Below are positions 1-49,689 of a DNA stretch of 49,689 nt, piece after piece. The stretch is taken from assembly GCF_003399635.1 (NCBI RefSeq), contig NZ_NBXB01000035.1, forward strand, positions 1-49,689, written 5' to 3'. The position numbers were made by a program, and so were the translations under genes. The notes below the pieces were generated by a model. The model saw only the letters and a program-made list of their open reading frames with translations. It was not told the origin of the DNA and searched no databases. Source of the DNA: Subtercola boreus. Lineage in GTDB: Bacteria; Actinomycetota; Actinomycetes; Actinomycetales; Microbacteriaceae. Numbering within the stretch: position 1 is the first letter of the stretch; each line of letters starts with the position of its first letter.

Positions 1-1
1 C

Positions 2-127
2 TTCAACACCTTCAAACAATGGCGTGGCCTCGCCACCCGCTACGACAAACTCGCCCTCACCTACCGCGGAGGCGCCGTGCTCAGAGCAATCACGATCTGG
101 GTCAAGGAATTAGGAGACACGCCCTAG
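2..127 (+). CDS. IS5-family transposase, C-terminal end (partial)
   Basis: Only the last 41 codons are inside the window. The peptide [13 protein letters not shown] followed by [13 protein letters not shown] is the usual C-terminus of IS5-family DDE transposases. The stop codon TAG lies in the tetranucleotide CTAG at 124-127, which on the other strand is also the stop of the HisD-like gene. The family is clear; the subgroup and whether the rest of the element is intact cannot be seen. It marks the left edge of the catabolic island. Confidence 0.8.
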
Positions 128-1437
128 GCGTCAGCGTTGACGGGTTGATACCACGGCAGATCGGGCTGGTTGCCGTACCGTCGCACGCGGATGTTCGCCT
201 GCTCACCGTGGCCCACGAAATGTTCGAGATGGGCGAGCCGCGAGCCGTAGGCCCCGATTTCCGCACTGGCCGCGTCGGTGGTGACGCGCTGGTAGGTACA
301 GGTCTTGAGGAACTTGCCCACCCAGAGACCACCGGTGTAGCGTGCTGCGCGCTTCGTGGGCAGTGTGTGGTTCGTGCCGATGACCTTGTCGCCAAACGCG
401 ACGTTCGTTCGCGGACCGAGGAACATTGCTCCGAAATTGCGGAGCCCGGCGAGGAAGAAGTCGGGATCATCGGTCATCACCTGCACGTGCTCGAACGCGA
501 GGTCATTCGCGACGCTCAGCATCTCGTCATCGGTATCGCACACGATGACCTGGCCATAATCGGCCCAGCTCACCGATGCGATGGCGGCTGTCGGCAGTAT
601 CGTCAGCTGTCGCTCCACCTCGATGATGGTGGCTTCAGCGAGCGTTCTGCTCGTGGTCAGCAGAATCGATGGACTGGTGGGGCCGTGTTCGGCTTGCCCC
701 AGCAGGTCGACGGCGCAGAGTTCTGCGTCGACGGTGTCGTCTGCGATGATGAGCGTCTCGGTGGGGCCGGCGAAGAGGTCAATACCGACGCGGCCGAAGA
801 GCTGGCGCTTGGCCTCTGCGACGTAGGCGTTACCCGGCCCGACCAGCATGTCGACAGCCGGGATGCTCTCGGTGCCGATCGCCATCGCCGCGACAGCCTG
901 TGTTCCGCCGAGCGCCAGGATCTCGTCGGCCCCGGCGAGGTGCATCGCGGCAACGATGGCGGGGTGCGGGGAACCCTCGAATGGCGGCGCAGAGGCGACG
1001 ACGCGCTGCACCCCGGCGACTTTGGCTGTGATCACGCTCATGTGCGCAGAAGCAAGGAGCGGGTATTTTCCGCCCGGAACGTAACAACCGACAGCGTCGA
1101 CAGGAATGTGTCGGTGGCCGAGGATCACTCCGGGATAGGTCTCCACCTCGACATCCAGCATGCTCTCCCGCTGGATCTGGGCGAAGTTGCGGATCTGGCC
1201 CTGCGCGAAGAGGATGTCGTCGATCTGGCCCGACGAGAGGTGTTTCAGAGCACCAGCAATCTCGTCATCGGTGAGTCTGAAACGCTCGGGTGACCAGTGA
1301 TCGAAGCGGGAGCTGTATTCTCGTACGGCTTCATCTCCCCGCGTTTCGACAGCAGCGATGATTTCTTCGACTGTCGCGCGAATTGCTCGGTCTTCGTCAC
1401 CATTTGAGCGCGTGGCCGACTTCAGATGGGCGATCAT
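124..1437 (-). CDS. HisD-like (histidinol dehydrogenase family) catabolic dehydrogenase
   Basis: A 437-residue protein of the histidinol dehydrogenase fold, an NAD-dependent, zinc-dependent alcohol dehydrogenase family. The family signature is seen in [17 protein letters not shown], and the zinc-ligand region [14 protein letters not shown] is intact. The catalytic Glu-His pair of the family is present as E316-H317 in AFEHVQV, and a His-rich C-terminus ([12 protein letters not shown]) is conserved. The start ATG overlaps the MFS stop (TGATG), so it is translationally coupled and last in the leftward operon. No histidine-biosynthesis gene is nearby, so a catabolic role on an alcohol intermediate is inferred, as known for other HisD paralogues. 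A true hisD is less likely. Confidence 0.85.
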
Positions 1438-2804
1438 CAGGCGCTGCCGATCCCCGACGCGGCTGCCTCGGTGGTCACCGGCGTGGATGTGGCGCGTCTG
1501 TTCAGAGCGGCGGCCCCGCCGGACTGGCGAAGTGCGATGACGGCGAGCCCGCCGAGTACCAGCGGCACGGCGAAGAGCAGGTATAGCGACGGAGCACTCC
1601 AGCCACCGTCGATCAGCACTCCGGCGAGAATCGGGGAGATGATGGCGCCGATCCGTCCCAGCATCACCGCGAAACCGACGCCGGTGGTGCGCACCGAGGT
1701 CGGGAACAGCTCGGGCGAAATGGTGAACAGCCCCGTGGCACAGGCCTGGATGAGCCCGCCGACCGCGAGGGCGAGGAACAGCGTCCAGCCGAGACTGCCG
1801 AAGGAGAGGCCCATGGTCAGGAACGCAATCGCGGCACCGGCGAACGAGATGATTGTGAGGGTTCGGTTCCTGAAGATGATGGCCAGTGCGGCGAAGATGA
1901 TCGCGGCCAGTGCGCCGCCGACATTCAGCAGTACTCCTGCCCCGATGCTCTGCTGGGGCGTCAAGCCGGCCTGCAGTAGCAGCCGGGGGGTCCAGCCGTT
2001 GGCGAAGTAGAACGCACCCATCATCACGAAGAACGCGAACCCGATCAGGGCCGTCTTCCGGCCGTTCCTGCCCTTGAAGAGTTCGCTGACGACCACGTTC
2101 TTCGGCCGGGGCTCGGGTGCGGGCAACGCGCTGATGGCGGCTACCTTCATCTTGCTGAGCGTGCGGTTGATCGCCTCGAGCGCATTCTTGGGTTGCTTGA
2201 CCAGGAGAAAGTCGATCGACTCCGGCAGCACGAGCAGAACGACGAAGAAGACGATGACGGTGAACACGGCTCCCACGACGAAGCTGGCCCGCCAGCCGAA
2301 CGTGCCCAGCACGATGGAGGCGACGAATCCGCCGACGACGCCGCCGATCGGCAGGCCCGCGGTGCCGAGGGCGATAAGGGTTGCCCTGCGGCGTTGCGGG
2401 GCGAATTCTGCGATCACGACCGGAAGCCCGGCAACGAGTCCTCCGACGCCCACCCCCGTGATGACCCTGGTGACTGCCAGCCCGAACATGTCGGTCGTCA
2501 GCGCAGAGGCTGCCATCGACACACTGACGATCGCGAGGCTGAGGAGTGTCATTCGGCGCCGGCCGATCCGGTCGGCGAGAGGCGAGATGAAGGCCGAACC
2601 AAACACCAGGCCGATGCCCACGGCGCTGAGCAGCACTCCGATCTGGGTGGCGTTGAGCTTCCAGTCGGCGGCGACGGCCGAGGCTGAAAACGCCATCAGC
2701 AGGAGGTCGTAGCCCTCGATCAGAACGATCAGGAGGCAGAGGGAGATCACCAGGATCTGGTACCGGCTGAGTGGAGCCCGGTCGATGGATTCGCGGATTG
2801 ACAT
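1437..2804 (-). CDS. MFS transporter, aromatic acid:H+ symporter type
   Basis: A 455-residue major facilitator with about 12 hydrophobic segments. The N-terminus resembles the aromatic acid:H+ symporter (AAHS) group: [14 protein letters not shown], then an acidic EGYDLLLM in the first helix, then the loop motif [10 protein letters not shown] between helices 2 and 3. I chose ATG 2804 because it is preceded by a GAAAGGG Shine-Dalgarno and begins at the conserved N-terminus. It sits between the aldehyde dehydrogenase (114-bp gap) and the HisD-like gene, so it probably imports the aromatic substrate. The exact substrate is unknown. Confidence 0.85.
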
Positions 2805-2918
2805 GATTAGACCCTTTCTGTGCGCGACGGAATGGCGGCTCCAGTGCCGCCTCGCGCGATCTGTGTTGCTGTGGCCGATCGTCGTCATCGACGTCGGCGA
2901 ATACCCCCGTGGAGTTGC

Positions 2919-4400
2919 TTAGAAGGGGTACCTCCCGGGTTCGCTGCTCATCGTCGTGAGTCGAAGCTCGGTGAAGTCTTCGATGGCGTAGTAGCCGGAT
3001 CGGCCCCAGCCACTGTCTTTGACGCCGCCCACCGGCAGCGCTGCCTCGCTGGCCATGGTGGGTGCGTTGATGTGGATGATGCCGGTGTCGAAACGGGCAG
3101 CCAAGTCGAGGCCACGAGCGCGGTCCTGCGTCATGACGGAGGCGCTGAGCCCGAACGGCGTGTTCTGGGCTGCCCGGAACGCCTCCTCTGAGTCGTCGAA
3201 CGCTTCGATGACGAGCAAGGGCCCGAACGTCTCGTCGGCACCGGTCGTGCACATCGCATCCGCGGGCACGTGGGTGAGGATCGTGGGCGGGTACAGCCGG
3301 CCGTCGGCCTTGCCTCCCGTGACCAGGGTCGCTCCGCGATCGAGGGCATCCTTCACCCGCGCCACGATCTGTTCGACGGCGCTGTCGTTGATGAGCGGCC
3401 CGATGATCACTTCCGGGTCCCTCGGGTCGCCGATCTTCAGTGCTTCGACCCGAGCAGTGAGACCCGACACGAACTCGTCGTGCAGCGACCGGTGAACGTA
3501 GACCTTCCGCGAATTCATGCAGACCTGGCCCTGGTGCAGGAACGCGCCGAAGGTCACTGCCCTGATGGATTCCTCGACATCGGCGTCCTCGAGCATGATG
3601 ACCGGGTTGAACCCGCCGAGCTCGAGCACCATCCGCTTCAAAGCCCGGCCGGCCTGAGCTCCGAGAATGCGCGCGGTCTTGTCCGAGCCGGTGAAGTTGA
3701 TACAGCGCACCGCGGGGCTTTCGAAGAACACATCGGCGATCGCTGCCGCAGCGCCTGGCGCATGGGTGACCACGTTGAAGGTTCCGGGTGGGAACCCGGC
3801 CTCTGCCAGGATCTCCGCGTGCACGAGCCCCGCCGAGCGAGGAGCCAGTTCCGACGGCTTGATGACGGTGGTGTTCCCGAATGCCATCGGCAGCAGGAAG
3901 GTTCGCCAGGCGAGGTAGAACGCGCCGTTCCAGGGGGTGAATCCCGCGACCACACCGAGGGGTTTGCGGGTCACGGTAGCGGTTCGGCCCGGCACGTCGC
4001 TGCGGAGCACGTCGCCGGCCGGAAGGTAGCCCCAGCCTGCGGCCTGACGGAGCATAGCGGCCGACAGTCGGATCTGGAACGTCGAAAATGCTCGGCTCGC
4101 TCCGCCCTCGACTGCCATCAGTTCCACGAGCTCCTCCGTGCGCCGCTCGACGATGTCGGCCGCCTTCAGAAAGAGCAGCTGGCGTGCGCCAGGGGCCAGA
4201 TTTGCCCATTCCGGGAACGCCGCAGCAGCAGCGGCGACGGCCGCTCTCGCCTCCAGAGTGCCGCCCGCAGCCGACTCGGAGACGAGTTCGCCGTCGAGAG
4301 GGTTGTAGACGGGGAAGGTCGCACCTCCTGCATCCGTCCACTCGCCATTGATGAAGTGGGTGGTGATCGTCGAGCGTACCGAGTCAACGGAGAGAGTCAT
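2919..4400 (-). CDS. NAD(P)-dependent aldehyde dehydrogenase
   Basis: A full-length 493-residue ALDH-superfamily enzyme. The catalytic Cys is C294 in [12 protein letters not shown], and the general-base Glu is E260 in [11 protein letters not shown], 34 residues apart as in the family. The cofactor-binding FTPWNGAF and [11 protein letters not shown] motifs are present. The sequence is closest in style to vanillin/benzaldehyde dehydrogenases, so oxidation of an aromatic or ring-cleavage aldehyde is inferred. Its ATG overlaps the stop of the upstream amidohydrolase by 4 bp, giving a coupled operon. Confidence 0.88.
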
Positions 4401-5362
4401 GATCGTCCTGTCATTCGGAGGAGGGTTTCTGCGTTGCCGTGCGCGATCTTTTCGCGGTCATCCGGCGTGACGTCTGCAACGGCGAGAAAGTCGGTCGCCT
4501 TCTTGCTGGGGGCGAACGGATGATCGACCGAGAAGATGATGCGATCGACACCGAACGCGGTGATAGCGCACTGCAACGGTGTCTCCGAGTTGTAGCCGGA
4601 GGTCGTGAGGTGGAGGTTTCGGCGGAGCGTCTCGGCGACACTCAGTGACTGGCCGGTGACGACGGGGTTCAGCATGTCCTCGATGCGGTCGATGTGGAAG
4701 GGCAGGCCTTCGCCCATGTGCCCGACGATGATCTTCAGCTCGGGCAGCTCTTCGAAGACACCTTGGGCGACCATCCGCAGCACGTGCATCGCCGTCTCGG
4801 AATGCCACCCCCAGCCAGATGTCGAGAGGCAGGCGGCGATCTCTGGTGGCAGCCCCGAGTAGTACGTGTCGACGATGGCCGCGGGCGGCGGCGCGGGGTG
4901 CAGGTAGAGGGGTACATCCAGCCGGGTTGCGGCCTCCAGCACGGGTCGCACCGCAAGGTCGTCAAGGAACATGCCGTTGGTCTGGCCATGGATCATTGCG
5001 CCGAGGAATCCCAGCTCCTCGACGCACCTCGTGAGTTCGTCCGCTGCGTTCGCAGGGTCGCTCATGGGCAGTGCAGCGAACGCCTGGAACCGGTCGGGCC
5101 TTTCGGCGACGATCTCAGCGAGCCGGTTGTTGATCTTGCGATTGACGTCAATGGCGAGCGAGGGTTCGAGTCCCTGCACGAAGTAGCTGAGGGCGGAGAG
5201 CACCTGCACGTCGATGCCTGCGTCGTCCATGACCCGGAGTCTCGCCTCGCCCACCTCGTCGAGTTCGGCGGCGCGTTTGCCCGCACGGAGTCCCAGGTCG
5301 ACGCCCGCAGCTTCGATGATGTCCCGTGGCAGCATGTGCTCTTCGATGGCGATGATTCTCAT
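4397..5362 (-). CDS. Amidohydrolase-2 family protein, aromatic-acid decarboxylase type
   Basis: A 321-residue metal-dependent TIM-barrel protein. The N-terminal metal site IEEHM (E7, E8, H9) matches the EEH start of gamma-resorcylate-type decarboxylases. Other likely site residues are in LYLHPAPPP, KIIVGHMGEGLPF and the closing DHPFAPS aspartate. TSGYNSETPLQ and DRIIFSVDHPF follow the pattern of nonoxidative aromatic-acid decarboxylases (2,6- or 2,3-dihydroxybenzoate, 5-carboxyvanillate). A ring-acid decarboxylase feeding the adjacent FAD hydroxylase is the best reading, although hydrolysis in the same superfamily cannot be excluded. It overlaps both neighbours by 4 bp. Confidence 0.8.
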   Translation of the reverse strand: MRIIAIEEHMLPRDIIEAAGVDLGLRAGKRAAELDEVGEARLRVMDDAGIDVQVLSALSYFVQGLEPSLAIDVNRKINNRLAEIVAERPDRFQAFAALPMSDPANAADELTRCVEELGFLGAMIHGQTNGMFLDDLAVRPVLEAATRLDVPLYLHPAPPPAAIVDTYYSGLPPEIAACLSTSGWGWHSETAMHVLRMVAQGVFEELPELKIIVGHMGEGLPFHIDRIEDMLNPVVTGQSLSVAETLRRNLHLTTSGYNSETPLQCAITAFGVDRIIFSVDHPFAPSKKATDFLAVADVTPDDREKIAHGNAETLLRMTGRS

Positions 5363-6957
5363 ACGAGTGCCCCTTCGGCTCTTTCAGAAGTGGCGGGAGT
5401 GTCGGTGACGGCAGGAAATCCGCTGATGGCACGCTTCAGCACATCGCCGCTGTCTGCAGGAGTGTCACCGACCCACGCGATGTGCTGGTCGGGTCTGACC
5501 AGTACCACACCCGGCTCCTCGGTCTCGAGATGTGCCAGCGGGATGCCGCACCGCTCGGCCTCGGTCAGCAGAGGTTCGACGGCGGTGCGCGTACCGATTG
5601 CGGTGAACCACTCCCCCAGCAGGTCGTAGATCGCCTGCCCGTTCACCACACGGTGCGGCAGCCTGTTTCCCGGCTCGATGCGGGGTTCATAGTCGGCCGG
5701 GGTGGCCGCCTGAAGCCGAGAGGTCGGCCCGTAGCCGTACCCCAGCACCAGCCCGGAGCTCAGGAACTCCGGAGATTTGATTCGGTGGATGATCGGCCCG
5801 AGTTCCTCTCGTGCGTCTTCGAACACTGCTCCCGACGCCATCAACAGCGGGTTGCTGAGGTCGATCGAGAGTGAGGCCATGTTCGACGCGGCCAGCTCGA
5901 TCGTCTGGGTCTCGATGGGGCGCCGCTCGGCACCGTAGCTGTCGAGCAGTTCGTCGGGCGCCCAGCCCTCGAGTACGGCGGCGAGTTTCCAGCCGAGATT
6001 GACCGCGTCACCCACGCCGGTGTTGAATCCGTGGCCGCCCCACGGCGGGTTCTGATGCGCGGCGTCGCCGACGATGAAGAGCCGACCCGCGCGGTACCGG
6101 TCGGCGAGCAGCAGGCGTGCCTGCCATGGGTCGGTGGCGAGGATCTCGACGTCGACGTCTCCGCCGATGAGGGATCGCACGATGCGCGCGGCGTGAGCGT
6201 CGTCGTCGACGTGGGTGGCTCCTGTCGCGATCGCCCAGTACGTGCCCGCGTGATCCAGGGGCCCGACCACACCGGGGGCGTCTGGGTTCAGAACCCAGTA
6301 GTGGATCGACGGTGCGTGCGGGATGAGTGCGGCGAGTTCGGTCGACCGGAAGGTGATGTTGACGTTCTGCCGGCCTCCCCCCGACCCTTCGTAGCGGGCA
6401 CCCATCGCCGTGCGAACGACGCTTCGAGGCCCATCCGCGCCGACGACGTAGAGTGCGGAGATCGTGCGCTTCTCGCCCGCACCGTTGGCGATGACGACCT
6501 GTGCGTGGTGAGGCCCGTCTTCGACCGATACCGCGTGCCAGCCGAACAGCAGTTCGGGTCCGTGCTTCTGTGCGAGGTCGGCGCGCATCACTTCTTCGAC
6601 GAGCGGCTGCGTCACCTGCTGTGCGGGCTCGGGGGTGAGATCAGCACTAGCATCGAGGCCGAGGCACCCATCGACATGGGTGATCTCCCGTCCGAGAACA
6701 TTCTGTACGAAAGTCACCCGCTGCGACCAGGTGCTGTTCAGGGGTGCCACCTCCCGCAGGCGGTCAGCGATTCCCCAGCGGCGAAAATGTTCCATCGTAC
6801 GCACCGAGGTGGTCTTTGCTCGGGGCCGGGAGTGTTCGACGACCGCCCGCGGTTCGACAATGATGACCGGCACACGGTGCTGGCTCAGTTCTTCAGCCAG
6901 CGCCAGCCCCACTGGGCCACCACCGACGATCAGTACGGGCACGACTTCATCAGTCAT
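5359..6957 (-). CDS. FAD-dependent aromatic hydroxylase (PheA/TfdB/MhpA class)
   Basis: A 532-residue group A flavoprotein monooxygenase. The N-terminal FAD-binding fingerprint VLIVGGGPVGLALAEEL is near residue 8. The middle DG motif is VVGADGPRSVVR, and the flavin-ribityl GD motif is LFIVGDAAHQNPPWGGHGFN, with a thioredoxin-like C-terminal part. Such enzymes use NAD(P)H and O2 to hydroxylate phenols. It is first in the leftward operon, with an AGGAG Shine-Dalgarno before ATG 6957, and divergent from the IclR gene. A likely job is hydroxylation of the phenol produced by the neighbouring decarboxylase; the substrate is inferred only. Confidence 0.88.
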   Translation of the reverse strand: MTDEVVPVLIVGGGPVGLALAEELSQHRVPVIIVEPRAVVEHSRPRAKTTSVRTMEHFRRWGIADRLREVAPLNSTWSQRVTFVQNVLGREITHVDGCLGLDASADLTPEPAQQVTQPLVEEVMRADLAQKHGPELLFGWHAVSVEDGPHHAQVVIANGAGEKRTISALYVVGADGPRSVVRTAMGARYEGSGGGRQNVNITFRSTELAALIPHAPSIHYWVLNPDAPGVVGPLDHAGTYWAIATGATHVDDDAHAARIVRSLIGGDVDVEILATDPWQARLLLADRYRAGRLFIVGDAAHQNPPWGGHGFNTGVGDAVNLGWKLAAVLEGWAPDELLDSYGAERRPIETQTIELAASNMASLSIDLSNPLLMASGAVFEDAREELGPIIHRIKSPEFLSSGLVLGYGYGPTSRLQAATPADYEPRIEPGNRLPHRVVNGQAIYDLLGEWFTAIGTRTAVEPLLTEAERCGIPLAHLETEEPGVVLVRPDQHIAWVGDTPADSGDVLKRAISGFPAVTDTPATSERAEGALV

Positions 6958-7021
6958 TGAGGAACTCCTGGGCTGGGCACTGTCTTCTTCGACACGTCTG
7001 ATCGTGCCCCATGACCCGTCG

Positions 7022-7055
7022 AACCATTGCCCAGACTTTCAATGGATGGCACTAT
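7022..7055. promoter_or_regulatory. Putative IclR promoter with operator half CAATGGATGG
   Basis: A TTGCCC box (7027-7032) and a CACTAT box (7050-7055) are 17 bp apart, which would put transcription start at or next to ATG 7062. The 10-mer CAATGGATGG lies at 7040-7049 inside the spacer. The same 10-mer occurs inverted at 7853-7862 before the VOC gene. Autoregulation and control of the divergent operon are inferred. Confidence 0.4.
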
Positions 7056-7061
7056 CACGCT

Positions 7062-7841
7062 ATGACCTCCACTCCGCGGCGCGGTGGGCGCCCCGTCTCA
7101 GGGGAGCCGCTGCTCGATCGAGCCTTTCGGCTCCTCGACGCCTTCACCGACGACGAGACCACCCTCACCCTGACGCGATTGAGCGAGCGAGCGAACATTC
7201 CGCTCAGCTCGACCCTGCGGCTCGCCCAGCACCTCGCGCGCCTCGGCGCCCTCGAGCGGCAGAGCGACGGTTCATTCACGATCGGTCTGCGAATGCTCGA
7301 ATATGCTGCGCTCGCTCCGCGCGGTCATGGCCTGCGCGCCATCGCGCTGCCATATATGGAAGACCTGCATCGCGCGACCCGACAGCACGTGCAGCTCGCC
7401 GTCAGAGAGAACGATGAGGCTGTCATCGTCGAACGGCTCTCCGCCCCGGGGGCTGGCAGGGTGCTCTACCACGTCGGCGGGCGCGTCCCCCTGCACGGAA
7501 CCGGCCTCGGCCAGATTCTGCTCGCCTACAGTCGGCCCGAGTTCCAGGAGGCGTATCTGAAACGCGAGCTCTTCCTCGAACCCGAACACATCCGAATGAG
7601 TGAGCTCACGCTACGTGCACATCTCGATGAAGCTCGAACGACCGGCGCTGCCCATATGGCCCGGCTGCTGCCCGAACCCGCAACATCCGTCGCAGCACCG
7701 ATCCTCGATCGCGCAGGGCGCTGCGTGGCTGCGATCTCGGCGCTCGGCGCAGACGGCACCCTCGACCCTCAGGCGCTGGAGCCCGCTGTGGTGGCCATCG
7801 CGCGCGCCATTTCACGAGACCTCCAACGCAGCAGCCGGTAG
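7062..7841 (+). CDS. IclR-family transcriptional regulator
   Basis: A 259-residue regulator. The N-terminal winged helix-turn-helix is seen in LDRAFRLLDAF, then LTRLSERANIPLSSTLRLAQHLARLGALER. The C-terminal effector-binding domain includes VIVERLSAPG, VPLHGTGLGQILLAY and SVAAPILDRAGRCVAAISALG. IclR proteins commonly regulate aromatic catabolism by binding the substrate or an intermediate. I chose ATG 7062 because the in-frame sequence upstream (from 7011) lacks a ribosome site and would overlap the promoter boxes. It lies between the leftward hydroxylase operon and the VOC gene and probably controls both. Confidence 0.9.
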   Translation: MTSTPRRGGRPVSGEPLLDRAFRLLDAFTDDETTLTLTRLSERANIPLSSTLRLAQHLARLGALERQSDGSFTIGLRMLEYAALAPRGHGLRAIALPYMEDLHRATRQHVQLAVRENDEAVIVERLSAPGAGRVLYHVGGRVPLHGTGLGQILLAYSRPEFQEAYLKRELFLEPEHIRMSELTLRAHLDEARTTGAAHMARLLPEPATSVAAPILDRAGRCVAAISALGADGTLDPQALEPAVVAIARAISRDLQRSSR

Positions 7842-7852
7842 CGGCCCGACTT

Positions 7853-7862
7853 CCATCCATTG
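7853..7862. promoter_or_regulatory. Inverted copy of the CAATGGATGG motif before VOC 1
   Basis: CCATCCATTG here is the exact reverse complement of 7040-7049. It stands 11 bp after the IclR stop and about 90 bp before the VOC start. A candidate IclR binding site; no direct proof. Confidence 0.35.
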
Positions 7863-7953
7863 GCAACCTGCTGTGAGTGTCGGTGGTTGTTCGGCTACAC
7901 AAGACCTCAGCCGAACGCGCAATGGGCGTGCGGTACTCAAGGAGGAGAACCCC

Positions 7954-8562
7954 ATGACCGCGAACCGCAATCGTCGCCGGCCGATCATCCGACCCGTGTT
8001 CCACCACACCACTTTTGCGACGTTGAAGCTCGATGAGATGGTCGAGTTCTACGAGGCCGTCGCCGGCCTCGAGCCGGTCTATCACGGCACCGAGGGCGCG
8101 TGGCTGACCAATGACGAGGCGAATCACCGAATCGCGCTGCTGGCACTGCCTGACCTGAAGCCATCCGTCGACAAAGGTCACACCGTAGGGTTGCATCACA
8201 CCGCTTTCGAGTATGGGGACTTTCATGTCTGGCTCGACAACTATCAGCGACTCGCAGAACGCGGCATCCGCCCGTTCGTCTGCCTCGATCACGGTATGAC
8301 GATGTCGATGTACTACCAGGACCCAGAAGGCAACGGAGTCGAGATCCAGTTCGACACCTTCGGGAGCTGGAACAAGTCGAAGGAGTGGATGTGGGAATCA
8401 GAAGAGTTCAGCCTGAACCCCGTCGGCACGTTCTTCGACCCCGACCAGATCGTCGCCGCTCGAAATGCCGGGCTGGGCGGCGAGGAGATCCATCGCCGGG
8501 CGCGCAACGAGGAGTACCTGCCGACGGTGATTCCCGACGTGCACCTTCCCGACCTGTGGTGA
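7954..8562 (+). CDS. VOC-family single-domain extradiol dioxygenase-like protein 1
   Basis: A 202-residue vicinal-oxygen-chelate protein with a strong AAGGAGGAGAA ribosome site. Candidate metal ligands are a His in VFHHTTF (residues 17-18), a His in GLHHTAFEY and the Glu in GNGVEIQ. This is the two-His one-Glu set of type I extradiol dioxygenases. The length fits one-domain enzymes such as BphC2/BphC3 of Rhodococcus globerulus P6 (family knowledge). The downstream MYYQDPEGNG segment is typical. It is a close paralogue of the protein at 14943-15554. Ring cleavage is likely; another VOC reaction is possible. Confidence 0.8.
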   Translation: MTANRNRRRPIIRPVFHHTTFATLKLDEMVEFYEAVAGLEPVYHGTEGAWLTNDEANHRIALLALPDLKPSVDKGHTVGLHHTAFEYGDFHVWLDNYQRLAERGIRPFVCLDHGMTMSMYYQDPEGNGVEIQFDTFGSWNKSKEWMWESEEFSLNPVGTFFDPDQIVAARNAGLGGEEIHRRARNEEYLPTVIPDVHLPDLW

Positions 8563-8583
8563 GGCTGTCCCTTTGGGTGACTT

Positions 8584-9660
8584 CTAGGAGACGCGCCGCC
8601 CTGCGAGCCAAACGCCCCTGATGTCGCCGACGGCCGTGATGTCCGTAGTGGGGGCGCCGTTCACGAGCAGGAGGTCGGCGACGCTGCCAAGGCGCACCAC
8701 GCCCCTGTTCATGAACTCGAACAACCCCGCACTGGTCTCCGTCGCCGCCCGTAGGGCTTCGACCGGGCTGAGCCCAGCATTAACGAGCAGTCCCACCTCG
8801 TCACGCGCACCCGTGCCGTGGAAGACCGCAGCGGGAGCTCCGGGTGCGCTGTTGGCGTCGCTTCCCGCCACGATCACGACTCCCGCGTGGTGAATCGCCG
8901 CGACGAACGCAATGGCGTTGGCGTACGCCGGTGCTATATCGCGGGCCTCGGCGACGGTGCGCATCATGATGAGGGTGGGCACCACAACGATGCCCTGCTC
9001 CACGATCCGCTTGATCGTCCCTGCCGAGACCGCGCCGTCGAGCGGCGCGTGGGTCAGGATGTCGACGCCGATCGCCACGCCGAGCTCGATGGCACCCACC
9101 GAACTGGCGTGGGCAACGACCCGGAGTCCGGCAGCATGCGCCGCGTCGACTGCGGCGTGTGCGGCGTCGGATTCGGGGCCGCCTCGGCCTTTCGCCTCGA
9201 GGACGAGCTTGATGTAGTCGACGCCCTGCGCGGCGCGCGCAGCGACCTCGCGTCGCGCAGCTTCCGGCGAGTCGATCACCGAGTCGCTGAGGCCCGGCAT
9301 GTGCGAATGCGGCCCGGCCGGCCCGATGAGGGGCGCCCCCGGAGTGGTGAAGACGATGCCGCCACTGTGCGACCGGAGTTCGGCCACGTGCTCCGGCGGC
9401 CAGCTCGCCATGTCGGCGGCGCTGGTCACTCCGCCGGCGAGCAGGGCTTCGAAGTCGACCGCCTGCCGGAAGTGCACGTGCCCGTCGATAAGACCGGGAA
9501 GCAGTGTCGCACCGGCACCGTCGACCACCTCACCGACAGGGTCGCCCGTGCCGGCCTGGACCAGAGCTGCGACCGTGTCACCGTCGACGCGAACGTCGTA
9601 CCGGCCCGCGAGCAGTTCTCGCCCGTTAAAGACGGCGGTATCTGTGATGGTGAAAGTCAT
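8584..9660 (-). CDS. Amidohydrolase (imidazolonepropionase/prolidase-like)
   Basis: A 358-residue cyclic amidohydrolase. The first metal motif is LPGLIDGHVHF, followed by a candidate carboxylated lysine in YIKLVLEA, metal histidines in VVAHASSVGA and ILTHAPLDG, and a final aspartate in VAGSDANSAPG. The C-terminal strand returns to the small beta-sandwich (GSVADLLLVNGAP). It probably hydrolyses a C-N or lactone-type bond. ATG 9660 was preferred over an in-frame start 51 bp upstream because it follows an AGGGACA box and starts the conserved sandwich. It is downstream of the ThDP enzyme with a 25-bp gap, probably one operon. Substrate unknown. Confidence 0.8.
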   Translation of the reverse strand: MTFTITDTAVFNGRELLAGRYDVRVDGDTVAALVQAGTGDPVGEVVDGAGATLLPGLIDGHVHFRQAVDFEALLAGGVTSAADMASWPPEHVAELRSHSGGIVFTTPGAPLIGPAGPHSHMPGLSDSVIDSPEAARREVAARAAQGVDYIKLVLEAKGRGGPESDAAHAAVDAAHAAGLRVVAHASSVGAIELGVAIGVDILTHAPLDGAVSAGTIKRIVEQGIVVVPTLIMMRTVAEARDIAPAYANAIAFVAAIHHAGVVIVAGSDANSAPGAPAAVFHGTGARDEVGLLVNAGLSPVEALRAATETSAGLFEFMNRGVVRLGSVADLLLVNGAPTTDITAVGDIRGVWLAGRRVS

Positions 9661-9685
9661 TGCGGTGTCCCTGCTGCCAGCGCCG

Positions 9686-12091
9686 TCAGGCGATGACGTC
9701 GAGTGTTGCACGGATGATGCTGTCGGCGTCGATGCCGTGGAACCTGTAGATGTCGGTCACGTCGCCGGCTTGCCCGAAACGGCTCACGCCGAGGTTTCGC
9801 ATCGGCACCCGGTTGATGCCGCCGAGAAAGGCGAGGGTGTGCGGATGCCCGTCGAGCACTGTCACCATGGGCGCCGCCTTCTCGTGCGGGAACAGCTGGT
9901 CGAGTATCCACGTCGCGGCGCCAGCGTCCTGCCCGTTCCTGCCCTGCAACGCTTCGTACAGCAGCCCGGGACTCGTGACGCAGACGACTTCGGCTCGGGT
10001 GCCCTGCGCCTCGAGCCGGTCGGCGGCGGCCAGGGCATCCGGAACCATAGCGCCCATCGTGACGATCGTGGCATCCGGATGCTCGCGCGCCCGCAGCACG
10101 TAGCCGCCGGCGATCACCTGCTGGCGTCGTCGCTCGCGTGCCGCCGGATCGTCGGGGACCGCAGCGAGCTGCTGGTCGATTGGCTTTGTCGAGAGCCGGA
10201 GGTATGCCGAGGTGCCGTCGGGTCGGCCGAGCCGGCCGAGGCTTGCCAGGAGGGTCCATTCCGTGTCGATGGCGAATGCCGGCTCGTAGCTGATGCAGCC
10301 GGGCTGTTCGAGCCCGATGGAGGGCGTCTTGATGGACTGGTGAGCGCCGCCCTCGGGCGCGAGCGTCACACCCGACGGCGTGCCGACCAGGATAGACTGC
10401 CCGCCGGCGTAGATGCCATACGACCACGGCTCGAGGGCCCGTTCGACGAAAGGGTCGTAGAGCACCCCGATCGGGAAGAGCGGCTGGCTCCACCGGCTCC
10501 AGGTCGCACCCAGTTCGCCCAGCAGGCTCACCAGGTTGACCTCTGCGATGCCCAGTTCGATGTGCTGGCCGGTGGGCTTCTCGCGCCAGTGCATGATGGT
10601 CTCGGCGTCGTCGCTGAACCAGTCCTGTCGCTCGTTCACGCTCCAGACTCCCACCTTGTTCAGCCAGCCGGCGAGGTTGGTGCTCGACGAGACGTCAGGA
10701 CTCACTGTCACGACGGCCGCCGCCGCTTCCGGGGCGGCACGCGTCAGGTCGAGCAGTGCCCGCCCGAGTGCGGCCTGGGTGGTGGCGGTGCCCGACGGCG
10801 TACGTCCGAAGTCCGTCGGAACGGCGGGGGGCGGGTTGATGGGCTGCGGTTCGCGCTCGAGCCGCCCAGCCGTCTCGGCGCACAAGCGGCCCGCTGCACT
10901 GTCGGGCGCGAACCGCGAGAACGGCGCATCCGGATTCTCTCCGAGCTGTGCACCGAGCGTCTGGAACTGCTCGAGGCTCAGCAGCGAGGAGTGGTTCTGC
11001 GGGTGACCCTCGGTCGGCAGCCGGTTGCCCTTGATCGTGTAAGCGATGATCACAGTCGGCCGCGTGTCGTCGATCTCGGCATACGCGTCGCGCAGTGACT
11101 CGAGATCGTGGCCACCGAGGTTCCGGATGGCCCGCAGCAGGGTGTCGTCGTCGATGCCGTCGATCAGCAGTGCGATCGTGGCCGCGTCCGTTCCCGCCCC
11201 CGGAAGCCTGTCGCGCACCTGCGTCGCAGCGCAGCGCAGCAGCCGTTGGTATTCCGGGTTCGACATGTCGACGAGGCGGCGGCGGAGCGCCTCTCCCCCG
11301 GGCTTGTTCAGAATGCTCTCCAGCAGGTGCCCGAACCGCACGGTGATGACCTGCCACCCTGCGGCGTCGAACATGCGCTCGATCTTGCCTGCCGCGATGT
11401 TCGGAACGACCCGGTCGAGCGACTGGCGGTTGAGGTCGACGATCCAGACGATCTCGCCGAGCTCGGGGGTGGCGGAGTCGAGCACTGCCTCCCACACTGC
11501 GCCTTCGTCGAGTTCGGCGTCGCCGACGAGCGAGTACTGGCGCCCCATGCTGGGCTTGCCGCTGACCTTGCCGGCGTACCGCCTGGACACCGCACCCCAG
11601 ATCGGCGCGGTCGCCCCGATGCCGACAGACCCGGTGGAATAATCCACCGGGTCGGGGTCCTTCGCCCTGCTCGGGTAGCTCTGCAGGCCGCCAAATTCAC
11701 GCAGGCGTGTCAGATAACTTTCATCGAGGCTGCCGAGCAGGTAATTGATGCCGTGCAGGATGGGTGAGGCGTGCGGTTTGACCGACACGCGGTCTTCGGG
11801 GCGTAGCTGGCCGAACCACAACGACGTCATGATGGTGGCGATCGATGCGCTCGACGCCTGGTGTCCACCCACCTTGATGCCGGAGGCATTCGCGCGCACT
11901 CGGTTGGCATGATGGATGACGGCGGTCGATAGCCAAAGCACCCGCTGCTCCACCTCGGCCAGCACCTGCAAGTGTGGAATGGAGTACTGCGGGGCGAACC
12001 GCGCCGACGGATCCTGCCCGAAGGCGCCGGTGTCGGTCGTCCCCGGCTGGTCGGCCGTGACGGGCTGGTCGGTGAGTGTGATCTGGTTCAT
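9686..12091 (-). CDS. AceE-like ThDP-dependent 2-oxoacid dehydrogenase E1 homologue
   Basis: An 801-residue protein with transketolase-type domains, related to homodimeric pyruvate dehydrogenase E1 (AceE, usually about 890-920 residues) but shorter. Near residue 75 GGHQASSASIA resembles AceE GGHISSFAS. The ThDP motif is seen as GDAELDEG through VDLNRQSLD. The pyrimidine-binding domain contains QHIELGIAEVNL, and the C-terminal transketolase domain ends GGINRVPMRNLG. ATG 12091 follows AAGGATG. No E2 or E3 gene is present in the window. It could work with housekeeping E2/E3 on a 2-oxo acid from ring cleavage, or act alone as a decarboxylase or ligase. The family is certain, the reaction is not. 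Confidence 0.8.
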   Translation of the reverse strand: MNQITLTDQPVTADQPGTTDTGAFGQDPSARFAPQYSIPHLQVLAEVEQRVLWLSTAVIHHANRVRANASGIKVGGHQASSASIATIMTSLWFGQLRPEDRVSVKPHASPILHGINYLLGSLDESYLTRLREFGGLQSYPSRAKDPDPVDYSTGSVGIGATAPIWGAVSRRYAGKVSGKPSMGRQYSLVGDAELDEGAVWEAVLDSATPELGEIVWIVDLNRQSLDRVVPNIAAGKIERMFDAAGWQVITVRFGHLLESILNKPGGEALRRRLVDMSNPEYQRLLRCAATQVRDRLPGAGTDAATIALLIDGIDDDTLLRAIRNLGGHDLESLRDAYAEIDDTRPTVIIAYTIKGNRLPTEGHPQNHSSLLSLEQFQTLGAQLGENPDAPFSRFAPDSAAGRLCAETAGRLEREPQPINPPPAVPTDFGRTPSGTATTQAALGRALLDLTRAAPEAAAAVVTVSPDVSSSTNLAGWLNKVGVWSVNERQDWFSDDAETIMHWREKPTGQHIELGIAEVNLVSLLGELGATWSRWSQPLFPIGVLYDPFVERALEPWSYGIYAGGQSILVGTPSGVTLAPEGGAHQSIKTPSIGLEQPGCISYEPAFAIDTEWTLLASLGRLGRPDGTSAYLRLSTKPIDQQLAAVPDDPAARERRRQQVIAGGYVLRAREHPDATIVTMGAMVPDALAAADRLEAQGTRAEVVCVTSPGLLYEALQGRNGQDAGAATWILDQLFPHEKAAPMVTVLDGHPHTLAFLGGINRVPMRNLGVSRFGQAGDVTDIYRFHGIDADSIIRATLDVIA

Positions 12092-12179
12092 GGGTTACAT
12101 CCTTGTAGACCGGTTGGTGCGCAATGCGCCCCTTCAGTGCACCACCGGGGGGCTACCTGCGCAAGTGATCGGTGCTAAA

Positions 12180-12196
12180 ATGATCAGAATGATCAT
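12180..12196. promoter_or_regulatory. 17-bp perfect palindrome, likely Lrp/AsnC operator
   Basis: ATGATCA-gaa-TGATCAT is a perfect 7-3-7 inverted repeat. It lies between the divergent starts of the ThDP gene (12091) and the Lrp-type gene (12231), where an autoregulatory and divergent operator is expected. Confidence 0.55.
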
Positions 12197-12230
12197 CCGG
12201 AGAGCGACTGACGGGCAGGAGACGCGCAGT

Positions 12231-12728
12231 ATGGGCACACCACACACGGCCGATTCTGTGGACGCCGCTCTGCTGCTGGCGCTGAACGCCGCTCCCGATG
12301 CCACCGCCGTCGCCCTCGCTGAGACGACCGGGCTGGCGAGGAACACCGTGAGGTCGCGGCAACTGCGCTACCAGCAGGAGCAGTCGCTGCGCTCGTTCGA
12401 GAGGCGTATCGACCCAGCGTTCCTCGGTTACCCACTGCGGGCCTTCGTGGTGACGACGGTCAAGCAGCGAAAACTGTCGGCCGTAGGCTGCGCTCTGGCG
12501 GAAATCCCCGAGGTGCTCGAAGTGCAGGGGCTGACGGGCGTCGCCGACCTGCTCATCCAGGTCGCGGCGCGGGACGCAGACGACCTGTATAGAATCGCCG
12601 GCGCCATCCTGAACATCGATGGCGTCAAACGCACGAACACTGGCTTGGTGATGCGCGATCTGGTGTCGTACCGCATCACGCCGCTCATCGAACGCTCCGC
12701 TTACCGACCCTCGAGCGCTCTGCGATAG
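12231..12728 (+). CDS. Lrp/AsnC-family transcriptional regulator
   Basis: A 165-residue protein with an AsnC-type N-terminal helix-turn-helix (LAETTGLARNTVRSRQLRY) and a C-terminal RAM/ligand domain (AFVVTTVKQRKL, VLEVQGLTGVADLLIQVA, INIDG-like and RTNTGLVM). ATG 12231 follows AGGAGA; an in-frame ATG at 12179 lies on the palindrome and is less likely. It is divergent from the ThDP-amidohydrolase operon, its probable target. Its 3' end overlaps the convergent HIT-like gene by 28 bp. Confidence 0.85.
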   Translation: MGTPHTADSVDAALLLALNAAPDATAVALAETTGLARNTVRSRQLRYQQEQSLRSFERRIDPAFLGYPLRAFVVTTVKQRKLSAVGCALAEIPEVLEVQGLTGVADLLIQVAARDADDLYRIAGAILNIDGVKRTNTGLVMRDLVSYRITPLIERSAYRPSSALR

Positions 12729-13183
12729 GCGGAGCGCACCTGCGGCACCAGCTTCAACGCCTCGGCGCGATCAAGCCGCTCGCCGCGTAAGTTGACGATG
12801 TTGCCGCCACGACGGTCGGCCGGAACGTCAGCGCCTCGGGCGGCGACGAGCACATGGAAGTGTGCATACGACTCGCCGAAGTTCATGGAGTAGATCGCCA
12901 GTGCTCCCGTCGCCTCCGCGACGGCACCGGTGAGATCTTTCAGGTGCTGGCCGAGGGAGTCGAGTTCGCCCTGCGAGAGCTCCTGCCAACCGAGCGCATG
13001 GCGACGCGCCCTGAGGAAGAACCAGCCGGGTACCTCGTAGCCCGTCGGAAGTTCGCACGACCACAGGTCGTCACGAAAGACGGTCGCCTCGTCATCCACT
13101 TCTTCGAGCTGGCAGATCAGGCAGTCCGCCGAATCGGTGACCGTGTGCGCCGGGAAGCGGGTCGCCTTGGCTGTGTCGCTCAT
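12701..13183 (-). CDS. HIT-like domain protein with incomplete histidine triad
   Basis: A 160-residue protein with HIT-fold features: an N-terminal DCLICQ (Cys-x-x-Cys), a central SMNFGESYAHFHVLVAAR and a preceding WFFLRARRHALGW. The family motif is H-x-H-x-H; here the third His is replaced by Leu (HFHVLV), so classic nucleotidyl hydrolase chemistry may be altered. ATG overlaps the FAH gene stop by 4 bp, so the two are co-translated. Its role in catabolism is unknown. Confidence 0.7.
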   Translation of the reverse strand: MSDTAKATRFPAHTVTDSADCLICQLEEVDDEATVFRDDLWSCELPTGYEVPGWFFLRARRHALGWQELSQGELDSLGQHLKDLTGAVAEATGALAIYSMNFGESYAHFHVLVAARGADVPADRRGGNIVNLRGERLDRAEALKLVPQVRSAYRRALEGR

Positions 13184-14028
13184 CGGGCGGTCACAACGGT
13201 GCGCAGTGTTCCCACGCCCTCAATCGTCGTTTCGAGCACATCGCCCGGGGCGAGCAGCTCTTTCGGCGTGCGCCCCCACCCGATGCCCGACGGCGTTCCG
13301 GTGAAGATGATGTCGCCAGCCTTCAACTCCACCCGTTTCGACAGATACGACACGAGCGTCGGCACGTCGAAGATGAGCTGCGACGTGTTCGAGGCCTGCT
13401 TCGTCACACCGTTCAGAGTGCACGCAATGTCGAGTTCGAGGCTCTCCAGGTCGAACTCGTCGACAGACACCAGCCAAGGGCCGATCGGTCCGAAACCGGG
13501 CGCCGACTTGCCGAGACCGAACTGCGGGTTCGCACCGCCTTCGAACTGCACGACCCTGTCACTGATGTCCTGCCCCACCGTCAACGCCGCTACGACAGAC
13601 CAGGCGTCGTCGACCTCGACGTCGAAGCAGTCGACGCCGATGACGACCACCAGCTCAGCCTCCCAGTCGACCGTCTGCGAGGAGATGGCGAGAACCGCGT
13701 CAGGGCCGACGATCGAGCTTGAGAACTTCGGGAACACGAGAGGTGCGGCCGGCAGGTCGAGGCCCGACTCCTCAGCGTGGTCGGCGTAGTTCAGCCCGAT
13801 GCCGAACGCCTGCACGGGCAGGGGTTGCGGCAACTGCAGTTCCGCTTCGTCGAGTTCCGGATGCTCGGCGACGGTGACACCGCTGGCGGCCAGGGCCGAC
13901 AGGCCAGCCCACTGGTCGAAGATCCTGGCGGGGTCAGACGAGAGAGCACCCTCGCTGGCACGTTCGACATCCACGACGTGGTTGTCGACGATCAGACTGG
14001 TCCGGGAGTTGATGACAGCGATCTTCAT
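13180..14028 (-). CDS. Fumarylacetoacetate hydrolase (FAH)-family protein 1
   Basis: A 282-residue FAH-fold protein. The metal-binding acids are seen as the E-x-E of WEAELVVVIG and the Asp of GQDISDRVVQ. The signature FGIGLNYADHAEE precedes them, and the C-terminal FTGTPSGIGWGRTP is typical. The family hydrolyses C-C bonds of diketo acids or isomerises and decarboxylates ring-cleavage products. ATG 14028 follows AGGA. The upstream region holds the GntR-type boxes at 14057-14072, so it belongs to the GntR 1 regulon by inference. It probably acts on the product of a VOC dioxygenase. Confidence 0.87.
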   Translation of the reverse strand: MKIAVINSRTSLIVDNHVVDVERASEGALSSDPARIFDQWAGLSALAASGVTVAEHPELDEAELQLPQPLPVQAFGIGLNYADHAEESGLDLPAAPLVFPKFSSSIVGPDAVLAISSQTVDWEAELVVVIGVDCFDVEVDDAWSVVAALTVGQDISDRVVQFEGGANPQFGLGKSAPGFGPIGPWLVSVDEFDLESLELDIACTLNGVTKQASNTSQLIFDVPTLVSYLSKRVELKAGDIIFTGTPSGIGWGRTPKELLAPGDVLETTIEGVGTLRTVVTAR

Positions 14029-14056
14029 TGATGGTCCTGCTTTCGCTATTCTCTAT

Positions 14057-14072
14057 TCGCTACGCTATAGCG
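14057..14072. promoter_or_regulatory. GntR 1 operator candidate, site A
   Basis: TCGCTACGCTATAGCG lies 29 bp upstream of the FAH 1 start. Its core CGCTACGCTATA is the reverse complement of the box at 14898-14911 and similar to 14859-14872. The three sites surround GntR regulator 1. Confidence 0.5.
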
Positions 14073-14122
14073 CCATGTTCGCACACCACGACGCCGCGAA
14101 CAACCACGGAAGCCAGCAGGAG

Positions 14123-14830
14123 TCAGCTGACTGAGCGCTGTGCCTTCGCCCGCTCGAGATACGCGATGTGGTCCCGGATCTCGACTTCGTTCCGGGTGAG
14201 ATGGGCGTGCAGTTCTTTCTTCAGACCCTCGGAATCACCATCGACGACACGCGAGAGCAGTCGGTCGTGCCGGTCGTATCGGATCAGCCGCTCCTCATCG
14301 GTGATGACGGTCGGGTCGAAGACGAGGTGCGAGTAGCGGTCGGCAGCCACCCACAGCGTGCCGAGAATCCTGAGGTCCCATTCCGACGCAGTAGGCTCGA
14401 CGAGTGCAGCATGAAAGTCGTGATGGGCCTGCCATGCCGTTTCGGGATCTGCTGCCCGGCTGAGTTCGAGCAGTTCGCGCAGGCGAGCCACACGCGTTTC
14501 GCTCTGATGGGGCACCGATTCGCCTGCGATCTGAGGTTCGATCCGCAACCGCAGCGAATAGATCGACTCCATGTCTTTCGTCGACAGTGAGGCGACCGCG
14601 GCGCTCCTGGCCTGCTTCAGGACGACCAGGCCCTGCGTCTCGAGCCGCCGGAGCGCCTCTCTGATCGGGATGTGGCTCACCCCGAGCTGCCGGGCGAGAT
14701 CCCTGATGGAGAACTGCTCGCCGGCCGGTAGTGCGCCGATGAGAATGGACCGTCGGATCTCGGCCGTGACAAGATCGACCGCGGAACTGTTCTGCTGGGC
14801 GATCGACCGGACAGCTGGTTCAAGGGTCAT
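14123..14830 (-). CDS. GntR-family regulator 1 (FadR/FCD subfamily)
   Basis: A 235-residue regulator. The N-terminal winged helix is VTAEIRRSILIGALPAG, then LARQLGVSHIPIREALRRLETQGLV. The helical FCD ligand domain follows (YSLRLRIEP, HHDFHAALVE, RYDRHDRLLSRVVDGD, HLTRN). The His/Asp/Arg set of FCD domains usually holds a metal and an organic acid. ATG 14830 follows GGGAG. It stands between the FAH-HIT pair and VOC 2, with repeated TATAGCG boxes on both sides, so it probably controls both units and itself. Confidence 0.9.
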   Translation of the reverse strand: MTLEPAVRSIAQQNSSAVDLVTAEIRRSILIGALPAGEQFSIRDLARQLGVSHIPIREALRRLETQGLVVLKQARSAAVASLSTKDMESIYSLRLRIEPQIAGESVPHQSETRVARLRELLELSRAADPETAWQAHHDFHAALVEPTASEWDLRILGTLWVAADRYSHLVFDPTVITDEERLIRYDRHDRLLSRVVDGDSEGLKKELHAHLTRNEVEIRDHIAYLERAKAQRSVS

Positions 14831-14858
14831 GGCAAACGCTCCCGTGCTAGTTCAGCAA

Positions 14859-14872
14859 ATATAGCGTATAGC
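14859..14872. promoter_or_regulatory. GntR 1 operator candidate, site B
   Basis: ATATAGCGTATAGC is 28 bp upstream of the GntR 1 start, sharing ATATAGCGTA with site C and, in reverse, TACGCTATA with site A. Confidence 0.5.
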
Positions 14873-14885
14873 AGGGTTGCCCTCG

Positions 14886-14911
14886 TTGACACCGAGGATA
14901 TAGCGTAGCGA
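14886..14911. promoter_or_regulatory. VOC 2 promoter region with GntR 1 operator site C
   Basis: A TTGACA box at 14886-14891 is followed by ATATAGCGTAGCGA at 14898-14911, the third copy of the regulator box. A clear -10 is not visible. A repressor here would cover the promoter of VOC 2. Confidence 0.45.
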
Positions 14912-14942
14912 GTAGCGCCACCGCCCGACCAAGGAGACAATA

Positions 14943-15554
14943 ATGTCAGAGAACAAAGCTACCGGCCGGCCAATCAATCCGCCGAAACTTCACCACACAA
15001 CCTTCACGACCATGCAGCTCGACACTATGGTGGCCTGGTACGAACTGGCGGTCGGACTGATCCCCGCTTTCCACAGCGACGAGGCCGCCTGGCTGACGAA
15101 TGATGATGCGAACCACCGGATCGCGTTCCTCTCCCCTCCCGGGCTGAAGAAGCCCGCCGACAAGAGCCACGAGACCGGCGTGCACCACACCGCGTTCGAG
15201 TACGCCACCTTCGACGAATGGCTCGACAACTACATCCGCCTGCGCAACCACGGCATCTTGCCCTTCCTCACCCTCGATCACGGCATCACGATGTCGATCT
15301 ACTACCAGGACCCTGACGGCAACGGCGTCGAGATCCAGGTCGACGCCTTCGGTGACTGGGCGCAGTCGAAGCAGTGGATCTCGTCGGCGCTGGAATTCGC
15401 ATCCAACCCGATCGGCACCTACTTCGACCCCGAGAAGCTCGTCGCCGCCCGCGAAGCTGGACTCACCTTCGAGCAGATCCACGCGAACGCCCGAGCGGGC
15501 GAATACGTGCCCGACACCATCCCGGCGGACATCTTCCTGCCCGAACTGTACTGA
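14943..15554 (+). CDS. VOC-family single-domain extradiol dioxygenase-like protein 2
   Basis: A 203-residue paralogue of the VOC protein at 7954-8562; by eye more than half of the residues match along the full length. The metal set is kept: a His in KLHHTTF, a His in GVHHTAFEY and the Glu in GNGVEIQ. An AAGGAGA ribosome site precedes the ATG. It is followed within a few bases by a DoxX-like gene and preceded by GntR 1 operator boxes, so it is regulated separately from VOC 1. Probable catechol- or hydroxyquinol-type ring cleavage; the substrate is unknown. Confidence 0.8.
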   Translation: MSENKATGRPINPPKLHHTTFTTMQLDTMVAWYELAVGLIPAFHSDEAAWLTNDDANHRIAFLSPPGLKKPADKSHETGVHHTAFEYATFDEWLDNYIRLRNHGILPFLTLDHGITMSIYYQDPDGNGVEIQVDAFGDWAQSKQWISSALEFASNPIGTYFDPEKLVAAREAGLTFEQIHANARAGEYVPDTIPADIFLPELY

Positions 15555-15556
15555 TC

Positions 15557-15970
15557 GTGCATCCGGCGAGTACGGCCCTGCGGATCGGTGCCCGGATACT
15601 GACCGGTTCGACGTACGCAATCCTCGGGGCCGATGCCTTCCGTCTACCCGGTGGCCGGGTCGGCCAGGCCAGCACGACGATCGCAGCGATGCGTCGGATT
15701 CTGCCGCTGCCAGCTGATGACGAGCAGGTCGTGAAGGCGAACGCAGCAGTTCAGGCCATTGCGGGCGCCGCCCTCGCCCTCGGGTGGTTTCCGCGAGTTT
15801 CCGCACTAGCGCTGGCCGCCTCGCTCGTTCCTACAACGATCGCCGGGCACGCCTTCTGGGCGATCGAGGATCCCTTGGCCCGCAAGCTGCAGCGTGTGCA
15901 GTTCCAGAAGAACCTCGCCATGATCGGCGGACTGTTGTTCGCTGTGCTCGACACCAAGCGCCCCCGCTGA
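15557..15970 (+). CDS. DoxX-like small membrane protein
   Basis: A 137-residue protein with about four hydrophobic stretches (near residues 10-25, 55-72, 73-92 and 112-128). The pattern RIGARILTGSTYAILGADA and later VQFQKNLAMIGGLLFAVLD is like DoxX-family proteins, whose function is poorly known. I chose the GTG at 15557, two bases after the VOC 2 stop; no clear ribosome site is seen, so coupling is likely. Its 3' end is antisense to the tail of the convergent MFS gene for 165 bp. Confidence 0.75.
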   Translation: MHPASTALRIGARILTGSTYAILGADAFRLPGGRVGQASTTIAAMRRILPLPADDEQVVKANAAVQAIAGAALALGWFPRVSALALAASLVPTTIAGHAFWAIEDPLARKLQRVQFQKNLAMIGGLLFAVLDTKRPR

Positions 15971-17350
15971 AGCTGCCGAGACTCGAGACCGGCGGGGTCC
16001 GCAGAGGAGTGACCTGCGCCGACGCGTGTCCGCGCGGAGCCCCAAAAAGGCGACGCCGACGACGAGAACCGGCACCGACAACGCCGCGAACAGGGTGGGC
16101 AGCGTGAATCCCGCAGCAATCAGTAAGCCGCCGGAAAGCCCACTGACCACCGAGCCGATACGCCCCATGAAGCTCGATGCACCGACACCCGTGGCCCGCA
16201 CCTCGTCGGGGTAGGCGATCGCACCGATCGCATTGGTGACTGTGGGCAGAGCCGCAGCGCCGATCGCGGCACCGAAGAGCACCAGCATGAGCCCGACAAA
16301 GCCGAGATTCGCCACGACCACCACCCAGAGCCCAACGATCGTCCAGACCGCAGCCACGGCGCCAGTGACGAACCGGTCGACCCGCTTCAGCACGAAGGAC
16401 ACCCCGATCTGCCCGACCAGACTCCCCCAGCCCCACATCGCCATGATGAAGGCGCTCTGCGCGGTGTCGAGACCCGGCCCGGGCGACGGCTGCTGCAACA
16501 GGATGGGCACATACTGCAGCACGAGCACGATGAGGCCCTGCGTGAGGAACGCCAACAACCAGATCAGCCCCGTCGAAACGGCAAGGGCGCGGGACAACAC
16601 GACCGCGAAGGGCTTCATCCGGATGACACCGGCGGTGGTGAGGATGCTCGTGTCCACGCCTGCAGGATCGGCGGCGATCACCACCAGCGCCCGCTTCACC
16701 TCGGAGTCGGAGCGGCCCCGCTTGACCAGGGTCGCAGGCGGCTCGGGCACGAAGCGGAGGTAGAACGGCACGACGATCACGGGGAGGAGTCCGGCGATGA
16801 GCACCAGCGACTTCCAACCGAAAGCGGGGATGAGTACTGCCGCGAGGTAGGCGCCGACAATCGTGCCGAGCGCCACCCCTGAGAAACTCAGCGCAACCAT
16901 TTGCGCGCGACGCGCCGCCGGTGCCCAGTCGGCTACGATCGTCATCGCCACCGGCGTCACCGCCCCGAGCCCTAGGCACGACAGGATGCGCACGAGGGTG
17001 AAGACCTCGATCGATCCACTCAGACCGAGCGCGGCCGTGCCGAGCGTGAAGATCAGGAATCCGATAGTGAGGACGGGCTTCCTGCCCCACCGGTCGGCAA
17101 TCGGACCGGAGCTGATCGCCCCGATCGCCATCGCAAGCAGGGCTCCTGTCACGGCGATCGTGACCTGGCCGATCGTCGTGCCCCATTCCGCGATCAACCG
17201 TGGGAAGACGAGACCGGCGATGGCGACATCCATCCCGTCTGCGACGAGCACCAGGAAGGTGAGAAAGAAGATCAGCCGCTGCCGCGGGCTGATCGGCGTC
17301 TGGTCGATGAACTGCTGGAGGCTCACTCGGCCTCGGTTGTCTGTCTGCAC
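15806..17350 (-). CDS. MFS transporter 2 (AAHS type) with long antisense C-terminal tail
   Basis: A 514-residue major facilitator. LQQFIDQTPISPRQRLIFF and VLVADGMDVAIAGLVFP are the AAHS-type start with the helix-1 Asp, and PIADRWGRKPV is the helix 2-3 loop. The normal end would be near residue 435 (FLGLRADTRRRR). The frame instead continues about 80 residues of low-complexity sequence across the convergent DoxX gene, so a stop was probably lost. GTG 17350 follows GGAGAGGGAA. It is divergent from TetR 1, which likely represses it. It probably imports an organic acid. Confidence 0.82.
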   Translation of the reverse strand: MQTDNRGRVSLQQFIDQTPISPRQRLIFFLTFLVLVADGMDVAIAGLVFPRLIAEWGTTIGQVTIAVTGALLAMAIGAISSGPIADRWGRKPVLTIGFLIFTLGTAALGLSGSIEVFTLVRILSCLGLGAVTPVAMTIVADWAPAARRAQMVALSFSGVALGTIVGAYLAAVLIPAFGWKSLVLIAGLLPVIVVPFYLRFVPEPPATLVKRGRSDSEVKRALVVIAADPAGVDTSILTTAGVIRMKPFAVVLSRALAVSTGLIWLLAFLTQGLIVLVLQYVPILLQQPSPGPGLDTAQSAFIMAMWGWGSLVGQIGVSFVLKRVDRFVTGAVAAVWTIVGLWVVVVANLGFVGLMLVLFGAAIGAAALPTVTNAIGAIAYPDEVRATGVGASSFMGRIGSVVSGLSGGLLIAAGFTLPTLFAALSVPVLVVGVAFLGLRADTRRRRSLLCGPRRSRVSAASAGALGVEHSEQQSADHGEVLLELHTLQLAGQGILDRPEGVPGDRCRNERGGQR

Positions 17351-17417
17351 GTGGTTCCCTCTCCATTGTGGGTTCGCGAGCGAGTCCGACCCGTTCGGGG
17401 TCGCGCTAACATGCTTA

Positions 17418-17431
17418 ACGGTATATACCGT
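17418..17431. promoter_or_regulatory. 14-bp perfect palindrome, TetR 1 operator candidate
   Basis: ACGGTATATACCGT is its own reverse complement. Its flanks ATGCTTA and AAGTATG extend the symmetry with a one-base offset. It is 34 bp upstream of the TetR gene and 67 bp from the MFS 2 start. Confidence 0.6.
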
Positions 17432-17465
17432 AAGTATGTTTTAAGCAACGAGCTAAAGTAGGGCT

Positions 17466-18092
17466 ATGCCCGACGAAGTTCTTGCCGCCTCCGCGCCCGT
17501 GCGCCGCGGGCGCCGCCCGGGGCCGAACGACACACGGGTGGCCATTCTCGAAGCTGCGCGATCGCGATTCGCCGCCGACGGCTACTCGGCCGCGACCATC
17601 CGGCGCATCGCCCTCGACGCCGGCGTCGACGCCGCGCTCGTGATGCGCTTCTACCGGTCGAAAGACGACCTGTTCGCGGCGTCGATGTCTGTGCCGACGG
17701 ATGCTCTACAGCGCCTCTCCGAAGCATTCGACGGCCCGACCGACCAGCTGGGCGAACGCGTGACGCGGGCCTATCTCACCCTCTGGGAACAGCGCCCGAG
17801 CGAGTACGAACCTCTACTGGCGATGTTCCGATCCGCGGTGAACCACGAGCAGGCGGCAAGCCAGCTGCGGGAATTCCTCCAGGCACGGTTCATTGAGGGC
17901 ATTGTGCCGCGCCTCGAGAGCCGCCCCGATGCCGCGCTGCGGGTCAGTGCAGCATCCTCGATGCTTCTCGGGCTCGTCGTGGGGCGCCGGATCGTGCGCG
18001 TTCAGCCAGTGGTCGATGAGGACATCGAGACGCTCGTTCGCCTCATCGCCCCGGCCGTACAGCTCGTGCTGGCAGGGCCCGGGTTCGACTAG
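17466..18092 (+). CDS. TetR-family regulator 1
   Basis: A 208-residue TetR protein. The N-terminal helix-turn-helix is seen in VAILEAARSRFAADGYSAATIRRIALDAGVDAALVMRFYRSKDDLF-type order (residues about 24-70). A helical ligand domain follows. It resembles the TetR at 33447-34094 in both halves (both have EAFDGP and GERVTRA). Its stop shares CTAG (18089-18092) with the convergent enoyl-CoA hydratase gene. Probable targets are itself and MFS 2 through the palindrome at 17418. Confidence 0.9.
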   Translation: MPDEVLAASAPVRRGRRPGPNDTRVAILEAARSRFAADGYSAATIRRIALDAGVDAALVMRFYRSKDDLFAASMSVPTDALQRLSEAFDGPTDQLGERVTRAYLTLWEQRPSEYEPLLAMFRSAVNHEQAASQLREFLQARFIEGIVPRLESRPDAALRVSAASSMLLGLVVGRRIVRVQPVVDEDIETLVRLIAPAVQLVLAGPGFD

Positions 18093-18895
18093 CGCACAGC
18101 CGGGGTCCAGACGAAGCGAGGCTCCTGCCGGTTCAGGAAGGCATCCACGCCGATGGCCATGTCGGGACCTCCCGCCATCGCCGACCAGGCCTCCGCCCAG
18201 TGGTCGTCGAGTTCAGCGTCTTCGCTCGCGGCCCCGTCGACCAGGCGTTTCAGCGTGTGCGTCGAGAACTGCGACCTGCTTTGGATGGTGCGCACGAGCG
18301 ATCGAGCGCGCTCGTCGAAGCTCTCGTCCGGTACCACCTCGGCGACCAAACCGAGCTCTGCCGCCCTGGCGGCCCCGAATGGCTCCGCCGCGAACAGGAT
18401 GAGCTTTGCGGCGGCCGGCCCCACGAGCCGCACCAATCGTTCGATGCCGGGTCGAGGGTAGATGATGCCGAGCTTCGCGGGCGTGATGGCGAAAGTGGAC
18501 CGCTCGCTCGCGACGATGAAGTCGCACGATGACGCGAGTTGCCACCCGCCGCCCATGCAGGCACCGTCGACCAGGGCGAGGGTGGGTTTCGACATCGATG
18601 CAATGGCCGCGTCCGCCAGGCTCAGCTGGTCGACCCGTCGGCCGTCGGCCTGCTCATCCAGAAGCACACCCTGAAGGTCGCCGATGCTGGCGCCGGCGCA
18701 GAACGTCGAACCGGCGCCGCGCAGGGCGATGATTGTGATCGCCGGGTCCGCGTCGAGATGCGGCATGAGTTCCTGGAGTTCGAGGCACATCGCCCGGGTG
18801 AGCGCGTTCCTCTGCGTCTGATTGTCGATTTCCACGGTCGCCAGCCCATCGGTGACGACGGCGTGGATTCGCCCGGTGACGGTCGGCGCGCTCAC
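18089..18895 (-). CDS. Enoyl-CoA hydratase/isomerase family protein
   Basis: A 268-residue crotonase-fold protein. The substrate-binding motif AGSTFCAGASIGDL and the oxyanion-hole segment VDGACMGGGWQLASSCDF are clear. The position of the second catalytic Glu is not conserved in an obvious way (KLGIIYPRPGIERLVR), so hydratase, isomerase or C-C hydrolase activity are all possible. It overlaps the CoA transferase by 4 bp and is last in the flavin-reductase operon. A CoA-thioester step is inferred. Confidence 0.85.
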   Translation of the reverse strand: MSAPTVTGRIHAVVTDGLATVEIDNQTQRNALTRAMCLELQELMPHLDADPAITIIALRGAGSTFCAGASIGDLQGVLLDEQADGRRVDQLSLADAAIASMSKPTLALVDGACMGGGWQLASSCDFIVASERSTFAITPAKLGIIYPRPGIERLVRLVGPAAAKLILFAAEPFGAARAAELGLVAEVVPDESFDERARSLVRTIQSRSQFSTHTLKRLVDGAASEDAELDDHWAEAWSAMAGGPDMAIGVDAFLNRQEPRFVWTPAVR

Positions 18896-20115
18896 CGAAG
18901 CCCGACTGCTACATGCGGATTGGTCGCGAGGCGTCCGTCGTGTTCGAGCCTGGCGATCTGCTCTTCGGAATAGCCGAGTTCGCCGAGCACTTCGGCGGTG
19001 TGCTCGCCCAGGAGGGGCGGCACCGAGTCGATTCCGGCGGCCTCACCGTCGAAGCTCAGCGGGCCTCGCACAAGCGGCAGCGGCGATCCGTCTCGCCTGG
19101 TGCTCTCGACCACCAGGCCGAGCGCCTGCACCTGCTCCGACCCGAATGCCTGAGTGTAGTCATAGATCGGGCCACACGGGATGCTCGCCTCGGAGAGAAG
19201 AGGTAACCAATGATCTGCCGGGCGTTCCGTGAGAGCCGCTTCCACAAGAGCCGTCAGTTCGTCCCGGTGCAGGGAACGATCCGCTCCCGAAACGAATCGG
19301 AGGTCATCCACCGCCGCGTCGATGCCGAGAATGCTGCAGAACGACTTCCATTGCTTCTGATTTCCCACGGCGATGTTCAGCGATTCCGTCGCCGTGCGGA
19401 ACGTTCCATAGGGCGCTATGGTCGGGTGGTTGTTGCCTTGGGTGACCGGAGCCACGCCGAGGCTGAGCGCGCGCTGGCCCTGGAATACGGAGAGATTGAG
19501 CGCCGTTTCGAGAAGTGACGTCGTCACGTGATGAACGGCGTTCTCTCCGCCACGTGCCAGAAGCGCAGCAACGATTCCGAGAGCACAGACCATACCCGAG
19601 GTGATGTCGATGATGGGCACTCCCACCCGGTTCGTGTGCCCGGGTTCACCCGTGACCGACATGAGCCCCGACATCCCCTGGATCACCTGATCAAGGCCAG
19701 CGTCGTCTTTGAGTGGGCCGGTCGTTCCGAACCCACTGACCGAGCCGACGACGAGACGGGGGTTGAGTTCCTGGAGGTTCGCAGGTGTCAGGCCGAGCTT
19801 GTCGAGAGTGCCGAGCTTGAAATTCTCGACGAGCACATCCGCACCCGTGATCAGGCGAGCCAGGATGTCGCGGCCCTCGCTCGAGTAGAAGTCCACGCAC
19901 ACAGACCGCTTATTGCGGTTGAGGGATTCGAAGTAGAGGCTGTGGTCATTCTCGAACGGCGGCCACTGGCGTGAACTGTCACCGCCATTCATGCTCTCGA
20001 CCTTGATGATCGTCGCGCCCAGGTCGGCCAGCAGTGCCGTGCAGTACGGCCCGGCTAGTGCTCTGCTGAGATCAATGATACGAATGCCCGCGAGCGGCTT
20101 CTTCGAATCGGTCAT
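18892..20115 (-). CDS. CaiB/BaiF-type (class III) CoA transferase
   Basis: A 407-residue family III CoA transferase. The N-terminus GIRIIDLSRALAGPYCTALLADLGATIIKVE and NRNKRSVCVD are diagnostic. The likely catalytic Asp is in LLADLGA or the following ADVLVENF region by family comparison; the later GPLKDDAGLDQVIQGMSGLMSVTGEP pattern is also characteristic. ATG 20115 overlaps the flavin reductase stop by 4 bp. It would activate a carboxylic acid to its CoA thioester for the following enoyl-CoA hydratase. Confidence 0.9.
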   Translation of the reverse strand: MTDSKKPLAGIRIIDLSRALAGPYCTALLADLGATIIKVESMNGGDSSRQWPPFENDHSLYFESLNRNKRSVCVDFYSSEGRDILARLITGADVLVENFKLGTLDKLGLTPANLQELNPRLVVGSVSGFGTTGPLKDDAGLDQVIQGMSGLMSVTGEPGHTNRVGVPIIDITSGMVCALGIVAALLARGGENAVHHVTTSLLETALNLSVFQGQRALSLGVAPVTQGNNHPTIAPYGTFRTATESLNIAVGNQKQWKSFCSILGIDAAVDDLRFVSGADRSLHRDELTALVEAALTERPADHWLPLLSEASIPCGPIYDYTQAFGSEQVQALGLVVESTRRDGSPLPLVRGPLSFDGEAAGIDSVPPLLGEHTAEVLGELGYSEEQIARLEHDGRLATNPHVAVGLR

Positions 20116-21275
20116 GGGCGGGCTCCCGTCATCGAGGCTGCGGCGAGGGCGACGTTTTTCATCCCTGCGATCAGCGCCTGCACCCGTTCCGCCGGCATCG
20201 ACTCGGGCAATCCCGTCATCCGGAGGGCCATCGGCGGCTGCGTACTCCTGGTGGGGATAAGGACAACGATCGATGCGAGGTCGTAGTTGTCCCCCGGCAC
20301 GATGTCGGGCGTGAAGAGTTCCGCGAGGTCGGATGTCGCCTGGCGCACAAGACGATCCTGGCGGGGAAGACCTCCGGACAATTCGAACTCGTGCAGTACC
20401 GCTTCGTGGCGCGACAGCGCTTCGGGTTCGGCAGCAAGAAGCGAGTAGCCGAGCTCGCGCACCCGGCCCAACAGAGTCACGTTGAGCTCCCGGCGCTCGG
20501 GACTGCGGTCGGGCGCGCGGCCGAGCCATTCGTCGATCTCCTGCTGGGGCGCGCCGGCCATGAAGATCGCGCCGAAGGGAGGGATGAGCGGCTGGCGATG
20601 ACCGAGCGGTGCCGGCTCGGCGAGGTCGCCGTCATTGGCAGCTAGCACCTGAACTGAATCGCAGCCGATACGCGCGACCACGCTGCAGTTGACCTCGAAC
20701 TCCGCGCTGAGCTGTTCGACCTCTGAGCGAATCACCTCGGCTAGTTGCGCGGCCTGAATGAGGTCGGGGCTCGGCGCCGCCACGAACGAGCCGAGGGAGA
20801 AGCGGCCATAGCCGCCCTGGAAGAAGAGCAGCGGCAGCGTGGCGCGTTGCACGGAGAATTCCTGCACACGGCCGAGAACGATGAAGTGGTCCCCCGCCTC
20901 ACGGATGTCGTCGAAGGTGCACTCGATCCAGGAGACGGCGTCGGCGAGCACTGGCGAACCCCATGGCCCAGGGTGCCAGTCGACATCGTCGAACTTGTCC
21001 TCGCCGCCGGTCGCGAGCGTGCGGCAGAGCGGCTCCTGATCGGAAGCCAACACGTTCACGCAGAACGCGCCAGCGGTGCGGAGCCGCGCGAAGCTCTTCG
21101 ACGACCTCATCGGAAAGAAGGCAATGAGGGGCGGATCGAGGGAGACCGACGAGAAGGTACCGACGACCATTCCTGCCGGCCTTCCGTCTTCGAGGGTCGC
21201 CGTCACGACGGCTACGCCGGTGGGATAGTTTCCCAACGTCTCTCGGAACAGGACTGGGTCAATGTCGGCAGACAT
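20112..21275 (-). CDS. Flavin reductase fused to an IclR-type effector-binding domain
   Basis: A 387-residue fusion. Residues 1 to about 160 are a flavin reductase-like domain (split-barrel FMN family: NYPTGVAVVTATLEDG, SLDPPLIAFFPMRSSKS, AFCVNVLASDQE, GDHFIVLGRV). From about 170 on the sequence is like an IclR ligand domain without any DNA-binding part (LAEVIRSEVEQLSAEFEVNC, LGHRQPLIPPFGAIFMAG, RVRELGYSLLAAEP). ATG 21275 follows AGAGAGG; an ATG 15 bp further upstream is less well placed. It should supply reduced flavin to the monooxygenases at 30299 and 34804, with substrate sensing by the C-terminal domain (inference). Confidence 0.85.
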   Translation of the reverse strand: MSADIDPVLFRETLGNYPTGVAVVTATLEDGRPAGMVVGTFSSVSLDPPLIAFFPMRSSKSFARLRTAGAFCVNVLASDQEPLCRTLATGGEDKFDDVDWHPGPWGSPVLADAVSWIECTFDDIREAGDHFIVLGRVQEFSVQRATLPLLFFQGGYGRFSLGSFVAAPSPDLIQAAQLAEVIRSEVEQLSAEFEVNCSVVARIGCDSVQVLAANDGDLAEPAPLGHRQPLIPPFGAIFMAGAPQQEIDEWLGRAPDRSPERRELNVTLLGRVRELGYSLLAAEPEALSRHEAVLHEFELSGGLPRQDRLVRQATSDLAELFTPDIVPGDNYDLASIVVLIPTRSTQPPMALRMTGLPESMPAERVQALIAGMKNVALAAASMTGARP

Positions 21276-21353
21276 GCAACCTCTCTTCACTCAGGCGTGA
21301 GCGACGGTCGCGCTGACCGACCCGTGAATACAATCAGCCATCGCTAAAGATGT

Positions 21354-21365
21354 CAACGGTTGTGA
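21354..21365. promoter_or_regulatory. CAACGGTTGTGA box, GntR 2 operator candidate
   Basis: This 12-mer is the exact reverse complement of 25588-25599 upstream of GntR 2. It contains the symmetric core CAAC-G-GTTG. It sits between the divergent operons starting at 21275 and 21498. Confidence 0.45.
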
Positions 21366-21418
21366 TGGAATTCGAGCGGCGACCGCCGCTTGACACCTGC
21401 GATATGGCAGAGCACAAT

Positions 21419-21438
21419 CAAACCCTACGAACGGTTTG
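21419..21438. promoter_or_regulatory. Inverted repeat CAAACC-N8-GGTTTG
   Basis: A 6-8-6 inverted repeat lies 60 bp before the SnoaL-like gene start in the divergent intergenic region. Possible operator or 5' UTR hairpin; no partner identified. Confidence 0.35.
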
Positions 21439-21497
21439 TGCCTTTTGCGTCGCCGACGCACCAGCCCTTCGACGCTCTCAAAGACGAGGAACACCCC

Positions 21498-22022
21498 ATG
21501 GTCGACACCGACAAAGCCGAAATCATCGAGATCATGAACATGTACGCGTTCGCACTTGACACGCACCAGTGGGATCTGTTCGACCGGGTCTTCACCGACG
21601 ACGTGGTCGCCGTGTTCGGCCCGGCTGGCGCAGGCTGGCACGGCCTCGACGTGTTCAAAGCTTCTTTCGCCGAATTCCACGACCGTCTCGACAGCCACCA
21701 GCACACCATGATGGGTCACCTCGTCGAGGTCGACGGCGACACCGCTCACGCCTTCAGCTACGGCAACTGGCTCCTTGTCCGAAACGATGCCGAGGGCGGC
21801 CCCACCTGGACGGGAACGGGATGGTACGACGATGAAGTCGTGCGGACGGCGGCGGGTTGGCGCATCAAACACCGCGTGTGCCGTCTGCAGGGCTGGAGCG
21901 GCAACCCGTCGGTGCCCGAACCTCACAACGAGCACAATCCCGACATGAACGTGAAAGTACTGCACGAGTTCGCCGCCGCAGGCGACATCGGCTTCCTCAA
22001 CGCACTTGCGGTGAAGAAGTAG
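21498..22022 (+). CDS. SnoaL-like / NTF2-fold protein 1
   Basis: A 174-residue protein of the SnoaL_4 (NTF2-like) type: IIEIMNMYAFALDTHQWDLFDRVFTDD, then HQHTMMGHLVEVDGDTAHAFSYGNWLLV and GWRIKHRVCRLQGWSGNP. These small folds can be isomerases, hydratases or dioxygenase subunits. ATG 21498 follows GACGAGGA; upstream in-frame starts have no ribosome site. It is the first gene of the rightward operon with the MhpA-like hydroxylase. Specific reaction unknown. Confidence 0.8.
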   Translation: MVDTDKAEIIEIMNMYAFALDTHQWDLFDRVFTDDVVAVFGPAGAGWHGLDVFKASFAEFHDRLDSHQHTMMGHLVEVDGDTAHAFSYGNWLLVRNDAEGGPTWTGTGWYDDEVVRTAAGWRIKHRVCRLQGWSGNPSVPEPHNEHNPDMNVKVLHEFAAAGDIGFLNALAVKK

Positions 22023-22024
22023 CG

Positions 22025-23605
22025 GTGAAGGCTGATGTTCTGATCGCCGGAGCAGGTCCGGTGGGTCTGTTGACCGCGATCCTTCTCGGACGTGACGGCC
22101 ATCGCGTCACGGTGATCGAACGGTGGCCGGCGCGGTACCCCCTGCCACGGGCCTGCACCATCGATCACGAGGCTCTGCGAATCCTGCAGTCTGCCGGAGT
22201 GATGGCCGAACATGCAGACCTGTTCGAGCCCTCCCGAGGCGAACGAGGGGGCTACCAGATCCGCAACGGTGAAGGCGCGCTACTTCGCGCGATCGACTGG
22301 AACCGCGCCGCCGAGTCGGGTTGGGCGAACACCAACGGGTTCTACCAGCCCGACCTCGAAGCCGTGCTCGAGTCGATGGCTGCCGACATCCCCACCGTCG
22401 ATGTGCGCCGGGGCTGGTCTGTGGCCGCGGTGACACAGGATGCCGCGACCGTCAGTCTGACGGTCTGCCGAACGGGTGACGAAGCCGAGCAGGAGACCCT
22501 CGTCGGCAGCTGGCTGATCGGCGCCGACGGCGCGAACAGCGCTGTGCGGGATCTCGTCGGCATCGAGAGCGTCGACTCTGGATTCGAGGCGGACTGGCTG
22601 GTCGTCGACTATGAGCCCCTCGACGACCGGGAGTGGGAGGCGTTCGTCACCCAGTACTGCGACCCCCGACAGCCGGCGACGGCGGTCAACAGCGGTCCCG
22701 GGCGCCGAAGGTTCGAGTTCATGCGCCGTGCGGATGTCACAGCGCTCGAGCTCGCTCGCCCCGACACCGCCTGGGCCCTCATGGCGCCCTGGAACGTCAC
22801 GCCCGAGAACGCCCGTCTGGAGCGGCACGCCGTCTACACCTTTCGCGGCACGCGGGTCACCGAATGGCGGCGCGGTCGCGTCCTCCTGGCCGGCGATTCT
22901 GCCCATCTGATGCCTCCCTTTCTCGGCCAGGGGCTCTGTTCGGGACTCCGCGACGCGAGTTCGCTGGCCTGGCGGCTCTCGCTCATTGAATCGGGTGCTG
23001 CCGGGTCGGAGATCCTCGACACGTACGGCTCCGAACGGAGTGCACACGTGCGGGAGATCATCGACGCCGCCGTCGCCATCGGCCAGACGGTCTGCGAGCT
23101 CGATCCTCTGAAAGCAGCCAAACGTGATGCCAGGATGCTGGCAGAGCTGAGCGACCCCGACGCGGTGACGGTCGATCCCCCTCAACCCCGGCTCGGCGAA
23201 CCATCCATGACCCGACACGGCGATGTCTGGGCTGGGCGGCTCTCCGTCCAGGCCCGTGTCGAGGTCAACGGCCGCGCGGCACTGTTCGACGACATCCGCG
23301 GGGGGCGGTGGCAGCTCATCACCTCGGAAGCCGATCCGGAGGCCCTGCTGTCGCCCGAGCTGTCGGAGTGGTTCACCGGTATCGGGGGCACCATCACCTC
23401 CGTCTCTGCCGGAGAGCCCGTGCGTGACATCGACGGCCGCTATCGATCCTGGTTCGAGAACCACGGATGCACGGCGGTGCTGTCCCGACCCGACTTCTAC
23501 ATCTACGGTACCGGCATGGCCGCGGATGTCGCCCCGCTGCTCACCTCGCTTCGAGAGAGGTTGCACAGCTCATTCATACCCACACAGGAAGGTGCACGAT
23601 CATGA
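22025..23605 (+). CDS. FAD-dependent hydroxylase, MhpA-like
   Basis: A 526-residue group A flavin monooxygenase. The FAD fingerprint is VLIAGAGPVGLLTAILL at residues 5-21, the DG motif is IGADGANSAVRD, and the GD motif is VLLAGDSAHLMPPFLGQGLCSG. The phrase FLGQGLCSGLRDASSLAWRL is typical of 3-(3-hydroxyphenyl)propionate hydroxylase (MhpA)-type enzymes. The GTG at 22025 is two bases after the SnoaL-like stop. It overlaps the cupin start by 4 bp. The neighbouring FAH hydrolase supports a hydroxylation-cleavage-hydrolysis route; an authentic MhpA substrate is not proven. Confidence 0.88.
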   Translation: MKADVLIAGAGPVGLLTAILLGRDGHRVTVIERWPARYPLPRACTIDHEALRILQSAGVMAEHADLFEPSRGERGGYQIRNGEGALLRAIDWNRAAESGWANTNGFYQPDLEAVLESMAADIPTVDVRRGWSVAAVTQDAATVSLTVCRTGDEAEQETLVGSWLIGADGANSAVRDLVGIESVDSGFEADWLVVDYEPLDDREWEAFVTQYCDPRQPATAVNSGPGRRRFEFMRRADVTALELARPDTAWALMAPWNVTPENARLERHAVYTFRGTRVTEWRRGRVLLAGDSAHLMPPFLGQGLCSGLRDASSLAWRLSLIESGAAGSEILDTYGSERSAHVREIIDAAVAIGQTVCELDPLKAAKRDARMLAELSDPDAVTVDPPQPRLGEPSMTRHGDVWAGRLSVQARVEVNGRAALFDDIRGGRWQLITSEADPEALLSPELSEWFTGIGGTITSVSAGEPVRDIDGRYRSWFENHGCTAVLSRPDFYIYGTGMAADVAPLLTSLRERLHSSFIPTQEGARS

Positions 23606-23943
23606 CGATGCGTGTGACGAGAATCGACGACGCCGAGCCTTTCGACCCGGTCGGCCACCACGGGGTGGGACCGGTGCGCCTGCAGGGCGGCGAGTCCACA
23701 CCAACGACTGATTTCACCGTTGTGCTGTCGCACTACCTGCCCGGCGGCACGGCCGAACTCGCACCCCAGGTCTCTGAAACGGTGTATGTTGTGCTCTCCG
23801 GCGAGCTGGTGATGACCAGCGATGGCGACGAGCAGGCGCTGGGCCCGTTCGACTCGGTGCACTTCACCGTGGGAACCTTGCGCACGGTGGAAAACCGGAC
23901 TCATCTCCCGGCCAGCATGCTCGTCATCCGGGCGGTGGACTGA
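23602..23943 (+). CDS. Small cupin-fold protein lacking usual metal histidines
   Basis: A 113-residue single cupin barrel: LSHYLPGGTAELAPQVSETVYVVLSGEL, then ALGPFDSVHFTVGTLRTVEN. The normal metal motif G(X)5HXH(X)3-4E is not kept; its His positions read as Glu-Leu-Ala-Pro. It is therefore likely a binding or isomerase-like protein rather than a metal dioxygenase. It follows an AGGAAGG ribosome site and overlaps both neighbours. Confidence 0.75.
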   Translation: MTMRVTRIDDAEPFDPVGHHGVGPVRLQGGESTPTTDFTVVLSHYLPGGTAELAPQVSETVYVVLSGELVMTSDGDEQALGPFDSVHFTVGTLRTVENRTHLPASMLVIRAVD

Positions 23944-24803
23944 TGCGCGTCGTCGGGGCCCGAACGAGCGACGGAAGCGTGTTCGTCGGGGAACTCAGCG
24001 AGGACGGCGGCCGGGTGACCGTGTTCGCCGACAGGGACACGTTCTGGGCGTCACCCGCCGCACATCTGGAGGCGGGGCCGGGCGGGCCGACCCTTCAGTT
24101 GTCGGCGGTCACGATCGTGCCGCCCGTGGTGAACAACGCCCGCGTGCTCTGCATCGGTCTCAACTATCTCGATCACGTGAAGGAGGGGTCGTTCAAGGAC
24201 GAGTCGCTTCCCGAGGTGCCCACCCTTTTCGCCCGGTGGCCGCAATCTCTCTCCAGTGACGGCGCCGAGGTGCCGGTCCCGTCGGGCGAGGACGGTTTGG
24301 ATTGGGAGGGCGAGGTGGTCGCGTGGGTCGGATCCCGGCTGGTCGACGCTACTCCGGAGGAGGCTCTTGCTGCCGTCGTCGGCTACTCGACGTTCAACGA
24401 CATCACCTCGAGGCGGGCGCAGAAGCAGACCTCGCAGTGGATCATGGGCAAGAACGGCGACAGTTCCGGGCCGCTCGGGCCGATGGTGCCGGCAGCCGAG
24501 GTCGGTGATCTCCGAGACGGGCTGCAGGTGCAGACGCGCGTCAACGGTGAGGTCGTGCAACACGGAAGCACCGCCCAGATGATCTATGGGGTCGGCGAGA
24601 CGCTGGCGCACATCTCGCGAAGCTTCACCCTGAACCCCGGCGACCTTCTCGCCACCGGCACGCCGTCGGGCGTCGGCTACTCGCGTACTCCCCCGTGGCT
24701 GCTGCAGCCGGGCGACGTCGTCGAGGTCGAGATCGAGAGACTCGGGGTGCTGACCAGCCACATTGTCGATAACGGCCACCGTCTGAAAACAGACCACGCG
24801 TGA
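23943..24803 (+). CDS. Fumarylacetoacetate hydrolase (FAH)-family protein 2
   Basis: A 286-residue FAH-fold enzyme. LCIGLNYLDHVKEG is the family opening. The metal acids are in WEGEVVAWVG and NDITSRRAQ, and the end GDLLATGTPSGVGYSRTP is typical. ATG shares its A with the cupin stop (TGATG). It is last in the MhpA-like operon and would hydrolyse or isomerise the ring-cleavage product. It is distinct from FAH 1, suggesting two parallel branches. Confidence 0.87.
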   Translation: MRVVGARTSDGSVFVGELSEDGGRVTVFADRDTFWASPAAHLEAGPGGPTLQLSAVTIVPPVVNNARVLCIGLNYLDHVKEGSFKDESLPEVPTLFARWPQSLSSDGAEVPVPSGEDGLDWEGEVVAWVGSRLVDATPEEALAAVVGYSTFNDITSRRAQKQTSQWIMGKNGDSSGPLGPMVPAAEVGDLRDGLQVQTRVNGEVVQHGSTAQMIYGVGETLAHISRSFTLNPGDLLATGTPSGVGYSRTPPWLLQPGDVVEVEIERLGVLTSHIVDNGHRLKTDHA

Positions 24804-24866
24804 TCCTCGTTACGGCGAACGGAGACCAGGGCTCGGCCCGTGCCGCCGGTGTGGCAGGGCGCCCGG

Positions 24867-25565
24867 TTACTCCGTGATGAGGAGTCCGGCGTGCTTCGCC
24901 ACAGCCTTGCGGGTTCGCGAAACATCACCGTCGATGATCGCCGCGACGAGTTCCGCGTGGGTCTCGACGCGCACGTGGAGCCACTCGTCTGCGGACTCCG
25001 GGGCGTCATCGTGCATTGCCGCAACCGCGTGCTCCCGCACGAACCGAGTCATGGAGAGGTAGAGCGCCGAGGCCGTCTGGTTCGGGGAGATGAGGGAAAT
25101 ACGTTCATGCAGATCCCAGTTGGCGAGCAGGAACGGCGTCGTGCCCTTCGCCGCGGCCGTGTTCAGCCTGGCCAGCAGTCTCTTCATGTCGGCGATGTCG
25201 GCGGATGTACGGTGCTTGGCCGCGTCGGCGTCGATCAACACCTCGAGTGCCTCCCGCACGGCGACCGCCTCAGCGACGGAGGCAGGAGCGTCAGTGACCG
25301 CGAGCAGCGTGTGCCGGATGCGGACCATCGGGCCGGCAGCGGTCGCGAAGAGGCCTCCGCCGCGCCCCGGGCGGATCTCTGCGAGCCCCCGGTCGGCGAG
25401 CAGACGGATCGCTTCTGCAACGGTGGAACGCGCGAAGCCCGAGCGCGCCCTCAGAGAATCGATCGTGCCGATCAGTTCGCCGGGTTTGAACTCACGGTCG
25501 AGGATCTGCTGCTCGATCTCGCTCGCCAGCACGTTTGCACGCGTTACGCCCACGAACGAATTCAT
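24867..25565 (-). CDS. GntR-family regulator 2 (FCD subfamily)
   Basis: A 232-residue GntR regulator. The helix-turn-helix runs LASEIEQQILDREFKPGELIGT, then LRARSGFARSTVAEAIRLLADRGLAEIRPGRGGGLF. The FCD ligand domain follows (VREALEVLIDADAAKHR, LHERISLISPN, HAELVAAIIDGD). It is convergent with the FAH 2 operon and lies just downstream of the DUF3500 gene in the same direction. The CAACCGTTG box at 25591-25599 before its start suggests autoregulation, and a matching box at 21354 suggests control of the two central operons. Confidence 0.9.
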   Translation of the reverse strand: MNSFVGVTRANVLASEIEQQILDREFKPGELIGTIDSLRARSGFARSTVAEAIRLLADRGLAEIRPGRGGGLFATAAGPMVRIRHTLLAVTDAPASVAEAVAVREALEVLIDADAAKHRTSADIADMKRLLARLNTAAAKGTTPFLLANWDLHERISLISPNQTASALYLSMTRFVREHAVAAMHDDAPESADEWLHVRVETHAELVAAIIDGDVSRTRKAVAKHAGLLITE

Positions 25566-25587
25566 GGGCCCACTCTAGCAAGAACCG

Positions 25588-25599
25588 TCACAACCGTTG
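25588..25599. promoter_or_regulatory. TCACAACCGTTG box before GntR 2
   Basis: Exact inverse of 21354-21365, with symmetric core CAAC-C-GTTG, 22 bp upstream of the GntR 2 start. Confidence 0.45.
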
Positions 25600-25614
25600 C
25601 CCGGTTTGACGCGA

Positions 25615-26754
25615 TCACCACGACCAGTCGTTGGCCCGGAGCTCCATGCCGGCACTCGACGTCGTGCGCGTCGACAGATGCGAGCCGTGCTCGGCAAGGT
25701 GAGCCTGGTGAGCCTCCAGCGAGTCGTGGGCGAAGTCGTGCTCGAAGTCGCGGATCACCGAATGGATGTGATTGCCGTTGTCGACCGCATTCACGAGTTC
25801 GATCAGCAGCGACCGCGTCTGTACCCGGAAGTAGTGCGGCGTGCCGCGAACGAAACCGCCAGCCCAGGCGAAGCGGATGCCCGTGGGGCCGTCAGCGGCG
25901 AGCTGTGAGCGGTATTCTGCGGCGGCCGCTGCAGGCAGACGCGCGAGGAACGTCTCGACCAGGCGGTCGAGCGTGGCCCGCTGGGACTCGTCGAGCTCAT
26001 CTCCCGCGATGCCGGAGGGCTCAGCGCGCACGAGGGCCAGCGCCTTCCTGTCGTCGGTCGTGATCTGATACTGCGGCATGCCGAGGTCGTAGTGGTCGGG
26101 ATATTCGAGGGCCCCGATGTGAGACACCTGGCGCGAGACGAAATCGGCGGGAGCGACATCGTGGATCACAGCCGAGATGCGCTGCTGGTCATCCAGTGAC
26201 TCGATGAGCGCGAAGCCGAGACCCTCGTCGTCGGCGAGAGGGTTGAGCACCCCGGCGCCGATGACCGGCTGTTGGCCGAGTGCGCTGGGGGTGGTCGAGA
26301 TCCAGCGCTGGTTGACGATGGTGACATTGAGGCACACGTGGTGGCCGAGGAAGCGCAACGACCAGGTGTCTTCGAACCCCGGCCTGCCGAAGATGCTCAG
26401 GAAGTACGAGTCGGAGGTACGCCAGAGCGGCGCCCCGACTCCGAGAAAGTCAGCCTCGATCTTGCGGAGCACGTGCTCGAGCTGCATGATCGCGAGGATT
26501 TTCGTGTAGACCTCGTGCGACACGACGAGCCGGACGAGGTCGAGCACGACCACCTTCTGGTGACGATCGAGAGTGTGCAGCGAGACACCGATGCGGTCGG
26601 GTTTGGGGATGATGTCCCAGTCGAGCCGCCGTGGGTCGTCGAAGTCGAAGACGGCCGCCGCTCGCTGGTCGGCGGAGAACGTGTCGAGCAGGCCGATGAC
26701 GCCGACCAGGAGCTTCTGGATGGTCTGTGCGTCTTCGTACGGGGGATTCGTCAC
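25615..26754 (-). CDS. DUF3500-family protein
   Basis: A 379-residue protein matching the DUF3500 pattern: WSLRFLGHHVCLNVTIVNQRW with the family's GHH-x-x-x-N, then QQRISAVI and, near the C-terminus, SLLIELVNAVDNGNHIHSVIRDFEHDF. The conserved His residues suggest a metal or catalytic site, but the family function is not known to me. No signal peptide is seen. It is divergent from the quinone-reductase/CocE operon. Its place in this island suggests a catabolic role. Confidence 0.8.
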   Translation of the reverse strand: MTNPPYEDAQTIQKLLVGVIGLLDTFSADQRAAAVFDFDDPRRLDWDIIPKPDRIGVSLHTLDRHQKVVVLDLVRLVVSHEVYTKILAIMQLEHVLRKIEADFLGVGAPLWRTSDSYFLSIFGRPGFEDTWSLRFLGHHVCLNVTIVNQRWISTTPSALGQQPVIGAGVLNPLADDEGLGFALIESLDDQQRISAVIHDVAPADFVSRQVSHIGALEYPDHYDLGMPQYQITTDDRKALALVRAEPSGIAGDELDESQRATLDRLVETFLARLPAAAAAEYRSQLAADGPTGIRFAWAGGFVRGTPHYFRVQTRSLLIELVNAVDNGNHIHSVIRDFEHDFAHDSLEAHQAHLAEHGSHLSTRTTSSAGMELRANDWSW

Positions 26755-26842
26755 TGAATGTCCTTTGTCTGACGTAAAAGGCTCTAACCATTATGGCCTT
26801 TGCTGCCCCGAGAAGTAAATCATCGCGTGATGATAAAAGATC

Positions 26843-26895
26843 TTGACACTGAACTACCGCGGTGCGCATAATCGAAAACATCGCAACCATTGCGA
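26843..26895 (+). promoter_or_regulatory. Sigma70-like promoter plus TCGCAA-cca-TTGCGA operator
   Basis: TTGACA (26843-26848) and CATAAT (26867-26872) are 18 bp apart. The perfect inverted repeat TCGCAA-CCA-TTGCGA follows at 26881-26895, over the expected transcription start. It contains CAACCATTG, similar to the GntR 2 box core CAAC-N-GTTG. It would drive the operon beginning at 26917. Confidence 0.55.
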
Positions 26896-26916
26896 ATGTT
26901 GAGCGAAGGAGCTCTC

Positions 26917-27921
26917 GTGACCGCTGTTCCAGCTGCGATCATCGACCGGCCAGGCGCCGAACCGCGGACGGGATCGATCGACCTGCCGCAGCGTGAACCG
27001 GGCCTGACGTTGCTGGCCGTGTTGGCAGCACCTCTCAACCCTCTCGACCTCCTGATCGCCTCCGGCGGTTTCCACTCAGCCCGCCACGAAGAGCCGTACG
27101 TGCCGGGCAGCGAATGCGTGGGCACTGTGCTGGAATCCGACTCGCACCCTGTCGGCACGACTGTCTATGCCGAGCTGCACGTCTCCCCTGCGGCGCCCGG
27201 CGCCTTCGCAACCCACGTGCTCGTCGCCGATCACCTCATTACCATCCTTCCTGCGGGTATTGATCCTGTGCGAGCTGCGGCAGTCGGGAATTCGGGGATC
27301 GCCGCGTATCTGCCCCTCATCGAAACCGTCGCCCTCCGTGCCGGAGAGACGGTGCTCGTGCTGGGCGCAACAGGTGCTGTCGGCCAACTGGCTGTGCAGG
27401 TCGCCCACCGGCTCGGTGCCGGGCGAGTGGTCGGCGTGGCGCGAGACCGTGAGGCGCTCGAACGATTGCTGACGATCGGCGCAGATGCCGTGGTCGAGTT
27501 GCGCGCGAACGAAGAGGCAGAGCAACTGGCGGAGCGCATCCGCGCCGTATCCGGCCCGGTCGACGTCGTCTTCGACGGCATCTACGGACTGCCGCTCGAG
27601 GCAGCACTCCACGTCGCTGCGCCTCGGGCGCGCCTCGTGAACGTCGGCAACCTGGCCGGCCCGACCGCCGAAGTGCCGGCCGGCCTGCTTCGCGGAAAGC
27701 AGCTCACACTCTCCGGCTTCGCCGGAATCAATGTTCCTCCAGCAGAGAAGCAGGCAGCTCTCGCCTGGCTCTGGAAAGCGGTCAGCGCCGGCGAACTCGA
27801 CCTGGCGATCACGACCGTCACGCTCGAAGACCTTCCGCGCGCCTGGCGAGCCCAGGCCGCATCTCCGCACGCGAAGTACATCGTCGTGCCGAATCAGACC
27901 GACGAAAGTGAGAACCGATGA
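26917..27921 (+). CDS. Zinc-free MDR oxidoreductase (NADPH:quinone reductase-like)
   Basis: A 334-residue medium-chain dehydrogenase/reductase. LAAPLNPLDLLIASG and PYVPGSECVGTV are the N-terminal pattern, and the nucleotide-binding motif is VLVLGATGAVGQLAVQVA. No structural zinc cysteines are seen, fitting the quinone oxidoreductase/enoyl reductase group. GTG 26917 with AAGGAG six bases upstream was chosen over a TTG at 26890 without a ribosome site. It overlaps the first CocE hydrolase by 4 bp. It could reduce a quinone or enone intermediate. Confidence 0.87.
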   Translation: MTAVPAAIIDRPGAEPRTGSIDLPQREPGLTLLAVLAAPLNPLDLLIASGGFHSARHEEPYVPGSECVGTVLESDSHPVGTTVYAELHVSPAAPGAFATHVLVADHLITILPAGIDPVRAAAVGNSGIAAYLPLIETVALRAGETVLVLGATGAVGQLAVQVAHRLGAGRVVGVARDREALERLLTIGADAVVELRANEEAEQLAERIRAVSGPVDVVFDGIYGLPLEAALHVAAPRARLVNVGNLAGPTAEVPAGLLRGKQLTLSGFAGINVPPAEKQAALAWLWKAVSAGELDLAITTVTLEDLPRAWRAQAASPHAKYIVVPNQTDESENR

Positions 27922-30296
27922 CCCTGCCACCGACTGAAGGCCCCGTGTCGACCGGACTGTTCACTGGCCCGACAGTCGGCGTCGCCTATGCAACACCCAC
28001 CCTCACCGGGCGCACGAACGAACGTGGCGAGTTCGAGTACCGAGCGGGAGAATCGGTGGTCTTCTCGATCGGCGGACTCGTTCTGGGCTCCGCCGAGGGC
28101 GCACCCCGCGTGAACCTCGCCCAGCTCGTCGACCGCAACGACGGAAAGCTCGACCGACTGCACGACCCGATGGTCACGAACCTCGCCCGTTTCGTGCAGA
28201 CCCTCGACCGCGACGGTGACTACGAGAACGGTGTGACCATCGCTCCGGCGGTTCACAACCTGATCGGCCCGACCGTGCTGAACCTCAACCAGGCGGCCAC
28301 TGATGCCGAAGACGTGACCGAAGCCTCGGCCGGCGCCACGAGCCCGGGTACCGCAGCCATGGTCGCGTTCTCGACCGACCAGACGATCACGTTCGCCACC
28401 GACCCCACGGTGCGCGCGCTCCTCGCCACGCTCAACAACGCGCCGGGTGTGTTCACGGCGAACACGCCGCGGGGACTCCGCAACGCGGCGGCGGCCCGCA
28501 ATGAGCTGCGGCGCAACATCCGGGGCATCATCAAGCTGACCGACGTGCGCATGCCCACGCGCGACGGCTCATATGTCTGCGCCGACATCTTTTTGCCCGA
28601 CGACGGCCGGCAACATCCGGTGATCATGAACCAGGGCTTCTACGGCAAGAGCTTCGACCACGGCACGATCGGCAGCCCCGAACAGGCCGAGGCCAAGGAG
28701 GAGCTGGAAGACCGGTACTTCACCGGCAACCCCGACGGCCTCCAGTACGAGAATCACGAGAGCGTCGACTCCGCCGTATGGGTACCGAAGGGATACGTGT
28801 GCATCCGCGTCGACGCGCGCGGTGTCGGAAACAGCCCAGGACTCCAGGCGCCGTTCAGCAGACAACAGGCGGAGGACTACTACGACGCCATCGAATGGGC
28901 GGGCACCCAGCCCTGGTCGAACGGCAATGTGGGCCTCTGGGGCATGTCCTACCTCGCGATCACCCAGCACACCGTCGCGAGCCTGCAGCCGCCACACCTG
29001 AAGGCAATGGTCGCACTCGGCACCGACTCCGACCTCTACAACGAGGCGCTCTACGGAGGTGGGCTCTACGGCGAAGGCTTCTGGACCTGGTGGCGGGCAG
29101 CGATGACGGGCCACAACTTCCACGGCGAGCGCGCCGAGACCGACTGGCTCGATCGAATGCTCGCCACGCCGTTCGACGACCCCGAGGCGTACGGCGAACA
29201 CGGCGCGATCTTCATGAAGCCCGATATGTCGAAGGTCACGACGCCGGTGTGGATCGTCGGCCCGCAGACCGGTGTGGTCATCCACCAGCTCGGCAGCAGT
29301 GAGACCTTCATCCGGTCGACGGGTGTCGAACAGAAGAGGTTCGACTTCGTCGACGCCTGGTTCCCACACAGTTACAAGCACTCCACCATCGACGACCACG
29401 AGCGCTTCTTCGACCACTTCCTGAAGGGCGAAGACAACGGCGTGATGGCGGGCCCGCCCGTGCGGGTGCAGGTGCGCACCGGCAACGGCGGGCACCACGT
29501 CCTCGAGGAGAACGAGTGGCCCATCGCCCGCACCACCTACGAGCGCTGGTACCTCGACGCGACGGCCTCCGAATGGTCGGGAGACAGTCACGGCAGGGAG
29601 CTGCTGAGTGTCCGGCCAGCAGCCCCGACCGAGGGAGCGTCGGCGTCCTACTCCGCCGAACTCGATCGCGGGCATCCCATCCCCGCGCCGACGGGATACG
29701 TGGGCGGAACGCCGCGCTGGTCGACGGGTGTCTCGTTCGTCAGCGAACCTGTCGAGGAGGACATGCTGCTCGCCGGGTACATGAAGGCCGGGCTCTGGGT
29801 GTCAGCGACGACCTCTGACCTCGACCTGTACGTATCCCTCCGGATCATCGACGAGAACGGCCGCGAGATTCGCTACGAATCGCTCGTTCCGCCCATCGAT
29901 CCGGCGAACATCCACCCGGTGGGCCACGGCCTGCTCAAGGTATCGCACCGCACGCTCGACGAGAGGCGCTCGACCGACCACTGGCCGGTTCCGTCTCATG
30001 CCGAGGCCGACCATCGGCCGCTCCAGCCCGGAGAGGTCGTCTACGCCGAGGTGGGCCTGTACCCCTCGACCGCGCTGATCCGCCGCGGGTCGCGACTGCA
30101 GGTGGATGTTCAGCCCTACTCCCCCGCCGGCATCCCCTCACGGGCTTACGACGAGAGCTACCACGCCGGAGCAACGAACACGATCCACACCGGAGCCGAA
30201 CATCCCAGCTTCATTCAGCTGCCCATAGTGCCGGCGGACACCGCATCCGCCAGCCACGCAGCATCCACAGACCTCGCAGCAGACAAGGAACAGTGA
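27918..30296 (+). CDS. CocE/NonD-type hydrolase A with extra N-terminal domain
   Basis: A 792-residue alpha/beta hydrolase of the X-Pro dipeptidyl-peptidase/CocE group. Residues 1 to about 195 form an added domain (VGVAYATPTLTGRTNERGEF, GESVVFSIGGLVLGSA, NLARFVQTLDRDGDYENGV) resembling domains of secreted proteins, yet no signal peptide is present. The hydrolase part starts near residue 210 (MPTRDGSYVCADIFLP). The nucleophile is S344 in LWGMSYLAITQ. The C-terminal jelly-roll contains GVSFVSEPVEED. The usual catalytic Asp region reads VGPQTGVVIHQ with no Asp. An ester or amide is the probable substrate. Confidence 0.85.
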   Translation: MTLPPTEGPVSTGLFTGPTVGVAYATPTLTGRTNERGEFEYRAGESVVFSIGGLVLGSAEGAPRVNLAQLVDRNDGKLDRLHDPMVTNLARFVQTLDRDGDYENGVTIAPAVHNLIGPTVLNLNQAATDAEDVTEASAGATSPGTAAMVAFSTDQTITFATDPTVRALLATLNNAPGVFTANTPRGLRNAAAARNELRRNIRGIIKLTDVRMPTRDGSYVCADIFLPDDGRQHPVIMNQGFYGKSFDHGTIGSPEQAEAKEELEDRYFTGNPDGLQYENHESVDSAVWVPKGYVCIRVDARGVGNSPGLQAPFSRQQAEDYYDAIEWAGTQPWSNGNVGLWGMSYLAITQHTVASLQPPHLKAMVALGTDSDLYNEALYGGGLYGEGFWTWWRAAMTGHNFHGERAETDWLDRMLATPFDDPEAYGEHGAIFMKPDMSKVTTPVWIVGPQTGVVIHQLGSSETFIRSTGVEQKRFDFVDAWFPHSYKHSTIDDHERFFDHFLKGEDNGVMAGPPVRVQVRTGNGGHHVLEENEWPIARTTYERWYLDATASEWSGDSHGRELLSVRPAAPTEGASASYSAELDRGHPIPAPTGYVGGTPRWSTGVSFVSEPVEEDMLLAGYMKAGLWVSATTSDLDLYVSLRIIDENGREIRYESLVPPIDPANIHPVGHGLLKVSHRTLDERRSTDHWPVPSHAEADHRPLQPGEVVYAEVGLYPSTALIRRGSRLQVDVQPYSPAGIPSRAYDESYHAGATNTIHTGAEHPSFIQLPIVPADTASASHAASTDLAADKEQ

Positions 30297-30298
30297 CC

Positions 30299-31567
30299 AT
30301 GGCCGCCACACTCGACAAGATAGAACGCCTGACCGAGATCCTCGGAAAGCTCCGCGCGCTGGGCCCGACCCTGCGTGAGCGAGCACTCGAAGCCGAGCGC
30401 GCCGGGCGACTCTCCGACGAGACCATCGCCGACCTCGCCTCCACCGGGGCATTCGATATCGCGAGCCCCCGCGAGTTCGGCGGCGAGGAACTGTCGGTGA
30501 GGCAACAGCTCGACGTGATCGTTGAGGCCTCGAAGTGGGACGGCTCCGTCGGCTGGGTCGTCTGGGCGGGAGCTTCCACCGACTGGATCCCTGCCGGTTC
30601 AGGCCCGCGCGTTGTCGAAGAGGTTTACGGGCCGGAGTGGGCGGGCCCGCGAGTCGCCGGATCGAGCCACTTCCCCGCCAGCCGAGGCCGAGCGAAGCGA
30701 GTCGACGGCGGCTGGATCCTCTCAGGCGGACCCTGGACATTCGCGACCGCCTCGCTGTGGGCCCCCTACACGAACCTCGGATGCATCGCCGAAGACGACC
30801 ACGGCGGAACATATCTGGTTGCCGCGCAGGTTCCCCGCAGCGAGCTGGTCTTCCTCGATGACTGGCACGTCGCCGGCATGCGCGGTACCGGCAGCATCTC
30901 CGTGAATCTGCGAAGCGATGAGCTGTTCGTGCCCGAGTACCGCGGGGTCGACTTCCGCCGGATCACCTCCGGCGCCATCGAGAGCGGTCTGGCCGGCTCC
31001 CTCTGGAAGGCGCCGGCTCTCGGCTGGTCTTTCAGCCTGATGGCGGGCATGTCGATCGGCATCGCACAGGGCGCGCTCGAACGTTTCCTCGAGCGATCGG
31101 CGGGCCGAAGCATCCGGGGCACCTCGTACAAGAACCAGCTCGAGGCGCCGCTCACGCACCTCATGCTTGCCGAGGTGCATTCAAAGATCCAGTCCGCGAC
31201 CCTGATGATGCGCGCCAACGCCGACGAGACCGACCGGCTCGGCGAGCTGGCCGCCGCCGGAACGCCGGCTGACGCGGACGACATGCAGCGGTTCAGCGCC
31301 CGCGTGCTGATGGAGACTGCCTACGCCGCCAAGTGGTGCGCCGAAGCGATCGAGCTCCTGCAGCGCAACTCCGGGGCGACCGCGATCATGGACTTCGAGC
31401 CCATCCAGCGGTCGTGGCGCGATGCCCGCGTCATCACCCTGCACGGGGCACTTAACCTGGAGGCCCTCTCCGAGAACTTCGGGCGACTGATGGCGGGCAT
31501 TCAGCCCCACCAGTTCGCCGGAATCACGACGCTCGACCGCTTCGCTCCCGCGCCCGCCAGTCGTTGA
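30299..31567 (+). CDS. Acyl-CoA dehydrogenase-fold flavin monooxygenase A (group D)
   Basis: A 422-residue protein of the HsaA/HpaB-type oxygenase component family. ASPREFGGEELSVRQQLDVI and GSVGWVVWAGAS belong to the N-terminal helical part. VDGGWILSGGPWTFATAS and DDWHVAGMRGTGSISVNL form the middle beta domain. The C-terminal helical domain ends LHGALNLEALSENFGRLMAG. The usual acyl-CoA catalytic Glu is not evident. Such oxygenases need an external flavin reductase; the fusion at 20112-21275 is the only candidate in the window. ATG 30299 was chosen because AAGGA has better spacing than to the GTG at 30293. Confidence 0.85.
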   Translation: MAATLDKIERLTEILGKLRALGPTLRERALEAERAGRLSDETIADLASTGAFDIASPREFGGEELSVRQQLDVIVEASKWDGSVGWVVWAGASTDWIPAGSGPRVVEEVYGPEWAGPRVAGSSHFPASRGRAKRVDGGWILSGGPWTFATASLWAPYTNLGCIAEDDHGGTYLVAAQVPRSELVFLDDWHVAGMRGTGSISVNLRSDELFVPEYRGVDFRRITSGAIESGLAGSLWKAPALGWSFSLMAGMSIGIAQGALERFLERSAGRSIRGTSYKNQLEAPLTHLMLAEVHSKIQSATLMMRANADETDRLGELAAAGTPADADDMQRFSARVLMETAYAAKWCAEAIELLQRNSGATAIMDFEPIQRSWRDARVITLHGALNLEALSENFGRLMAGIQPHQFAGITTLDRFAPAPASR

Positions 31568-31615
31568 TGAATTAAATCAACGTACGTTGATTTAATTCAT
31601 CTTCAGACGTACGCT
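31566..31615 (+). promoter_or_regulatory. 36-bp perfect palindrome and promoter of hydrolase B
   Basis: Positions 31566-31601 are a perfect 18+18 palindrome, with half-site ACGTTGATTTAATTCATC. The centre is TCAAC-GTAC-GTTGA (31577-31590). A -35 TTGATT at 31587 and a -10 TACGCT at 31610 are 17 bp apart, so the palindrome covers the -35. The same TCAAC-N4-GTTGA and TACGCT layout occurs at 34120-34158. A TetR 2 operator is the best reading; a bidirectional terminator is an alternative because it overlaps the stop of the previous gene. Confidence 0.65.
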
Positions 31616-31668
31616 CGGAGACAACACACAGCACTGGCCTCACGGCCCGTAGAAAGAAGGAGCTCACG

Positions 31669-33408
31669 ATGAGTGAAGACATGAAGATCTACCTGCCGTC
31701 CAGCCCGCTGCCGGCACCTCGCACCGGAGTCCTGACAGCCTTCGATCCCGGCACCCGCACCCTCGAGGCCGGCTTCCAGGTCGCCCCGCCGTTCAAGCCG
31801 ATCCCCGTCGATATCGTCTTCGAGAAGGATGTCGCAATCGCTCTTCGCGACGGAGTGACGGTCCACGCGGACATCTTCCGGCCCGTCGGCCCGGAGAAGG
31901 TGCCCGTCATCGTCGCCTACAGCCCCTACGGCAAAGCGCAGGGCACCTCACCGAGCGTGATGGGCGTCTTCGGTCTGGTCGGGCTCTCGAACTCAATCGT
32001 CTCCGGGCTCGAAAAGTTCGAAGGACCCGATCCCGCGTTCTGGGTGGAGCAGGGCTACGCCATCTGCAACCCCGACATCCGCGGCGTCGTCGACTCCGAC
32101 GGCGACTCCGTACTCTGGGACCGACAGGATGGCCGCGACGCCTACGACATCATCGAATGGCTTGCCGAACAGGAATGGTGCACAGGCAAGGTCGGCATGA
32201 GCGGCACCTCCTATCTGGCGGCCACGCAGTGGTTCACCGGTGCCGAGCAGCCCCCGCACCTCGCGGCCATCAATCCGTGGGAAGGGGTCAGCGACGTCTA
32301 CCGCGACCTCGTCATGCGCGGCGGAATGCCCGACATCGGGTTCGGCCAGCAGCTCCAGAACGGCAGCTTCTTCGGCAGGAACCGCAGAGAGAACATCGTG
32401 GCGGAGGTCGAACAGTATCCGCTCATCAACGACCTCTGGGCCAACAAGATTCCCGACTTCGAACGCATCACAGTGCCCGCCTATGTCGTGGCGAGCTACT
32501 CGAACACCCTGCATACAGCTGGCACCTTCCGCGCCTGGCGCCGCATGGCGTCAGAGCAGAAGTGGCTGCGCGTGCACAACAGCCAGGAGTGGCCCGACTA
32601 CTACGACGAAGACAACCAAGCGGAGCTTCTGCAATTCTTCGACCGCTACCTGAAAGACGAACAGAACGACTGGGACAAGACCCCCCGAGTGCGTTATTCG
32701 CTGCTCGACCTGGAAGGCGGCGACCGGGTGGCCATCGCGGCCGACCAGTTCCCGCCCGCTGAGGCGCACTCGACGAAGTACTACCTGAATGGTCGCACCC
32801 GCACCTTGGACACGGCCGCGCCCACCGACGACGTTCCGACCGCATACGCCGCCGCCTCGAACCCCAATGCTGTCTCATTCCTCACCAGCTTCGATGTGGA
32901 AACCGTGCTGGTGGGCTATCCCAAGGCTCACCTCTTCGTGGAGGCCCGGGATGCAGACGACATGGATCTGTTCGTGCTCATCCAAAAACTGGATGCCCAC
33001 GGTACCCCGCTCGAAGCATTCACGACGCCCAACCGGAGTGCGATCATCCATGACCTGACCGACTACGGCGCAACCATCCTGAAATACAAGGGTTCGGATG
33101 GGCGGCTACGGGTTTCCGCGCGCAACCTCGACAGTGCGCTCAGCACCGAGGAGGTTCCGGCCCACACGTTCGACGTCGTCGAGAAGCTCGCACCGGGCCA
33201 GATCGTCGACATCGAGATCGACCTGCTCCCGCTCGGGCTCGTCTTCTACCCGGGAGAGCAACTTCGGTTCGTGATCAGCGCCCGCAACCTGCTCGGCACG
33301 ATGATGCCTGGAATCCAGGAGTTCGTGCCTGCAAACAGTGGGCAGCACGTCATCCACACCGGAGGCGAGCACGCCTCCTACCTTCAGCTGCCGGTGCAGA
33401 CGCGCTGA
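31669..33408 (+). CDS. CocE/NonD-type hydrolase B
   Basis: A 579-residue hydrolase of the same group as A and C but without the long N-terminal domain; a short N-terminal segment of about 45 residues precedes IVFEKDVAIALRDGVTVHADIFRP. The nucleophile is S181 in GMSGTSYLAATQW. The region of the catalytic Asp reads VVASYSNTLHTAGTF, with Asn where related proteins often have Asp. VHNSQEWPDYY follows. The C-terminal jelly-roll is conserved (GYPKAHLFVEARDADDMDLF). It has its own promoter and an AAGGAG ribosome site. Confidence 0.87.
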   Translation: MSEDMKIYLPSSPLPAPRTGVLTAFDPGTRTLEAGFQVAPPFKPIPVDIVFEKDVAIALRDGVTVHADIFRPVGPEKVPVIVAYSPYGKAQGTSPSVMGVFGLVGLSNSIVSGLEKFEGPDPAFWVEQGYAICNPDIRGVVDSDGDSVLWDRQDGRDAYDIIEWLAEQEWCTGKVGMSGTSYLAATQWFTGAEQPPHLAAINPWEGVSDVYRDLVMRGGMPDIGFGQQLQNGSFFGRNRRENIVAEVEQYPLINDLWANKIPDFERITVPAYVVASYSNTLHTAGTFRAWRRMASEQKWLRVHNSQEWPDYYDEDNQAELLQFFDRYLKDEQNDWDKTPRVRYSLLDLEGGDRVAIAADQFPPAEAHSTKYYLNGRTRTLDTAAPTDDVPTAYAAASNPNAVSFLTSFDVETVLVGYPKAHLFVEARDADDMDLFVLIQKLDAHGTPLEAFTTPNRSAIIHDLTDYGATILKYKGSDGRLRVSARNLDSALSTEEVPAHTFDVVEKLAPGQIVDIEIDLLPLGLVFYPGEQLRFVISARNLLGTMMPGIQEFVPANSGQHVIHTGGEHASYLQLPVQTR

Positions 33409-33432
33409 GCACACTCCCGCAACGGCGTGCTC
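33407..33432. terminator. Weak inverted repeat between convergent genes
   Basis: GAGCAC-N14-GTGCTC lies between hydrolase B and the convergent TetR 2 gene. There is no T-run, so it is only a possible terminator. Confidence 0.25.
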
Positions 33433-33446
33433 GACATTCTCCTGGG

Positions 33447-34094
33447 CTACATGACGACACCGAGCTGAGCGCTGTGCGCTCCAGCCGAGAGAATGGCCTG
33501 GATTGCGGGGGCGATGTATCCCACCAGCGAGTCCCGGTCCTGCCTGACGAGTGCGTCCAAGCCGACCAACCGTCGCCCCACGACGACACCGACGAGCATC
33601 GATGATGCGATCTCGATCCGGGTTTTCATGTCGGCGTCGTGCTGCAGCCGCGGACCAAGGTCGACGAGCACCCTCTCCTGAATGAGGTCCCTGAGCTGAG
33701 TGGCCGCCTGTTCGCTTCCGATAGCGGCGCGGAGGAGGGCCTGCAGCGGCTCGGACTCTCCTGGATCCCCATCCCACACCTCGAAGAAGGCGCGCGTGAC
33801 CCGCTCACCCAGAGAGGCTTCGGGACCGTCGAACGCTTCGGCGATCCGGGAAATGGTGTTTGGTCCCGACGCGATGACGGCGGCGAAGAGTTCGTTCTTC
33901 GAGCCGAAGTACTGCATCACCAGGGAGGCGTCGACCCCCGCGTCACCTGCGATACCCCTGATCGTCGAACCCGAAAAGCCGTCTTTCGCAAAGCGGGCAC
34001 GAGCCGCGAGCAGGATGGCTTCGCGAGATGCACGGGAACCCAACCGAGGCCCCGTACTGAGACCTCTGGCAGAAGGAGCCTGATCAATCGACAT
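33447..34094 (-). CDS. TetR-family regulator 2
   Basis: A 215-residue TetR protein with helix-turn-helix AILLAARARFAKDGFSGSTI, RGIAGDAGVDASLVMQYFGSKNELF, then a helical ligand domain ending VVVGRRLVGLDALV. It is similar along its length to TetR 1 (17466-18092). It is divergent from the 34200-38285 operon and convergent with hydrolase B. Palindromes with the shared core TCAAC-N4-GTTGA at 31577 and 34120 suggest it represses both operons. Confidence 0.9.
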   Translation of the reverse strand: MSIDQAPSARGLSTGPRLGSRASREAILLAARARFAKDGFSGSTIRGIAGDAGVDASLVMQYFGSKNELFAAVIASGPNTISRIAEAFDGPEASLGERVTRAFFEVWDGDPGESEPLQALLRAAIGSEQAATQLRDLIQERVLVDLGPRLQHDADMKTRIEIASSMLVGVVVGRRLVGLDALVRQDRDSLVGYIAPAIQAILSAGAHSAQLGVVM

Positions 34095-34114
34095 ATTCGA
34101 AGTCTAGGTAAGAA

Positions 34115-34158
34115 AGTTCTCAACAACTGTTGAGAACTAAACTTTGCGGTCGTACGCT
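34115..34158 (+). promoter_or_regulatory. 24-bp palindrome and promoter of the SnoaL-2 operon
   Basis: AGTTCTCAACA-AC-TGTTGAGAACT (34115-34138) is a perfect 11-2-11 inverted repeat with core TCAAC-AACT-GTTGA at 34120-34133. A -35 TTGAGA (34130) and a -10 TACGCT (34153-34158) are 17 bp apart. It is placed between TetR 2 (start 34094) and the operon. Confidence 0.65.
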
Positions 34159-34199
34159 GGGCCTCACGCTCCCGATCTCTGAACAAAGAGGAATGCAAA

Positions 34200-34259
34200 A
34201 TGGCACAACGAAGTGCACGTCTCATCCGTATCACCATGCCGAAGGCCGGCCAGAAATGA
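34200..34259 (+). CDS. 19-residue leader peptide coupled to the SnoaL-like gene
   Basis: A short frame, MAQRSARLIRITMPKAGQK, starts at ATG 34200 with AAAGAGG at good distance. Its TGA overlaps the next gene's ATG as AAATGA at 34256-34259. The next gene lacks its own ribosome site, so translation is likely coupled to this leader. The peptide is basic. It is not confirmed to be functional. Confidence 0.45.
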   Translation: MAQRSARLIRITMPKAGQK

Positions 34260-34807
34260 AGACGCTGGAGGAATTGAGCGCACGCGCAGAGATCCACGAC
34301 GTTCTGCTGCGGTACTGCCGCGGCCTCGACCGGGTCGACATGGATCTGGTTCGAAGCGCTTTCTGGCCTGATGCGTGGGTGCAATTCCCTCAAAGCCTGC
34401 ACCGCGGCTCCGTCGACGGGTTCGTCACCTTCCTCTCAGGCGAGATGCCGCGATTCGTTCGCACAATGCACCTGCTGGGCAACAGCCTGGTCGAGTTCGA
34501 CGGGCCCACCATCGCTCACGTCGAGACGTACCTGAACGCCGACCACCAGGGTACCGAGGTCCACCAGTGGGCAAATGAGAACGTCAAACTGTGGGCTCGA
34601 TACCTCGACCGGTTCGAACAGCGCGACGGAGTCTGGCTCATCGCCAAGCGCGCCCTCGCAACCGGGTGGATGTTCCGGTACCCCAAGGAGGGATGGTTCG
34701 ACGATCATCCCGATGCTTCGGCAAGCGGGAGGGACGGGAACGACCCGGCCGTAGAGCGCATCGCAGGCTTCGAAGGAACCCCCGTTTCACGAAAGGAATG
34801 GCCATGA
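34256..34807 (+). CDS. SnoaL-like / NTF2-fold protein 2
   Basis: A 183-residue SnoaL_4-type protein: LSARAEIHDVLLRYCRGLDRVDMDLVRSAFWPDA, then RTMHLLGNSLVEFDGPTIAHVETYLNA and WLIAKRALATGWM. It is distantly like the protein at 21498-22022. The start at 34256 begins the conserved domain and overlaps the leader peptide stop; an in-frame ATG at 34193 has its ribosome site too close. It overlaps the monooxygenase start by 4 bp. The role is probably in the same step as monooxygenase B. Confidence 0.8.
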   Translation: MKTLEELSARAEIHDVLLRYCRGLDRVDMDLVRSAFWPDAWVQFPQSLHRGSVDGFVTFLSGEMPRFVRTMHLLGNSLVEFDGPTIAHVETYLNADHQGTEVHQWANENVKLWARYLDRFEQRDGVWLIAKRALATGWMFRYPKEGWFDDHPDASASGRDGNDPAVERIAGFEGTPVSRKEWP

Positions 34808-36021
34808 TCACCACGACCGCCCTGCCGCAGGCAGCGGAGATCATCGCTCGGGTCGTCGAATTGCAGCCCTGGCTGCGCGACCAGCAGGCGATTGCCGAGC
34901 AGCAACGCCGAATCCCGCAAGAGACGATCGAGCGTCTGAGCGAGGCTGGTGTTTTCAGCCTCTCGAAACCAAAACGCTACGGCGGAGCCGACTTCACCAC
35001 CCGCGAAATGCTCGACATCTATCGGGCCCTCGGTTCAGGGTGTGGAGCCACCGCGTGGGTGGTGTGGGCGACCGCTGGCGGCAATATGTGGAGCAATGCC
35101 TTCGCGGACGAGGTCGTCGCCCCTGTATACGAGACGCCGTGGGTGGGCAACCGCACGTTCGCCGTGGGAGGCACGAGCAGGCACATGTCGGGCACCGCGA
35201 CGAAAGTCGACGGCGGCTGGATGGTGAAGGGCGCCTGGCCGTTCGCCACCGGAAGTGTTCACGCGTCACATGGATATCTCGCCGTCTTCTACGACGACAC
35301 CGACGACTCGAAAGTCGGGATGGTGCTCATCCCCAAGGAGCAGCTGATTGCCCGAAACGACTGGGATGCAATGGGCCTCGCCGCGACCGGCAGCCAGACA
35401 ATGGCGACGGATGGTGAGCTCTTCGTACCCGACGAGAGGTTCGGCTTTCCGGCAGAGCTGGCGGCTCGCACGGCAGAACTCGTATCTCAGGGGCGTGGTC
35501 CCCGGCGCGGCGGCCTGCCACGTTCGATCGTGTCGAGCACAGGAGTCGCGCTCGGAATGGCAGATCAGGCCATGGAAGTCTTTCTCGCGTCCATTGGGCG
35601 CCGGAGCGTTCCCTATTCTCCCTACACTCGGCAGGTCGATGCGCCGGTGGCCCATCACATCATCGGGCGTGCAGCGATGCAGATCCGCGCAGCGGGACGC
35701 CTCGCGGATGCCACCGTCGCCGAGTTCGATCGTCTCGACGCCGAAAACCGGGATCCGAACGCTGACGAGATTCTGCAGTTCCACACGGATGCTGCGTACA
35801 TCTGGAACGAGTGCGCGACAGCGATCGAGACGCTGTTGCGTGCATCCGGTGCGTCTGCGATCAGCAAACGGATGCCCTTGCAACTGATCGCGCGTAACTG
35901 CCGCGCAGGCAGCTTGCACGCCGCCCACAACGTGGACACCTGGCTGGAGAACCTCGGCCGCTCGATGGTCGGGGTCACCGCCGGGCCCTCCTCGATGAGC
36001 GTGCTCGAGCGGCGTTCCTGA
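34804..36021 (+). CDS. Acyl-CoA dehydrogenase-fold flavin monooxygenase B (group D)
   Basis: A 405-residue paralogue of monooxygenase A: LSKPKRYGGADFTTREMLDIYRALG, GATAWVVWATAG, VDGGWMVKGAWPFATGS, NDWDAMGLAATGSQTM, and the C-terminal SLHAAHNVDTWLENLGRSMVG. It belongs to the two-component oxygenase type that needs reduced flavin from a separate reductase. ATG 34804 follows AAAGGA and overlaps the SnoaL-like stop. Its stop overlaps the ATG of hydrolase C (TGATG). Confidence 0.85.
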   Translation: MITTTALPQAAEIIARVVELQPWLRDQQAIAEQQRRIPQETIERLSEAGVFSLSKPKRYGGADFTTREMLDIYRALGSGCGATAWVVWATAGGNMWSNAFADEVVAPVYETPWVGNRTFAVGGTSRHMSGTATKVDGGWMVKGAWPFATGSVHASHGYLAVFYDDTDDSKVGMVLIPKEQLIARNDWDAMGLAATGSQTMATDGELFVPDERFGFPAELAARTAELVSQGRGPRRGGLPRSIVSSTGVALGMADQAMEVFLASIGRRSVPYSPYTRQVDAPVAHHIIGRAAMQIRAAGRLADATVAEFDRLDAENRDPNADEILQFHTDAAYIWNECATAIETLLRASGASAISKRMPLQLIARNCRAGSLHAAHNVDTWLENLGRSMVGVTAGPSSMSVLERRS

Positions 36022-38285
36022 TGGCCCTCACCGGAGTTCTGGCCGGGCCGATCGCGGGCCTCGCCTACAAGACCCCGACGCACTCGGGTCTGACAAGCGA
36101 ACGGGGCGAGTTCGAATACGAGGCGGGCGAGCGGATGACGTTCCTCCTCGGCGAGAACGCTATCGGCTATGTGACCGCCGGCCCTCGCCTCCACCTCGCG
36201 CAGATCGTTCCACGGGTCGATGGCAATCTCGACAAATTGAAGGATTCGGGTCTCACCAACATCGCTCGTCTGATCTTCACCCTCGGGCGCACCGAGTTCC
36301 GTGACGAGGGCACGGCCATCCCGCACAAGGTGCATGACATCATCGGGGCTCGGCGCATCGACTTTCGCCATGACGCCGATTATTCGGCGACCGGACGAAT
36401 CGACAAGATCCAGCACTTCACGGAAGACCCGGTCGTCATCCGACTGCTGAAAGACCTGGCCGAATCCGGTGTCTTCGGTGAAATTGAACCGCGCACTCTC
36501 TGCACCCCAGCGAATGCGCGCAACGAACTGCGCCGGAACGCCCTGGGCATCCTCCGCTTTCGAGACGTGAAAATCCCCCTGGAGAACGGATCGTACGTGC
36601 TGGCCGACGTCTTCCGCCCCTCAGAGGCCGGCAGCTACCCGGCGATCGTCAACTGCGGGCCCTACGGGAAAGCGTTCAACCATCACTCGATCGCCAACGC
36701 CGCAGACCTCGAACACCATGAACTGGAGGAAGAGCAGTACTTCTTCGGCAATTCGGGCGATCTCCAGTTCGAGAACCACGAAACCGTCAGCACGGCGGTG
36801 TGGGTGCCGGACGGCTACGCGGTCGTGAGGGTCGACATGCCGGGAGCGGGCGCAAGCCCAGGACAGCTCGCGCCCTGGGGAATCGCTGGCGCCGAAGCAT
36901 TCCGAGATGCGATCGAATGGGCAGGCACCCAGCCCTGGTCAAACGGAGCTGTCGGAACCTGGGGCATGTCGTACTTGGCCATCAGCCAGCACGCAGCAGC
37001 CAGCCTCCACCCCGAGCACCTCAAGGCCATGATCGCGATCGGAACCGATGTCGACCTGTACGAAGAGGTCGCCTACAACGGCGGGGTGCTGAACGAACAG
37101 TTCTGGCCGATCTGGAGGGCCTCCGGTCTCACCCCACCCATCATCGGCGAGCCGAACATCGTCGACTTCGTACAGATCATGAAAGACAGCCCCTTTCGAG
37201 ACTCGGATCCCGACGCGATCTTCGGCCCGCGCGCCCGGGTGTTCATGAGTCCCGACCTCAGCGACGTGACCGTGCCACTCTGGGCCGTCGCCTCTACGAC
37301 TCACCTTTCGAACCTCCACCAGCTCGGCGGGAACTCTGCCTACTCAGACACACCGACACCTCATAAGAAGCTCGACCTCTGGGAGGACTGGTTCCAGCGC
37401 GCCTACTCGGCGGAAGCTGTCTCCCAGCACAAAGCGTTCTTCGACTACTGGCTCAAGGGAATCGAGAACGGCATCATGGACACCCCGCCGATCCGGCTCG
37501 AGATTCGAACCGGGGATGGCACCTCCTACCTTCAGGAAGAGAACGAATGGCCGATCGCGCGCACGGAGTACCCGAAGTGGTACTTCGACGCGCGACCCTC
37601 TGACTGGATTGGCTTCGGGATGCGGCCGGACTTTCTGCGCCTCAGTACCACGGTGCCGGGCGAGTCAGCTCAGGCGAGCTATTCTGCACAAATTCAGCTC
37701 GCACCCTGGGCCCCCATCGGAAGCCCGCGAATCGATCCCGCATCGGTCGAATCTGATCCCCACGTCACAGGTGTCTCCTTTATCAGCGACCCTCTCGCCC
37801 ACGATGCGGTCATCGCTGGTTTCGGAAAAGTGCACCTGTGGGTCGAGTCGACGAGTGAAGACATCGACCTGTTCGTGTCCATTCGTGTGATCGACCATGA
37901 AGACCGTGAAGTCGACTTCGCCGGATTTACGACGTTCGGTTTTCCGTTCCGAATCGCCCCCCTCACCAAAGGCTGGCTCAAAGTCTCTCACCGCGCACTC
38001 GACAAAGACCGGTCGACAGAGATCCAGCCGAGACACACGCACCTGAAAGCGGACTACGCACCCCTCCAGAATGGAGAAATCGTACCGGTTGAGGTCGCCC
38101 TCGTTCCGAACGTCGGAAAAATCCTGAAAGGTCAACGCATCCGCGTAGACATCCAGCCCCACGATGGCGTAGCACACGGTTTGACCCACGAGTACAACCC
38201 GAGCTATCACGACGGAGCGACCAACAGAATCCACACCGGCCCCGATCACCCCGGTTACATCCAACTGCCCATCATCCCGACCTGA
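36021..38285 (+). CDS. CocE/NonD-type hydrolase C with extra N-terminal domain
   Basis: A 754-residue paralogue of hydrolase A with the same added N-terminal domain: IAGLAYKTPTHSGLTSERGEF, GERMTFLLGENAIGYV, TNIARLIFTLGRTEF. The hydrolase domain begins near residue 185 (IPLENGSYVLADVFRP). The nucleophile is S317 in WGMSYLAISQH. The catalytic-Asp region reads VASTTHLSNLHQLGG with no Asp. The C-terminal jelly-roll is present (GVSFISDPLAHDAVIAGFGK). It is translationally coupled to monooxygenase B. A cytoplasmic ester or amide hydrolase is inferred. Confidence 0.85.
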   Translation: MALTGVLAGPIAGLAYKTPTHSGLTSERGEFEYEAGERMTFLLGENAIGYVTAGPRLHLAQIVPRVDGNLDKLKDSGLTNIARLIFTLGRTEFRDEGTAIPHKVHDIIGARRIDFRHDADYSATGRIDKIQHFTEDPVVIRLLKDLAESGVFGEIEPRTLCTPANARNELRRNALGILRFRDVKIPLENGSYVLADVFRPSEAGSYPAIVNCGPYGKAFNHHSIANAADLEHHELEEEQYFFGNSGDLQFENHETVSTAVWVPDGYAVVRVDMPGAGASPGQLAPWGIAGAEAFRDAIEWAGTQPWSNGAVGTWGMSYLAISQHAAASLHPEHLKAMIAIGTDVDLYEEVAYNGGVLNEQFWPIWRASGLTPPIIGEPNIVDFVQIMKDSPFRDSDPDAIFGPRARVFMSPDLSDVTVPLWAVASTTHLSNLHQLGGNSAYSDTPTPHKKLDLWEDWFQRAYSAEAVSQHKAFFDYWLKGIENGIMDTPPIRLEIRTGDGTSYLQEENEWPIARTEYPKWYFDARPSDWIGFGMRPDFLRLSTTVPGESAQASYSAQIQLAPWAPIGSPRIDPASVESDPHVTGVSFISDPLAHDAVIAGFGKVHLWVESTSEDIDLFVSIRVIDHEDREVDFAGFTTFGFPFRIAPLTKGWLKVSHRALDKDRSTEIQPRHTHLKADYAPLQNGEIVPVEVALVPNVGKILKGQRIRVDIQPHDGVAHGLTHEYNPSYHDGATNRIHTGPDHPGYIQLPIIPT

Positions 38286-38286
38286 C

Positions 38287-38307
38287 CCAGCGCCGTCGCA
38301 GCGCTGG
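38287..38307. terminator. Stem-loop CCAGCGC-N7-GCGCTGG
   Basis: A 7-bp GC-rich stem starts one base after the stop of hydrolase C. No T-run follows. Possible terminator between convergent genes. Confidence 0.4.
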
Positions 38308-38380
38308 CAATCGCCAGATGACCGGGACGGTTCACGGCGCGTGCGGCCGGCGTGGTGATCAACGTCTTGCGTGCACGTTC

Positions 38381-38959
38381 CTAAACCCATCCGTCTTCGC
38401 GCCAAGGCCGAGCCGGGAGGAGAAAGGATAGGGCGTCTGCCAAGCGTGAGCGGTATTCATCTCGCGTCACGGCCTGGTGTTTGATGCCGATCGACAGGCT
38501 GATCAGCGTCCGTGCCGCCGTGGATGCCGACCCTGACAGGGTGGTTCTCTCGAGAGCAGCGGTGAGAAGTGCCTCGAATCGAGCCGGGCCGCCGAGAGCG
38601 ACGGGCCCGAGAAGGTCCGGGTTGTCAGCTATCAGTGCCGCCGTGTCGTTGATGGGACCGATATAGCGCCCGGCCCAGGCGTCGAATGCGGTGGCGATGC
38701 ACTCCTGCACGGGCCGACCGGGATCCGTGAACGCTTTCTCGGCCGCGGACAGGTCGAGCTCGACGCCGCGTTCGGCGGCCTCGCGGAAGAGGCCGCTCTT
38801 GGATGTGAAGAGGAAATACAGGCCTGGGCGCGAGATCTGGGCCTCCTGCGCGATGTCGTCCATCGACGTCTTCCGATACCCGAAACGAGAGAAGGTGCGC
38901 AGGGCCGCGTCGAGGACGTCGGATCGTCGCTCTAGATCACCGGGGAATGCATCAGCCAT
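38381..38959 (-). CDS. TetR-family regulator 3
   Basis: A 192-residue TetR protein: VLDAALRTFSRFGYRKTSM, DDIAQEAQISRPGLYFLFTSKSGLF, then a C-terminal ligand domain. It is not close to TetR 1 or 2. ATG 38959 begins the conserved part; no strong ribosome site is seen. It is divergent from the SDR gene, with an imperfect inverted repeat at 38975-39004 between them, and probably represses it. Confidence 0.88.
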   Translation of the reverse strand: MADAFPGDLERRSDVLDAALRTFSRFGYRKTSMDDIAQEAQISRPGLYFLFTSKSGLFREAAERGVELDLSAAEKAFTDPGRPVQECIATAFDAWAGRYIGPINDTAALIADNPDLLGPVALGGPARFEALLTAALERTTLSGSASTAARTLISLSIGIKHQAVTRDEYRSRLADALSFLLPARPWREDGWV

Positions 38960-38974
38960 GAGGCAACCATACCA

Positions 38975-39004
38975 ACTAGACACAAACAGATTAATGTGTA
39001 TAGT
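38975..39004. promoter_or_regulatory. Inverted repeat ACTAGACACA-N10-TGTGTATAGT
   Basis: Ten-base arms with one mismatch lie between TetR 3 and the SDR gene and end six bases before the SDR ATG. A TetR-type operator is likely. Confidence 0.5.
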
Positions 39005-39010
39005 CCAATC

Positions 39011-39982
39011 ATGACCTCTTCCGCATTGATCACGACGCCGTTCACAGCCTCCTCCACTACCGACGAAGTCCTCCGCGGCGTCGATTTGACGGGGGTTCGC
39101 GCCGTGGTCACGGGGGCGTCTTCCGGGCTCGGCATTGAAACAACCCGCGCGTTGACGGCGGCCGGGGCCGAGGTGTTCATGGCCGTTCGCAATACAGCGG
39201 CCGGAGGCGCAGTCGCATCAGACATTGCGTCGTCGACGGGCCGTCCGGCGCCGCAGGTGCGTCCACTCAATCTCGCCGACCGTGCTTCGGTCGCCCGGTT
39301 CGTCGCCGCGTGGGAGCATCCATTGCATCTGTTGATCAACAATGCCGGGGTGGTGACGGGCGGCCTGGAACGGACGACGGAGGGGTGGGAACTCCAGTTC
39401 ACGACGAACCATCTCGGTCACTTCGCCCTTGCCGAAGGCCTCCACTCGGCGTTGCGCGACGGCGCCGCAGAGAGAAGTGGCGCCCGGATCGTGGTGGTGA
39501 GCTCTACCGCGCACATGCGCAGCGGCGTGGACTTCGACGACCTTCACTTCCTGCGCCGCGCTTATGACCCCCAGATCGCATACGCGCAGTCGAAGACCGC
39601 GAACTCCCTGTTCGCGGTCGAGGCCACGCGCCTCTGGGCGCCAGACGGCATCGTGGCCAACAGCGTCAACCCGGGCGGCGTCGCCACCGGGCTGCAACGC
39701 AGCTTCACTCCCGAGCAGAAAGCGTCTCTGGACGCTGCGGAGGCGGCCGGTGTCTTCGCCTACAAGACCATAGAGCAAGGAGCCGCATCGACACTGGTCG
39801 CTGCCGTGCGACCCGAGTTCGCTCACACCGGAGGCCACTACCTCGACGACGGGCAAGAGGCCTATACCGTCCCCAACGACACCAGCCTGGGCGACCACCC
39901 CCACGGCGTCAAAGAATGGGCCCTCGACCTGGCACTGGCCGAGCAGCTCTGGGCAGTCAGCACGGAACTCGTCCACTCCTAA
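39011..39982 (+). CDS. Short-chain dehydrogenase/reductase (retinol dehydrogenase-like)
   Basis: A 323-residue SDR with the cofactor motif TGASSGLG at 34-41, LLINNAGVV, and the catalytic YAQSK preceded by VVSSTAHM. The length and NTAAGGAVA-type segment fit the classical/retinol dehydrogenase-like subgroup. No ribosome site precedes ATG 39011, so it may be leaderless. It is regulated by the divergent TetR 3 by inference. It ends the catabolic island. Confidence 0.88.
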   Translation: MTSSALITTPFTASSTTDEVLRGVDLTGVRAVVTGASSGLGIETTRALTAAGAEVFMAVRNTAAGGAVASDIASSTGRPAPQVRPLNLADRASVARFVAAWEHPLHLLINNAGVVTGGLERTTEGWELQFTTNHLGHFALAEGLHSALRDGAAERSGARIVVVSSTAHMRSGVDFDDLHFLRRAYDPQIAYAQSKTANSLFAVEATRLWAPDGIVANSVNPGGVATGLQRSFTPEQKASLDAAEAAGVFAYKTIEQGAASTLVAAVRPEFAHTGGHYLDDGQEAYTVPNDTSLGDHPHGVKEWALDLALAEQLWAVSTELVHS

Positions 39983-40421
39983 TGGAAGGGGAACTGGTCG
40001 CCCGGCTCTCGCCCTGCTGCCACCACACGAACGTCCCCAAGGAATGCAACACGGACCTCTTCTGTACCTGCGTGCCTCGTAAACCTAAAGGTTTGTGGGA
40101 TGTCTCATTGTGTCGGCTCCCTTTTGAGATCCGTGTCGCAAGACCCATGATTGCAATGCTTGGCGCCGGCCAGCATCAACGCGCTTGGAGGTTTATAAGA
40201 CACTCGGGCGAGGTCCTGGCGGGCGTTTAGCTTTGAGTGGTGACGATTGATTACCAGACGGGGTAACCGCATCTATCGACTTTTTCCTGCGGGTTGGTTG
40301 TCGTTGTCAGCGCTACCGAGAGGTTTGGGCCAAGTAGCTTCGTTGCTCGTAGTGGTGCAACTTAAGGTGTGACTTCTACGCTCTGTAGACTGGCGCTGGC
40401 ATAGACGGTGAGGGGCATGGG
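39983..40421. other. Long intergenic region between island and copper operon
   Basis: I see no convincing gene in these 439 bp. Short frames are open but show no family pattern. AAACCT-AA-AGGTTT, a 14-bp inverted repeat, lies near 40080-40093, followed by GGATGTCTCATTGTGTC, which looks like the end of some insertion sequences but has no matching partner that I could find. The region is less GC-rich than its neighbours. It may be a scar at the island border. Confidence 0.3.
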
Positions 40422-41030
40422 ATGAGCGACAGAGCGGCGCGTGTTCTCCGCGGCGTCTCTGCCGCAGGTTTCGCCGTGTTTGTTGCCGCGTTCTCCCACG
40501 TCGCCGTCGGGGGCACCGCACCGGGGATAGCGGGTCTGGCCCTGGGTCTGGCGTTCGCCGTTCTGGTGTGCGTGGCGTTGGCTGGCCGGTCCCTGTCGGT
40601 ACTGCGGCTGAGTATCGCGGTCGGGCTGTCACAGCTCGTCTTCCACCTGATCTTCAGCCTCGGCGCTCCATCCGGTGTCACCGCGGTGACCTCCGGGCAT
40701 CACGACAGCATGGTGGCGTTCAGCGCAGCTTCCGGCGTGGGTGACGCCGTGATGCAGGGCTGCGACTGGATGTGGGCAGCACACACGGTCGCCGCCATTG
40801 CCACAATCTTCGCGCTGACCAAAGGCGAACGGGTCATCCGTAGCCTCTCAGCGACGGCGCGTGTGCGCCTCCGCCGCCTGGTCGCCCTGCCATTTAGTGA
40901 GCCGCTGGCCCCGCACAAAGTAACGGTCGACGCTCTCGAACTCGAACCCGACCGTGCGAAAGACGTCTGGGTGTTCCTCGGGTCGATGAGGCACCGTGGT
41001 CCGCCGGCCGGGAGGCCTGTCACCGTCTGA
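40422..41030 (+). CDS. Membrane protein of actinobacterial copper cluster
   Basis: A 202-residue protein with about four hydrophobic segments (FAVFVAAFSHVAVGG, IAGLALGLAFAVLVCVAL, LRLSIAVGLSQLVFHLIFSL, HTVAAIATIFAL). Histidines and a HHDSM run lie in the loops. I do not recognise a named family. The downstream YcnI and CopD-CtaG genes suggest copper handling; proteins of this shape often accompany them in actinobacteria. Confidence 0.7.
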   Translation: MSDRAARVLRGVSAAGFAVFVAAFSHVAVGGTAPGIAGLALGLAFAVLVCVALAGRSLSVLRLSIAVGLSQLVFHLIFSLGAPSGVTAVTSGHHDSMVAFSAASGVGDAVMQGCDWMWAAHTVAAIATIFALTKGERVIRSLSATARVRLRRLVALPFSEPLAPHKVTVDALELEPDRAKDVWVFLGSMRHRGPPAGRPVTV

Positions 41031-41209
41031 GCGAACGTGTCGCCCTGATGACGATGACAGGTGATGAATCTTCTCCCACACCGCTCCGCCCAAGCAGGCA
41101 GGTCTTCTCTGTCGGTTCGCGAAGCCGCGGCGTGGGCTCCCTCATTGATCACATTTCTTCGTGCGCACATCCGCAGCTTTGCGTGCACAGTCAAGGACAC
41201 CTCTTTCTC

Positions 41210-41935
41210 ATGAACAAACGAACCATCCTCCGTGTCGGCGCAGCTCTTGCCGCAGCCGGCCTCCTCTCGATCAGTGCACCGTTGGCGGCGTCCGCGCATG
41301 TCCGGGTGAACCCGGATCAGGCGGCTGCGGGCAGCTATTCCACGCTCGTGTTCAAAGTCCCTACCGAATCGGCGACCGCCTCCACCACGAAGGTGGAAGT
41401 GGATCTCCCCACAGACACCCCGTTCGGCAGCGTCTCGTACCAGCCCGTCCCCGGATGGACAGCCGAAGTCACGAACTCAACGCTCGCCACCCCTGTCGTG
41501 ACCGACGACGGAACCGTCACCGAAGCACCCACCAAGGTGACGTGGACGGCTACCGGTGACGCGGCGATCAAGCCGGGCGAGTTCCAGCAGTTCACCATCT
41601 CCGCCGGCCCCATCCCGGACACCGGGAGTGTCACCCTGCCGGCACATCAGACGTACTCTGATGGCAGCGTCGTGGACTGGTCCGAGGCCACCCCCGCGTC
41701 TGGTGAAGAGCCCGAGTACCCGGCCCCCGTGCTCTACATCAGCGACACGCCCCCGGCCGATGAAACCGCGGCGGGTGCAAGCGTCAGCGCGACACCGGCG
41801 GCCGGTACCACAGCCTCGCCGTCCGGTACCGAAGCGGCAGTAATCGGGGTGGGGATCGGCGGGCTCGCCCTCGGAGCGATCGCCCTGGTTGTTTCCGTGA
41901 TCGCGCTGACTCGCAGGCGCACCGACCGCGGCTGA
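41210..41935 (+). CDS. YcnI-like copper-binding membrane-anchored protein
   Basis: A 241-residue exported protein. Residues 1-28 are a signal peptide ending ASAHV, so the mature protein would start with His, the known N-terminal copper ligand of YcnI-type domains (DUF1775). HVRVNPDQAAAGSYSTLVFKVP, then VPGWTAEV and VTWTATGDAAIKPGEFQQF are typical. A Thr/Ala/Pro-rich linker leads to a C-terminal membrane helix (IGVGIGGLALGAIALVVSVIAL) and basic tail. It probably chaperones copper outside the membrane together with the following CopD-CtaG protein. Confidence 0.88.
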   Translation: MNKRTILRVGAALAAAGLLSISAPLAASAHVRVNPDQAAAGSYSTLVFKVPTESATASTTKVEVDLPTDTPFGSVSYQPVPGWTAEVTNSTLATPVVTDDGTVTEAPTKVTWTATGDAAIKPGEFQQFTISAGPIPDTGSVTLPAHQTYSDGSVVDWSEATPASGEEPEYPAPVLYISDTPPADETAAGASVSATPAAGTTASPSGTEAAVIGVGIGGLALGAIALVVSVIALTRRRTDRG

Positions 41936-41949
41936 CCGATCACCCCCTG

Positions 41950-42000
41950 AGCGCGGGCACACGTACTGCGGGTGCCCGCGCTTCACCCCCATCCCTTTTT
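41950..42000 (+). terminator. Strong hairpin terminator after ycnI-like gene
   Basis: AGCGCGGGCAC (41950-41960) pairs with GTGCCCGCGCT (41972-41982), 11 bp, with an 11-base loop. A TTTTT run follows at 41996-42000. It looks like an intrinsic terminator or attenuator 27 bp before the next start. Confidence 0.65.
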
Positions 42001-42026
42001 GCGACCTTGCCGGAAGAAGTAGCACC

Positions 42027-44087
42027 GTGACCTCGAGCACGAAAAACAGCACCCCTGAAACATCCGAGATCCGCGAACCGAAGCTGATGACCTTCACCCT
42101 CCCGAAGATCGGGTGGGCCGAAACCATCCTGCTCCTCTGCATTCCTGCCGCGGTTGCGCTGGCGCTCGGCGGGATGATCTTCACCGGCGCATTCCTCAAC
42201 TACACCCTCATCGACCCCGGGCTGCTCGTCACCCGCGGCCTCCCCATCGCCCGGGTCATCCACGACGGCGCAGCAGCCGTCACCGTCGGTCTTCTCCTCC
42301 TGGCCACCTTCGTGCTTCCCGGGCAGAACGCCGTCCCGGGCGTCGCGTCGTACACGCAATGGACCGCCGCCCGGTGGGCGGCCCGCGCAGCAGCAGTCTG
42401 GGCGGCAGCAGGCATCGCGGTGCTCCTCTTCACCGCCGCGACAACGATTGGGGTTCCCCTCACCGACGACCGGTTCATGAAGCAGTTCCTCTTCTTCGCC
42501 ACTGGCATCGAGCTCGGCCAATCCCTCCTCGTCTCCGTCACCGGAGTGCTCCTCGTTTTCATGACGCTGCTGCTGAGCAAGAGGGTCTCCGTGATTGCGT
42601 TCGCGGCCGCTGTCAGCATCCTGGCGCTGCTCCCCCTCGCGCTCTCCGGTCATGCGGCCGGATCCGACGAACATGCGAACGCCGTCGACTCGCTCGCCAT
42701 CCATCTCGTCGGCGTCACCGTCTGGGTCGGGGGCCTGACCGGCCTCATCCTGCTCAGAAGACGGCTCGGCACCGCCCTCCCCGCCGCTGTCGGCCGGTAT
42801 TCGGTGCTCGCGGTGTGGGCGTTCGGCGCCGTCGCGCTCTCCGGAATCATCAACGCCTCCCTCCGGATCTCCTCCCCTGCCGACCTCCTGCAGTCCTACG
42901 GCCTCCTCATCGTCATCAAGGCGGCCATCCTGATCCTGCTGGGCCTCGCCGGGGTGTGGCAGCGGCAGCTGATCATCCCGAAACTGATCCGCGAACCCGG
43001 CAACCATCGGCACTTCGTGCGCCTCGCCGTCACGGAAGTCGTCTTCATGGCTGTGGCGATCGGTGTGTCTGTGGCCCTGTCGAAGAGTGCCCCACCCGTC
43101 TCGCAGGACTCGGTCGCGGGAGTCGACATCCAGCTCTCCCTCCTCGGGTTCCCGTTCCCGCCCCCCGCGACGCTTCTCACGATGCTGACCCAGGTGCACA
43201 TCGACTGGGCGTTCGCCGGGGCAGCCGCTGTTCTCGCCGGGGTCTACCTCGCCGGCGTTCGTCGGCTACGGCGCCGCGGCGACCGGTGGCCGGTCGGTCG
43301 GACTGTGTCGTGGGTGCTCGGCTGCGTGATGCTGTTCTATGTCACCAGCGGCGGACCGGGCGTCTACGGGCAGGTCAGCTTCAGCACCCACATGATCCAG
43401 CACATGGGCCTGATGATGTTCGTGCCACCCCTCCTCGTGCTCGGCGCCCCCATCCTCCTCGCCCTCCGCACCCTGCCCAAGAGGCGCGATCACTCCCGCG
43501 GCCTACGGGAGTGGATCCTCATCGTCGTACACTCCCGCTACCTCATGGTGATCTCCCACCCCGTCGTCGCGGCGATCCTGTTCGCCGGCAGCCTCGTCGT
43601 GTTCTACTACACCAACTGGTTCGAGTTCTCCCTCGACACCCACCAGGGCCACGTACTCATGTGCGTGCACTTTCTCGCCACCGGGTACCTGTTCTTCTGG
43701 GTCATCATCGGCGTCGACCCAGGACCAGCCCGCCCCAGCTACCCGCTCCGCATCATCCTGCTGCTCGCCACTCTCGCGTTCCACGCCTTCTTCGGGCTCG
43801 CGATCATGTCCTCCGACACCATCTTCGCGATCGACTGGTGGCACGCCCTCGGCTACACCGACGACACGGCCCTCCTGAACGACCAACACGTCGGCGGAGG
43901 CATCGCCTGGGGCGCCGGCGAACTCCCCGTACTGTTCGTCACCCTCGCCGTCGTCCGGCAATGGGTCACCTCAGAAGAACGAGAAGCCAAACGCTACGAC
44001 CGGAACGCCGACCGCACCGACGACGCCGAACTCACCGAATACAACAACCGCCTCGCCAACATCGCAAAAAGGGACGCCGCTCAGTGA
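42027..44087 (+). CDS. CopD-CtaG fusion membrane protein
   Basis: A 686-residue multi-pass protein. The N-terminal half (residues about 30-350) is CopD-like, with conserved LALSGHAAG and AIHLVGVTVWVGGLTGLI. The C-terminal half (about 380-640) is a CtaG (caa3 assembly) domain with FYVTSGGPGVYGQVSFSTHM, IQHMGLMM, HVLMCVHFLATGYLFFW and FHAFFGLAIM. His and Met residues fit copper transfer across the membrane, to cytochrome oxidase or for resistance. GTG 42027 follows GGAAGAAG. The fused architecture is common in actinobacteria. Confidence 0.88.
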   Translation: MTSSTKNSTPETSEIREPKLMTFTLPKIGWAETILLLCIPAAVALALGGMIFTGAFLNYTLIDPGLLVTRGLPIARVIHDGAAAVTVGLLLLATFVLPGQNAVPGVASYTQWTAARWAARAAAVWAAAGIAVLLFTAATTIGVPLTDDRFMKQFLFFATGIELGQSLLVSVTGVLLVFMTLLLSKRVSVIAFAAAVSILALLPLALSGHAAGSDEHANAVDSLAIHLVGVTVWVGGLTGLILLRRRLGTALPAAVGRYSVLAVWAFGAVALSGIINASLRISSPADLLQSYGLLIVIKAAILILLGLAGVWQRQLIIPKLIREPGNHRHFVRLAVTEVVFMAVAIGVSVALSKSAPPVSQDSVAGVDIQLSLLGFPFPPPATLLTMLTQVHIDWAFAGAAAVLAGVYLAGVRRLRRRGDRWPVGRTVSWVLGCVMLFYVTSGGPGVYGQVSFSTHMIQHMGLMMFVPPLLVLGAPILLALRTLPKRRDHSRGLREWILIVVHSRYLMVISHPVVAAILFAGSLVVFYYTNWFEFSLDTHQGHVLMCVHFLATGYLFFWVIIGVDPGPARPSYPLRIILLLATLAFHAFFGLAIMSSDTIFAIDWWHALGYTDDTALLNDQHVGGGIAWGAGELPVLFVTLAVVRQWVTSEEREAKRYDRNADRTDDAELTEYNNRLANIAKRDAAQ

Positions 44088-44572
44088 CCGAATCTGGCCT
44101 GGGGCAGACTCCGCCCATGCACCCCTCAGACCTATACGAGCTCATCGACGGCGCACCGGACGTCGCAGGCTATGTGCGGCTGCGTACGGAGTCTGGGCTC
44201 TCCCCGAAGACCGAAGAGCAGGCCCGAGGCGCGATCGCGGGCAGCTGGTCATTCCGACACGTACGTGACGAAACAGGCCAGACCGTTGCCATGGGCCGCA
44301 TAGTCGGCGACGGCAGCTGGTACTTCCTCATCGCCGACATGGCCACCCTTCCCGAACACCAAGGCCAAGGGCTTGGCGGCAAGATCCTCGACGCACTCCT
44401 CGAAGACATCCGCCGTCTCGCGCCCGAGGGCGCGTACGTGACACTCACTGCCGATCCGCCGGGCCGGCGCCTGTACGAGTCTCGCGGGTTCTCGGACGTC
44501 GCTCCCGACCGAACGGGAATGCACCTCCTCCTCGATACTCCCCCTATCGACGACGGTGTAGGCCAGCCATAG
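44084..44572 (+). CDS. GNAT-family N-acetyltransferase
   Basis: A 162-residue GNAT protein. The acetyl-CoA motif is LPEHQGQGLGGKILDALLEDI, and VTLTADPPGRRLYESRGFSDV ends the fold. It starts at GTG 44084, overlapping the CopD-CtaG stop (GTGA), so it is coupled to the copper operon. The substrate is unknown; a small-molecule acetyltransferase is likely. Confidence 0.88.
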   Translation: MTESGLGQTPPMHPSDLYELIDGAPDVAGYVRLRTESGLSPKTEEQARGAIAGSWSFRHVRDETGQTVAMGRIVGDGSWYFLIADMATLPEHQGQGLGGKILDALLEDIRRLAPEGAYVTLTADPPGRRLYESRGFSDVAPDRTGMHLLLDTPPIDDGVGQP

Positions 44573-44591
44573 CTGTTTCGAAAAGGTAAAG

Positions 44592-44722
44592 GTTTCTGAG
44601 GCACCCGACTCCCCTAATGGAGGGCCTGCAAGATCCGCATGATTCCGCGGTTGCCTGCTGTCTTGCAAACTCATCTCATAGTCCCGCGTGTCTCGTGACG
44701 CCATTTAGGAGTTTCTGAGGCA
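44592..44722. repeat. GTTTCTGAGGCA direct repeats, putative res region
   Basis: The 12-mer GTTTCTGAGGCA occurs at 44592-44603 and 44711-44722, just upstream of the serine recombinase. On the opposite strand the second copy reads TGCCTCAGAAACTCC and is followed about 15 bases later by GAGACA, giving an inverted TG(C/T)CTC...GAGACA pair like resolvase subsites. A second TGCCTCAGAAACC begins at the first copy. Confidence 0.5.
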
Positions 44723-44732
44723 AGATAGCGCC

Positions 44733-45386
44733 ATGAGGCTATTGGGGTACACGCGCGTCAGCACCGCCGCGCAGGATGCGCAGCTGCAGATCGATGCGCT
44801 CGTGAAGATCGGTGTCCAGCAACGCGATATCTTCTCCGACGTCACCTCGGGGACGAAAGTCGCCGCGAGCAGACCAGCGATGAGCCGGCTACTGGATCAT
44901 GCCGTCGACGGTGACACGGTCGTCGTCTGGAGGATCGACCGGCTCGGCCGGTCACTGATCGATGTGCTGAACACGGTGAAGTCGCTGCAGCAGGCCGGTA
45001 TCAACGTGCAGTCAGTGTCGGACGGCATCGACCCGTCGACGAAGACCGGGCGGATGATGCTCGGCATGCTCGCCACCCTGGCCGAGTACGAACGAGAACT
45101 CATCATCGAACGCGTCAACGCCGGCATCGCCGTCGCCCAAGCCGCCGGCACCCGGTTCGGTAGACCCGTCAGTGACCCGAAGGTGATCGCCGAGAAACTC
45201 GAGATCGTCCGCGGCGCCCGGAAGGCCGGCAAGACCGCCGCGGACGCTGCCCGGCTTGTCGGCTGGTCCAGAGCTACCTTATATAGGTACGAGCAAGCCG
45301 CAGCCGCCGATGAGCTACCTGCCCTGGGTGAAGACGCCCTTCTTCAGGCTGAGCCTGGCCCGGTCGCATCGAGGGTGACGGCATGA
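44733..45386 (+). CDS. Serine recombinase (Tn3 resolvase/invertase family)
   Basis: A 217-residue small serine recombinase. The catalytic Ser is S10 in LLGYTRVSTAAQDAQLQ. VVVWRIDRLGRSLIDVLN carries the conserved active-site arginines. GRMMLGMLATLAEYERELIIERVNAG forms the long E helix. The C-terminal helix-turn-helix is TAADAARLVGWSRATLYRY. Full length and apparently intact. Its recombination site is probably the repeat region at 44592-44722. No transposase accompanies it in the window. Confidence 0.92.
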   Translation: MRLLGYTRVSTAAQDAQLQIDALVKIGVQQRDIFSDVTSGTKVAASRPAMSRLLDHAVDGDTVVVWRIDRLGRSLIDVLNTVKSLQQAGINVQSVSDGIDPSTKTGRMMLGMLATLAEYERELIIERVNAGIAVAQAAGTRFGRPVSDPKVIAEKLEIVRGARKAGKTAADAARLVGWSRATLYRYEQAAAADELPALGEDALLQAEPGPVASRVTA

Positions 45387-45625
45387 CCGAACCCGTGAGC
45401 GCGGACGCGATCCGTGAGGACATCCGCGCCTCGCTGCGGCGGTTGCGTCGGCTCGGTGACGAGGGCCGGATCGTGATGGCCGAAGACAGCTGGAACGTTG
45501 ACTGGCATGACTCCCGGGTCGCGATCGAGATAGCAGCGGCCGCTCTCGAACGCGCAGACACGGCCATGCTCTGGATGCACACCCTCCCCCACCCCGACGG
45601 CGGATACCCACCCATCCCCGACTAA
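45383..45625 (+). CDS. Small hypothetical protein coupled to the recombinase
   Basis: An 80-residue acidic protein whose ATG overlaps the recombinase stop (ATGA). IREDIRASLRRLRRLGDEG is a charged helix and the end HPDGGYPPIPD is proline-rich. No family recognised. Coupling to the recombinase makes expression likely. Confidence 0.6.
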   Translation: MTEPVSADAIREDIRASLRRLRRLGDEGRIVMAEDSWNVDWHDSRVAIEIAAAALERADTAMLWMHTLPHPDGGYPPIPD

Positions 45626-45712
45626 ACCCACGTCGCCGCCCCCAATGGTGAGAGCGGTGCTCCGTTAGACGCACCTGTGTGAAATTCTTCACCGGACGAC
45701 TCAAACGGAACA

Positions 45713-45727
45713 GCGGTTCCGAACCGC
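45713..45727. repeat. 15-bp palindrome GCGGTTC-c-GAACCGC
   Basis: A 7-1-7 perfect inverted repeat in the intergenic region after the recombinase unit, with an overlapping CGGAAC-N4-GTTCCG. No T-run. Regulator site or hairpin. Confidence 0.35.
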
Positions 45728-45848
45728 CCCTGCTGACCAGGTTCTTGACGCCGAAAACACCGCACCGTCAGAGGGTCCGTGAGATATGCAGGAAGAGGAC
45801 TACATCAAGACGCGTTCCTGAACGACGCCACTCCGTTAGCGTCGAGTT

Positions 45849-46307
45849 GTGAGCGATGCGGCGGAGTACCTCAGGACGGTAGTACGGGTGTTTCCCGATT
45901 ACGCCGGCACTGTCTTGTGGTTTGCGGCGGGTCCGGTGTTGTACGACGAGGCGCATCTCACCGAGGGACTTGTCGCGGAGATGGTCAGGTGGGAAGCCGC
46001 GTACTACGCCAGCCTTACCGACTTCTTCGAATGGCGCCCAGGAACGGATCCTTCCGCGTTCGACGAACAGGGTTTGAGGTTGGCGAAGCGACTGGCGGAG
46101 GAGCTCGGCGACGCGGTCGAGGTTGAGTACCACCACCGTCGAGAGGGCGCGCCTCAGCCCGTGAGGTTGCGCGGAGCGGGAAACGGAACGAATGCGGCTG
46201 CGAGAGCAGCGTTCGTGGGGATGGCGTTGGACGCCAAATTGGAGGACGAACGCCTCTCGCAGATTCCGCCAGGCGGCGATGTGCGCCTGAGGTTCGGGCC
46301 GCGCTGA
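45849..46307 (+). CDS. Hypothetical protein, 152 residues
   Basis: GTG 45849 start; acidic protein with AEYLRTVVRVFPDYAGTVLW, EGLVAEMVRWEAAYYASLTDFFEW and a C-terminal GDVRLRFGPR. The sequence looks coding (amphipathic helices, no low complexity) but I do not recognise a family. A role as an immunity-like or accessory protein in this variable region is only a guess. Confidence 0.55.
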   Translation: MSDAAEYLRTVVRVFPDYAGTVLWFAAGPVLYDEAHLTEGLVAEMVRWEAAYYASLTDFFEWRPGTDPSAFDEQGLRLAKRLAEELGDAVEVEYHHRREGAPQPVRLRGAGNGTNAAARAAFVGMALDAKLEDERLSQIPPGGDVRLRFGPR

Positions 46308-46377
46308 CCCGACGGACCGCTCGGCGCTTGAGCCAGAAAACGCACGGGGCGACGCCGGTCTCTGAGAATATGAGTTC

Positions 46378-46584
46378 GTGAGATTTCTACGCCGTGTCTG
46401 GTCAGTCGCCCGGAATACCGGCGACATTGACGCTTACGGGTTTGTTCGGCCCCAAACTTCAGACGCCTGGGCCAGTCCTCAGGAGCCAGCGACATCGCTG
46501 ATCCTTGACACTGATCCCGCCGGCGCCCCAGGCGCTTCTCGACAGGCACCAGACTCACGTCCGAACAGCACTCACACGAAGTAG
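46378..46584 (+). CDS. Small hypothetical protein, 68 residues
   Basis: GTG 46378 start; MRFLRRVWSVARNTGDIDAYG then a Pro/Ala/Ser-rich tail. No ribosome site and no family recognised. It could be a spurious frame. Confidence 0.35.
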   Translation: MRFLRRVWSVARNTGDIDAYGFVRPQTSDAWASPQEPATSLILDTDPAGAPGASRQAPDSRPNSTHTK

Positions 46585-47094
46585 TCACGAGAGCCTCAAA
46601 AGCTGCTGGTTGTGCGGTTTGGGGGCGACCCGGTCGGGGTCACTGCGCAGGACAACGTTGCGGCCAGTGGCCGTTCCAAGACACCGCATCAGGTCAGAAA
46701 GGCCGTCGACCGACCGCTGAACTTCGAGCTCGCGCAGGTCCACATCGAAGAACACGCCGTCCGGCCCAGGGAAGAAATTGATCCGCGTTCGCGATGCAGG
46801 CCACACGGCGAACGAGTCGTGAATAGGGAGCTCCGCGACAGACGCGGGCAGCGGTGTAGAGCCATCCTGAAGAGTCATCCTCCATCCGGTAGCGCGAAGC
46901 GCAGCGAGGACACGATCCCAATCGGCTGCCGTCGCACCCTCCACTTCGCCGTCGGGGAGGGTGCCCAATTCGTCTTCGAACAATTTCGAGAATGCAGCCA
47001 AATCAATCCGGGAGATCATAAACAGATCATCTCGCCTTACCGTGAGCCATTCAACTACCCCGCTTGCGGTCCCGCTATCAATGGGCCACCCCAC
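46585..47094 (-). CDS. Hypothetical protein, duplicated at window end
   Basis: A 169-residue acidic protein: DLAAFSKLFEDELGTLPDGE, LRATGWRMTLQDGS, TRINFFPGPDGVFFDVDLRELE. No family recognised; the composition is like small immunity proteins. GTG 47094 follows AGGTGAT and comes five bases after the stop of the upstream gene, favouring an operon; an ATG at 47019 is an alternative start. The last 151 bp before the C-terminal tail (46640-46790) recur exactly at 49539-49689. Confidence 0.65.
   Translation of the reverse strand: MGWPIDSGTASGVVEWLTVRRDDLFMISRIDLAAFSKLFEDELGTLPDGEVEGATAADWDRVLAALRATGWRMTLQDGSTPLPASVAELPIHDSFAVWPASRTRINFFPGPDGVFFDVDLRELEVQRSVDGLSDLMRCLGTATGRNVVLRSDPDRVAPKPHNQQLLRLS
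46640..46790. repeat. Direct repeat copy 1 (151 bp)
   Basis: Identical to 49539-49689, distance 2899 bp, same orientation. It covers the C-terminal third of the unknown gene at 46585-47094. Confidence 0.95.
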
Positions 47095-47099
47095 GCGGT

Positions 47100-47378
47100 C
47101 TAATCACCTAGCGGTTTCGTTAGCTCTTCCAATTCATCGATGATTCGGCGCCTTTCGTAGGCACTGGCGAGCCGCTCCACGCTCATCATCCGGACCATCT
47201 GGGCGTACCCGTCAGAAATGTCGAGCAAGGCTGCGATTGATTCAATCAGAGCGTCATGATCTCTCGCCCGCTCGACGATTTGAATTATCTCTGAATGGTG
47301 CTCTTGGGCTTGGAGCATGATCTCCAGCTGACGTTTTCGGTGCTGAAGGTTTTCGTTTTCGTCGCGGGAGTTGCTCAC
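47100..47378 (-). CDS. Mini-protein resembling the GyrA coiled-coil tower
   Basis: A 92-residue charged helical protein, GTG start at 47378. LQHRKRQLEIMLQAQEHHSE, then ALLDISDGYAQMVRMMSVERL and YERRRIIDELEEL, look like the C-gate/coiled-coil segment of DNA gyrase subunit A (pattern LL-x-I-x-x-x-QA-x-x-I-L-x-M-x-x-x-x-L...ER-x-x-I-x-x-E-x-x-E-L). No DNA-cleaving Tyr domain is present. It is followed five bases later by the unknown 46585-47094 gene. Function unknown. Confidence 0.6.
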   Translation of the reverse strand: MSNSRDENENLQHRKRQLEIMLQAQEHHSEIIQIVERARDHDALIESIAALLDISDGYAQMVRMMSVERLASAYERRRIIDELEELTKPLGD

Positions 47379-47655
47379 CGGTTCACCGTATCGAGCCCGA
47401 CCGTCTTCTGCAGCTCACCAACGCCGAGTCTTCGCCGCCCGTCCCTCCGAAGGTCCCGTTTGTGGTTCACCGATGGAGCAGGCGGTCGCCACGAGGGCCT
47501 CAAAGATAGACACCACCCGTGCGCGCACAGCGCCGAAGTCTGGATTAGGCCGAATGCGAACCACATTTCACCCCTTGTGATCCGTCAGTGCAGCCAGTTG
47601 GTGCTTAGACGTTTTGGTAACATCGGTCTTGTCGTAACCTTGTCTGGAGTAATGG

Positions 47656-48813
47656 GTGGAACTCACAGAGGCGTTCACCGCCGTCATTGTACGATGTTCC
47701 GCGCCTGTCACCACAGCACTAGGTCGCCCCAAGGCGCCGCGGGCACGCAGGCTGCTCGCCCCGGTGGCACTGATCAGCTTGACCCTGCTTGCTGGCTGCT
47801 CGCCAACTAGCTCAATAGCCGCGCCAGCCAGCCCGACGATCTCGGCCGCGCCAACCGAAACGGGCTCAAGCTCGGCAGCACCAACGGCAGCACCAACGAA
47901 TGAGTCCGGGCCGCCGCCCGCCGTGAGCGAAGCCCAGATGAACATGATCCTCGAGAAGATCGCGTCTGTCGCGTCTGCTGCGGATGCAGCCTCCGACGCA
48001 ACAGCTCTCGCCGCACGGTTCACCGGTCCAGCGCTGGAGTTGCGAACAGCGACATACAAGATCAGGGCAACAGACCCCTCATACGATGCTCCAGTACCCA
48101 TACCTTCCGGCTCCGCATCCGTCGTCCTCCCGCAAGCAACCGATCAGTGGCCGCGAACGGTCTTCGCTATCGTCAGCAACCCGGACGATATGACTGTGGC
48201 GCCAATGTCACTAACGCTGATCCAGGACACCCCTCGAAGCGACTACAAGGTGTACTACGCCATCCCCCTGGAACCAAACACCGTCCTGCCACCGGTGGCG
48301 CCGGTAACAGTCGGAACGGCCATCCTTCCCAACGACACCAAACTTCTTTCCGAAACCCCCGCCACAGTGGCAGCCGGGTACGCCGACATCCTCGCGATCG
48401 GGGAACAAAGCCCTTCATACGCGAACTTCGATGCGGAAGGCGATACCCTCCGAACCGCCGTTGGTGCCCAATACAAGGCAGAACGCTCGACGGGAATCAA
48501 AAACACAGCAACCCTCACGTTCGGAAAAGTCGCGGGACCCGGCAAGAGTATTGCTCTGGCCACGAATGAGTCTGGCGCGATTGTCTCGTTAAACATCCGT
48601 GAATCAGTCACTGCGAAAGTCGTTGTGGAAGGCGCCGACGTGACAGTCGAAGGCGGTGTCGCGGCCGCAGCCGGACTCACCAGATCTCTAAAGGGCGTCG
48701 AGGCCATCTACGACTACCAGCTGCTCTTCTACATCCCCCCAACCGGCGACACGTCGAAGATCAAATTGTTGGGGTTCGCCCAAGGACTGCTCACCGCCCA
48801 GGAACTCCCATAA
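47656..48813 (+). CDS. Secreted lipoprotein, unknown function
   Basis: A 385-residue protein. After a basic N-terminus, RRLLAPVALISLTLLAGCSPTSS carries a lipobox LLAGC, so a lipid-anchored extracellular protein is expected. A Ser/Pro/Thr-rich linker follows, then a globular domain (ALAARFTGPALELRTATY, VVLPQATDQWPRTVFAIVSN, YKVYYAIPLEPNTVLP). It resembles the actinobacterial DUF8094-type lipoproteins; function unknown. GTG 47656 follows GGAG, and a later start nearer the signal peptide is possible. Confidence 0.75.
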   Translation: MELTEAFTAVIVRCSAPVTTALGRPKAPRARRLLAPVALISLTLLAGCSPTSSIAAPASPTISAAPTETGSSSAAPTAAPTNESGPPPAVSEAQMNMILEKIASVASAADAASDATALAARFTGPALELRTATYKIRATDPSYDAPVPIPSGSASVVLPQATDQWPRTVFAIVSNPDDMTVAPMSLTLIQDTPRSDYKVYYAIPLEPNTVLPPVAPVTVGTAILPNDTKLLSETPATVAAGYADILAIGEQSPSYANFDAEGDTLRTAVGAQYKAERSTGIKNTATLTFGKVAGPGKSIALATNESGAIVSLNIRESVTAKVVVEGADVTVEGGVAAAAGLTRSLKGVEAIYDYQLLFYIPPTGDTSKIKLLGFAQGLLTAQELP

Positions 48814-48879
48814 CGCCACGCGTCTAGCCGACAGCCCTGAGCGCAGACACAAGCCAAATGGTTCCCGCATGATGTCCGG

Positions 48880-49047
48880 CTACTGGTCGCCCTTACGTAA
48901 CTGGCGCCGGCCTATGAGGGCGACCATGGCCATCAGACCAGATAGAGGAAGCAGACTCTCGCCAGCAACGAGATAGCGAGCAACCAGAAGGACCACGGCT
49001 GAGACCAGCAGGAGCGACGCGGAAATGAGCCCGCAAAAAACGACCAC
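48880..49047 (-). CDS. Small two-helix membrane protein (55 residues)
   Basis: GTG 49047 start; the protein reads VVFCGLISASLLLVSAVVLL, then RYLVAGESLLPLSGLMAMVA and a basic tail RRQLRKGDQ. Two membrane helices are clear. An in-frame stop precedes the start, with AGGTCAGG as a possible ribosome site. It resembles the neighbouring 75-residue protein in layout only. Confidence 0.5.
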   Translation of the reverse strand: MVVFCGLISASLLLVSAVVLLVARYLVAGESLLPLSGLMAMVALIGRRQLRKGDQ

Positions 49048-49144
49048 CCGTTGTGTCCTGACCTAATACATGTCGCCAGCGTATCGGGACGACTAACAAC
49101 ACCGTCCCACCAAAGGTCCGGTCTGAGATACCGATGCAGAGCTT

Positions 49145-49372
49145 CTAGAAGGCCTTTGGCAGGTGTCGCCGTATCAGGTACCAAAAGACCAGAGCACCCC
49201 CTACAAACACAAGGGCCATCACCAAGCTCCACCAACCAGGCTCGCCATTCATAACGGATAAGGCGAAGAGCACGGCGCTACCAACCCCGACTACCAGCCA
49301 TCCCCAAGCCAAGAACACCAGATACTTTCGAGCGCGTCCGACGTTTGACGGCTGCGCCTGCTGATTTCTCAC
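49145..49372 (-). CDS. Small two-helix membrane protein (75 residues)
   Basis: GTG 49372 start; after a polar N-terminus two hydrophobic helices are seen, YLVFLAWGWLVVGVGSAVLF and WWSLVMALVFVGGALVFWYL, with the basic tail IRRHLPKAF. No family recognised. Gene order and direction match the 55-residue protein, so they may form a pair. Confidence 0.6.
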   Translation of the reverse strand: MRNQQAQPSNVGRARKYLVFLAWGWLVVGVGSAVLFALSVMNGEPGWWSLVMALVFVGGALVFWYLIRRHLPKAF

Positions 49373-49477
49373 ACGAAGGATTGTCCTCGGTAGAGAGATG
49401 ACGCCGCAAGCACTTGGCCACGCCCTCGTCCCGGTGATGGTCCGTCATGGCGAACCACGGTTGCCGCGCTCCGCCGG

Positions 49478-49689
49478 TCAGGGGAGCGAGAACTGATCCT
49501 CTCCCGCCTCGTAACGAAGAACCCTTTGGCTTCCGCCCTCACTGCGCAGGACAACGTTGCGGCCAGTGGCCGTTCCAAGACACCGCATCAGGTCAGAAAG
49601 GCCGTCGACCGACCGCTGAACTTCGAGCTCGCGCAGGTCCACATCGAAGAACACGCCGTCCGGCCCAGGGAAGAAATTGATCCGCGTTC
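49478..49689 (-). CDS. Partial second copy of the 169-residue unknown protein
   Basis: The frame enters from the window edge and ends at a TGA at 49478-49480. The upstream part is identical to the protein at 46585-47094 (through NVVLRS), but the C-terminal tail is different: EGGSQRVLRYEAGEDQFSLP. It looks like a related gene with a swapped end, either a natural paralogue or the result of recombination. Confidence 0.6.
   Translation of the reverse strand, partial: TRINFFPGPDGVFFDVDLRELEVQRSVDGLSDLMRCLGTATGRNVVLRSEGGSQRVLRYEAGEDQFSLP
49539..49689. repeat. Direct repeat copy 2 (at least 151 bp)
   Basis: Identical to 46640-46790 and continuing to the last base of the window, so the true length may be greater. 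Confidence 0.95.

Follow-up and report, generated by a model that had tools for sequence, protein, structure and literature searches.

The window, the 49,689 nucleotides of Subtercola boreus DNA analysed here, contains an oxygenase-rich gene cluster at about 18.1–38.3 kb, whose named genes are long open frames at or adjoining positions already proposed for them and whose products passed the Pfam cut-offs. On the reverse strand lie genes for an enoyl-CoA hydratase family protein (ECH, 18089–18895; Pfam ECH_1, 139.9 bits), a type III CoA-transferase (CoAT, 18892–20115; CoA_transf_3, 379.7 bits) and a flavin reductase resembling HsaB and HPAH-C1 (FlavRed, 20112–21290; Flavin_Reduct, 140.3 bits), and ECH accompanies CoAT/FlavRed at three further loci (L031, L042, L054). 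The CoAT start is likely at 20115: its open frame extends to 20529, and the Pfam match begins at residue 146 of this long frame. The forward strand then carries SnoaL0, a SnoaL-like protein (21498–22022; SnoaL_4, 98.7 bits), and FMOA, an MhpA-like group A flavin monooxygenase (22025–23605; FAD_binding_3, 202.7 bits; NF004829, 541.5 bits, cut-off 390), both with putative starts, followed by a small cupin of 113 amino acids (23602–23943; Cupin_2, 38.9 bits) and, directly beyond it, FAA, of the fumarylacetoacetate-hydrolase family (23943–24803; FAA_hydrolase, 220.5 bits). The regulator GntR1 (24867–25565; FCD and GntR) and a DUF3500 protein, the candidate ring-cleavage enzyme (25615–26754), are encoded on the reverse strand. 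A PcaK-like MFS protein, scoring under its model cut-off, is encoded near the cluster.

The other half of the unit begins on the forward strand with a quinone-oxidoreductase-like MDR protein (26890–27921; ADH_zinc_N; 109 bits to the PIG3 model, under its cut-off of 296.8), HydA (27918–30296), which joins an N-terminal domain to a CocE/NonD alpha/beta-hydrolase fold and PepX_C, and MoA, an HsaA-like group D flavin monooxygenase (30293–31567). Beyond the reverse-strand gene of TetR1 (33447–34094; TetR_C_16 and TetR_N), the probable regulator of the second operon, come SnoaL1 (34256–34807, the likely start of a frame open from 34130; SnoaL_4, 90.3 bits), a second HsaA-like group D monooxygenase, MoB (34804–36021), and the HydA paralogue HydC, again an N-terminal domain with a CocE/NonD fold (36021–38285), all on the forward strand. 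As the original prediction held, a CocE/NonD hydrolase with an extra N-terminal domain is thus twice paired with a monooxygenase, as HydA/MoA and HydC/MoB, and a third hydrolase without that domain, HydB (31669–33408, forward strand), stands between the pairs. The MDR, SnoaL and TetR proteins that it listed are also present, but they do not complete the set, since its interval omitted 18.1–26.8 kb and with it the candidate ring-cleavage half.

Its description of a duplicated module holds only loosely. HydA and HydC are identical at 347 of 771 positions (45%, E 0.0) over nearly their full length, N-terminal domain included, and MoA and MoB are 32% identical, but the order is reversed (Hyd-Mo versus Mo-Hyd) and HydC occurs with no MoA or MoB match in four Streptomyces and Amycolatopsis loci (L033–L036, 15.7–22.3 kb each). 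In a 56-row tree the MoA clade (22 rows) and the MoB clade (7 rows), each with 100/100 support, sit on long stems of 1.53 and 2.09 changes per column, and the node joining them, at 94/83, is subject to a long-branch warning. On these comparisons the two pairs are old relatives rather than a recent copy.

Both monooxygenases contain an Acyl-CoA_dh_2 domain (80.6 bits in MoA and 63.6 in MoB; cut-off 22.7). Their best NCBIfam model is HsaA, at 167.4 and 159.5 bits, below the NF045629 cut-off of 450, and among solved structures MoB is closest to XiaF. For FlavRed the best NCBIfam model is HsaB, at 180 bits against a cut-off of 230; its solved relatives are PDB 3rh7 and 5zc2, and it bears a C-terminal extension. 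The combination of an acyl-CoA-dehydrogenase-fold oxygenase with a separate flavin reductase is that of HsaAB, HPAH C1-C2 and IppA1A2, and FlavRed is the probable electron donor of MoA and MoB. Unlike HsaAB, however, all three proteins fall under the HsaA and HsaB equivalog cut-offs, and MoA and MoB form distinct clades.

CocE-fold proteins lacking canonical catalytic residues

HydA, HydB and HydC all exceed the TIGR00976 (CocE/NonD) cut-off of 66.3 bits, with 221.9, 231.4 and 190.9 bits respectively, and all carry the nucleophile serine of the GxSYxA motif, as GMSYLA or GTSYLA. This serine is retained in 45 of 45 HydA, HydC and HydB orthologue rows, S317 is invariant across the 29 rows of alignment A4, and the histidine of an (I/L/F)H motif, H433 in HydC, is likewise invariant. 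The canonical aspartate (GWxD) and histidine (PWxH), in contrast, were found in none of the 45 rows, the aspartate column being the less certain because of an indel. The control set comprised nine loci, with canonical sequences from L118, L119 and L120 only, which carry GW[NFH]D and GPW[AST]H; PWxH is in neither of the variants L123 and L127, of which L127 retains the aspartate, and L122, L124, L126 and L129 were excluded since their longest frame was apparently the wrong one. Among eight more distant CocE relatives none has PWxH and several have the aspartate (L008, L009, L011, L012), as do two HydB-like proteins outside the 45 rows (L044 and L037; 37–40% identity). Because both residues are missing in all three window proteins, the plain ester or amide hydrolysis originally proposed for them is doubtful.

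The N-terminal domain, about residues 1–190 in HydA, is related to part of a lipoprotein-like gammaproteobacterial protein, and no signal peptide was found on it in HydA or HydC. It distinguishes these two proteins from the Rhodococcus cocaine esterase CocE (1ju3), whose canonical aspartate and histidine are replaced in the window proteins, and from SACOL2612 (PDB 3ib3/3iii), a CocE/NonD protein of Staphylococcus aureus, which has no such domain.

Promoter motifs and recurrence of the cluster

A perfect 11+2+11 inverted repeat, AGTTCTCAACA-AC-TGTTGAGAACT, occupies positions 34115–34138 between tetR1 and snoaL1. No such repeat arose in 100 shuffles, and at up to three mismatches the site is the only one in the genome. 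It is recognisable at the three other Subtercola loci that also have TetR1 orthologues (L021, L022, L023), and was not found in L030 (which starts within SnoaL1), L031 or L033–L036. TetR1 probably binds this repeat and controls SnoaL1-MoB-HydC.

A second motif, AACCRTT, is common to the FlavRed/SnoaL0, GntR1 and DUF3500 promoters and to that of MDR-HydA-MoA-HydB, with copies at 21355–21361 and 21430–21436 on the reverse strand and at 25592–25598, 26786–26792 and, at the MDR start, 26885–26891 on the forward strand. The count covered promoter segments in the window and in eight loci, with L024 (4 matches) omitted as the same genome as L052, and L041 (2), L053 (1) and L056 (2) for a different order or a short contig. 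In the window, five of the eight copies fall at three promoters; because the motif was first spotted there by eye, only the count from other species serves as a test, and in six such loci, which are related to each other (L030, L031, L040, L042, L052, L054), 13 of 23 copies lie within 1.8% of the sequence. The motif read backwards gave 0 of 10 in the segments overall and 0 of 8 in the six loci. A search for promoter-like patterns returned four sites against 1.9 expected, a weak excess; among them are TTGACA-17-CACAAT (21390–21418, forward) and TTGACA-18-CATAAT upstream of MDR (26843–26872, forward; 11 of 12 matches). GntR1 is probably the regulator of the AACCRTT promoters in this genome, including those of the HydA-MoA side. 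The original prediction of one regulon for the two pairs is not supported in this genome, the second having its own probable TetR operator and the first the AACCRTT motif.

Two further Subtercola genomes (G001, G008) have these genes in the same order, and HydA itself was found at 22 loci in Actinomycetota, Chloroflexota, Dormibacterota and Pseudomonadota. At 20 of these it is accompanied by MoA (74% identity or more), at 17 by SnoaL0, at 13 by HydB (at least 55% identity), at 11 each by DUF3500, FMOA (at least 44% identity) and FlavRed, at 10 by MDR and at 9 by FAA, counts to be read with the fact that many of the contigs end inside the locus. Since MoA is so well conserved across four phyla, the pathway appears to have spread by horizontal transfer. 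DUF3500 was seen at none of the seven Pseudomonadota loci, three of which are shorter than 14 kb, and L044 encodes two glyoxalase-family (VOC) proteins, so ring cleavage may differ there. Both pairs are contiguous in Paenarthrobacter and Lacisediminihabitans: in L031 (Paenarthrobacter) SnoaL1-MoB-HydC comes after FMOA-FAA without a change of strand, while L030 has it adjoining DUF3500-MDR-HydA-MoA-HydB. This contiguity suggests that both pairs probably serve one pathway.

A candidate route for phloroglucinol-type polyphenols

The window DUF3500 protein is a divergent member of its family, scoring 222 bits (cut-off 27.2) versus up to 345 in other members; it matches PDB 9x86 (Amc20) at E 2e-28 and is 24–29% identical to the DUF3500 proteins of L057–L063. 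DUF3500, FAA and monooxygenase genes lie together at 22.0–26.8 kb, as they do in L061, where the trio is contiguous and has no HydA or MoA match, and in L059, where it occurs with MFS, GntR and CoA-transferase genes. The Actinomycetota DUF3500-FAA clusters L058, L059 and L061 have an FAA 58–68% identical to that of the window, with GntR/FCD (43–47%) and CoA-transferase (40–42%) in L058 and L059 and an FMO (31–45%) in L059 and L061; their DUF3500 is only 24–25% identical, and neither the cupin nor, within about 17 kb, HydA, MoA or HydB was found. A DUF3500-FAA cluster of Rhodococcus qingshengii RL1 is tabulated in PMC8416521. The cupin recurs, 79–85% identical, beside FMOA/FAA in L022, L031, L042, L052 and L054. 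Because 20 other DUF3500 neighbourhoods, hand-picked among the high scorers from 63 places found and two of them short, have FAA near in only six, FMOA in three and the cupin in none, DUF3500 alone does not imply the pathway.

A monooxygenase, an FAA-hydrolase-like protein and DUF3500 are also combined in the fungal 1,2,3,5-tetrahydroxybenzene pathway (Aspergillus; DUF3500 protein AN10530, PhyA); this gene set defines that pathway, to which a short protein without known domain belongs as well. Martins, in 2024, reportedly placed the monooxygenase and the FAA-like gene in the fungal cluster. Unlike it, the window cluster is bacterial and much larger, its DUF3500 is divergent, and it includes SnoaL and a cupin together with group D FMOs and three proteins of CocE fold. 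The resemblance makes a phloroglucinol-type polyphenol the candidate substrate, an assignment that depends on one fungal enzyme function, proposed in passages of PMC12388069. We tentatively favour, at somewhat less than even confidence, aerobic catabolism of such a compound, with a 1,3,5-oxygenated ring and an acyl or aryl substituent. The substrates, the reactions and their order in what follows are inferred. FlavRed would supply reduced flavin to MoA (and MoB); FMOA would add a further hydroxyl, giving a 1,2,3,5-tetraoxygenated ring that DUF3500 would open; the cupin and FAA hydrolase would split the ring-opened acid, and CoA-transferase and enoyl-CoA hydratase would hand the product to central metabolism. 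HydA, HydB and HydC may take off the substituent or modify an intermediate through a non-canonical serine-based reaction, most likely C-C cleavage beside a carbonyl and not ordinary ester hydrolysis. GntR1 would control the HydA-MoA side, and SnoaL1-MoB-HydC, controlled by a separate TetR, would form a branch of this pathway.

A possible but rather unlikely alternative is a flavonoid-type A-ring pathway like fde (naringenin) or ifc (isoflavone), with FMO hydroxylation, ring cleavage, cupins and perhaps an alpha/beta hydrolase. It overlaps with the phloroglucinol reading, because 8-hydroxylation of a 5,7-dihydroxy A-ring likewise yields a 1,2,3,5-tetraoxygenated benzene; FMOA and the cupin fit it at family level, as do the VOC proteins of L044, and the ifc region, in the passages of PMC11069340, encodes cupins alongside a group A FMO and a VOC dioxygenase, as well as an alpha/beta hydrolase whose disruption left daidzein degradation unaffected. 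However, ring cleavage there is by the VOC dioxygenase, no VOC/Glyoxalase match appeared among the window cluster proteins scanned, and those passages mention neither a CocE protein nor a group D FMO.

That CocE esterases or amidases split an aromatic ester or amide and group D monooxygenases then hydroxylate the phenol set free, as originally read, is unlikely. The family scores and nucleophile motif agree with it, and isoprocarb breakdown (PMC12442392) offers a precedent in which a carbamate hydrolase acts first and an HsaA-like two-component monooxygenase then attacks 2-isopropylphenol; but none of the 45 rows has the canonical Asp or His, and three CocE proteins seem excessive for a single ester bond. 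SnoaL folds are found in polyketide clusters, and together with CocE proteins and the kinship of MoB to XiaF they could mark a biosynthetic or detoxification tailoring cluster, a reading made very unlikely by the FAA hydrolase, DUF3500 and CoA-transferase genes, the sub-threshold PcaK-like neighbour and the conservation over four phyla; nor was a biosynthetic core enzyme noted in passing among the proteins scanned. Secosteroid degradation of the HsaAB type, suggested by the best NCBIfam models, is scarcely credible, given scores under the curated cut-offs (450, 450 and 230) and no further steroid-pathway gene noticed among the cluster genes scanned.

The cluster, whose gene families are known, probably breaks down a plant or lichen phenol, and, just as the original reading recognised no named pathway with this arrangement, our literature and database searches found no named bacterial match. 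In its boldest form, which we consider doubtful, the phloroglucinol reading would comprise a CocE-fold class without the Ser-His-Asp triad, probably C-C-cleaving, in which HydA and HydC captured a surface-lipoprotein-related domain as an intracellular module, within a horizontally spread bacterial counterpart of the fungal pathway that uses lichen or plant acylphloroglucinols. The role of SACOL2612-type CocE-fold proteins without the usual catalytic residues becomes testable, as does the reason for the lipoprotein-related domain on HydA and HydC. If the phloroglucinol reading is true, bacteria would have a DUF3500-based way to degrade phloroglucinol-type polyphenols aerobically, with a gene marker by which it could be located, and the ring-cleavage role of DUF3500, so far proposed only in fungi in the portions of the literature found, would extend to bacteria.

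Gene content and the extra N-terminal domain

The window, one entire contig of 49,689 bases from a 3.85-Mb genome, contains all the genes named in the original prediction, which had described two pairs of CocE-type hydrolase and group D flavin monooxygenase genes, and the shared N-terminal domain of the hydrolases was likewise confirmed. Both monooxygenases, MoA and MoB, show the acyl-CoA-dehydrogenase fold, with HsaA as the best NCBIfam model at a score far under its cut-off; the CocE/NonD proteins HydA and HydC are 45% identical over nearly their full length, including the extra domain, which is absent from the third such protein, HydB. The cluster extends beyond these genes: at 18.1 to 26.8 kb, upstream, Pfam and NCBIfam add to the unit an enoyl-CoA hydratase family protein (ECH), a type III CoA-transferase (CoAT), an HsaB-like flavin reductase (FlavRed, 20112-21290), the SnoaL-like protein SnoaL0, an MhpA-like group A flavin monooxygenase (FMOA; 541 bits against a cut-off of 390), a small cupin protein, a fumarylacetoacetate-hydrolase family protein (FAA), the GntR/FCD regulator GntR1 and a DUF3500 protein (25615-26754, 222 bits). 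Because their junctions are -4 or -1 bases, ECH-CoAT-FlavRed (assuming a CoAT start at 20115), FMOA-cupin-FAA, MDR-HydA-MoA (MDR being quinone-oxidoreductase-like) and SnoaL1-MoB-HydC are likely operons. FlavRed has a long C-terminal extension, whose ~220 residues gave no Pfam match; HPAH C1 is likewise two-domain, and by this analogy the extension may sense substrate.

The N-terminal domain of HydA and HydC (~170 residues; pLDDT 89, high confidence, when modelled alone) had no Pfam match and no strong match in a search of solved structures. Sequence comparison shows a clear relationship to the N-terminal region of a protein from Catenovulum adriaticum (BLASTP, 38% over 109 residues with HydA; hhalign probability 99, E 7.7e-18). 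The start of that protein, read by eye, is lipoprotein-like (LLSGC); in HydA and HydC the domain starts within a few residues of the protein start, and by eye no signal peptide was seen in those of the window or of loci L033-L036. In genome G001, hydA (L021, 13557-15876) forms two overlapping frames split near codon 90, through either mutation or sequencing error.

Elsewhere, the window holds a second aromatic-type group (1437-9711: MFS, aldehyde dehydrogenase, Amidohydro_2, group A monooxygenase, IclR and Amidohydro_1), whose monooxygenase matches NF004780 at 463 bits against a cut-off of 445. A PDH-E1/transketolase-like protein beside an AsnC-type regulator (9686-12728) scores 187.9 bits, well under the aceE cut-off of 859.9; a DUF1775 protein (41048-41935) and a serine-resolvase-like protein (44733-45386) are also present.

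Spread of the cluster and age of the duplication

A pattern-based scan of genome contigs, using a profile from a 7-row HydA/HydC alignment, yielded 28 loci, 22 with a HydA orthologue (L029, L030, L037-L056) and six with a HydC type (L031-L036). MoA, 74-86% identical to that of the window, occurs in 20 of the 22, and in 15 of these 20 follows HydA in the same orientation at a distance of no more than 250 bases; the two HydA loci without it (L038, L055) are each under 10 kb. Since many contigs are cut, the counts over these 22 loci are lower bounds: SnoaL0 17, HydB (at least 55% identical) 13, DUF3500 11, FMOA (at least 44%) 11, FlavRed 11, MDR 10 and FAA 9. The cluster is rare: HydA/HydC matches at E up to 1e-60 were found in 4 of 12 Subtercola genomes searched, the window's included; with the limit set at 1e-120, one of 394 genomes sampled class-wide had a match, the window's own. 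A single clade (22 rows, support 100/100) unites the MoA proteins of Actinomycetota, Chloroflexota, Dormibacterota and Pseudomonadota, and the identities of 74-78% in the last three phyla suggest spread by horizontal transfer.

MoB forms its own clade of 7 rows, joined to MoA (94/83) on very long stems that carry a long-branch warning. In S. lobariae the two pairs lie apart, with TetR1-SnoaL1-MoB-HydC on one contig (TetR1 being a TetR regulator) and, on another, a second MoB copy before HydA-MoA-HydB, beside DUF3500; in Streptomyces and Amycolatopsis (L033-L036), HydC is present and the locus has no MoA or MoB match. From the separate clades, the S. lobariae split and HydC without a monooxygenase, it follows that the duplication is old and its parts are able to move separately.

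A recurrent NmrA-family reductase lies between MoB and HydC in L030 (1418-2272) and L031 (9106-9963), and occurs in L037, L041, L044, L048, L050, L052 and L054 (part); none was seen among the window's cluster genes.

A probable single pathway with two putative regulators

The prediction had interpreted both pairs as one pathway in one regulon, of which the first part is favoured and the second is not. Contiguity speaks for one pathway: in Paenarthrobacter (L031), FMOA-FAA is followed directly by SnoaL1-MoB-HydC, and in Lacisediminihabitans (L030) SnoaL1-MoB-HydC stands beside GntR1-DUF3500-MDR-HydA-MoA-HydB.

As to the regulon, two distinct motifs are present in the window's genome. The stretch separating tetR1 from snoaL1 contains a perfect inverted repeat of two 11-base arms spaced 2 bases apart (34115-34138), not expected by chance (none in 100 shuffles). 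Even with 3 mismatches allowed, the genome has no second such site, and the repeat can be recognised at the equivalent position in L021, L022 and L023 (a separate pattern test gave no L021 match, as the slice tested was too short). The other motif, AACCRTT, has five of its eight window copies in three intergenic stretches of together 349 bases (FlavRed/SnoaL0, GntR1/DUF3500, DUF3500/MDR). Across six loci of other species, the equivalent stretches make up 1,943 of the 107,558 bases and hold 13 of the 23 copies (p about 2e-17 by a binomial test, which is optimistic because the loci are related; backward-read control, 0/8). By inference, AACCRTT is the binding site of GntR1 and the inverted repeat that of TetR1, and the two pairs are therefore probably under separate control in this genome.

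Proposed function

A fungal DUF3500 protein has been proposed to convert 1,2,3,5-tetrahydroxybenzene to 5-hydroxydienelactone (PMC12388069). In the work of Martins in 2024, a monooxygenase and an FAA-like gene reportedly belong to the fungal cluster too. In the window, FMOA, DUF3500 and FAA occur together. The trio lies side by side in L061, where HydA and MoA had no match, and accompanies MFS, GntR and CoA-transferase genes in L059; a table for Rhodococcus qingshengii RL1 gives neighbouring locus tags to an MhpA-type hydroxylase, MFS, DUF3500 and an FCD protein (PMC8416521). These occurrences argue for reading the cluster as modules. FMOA, cupin, FAA, DUF3500, GntR1, CoAT and ECH would form a ring-opening module, to which an upper module of FlavRed, MoA, HydA, HydB, SnoaL0 and MDR would be joined; SnoaL1, MoB and HydC would be a further branch, in some Microbacteriaceae and a Paenarthrobacter, with TetR1 in Subtercola.

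Against this modular reading, among 20 other DUF3500 neighbourhoods, hand-picked among high scores from 63 places, FAA was near in six, FMOA in three and a cupin match in none; the window's DUF3500 is a divergent member, and the seven Pseudomonadota HydA loci show no DUF3500. VOC (glyoxalase-family) proteins occur in L044 (6462-7403 and 12196-13206), where DUF3500 was not found, and in L037 (12275-13261); their replacing DUF3500 as ring-cleavage enzyme is only a possibility, because L037 has both. A DUF3500 structure has been solved (PDB 9x86, Amc20), for which no publication was found among the 10 listed of 73 literature matches for the name.

As for the substrate of the proposed modules, lichen-named sources among the carriers (S. 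lobariae and the 'Lobaria' bin of L049) only hint at lichen phenols. Sphingomonad loci L044, L045, L046 and L051 include a long protein (57-70% identical to the L044 copy), by eye a TonB-dependent receptor, which hints that the substrate is large. The cluster draws on known families, its pathway, which matched no named bacterial one in the searches made, has apparently spread horizontally, and its CocE proteins are unusual.
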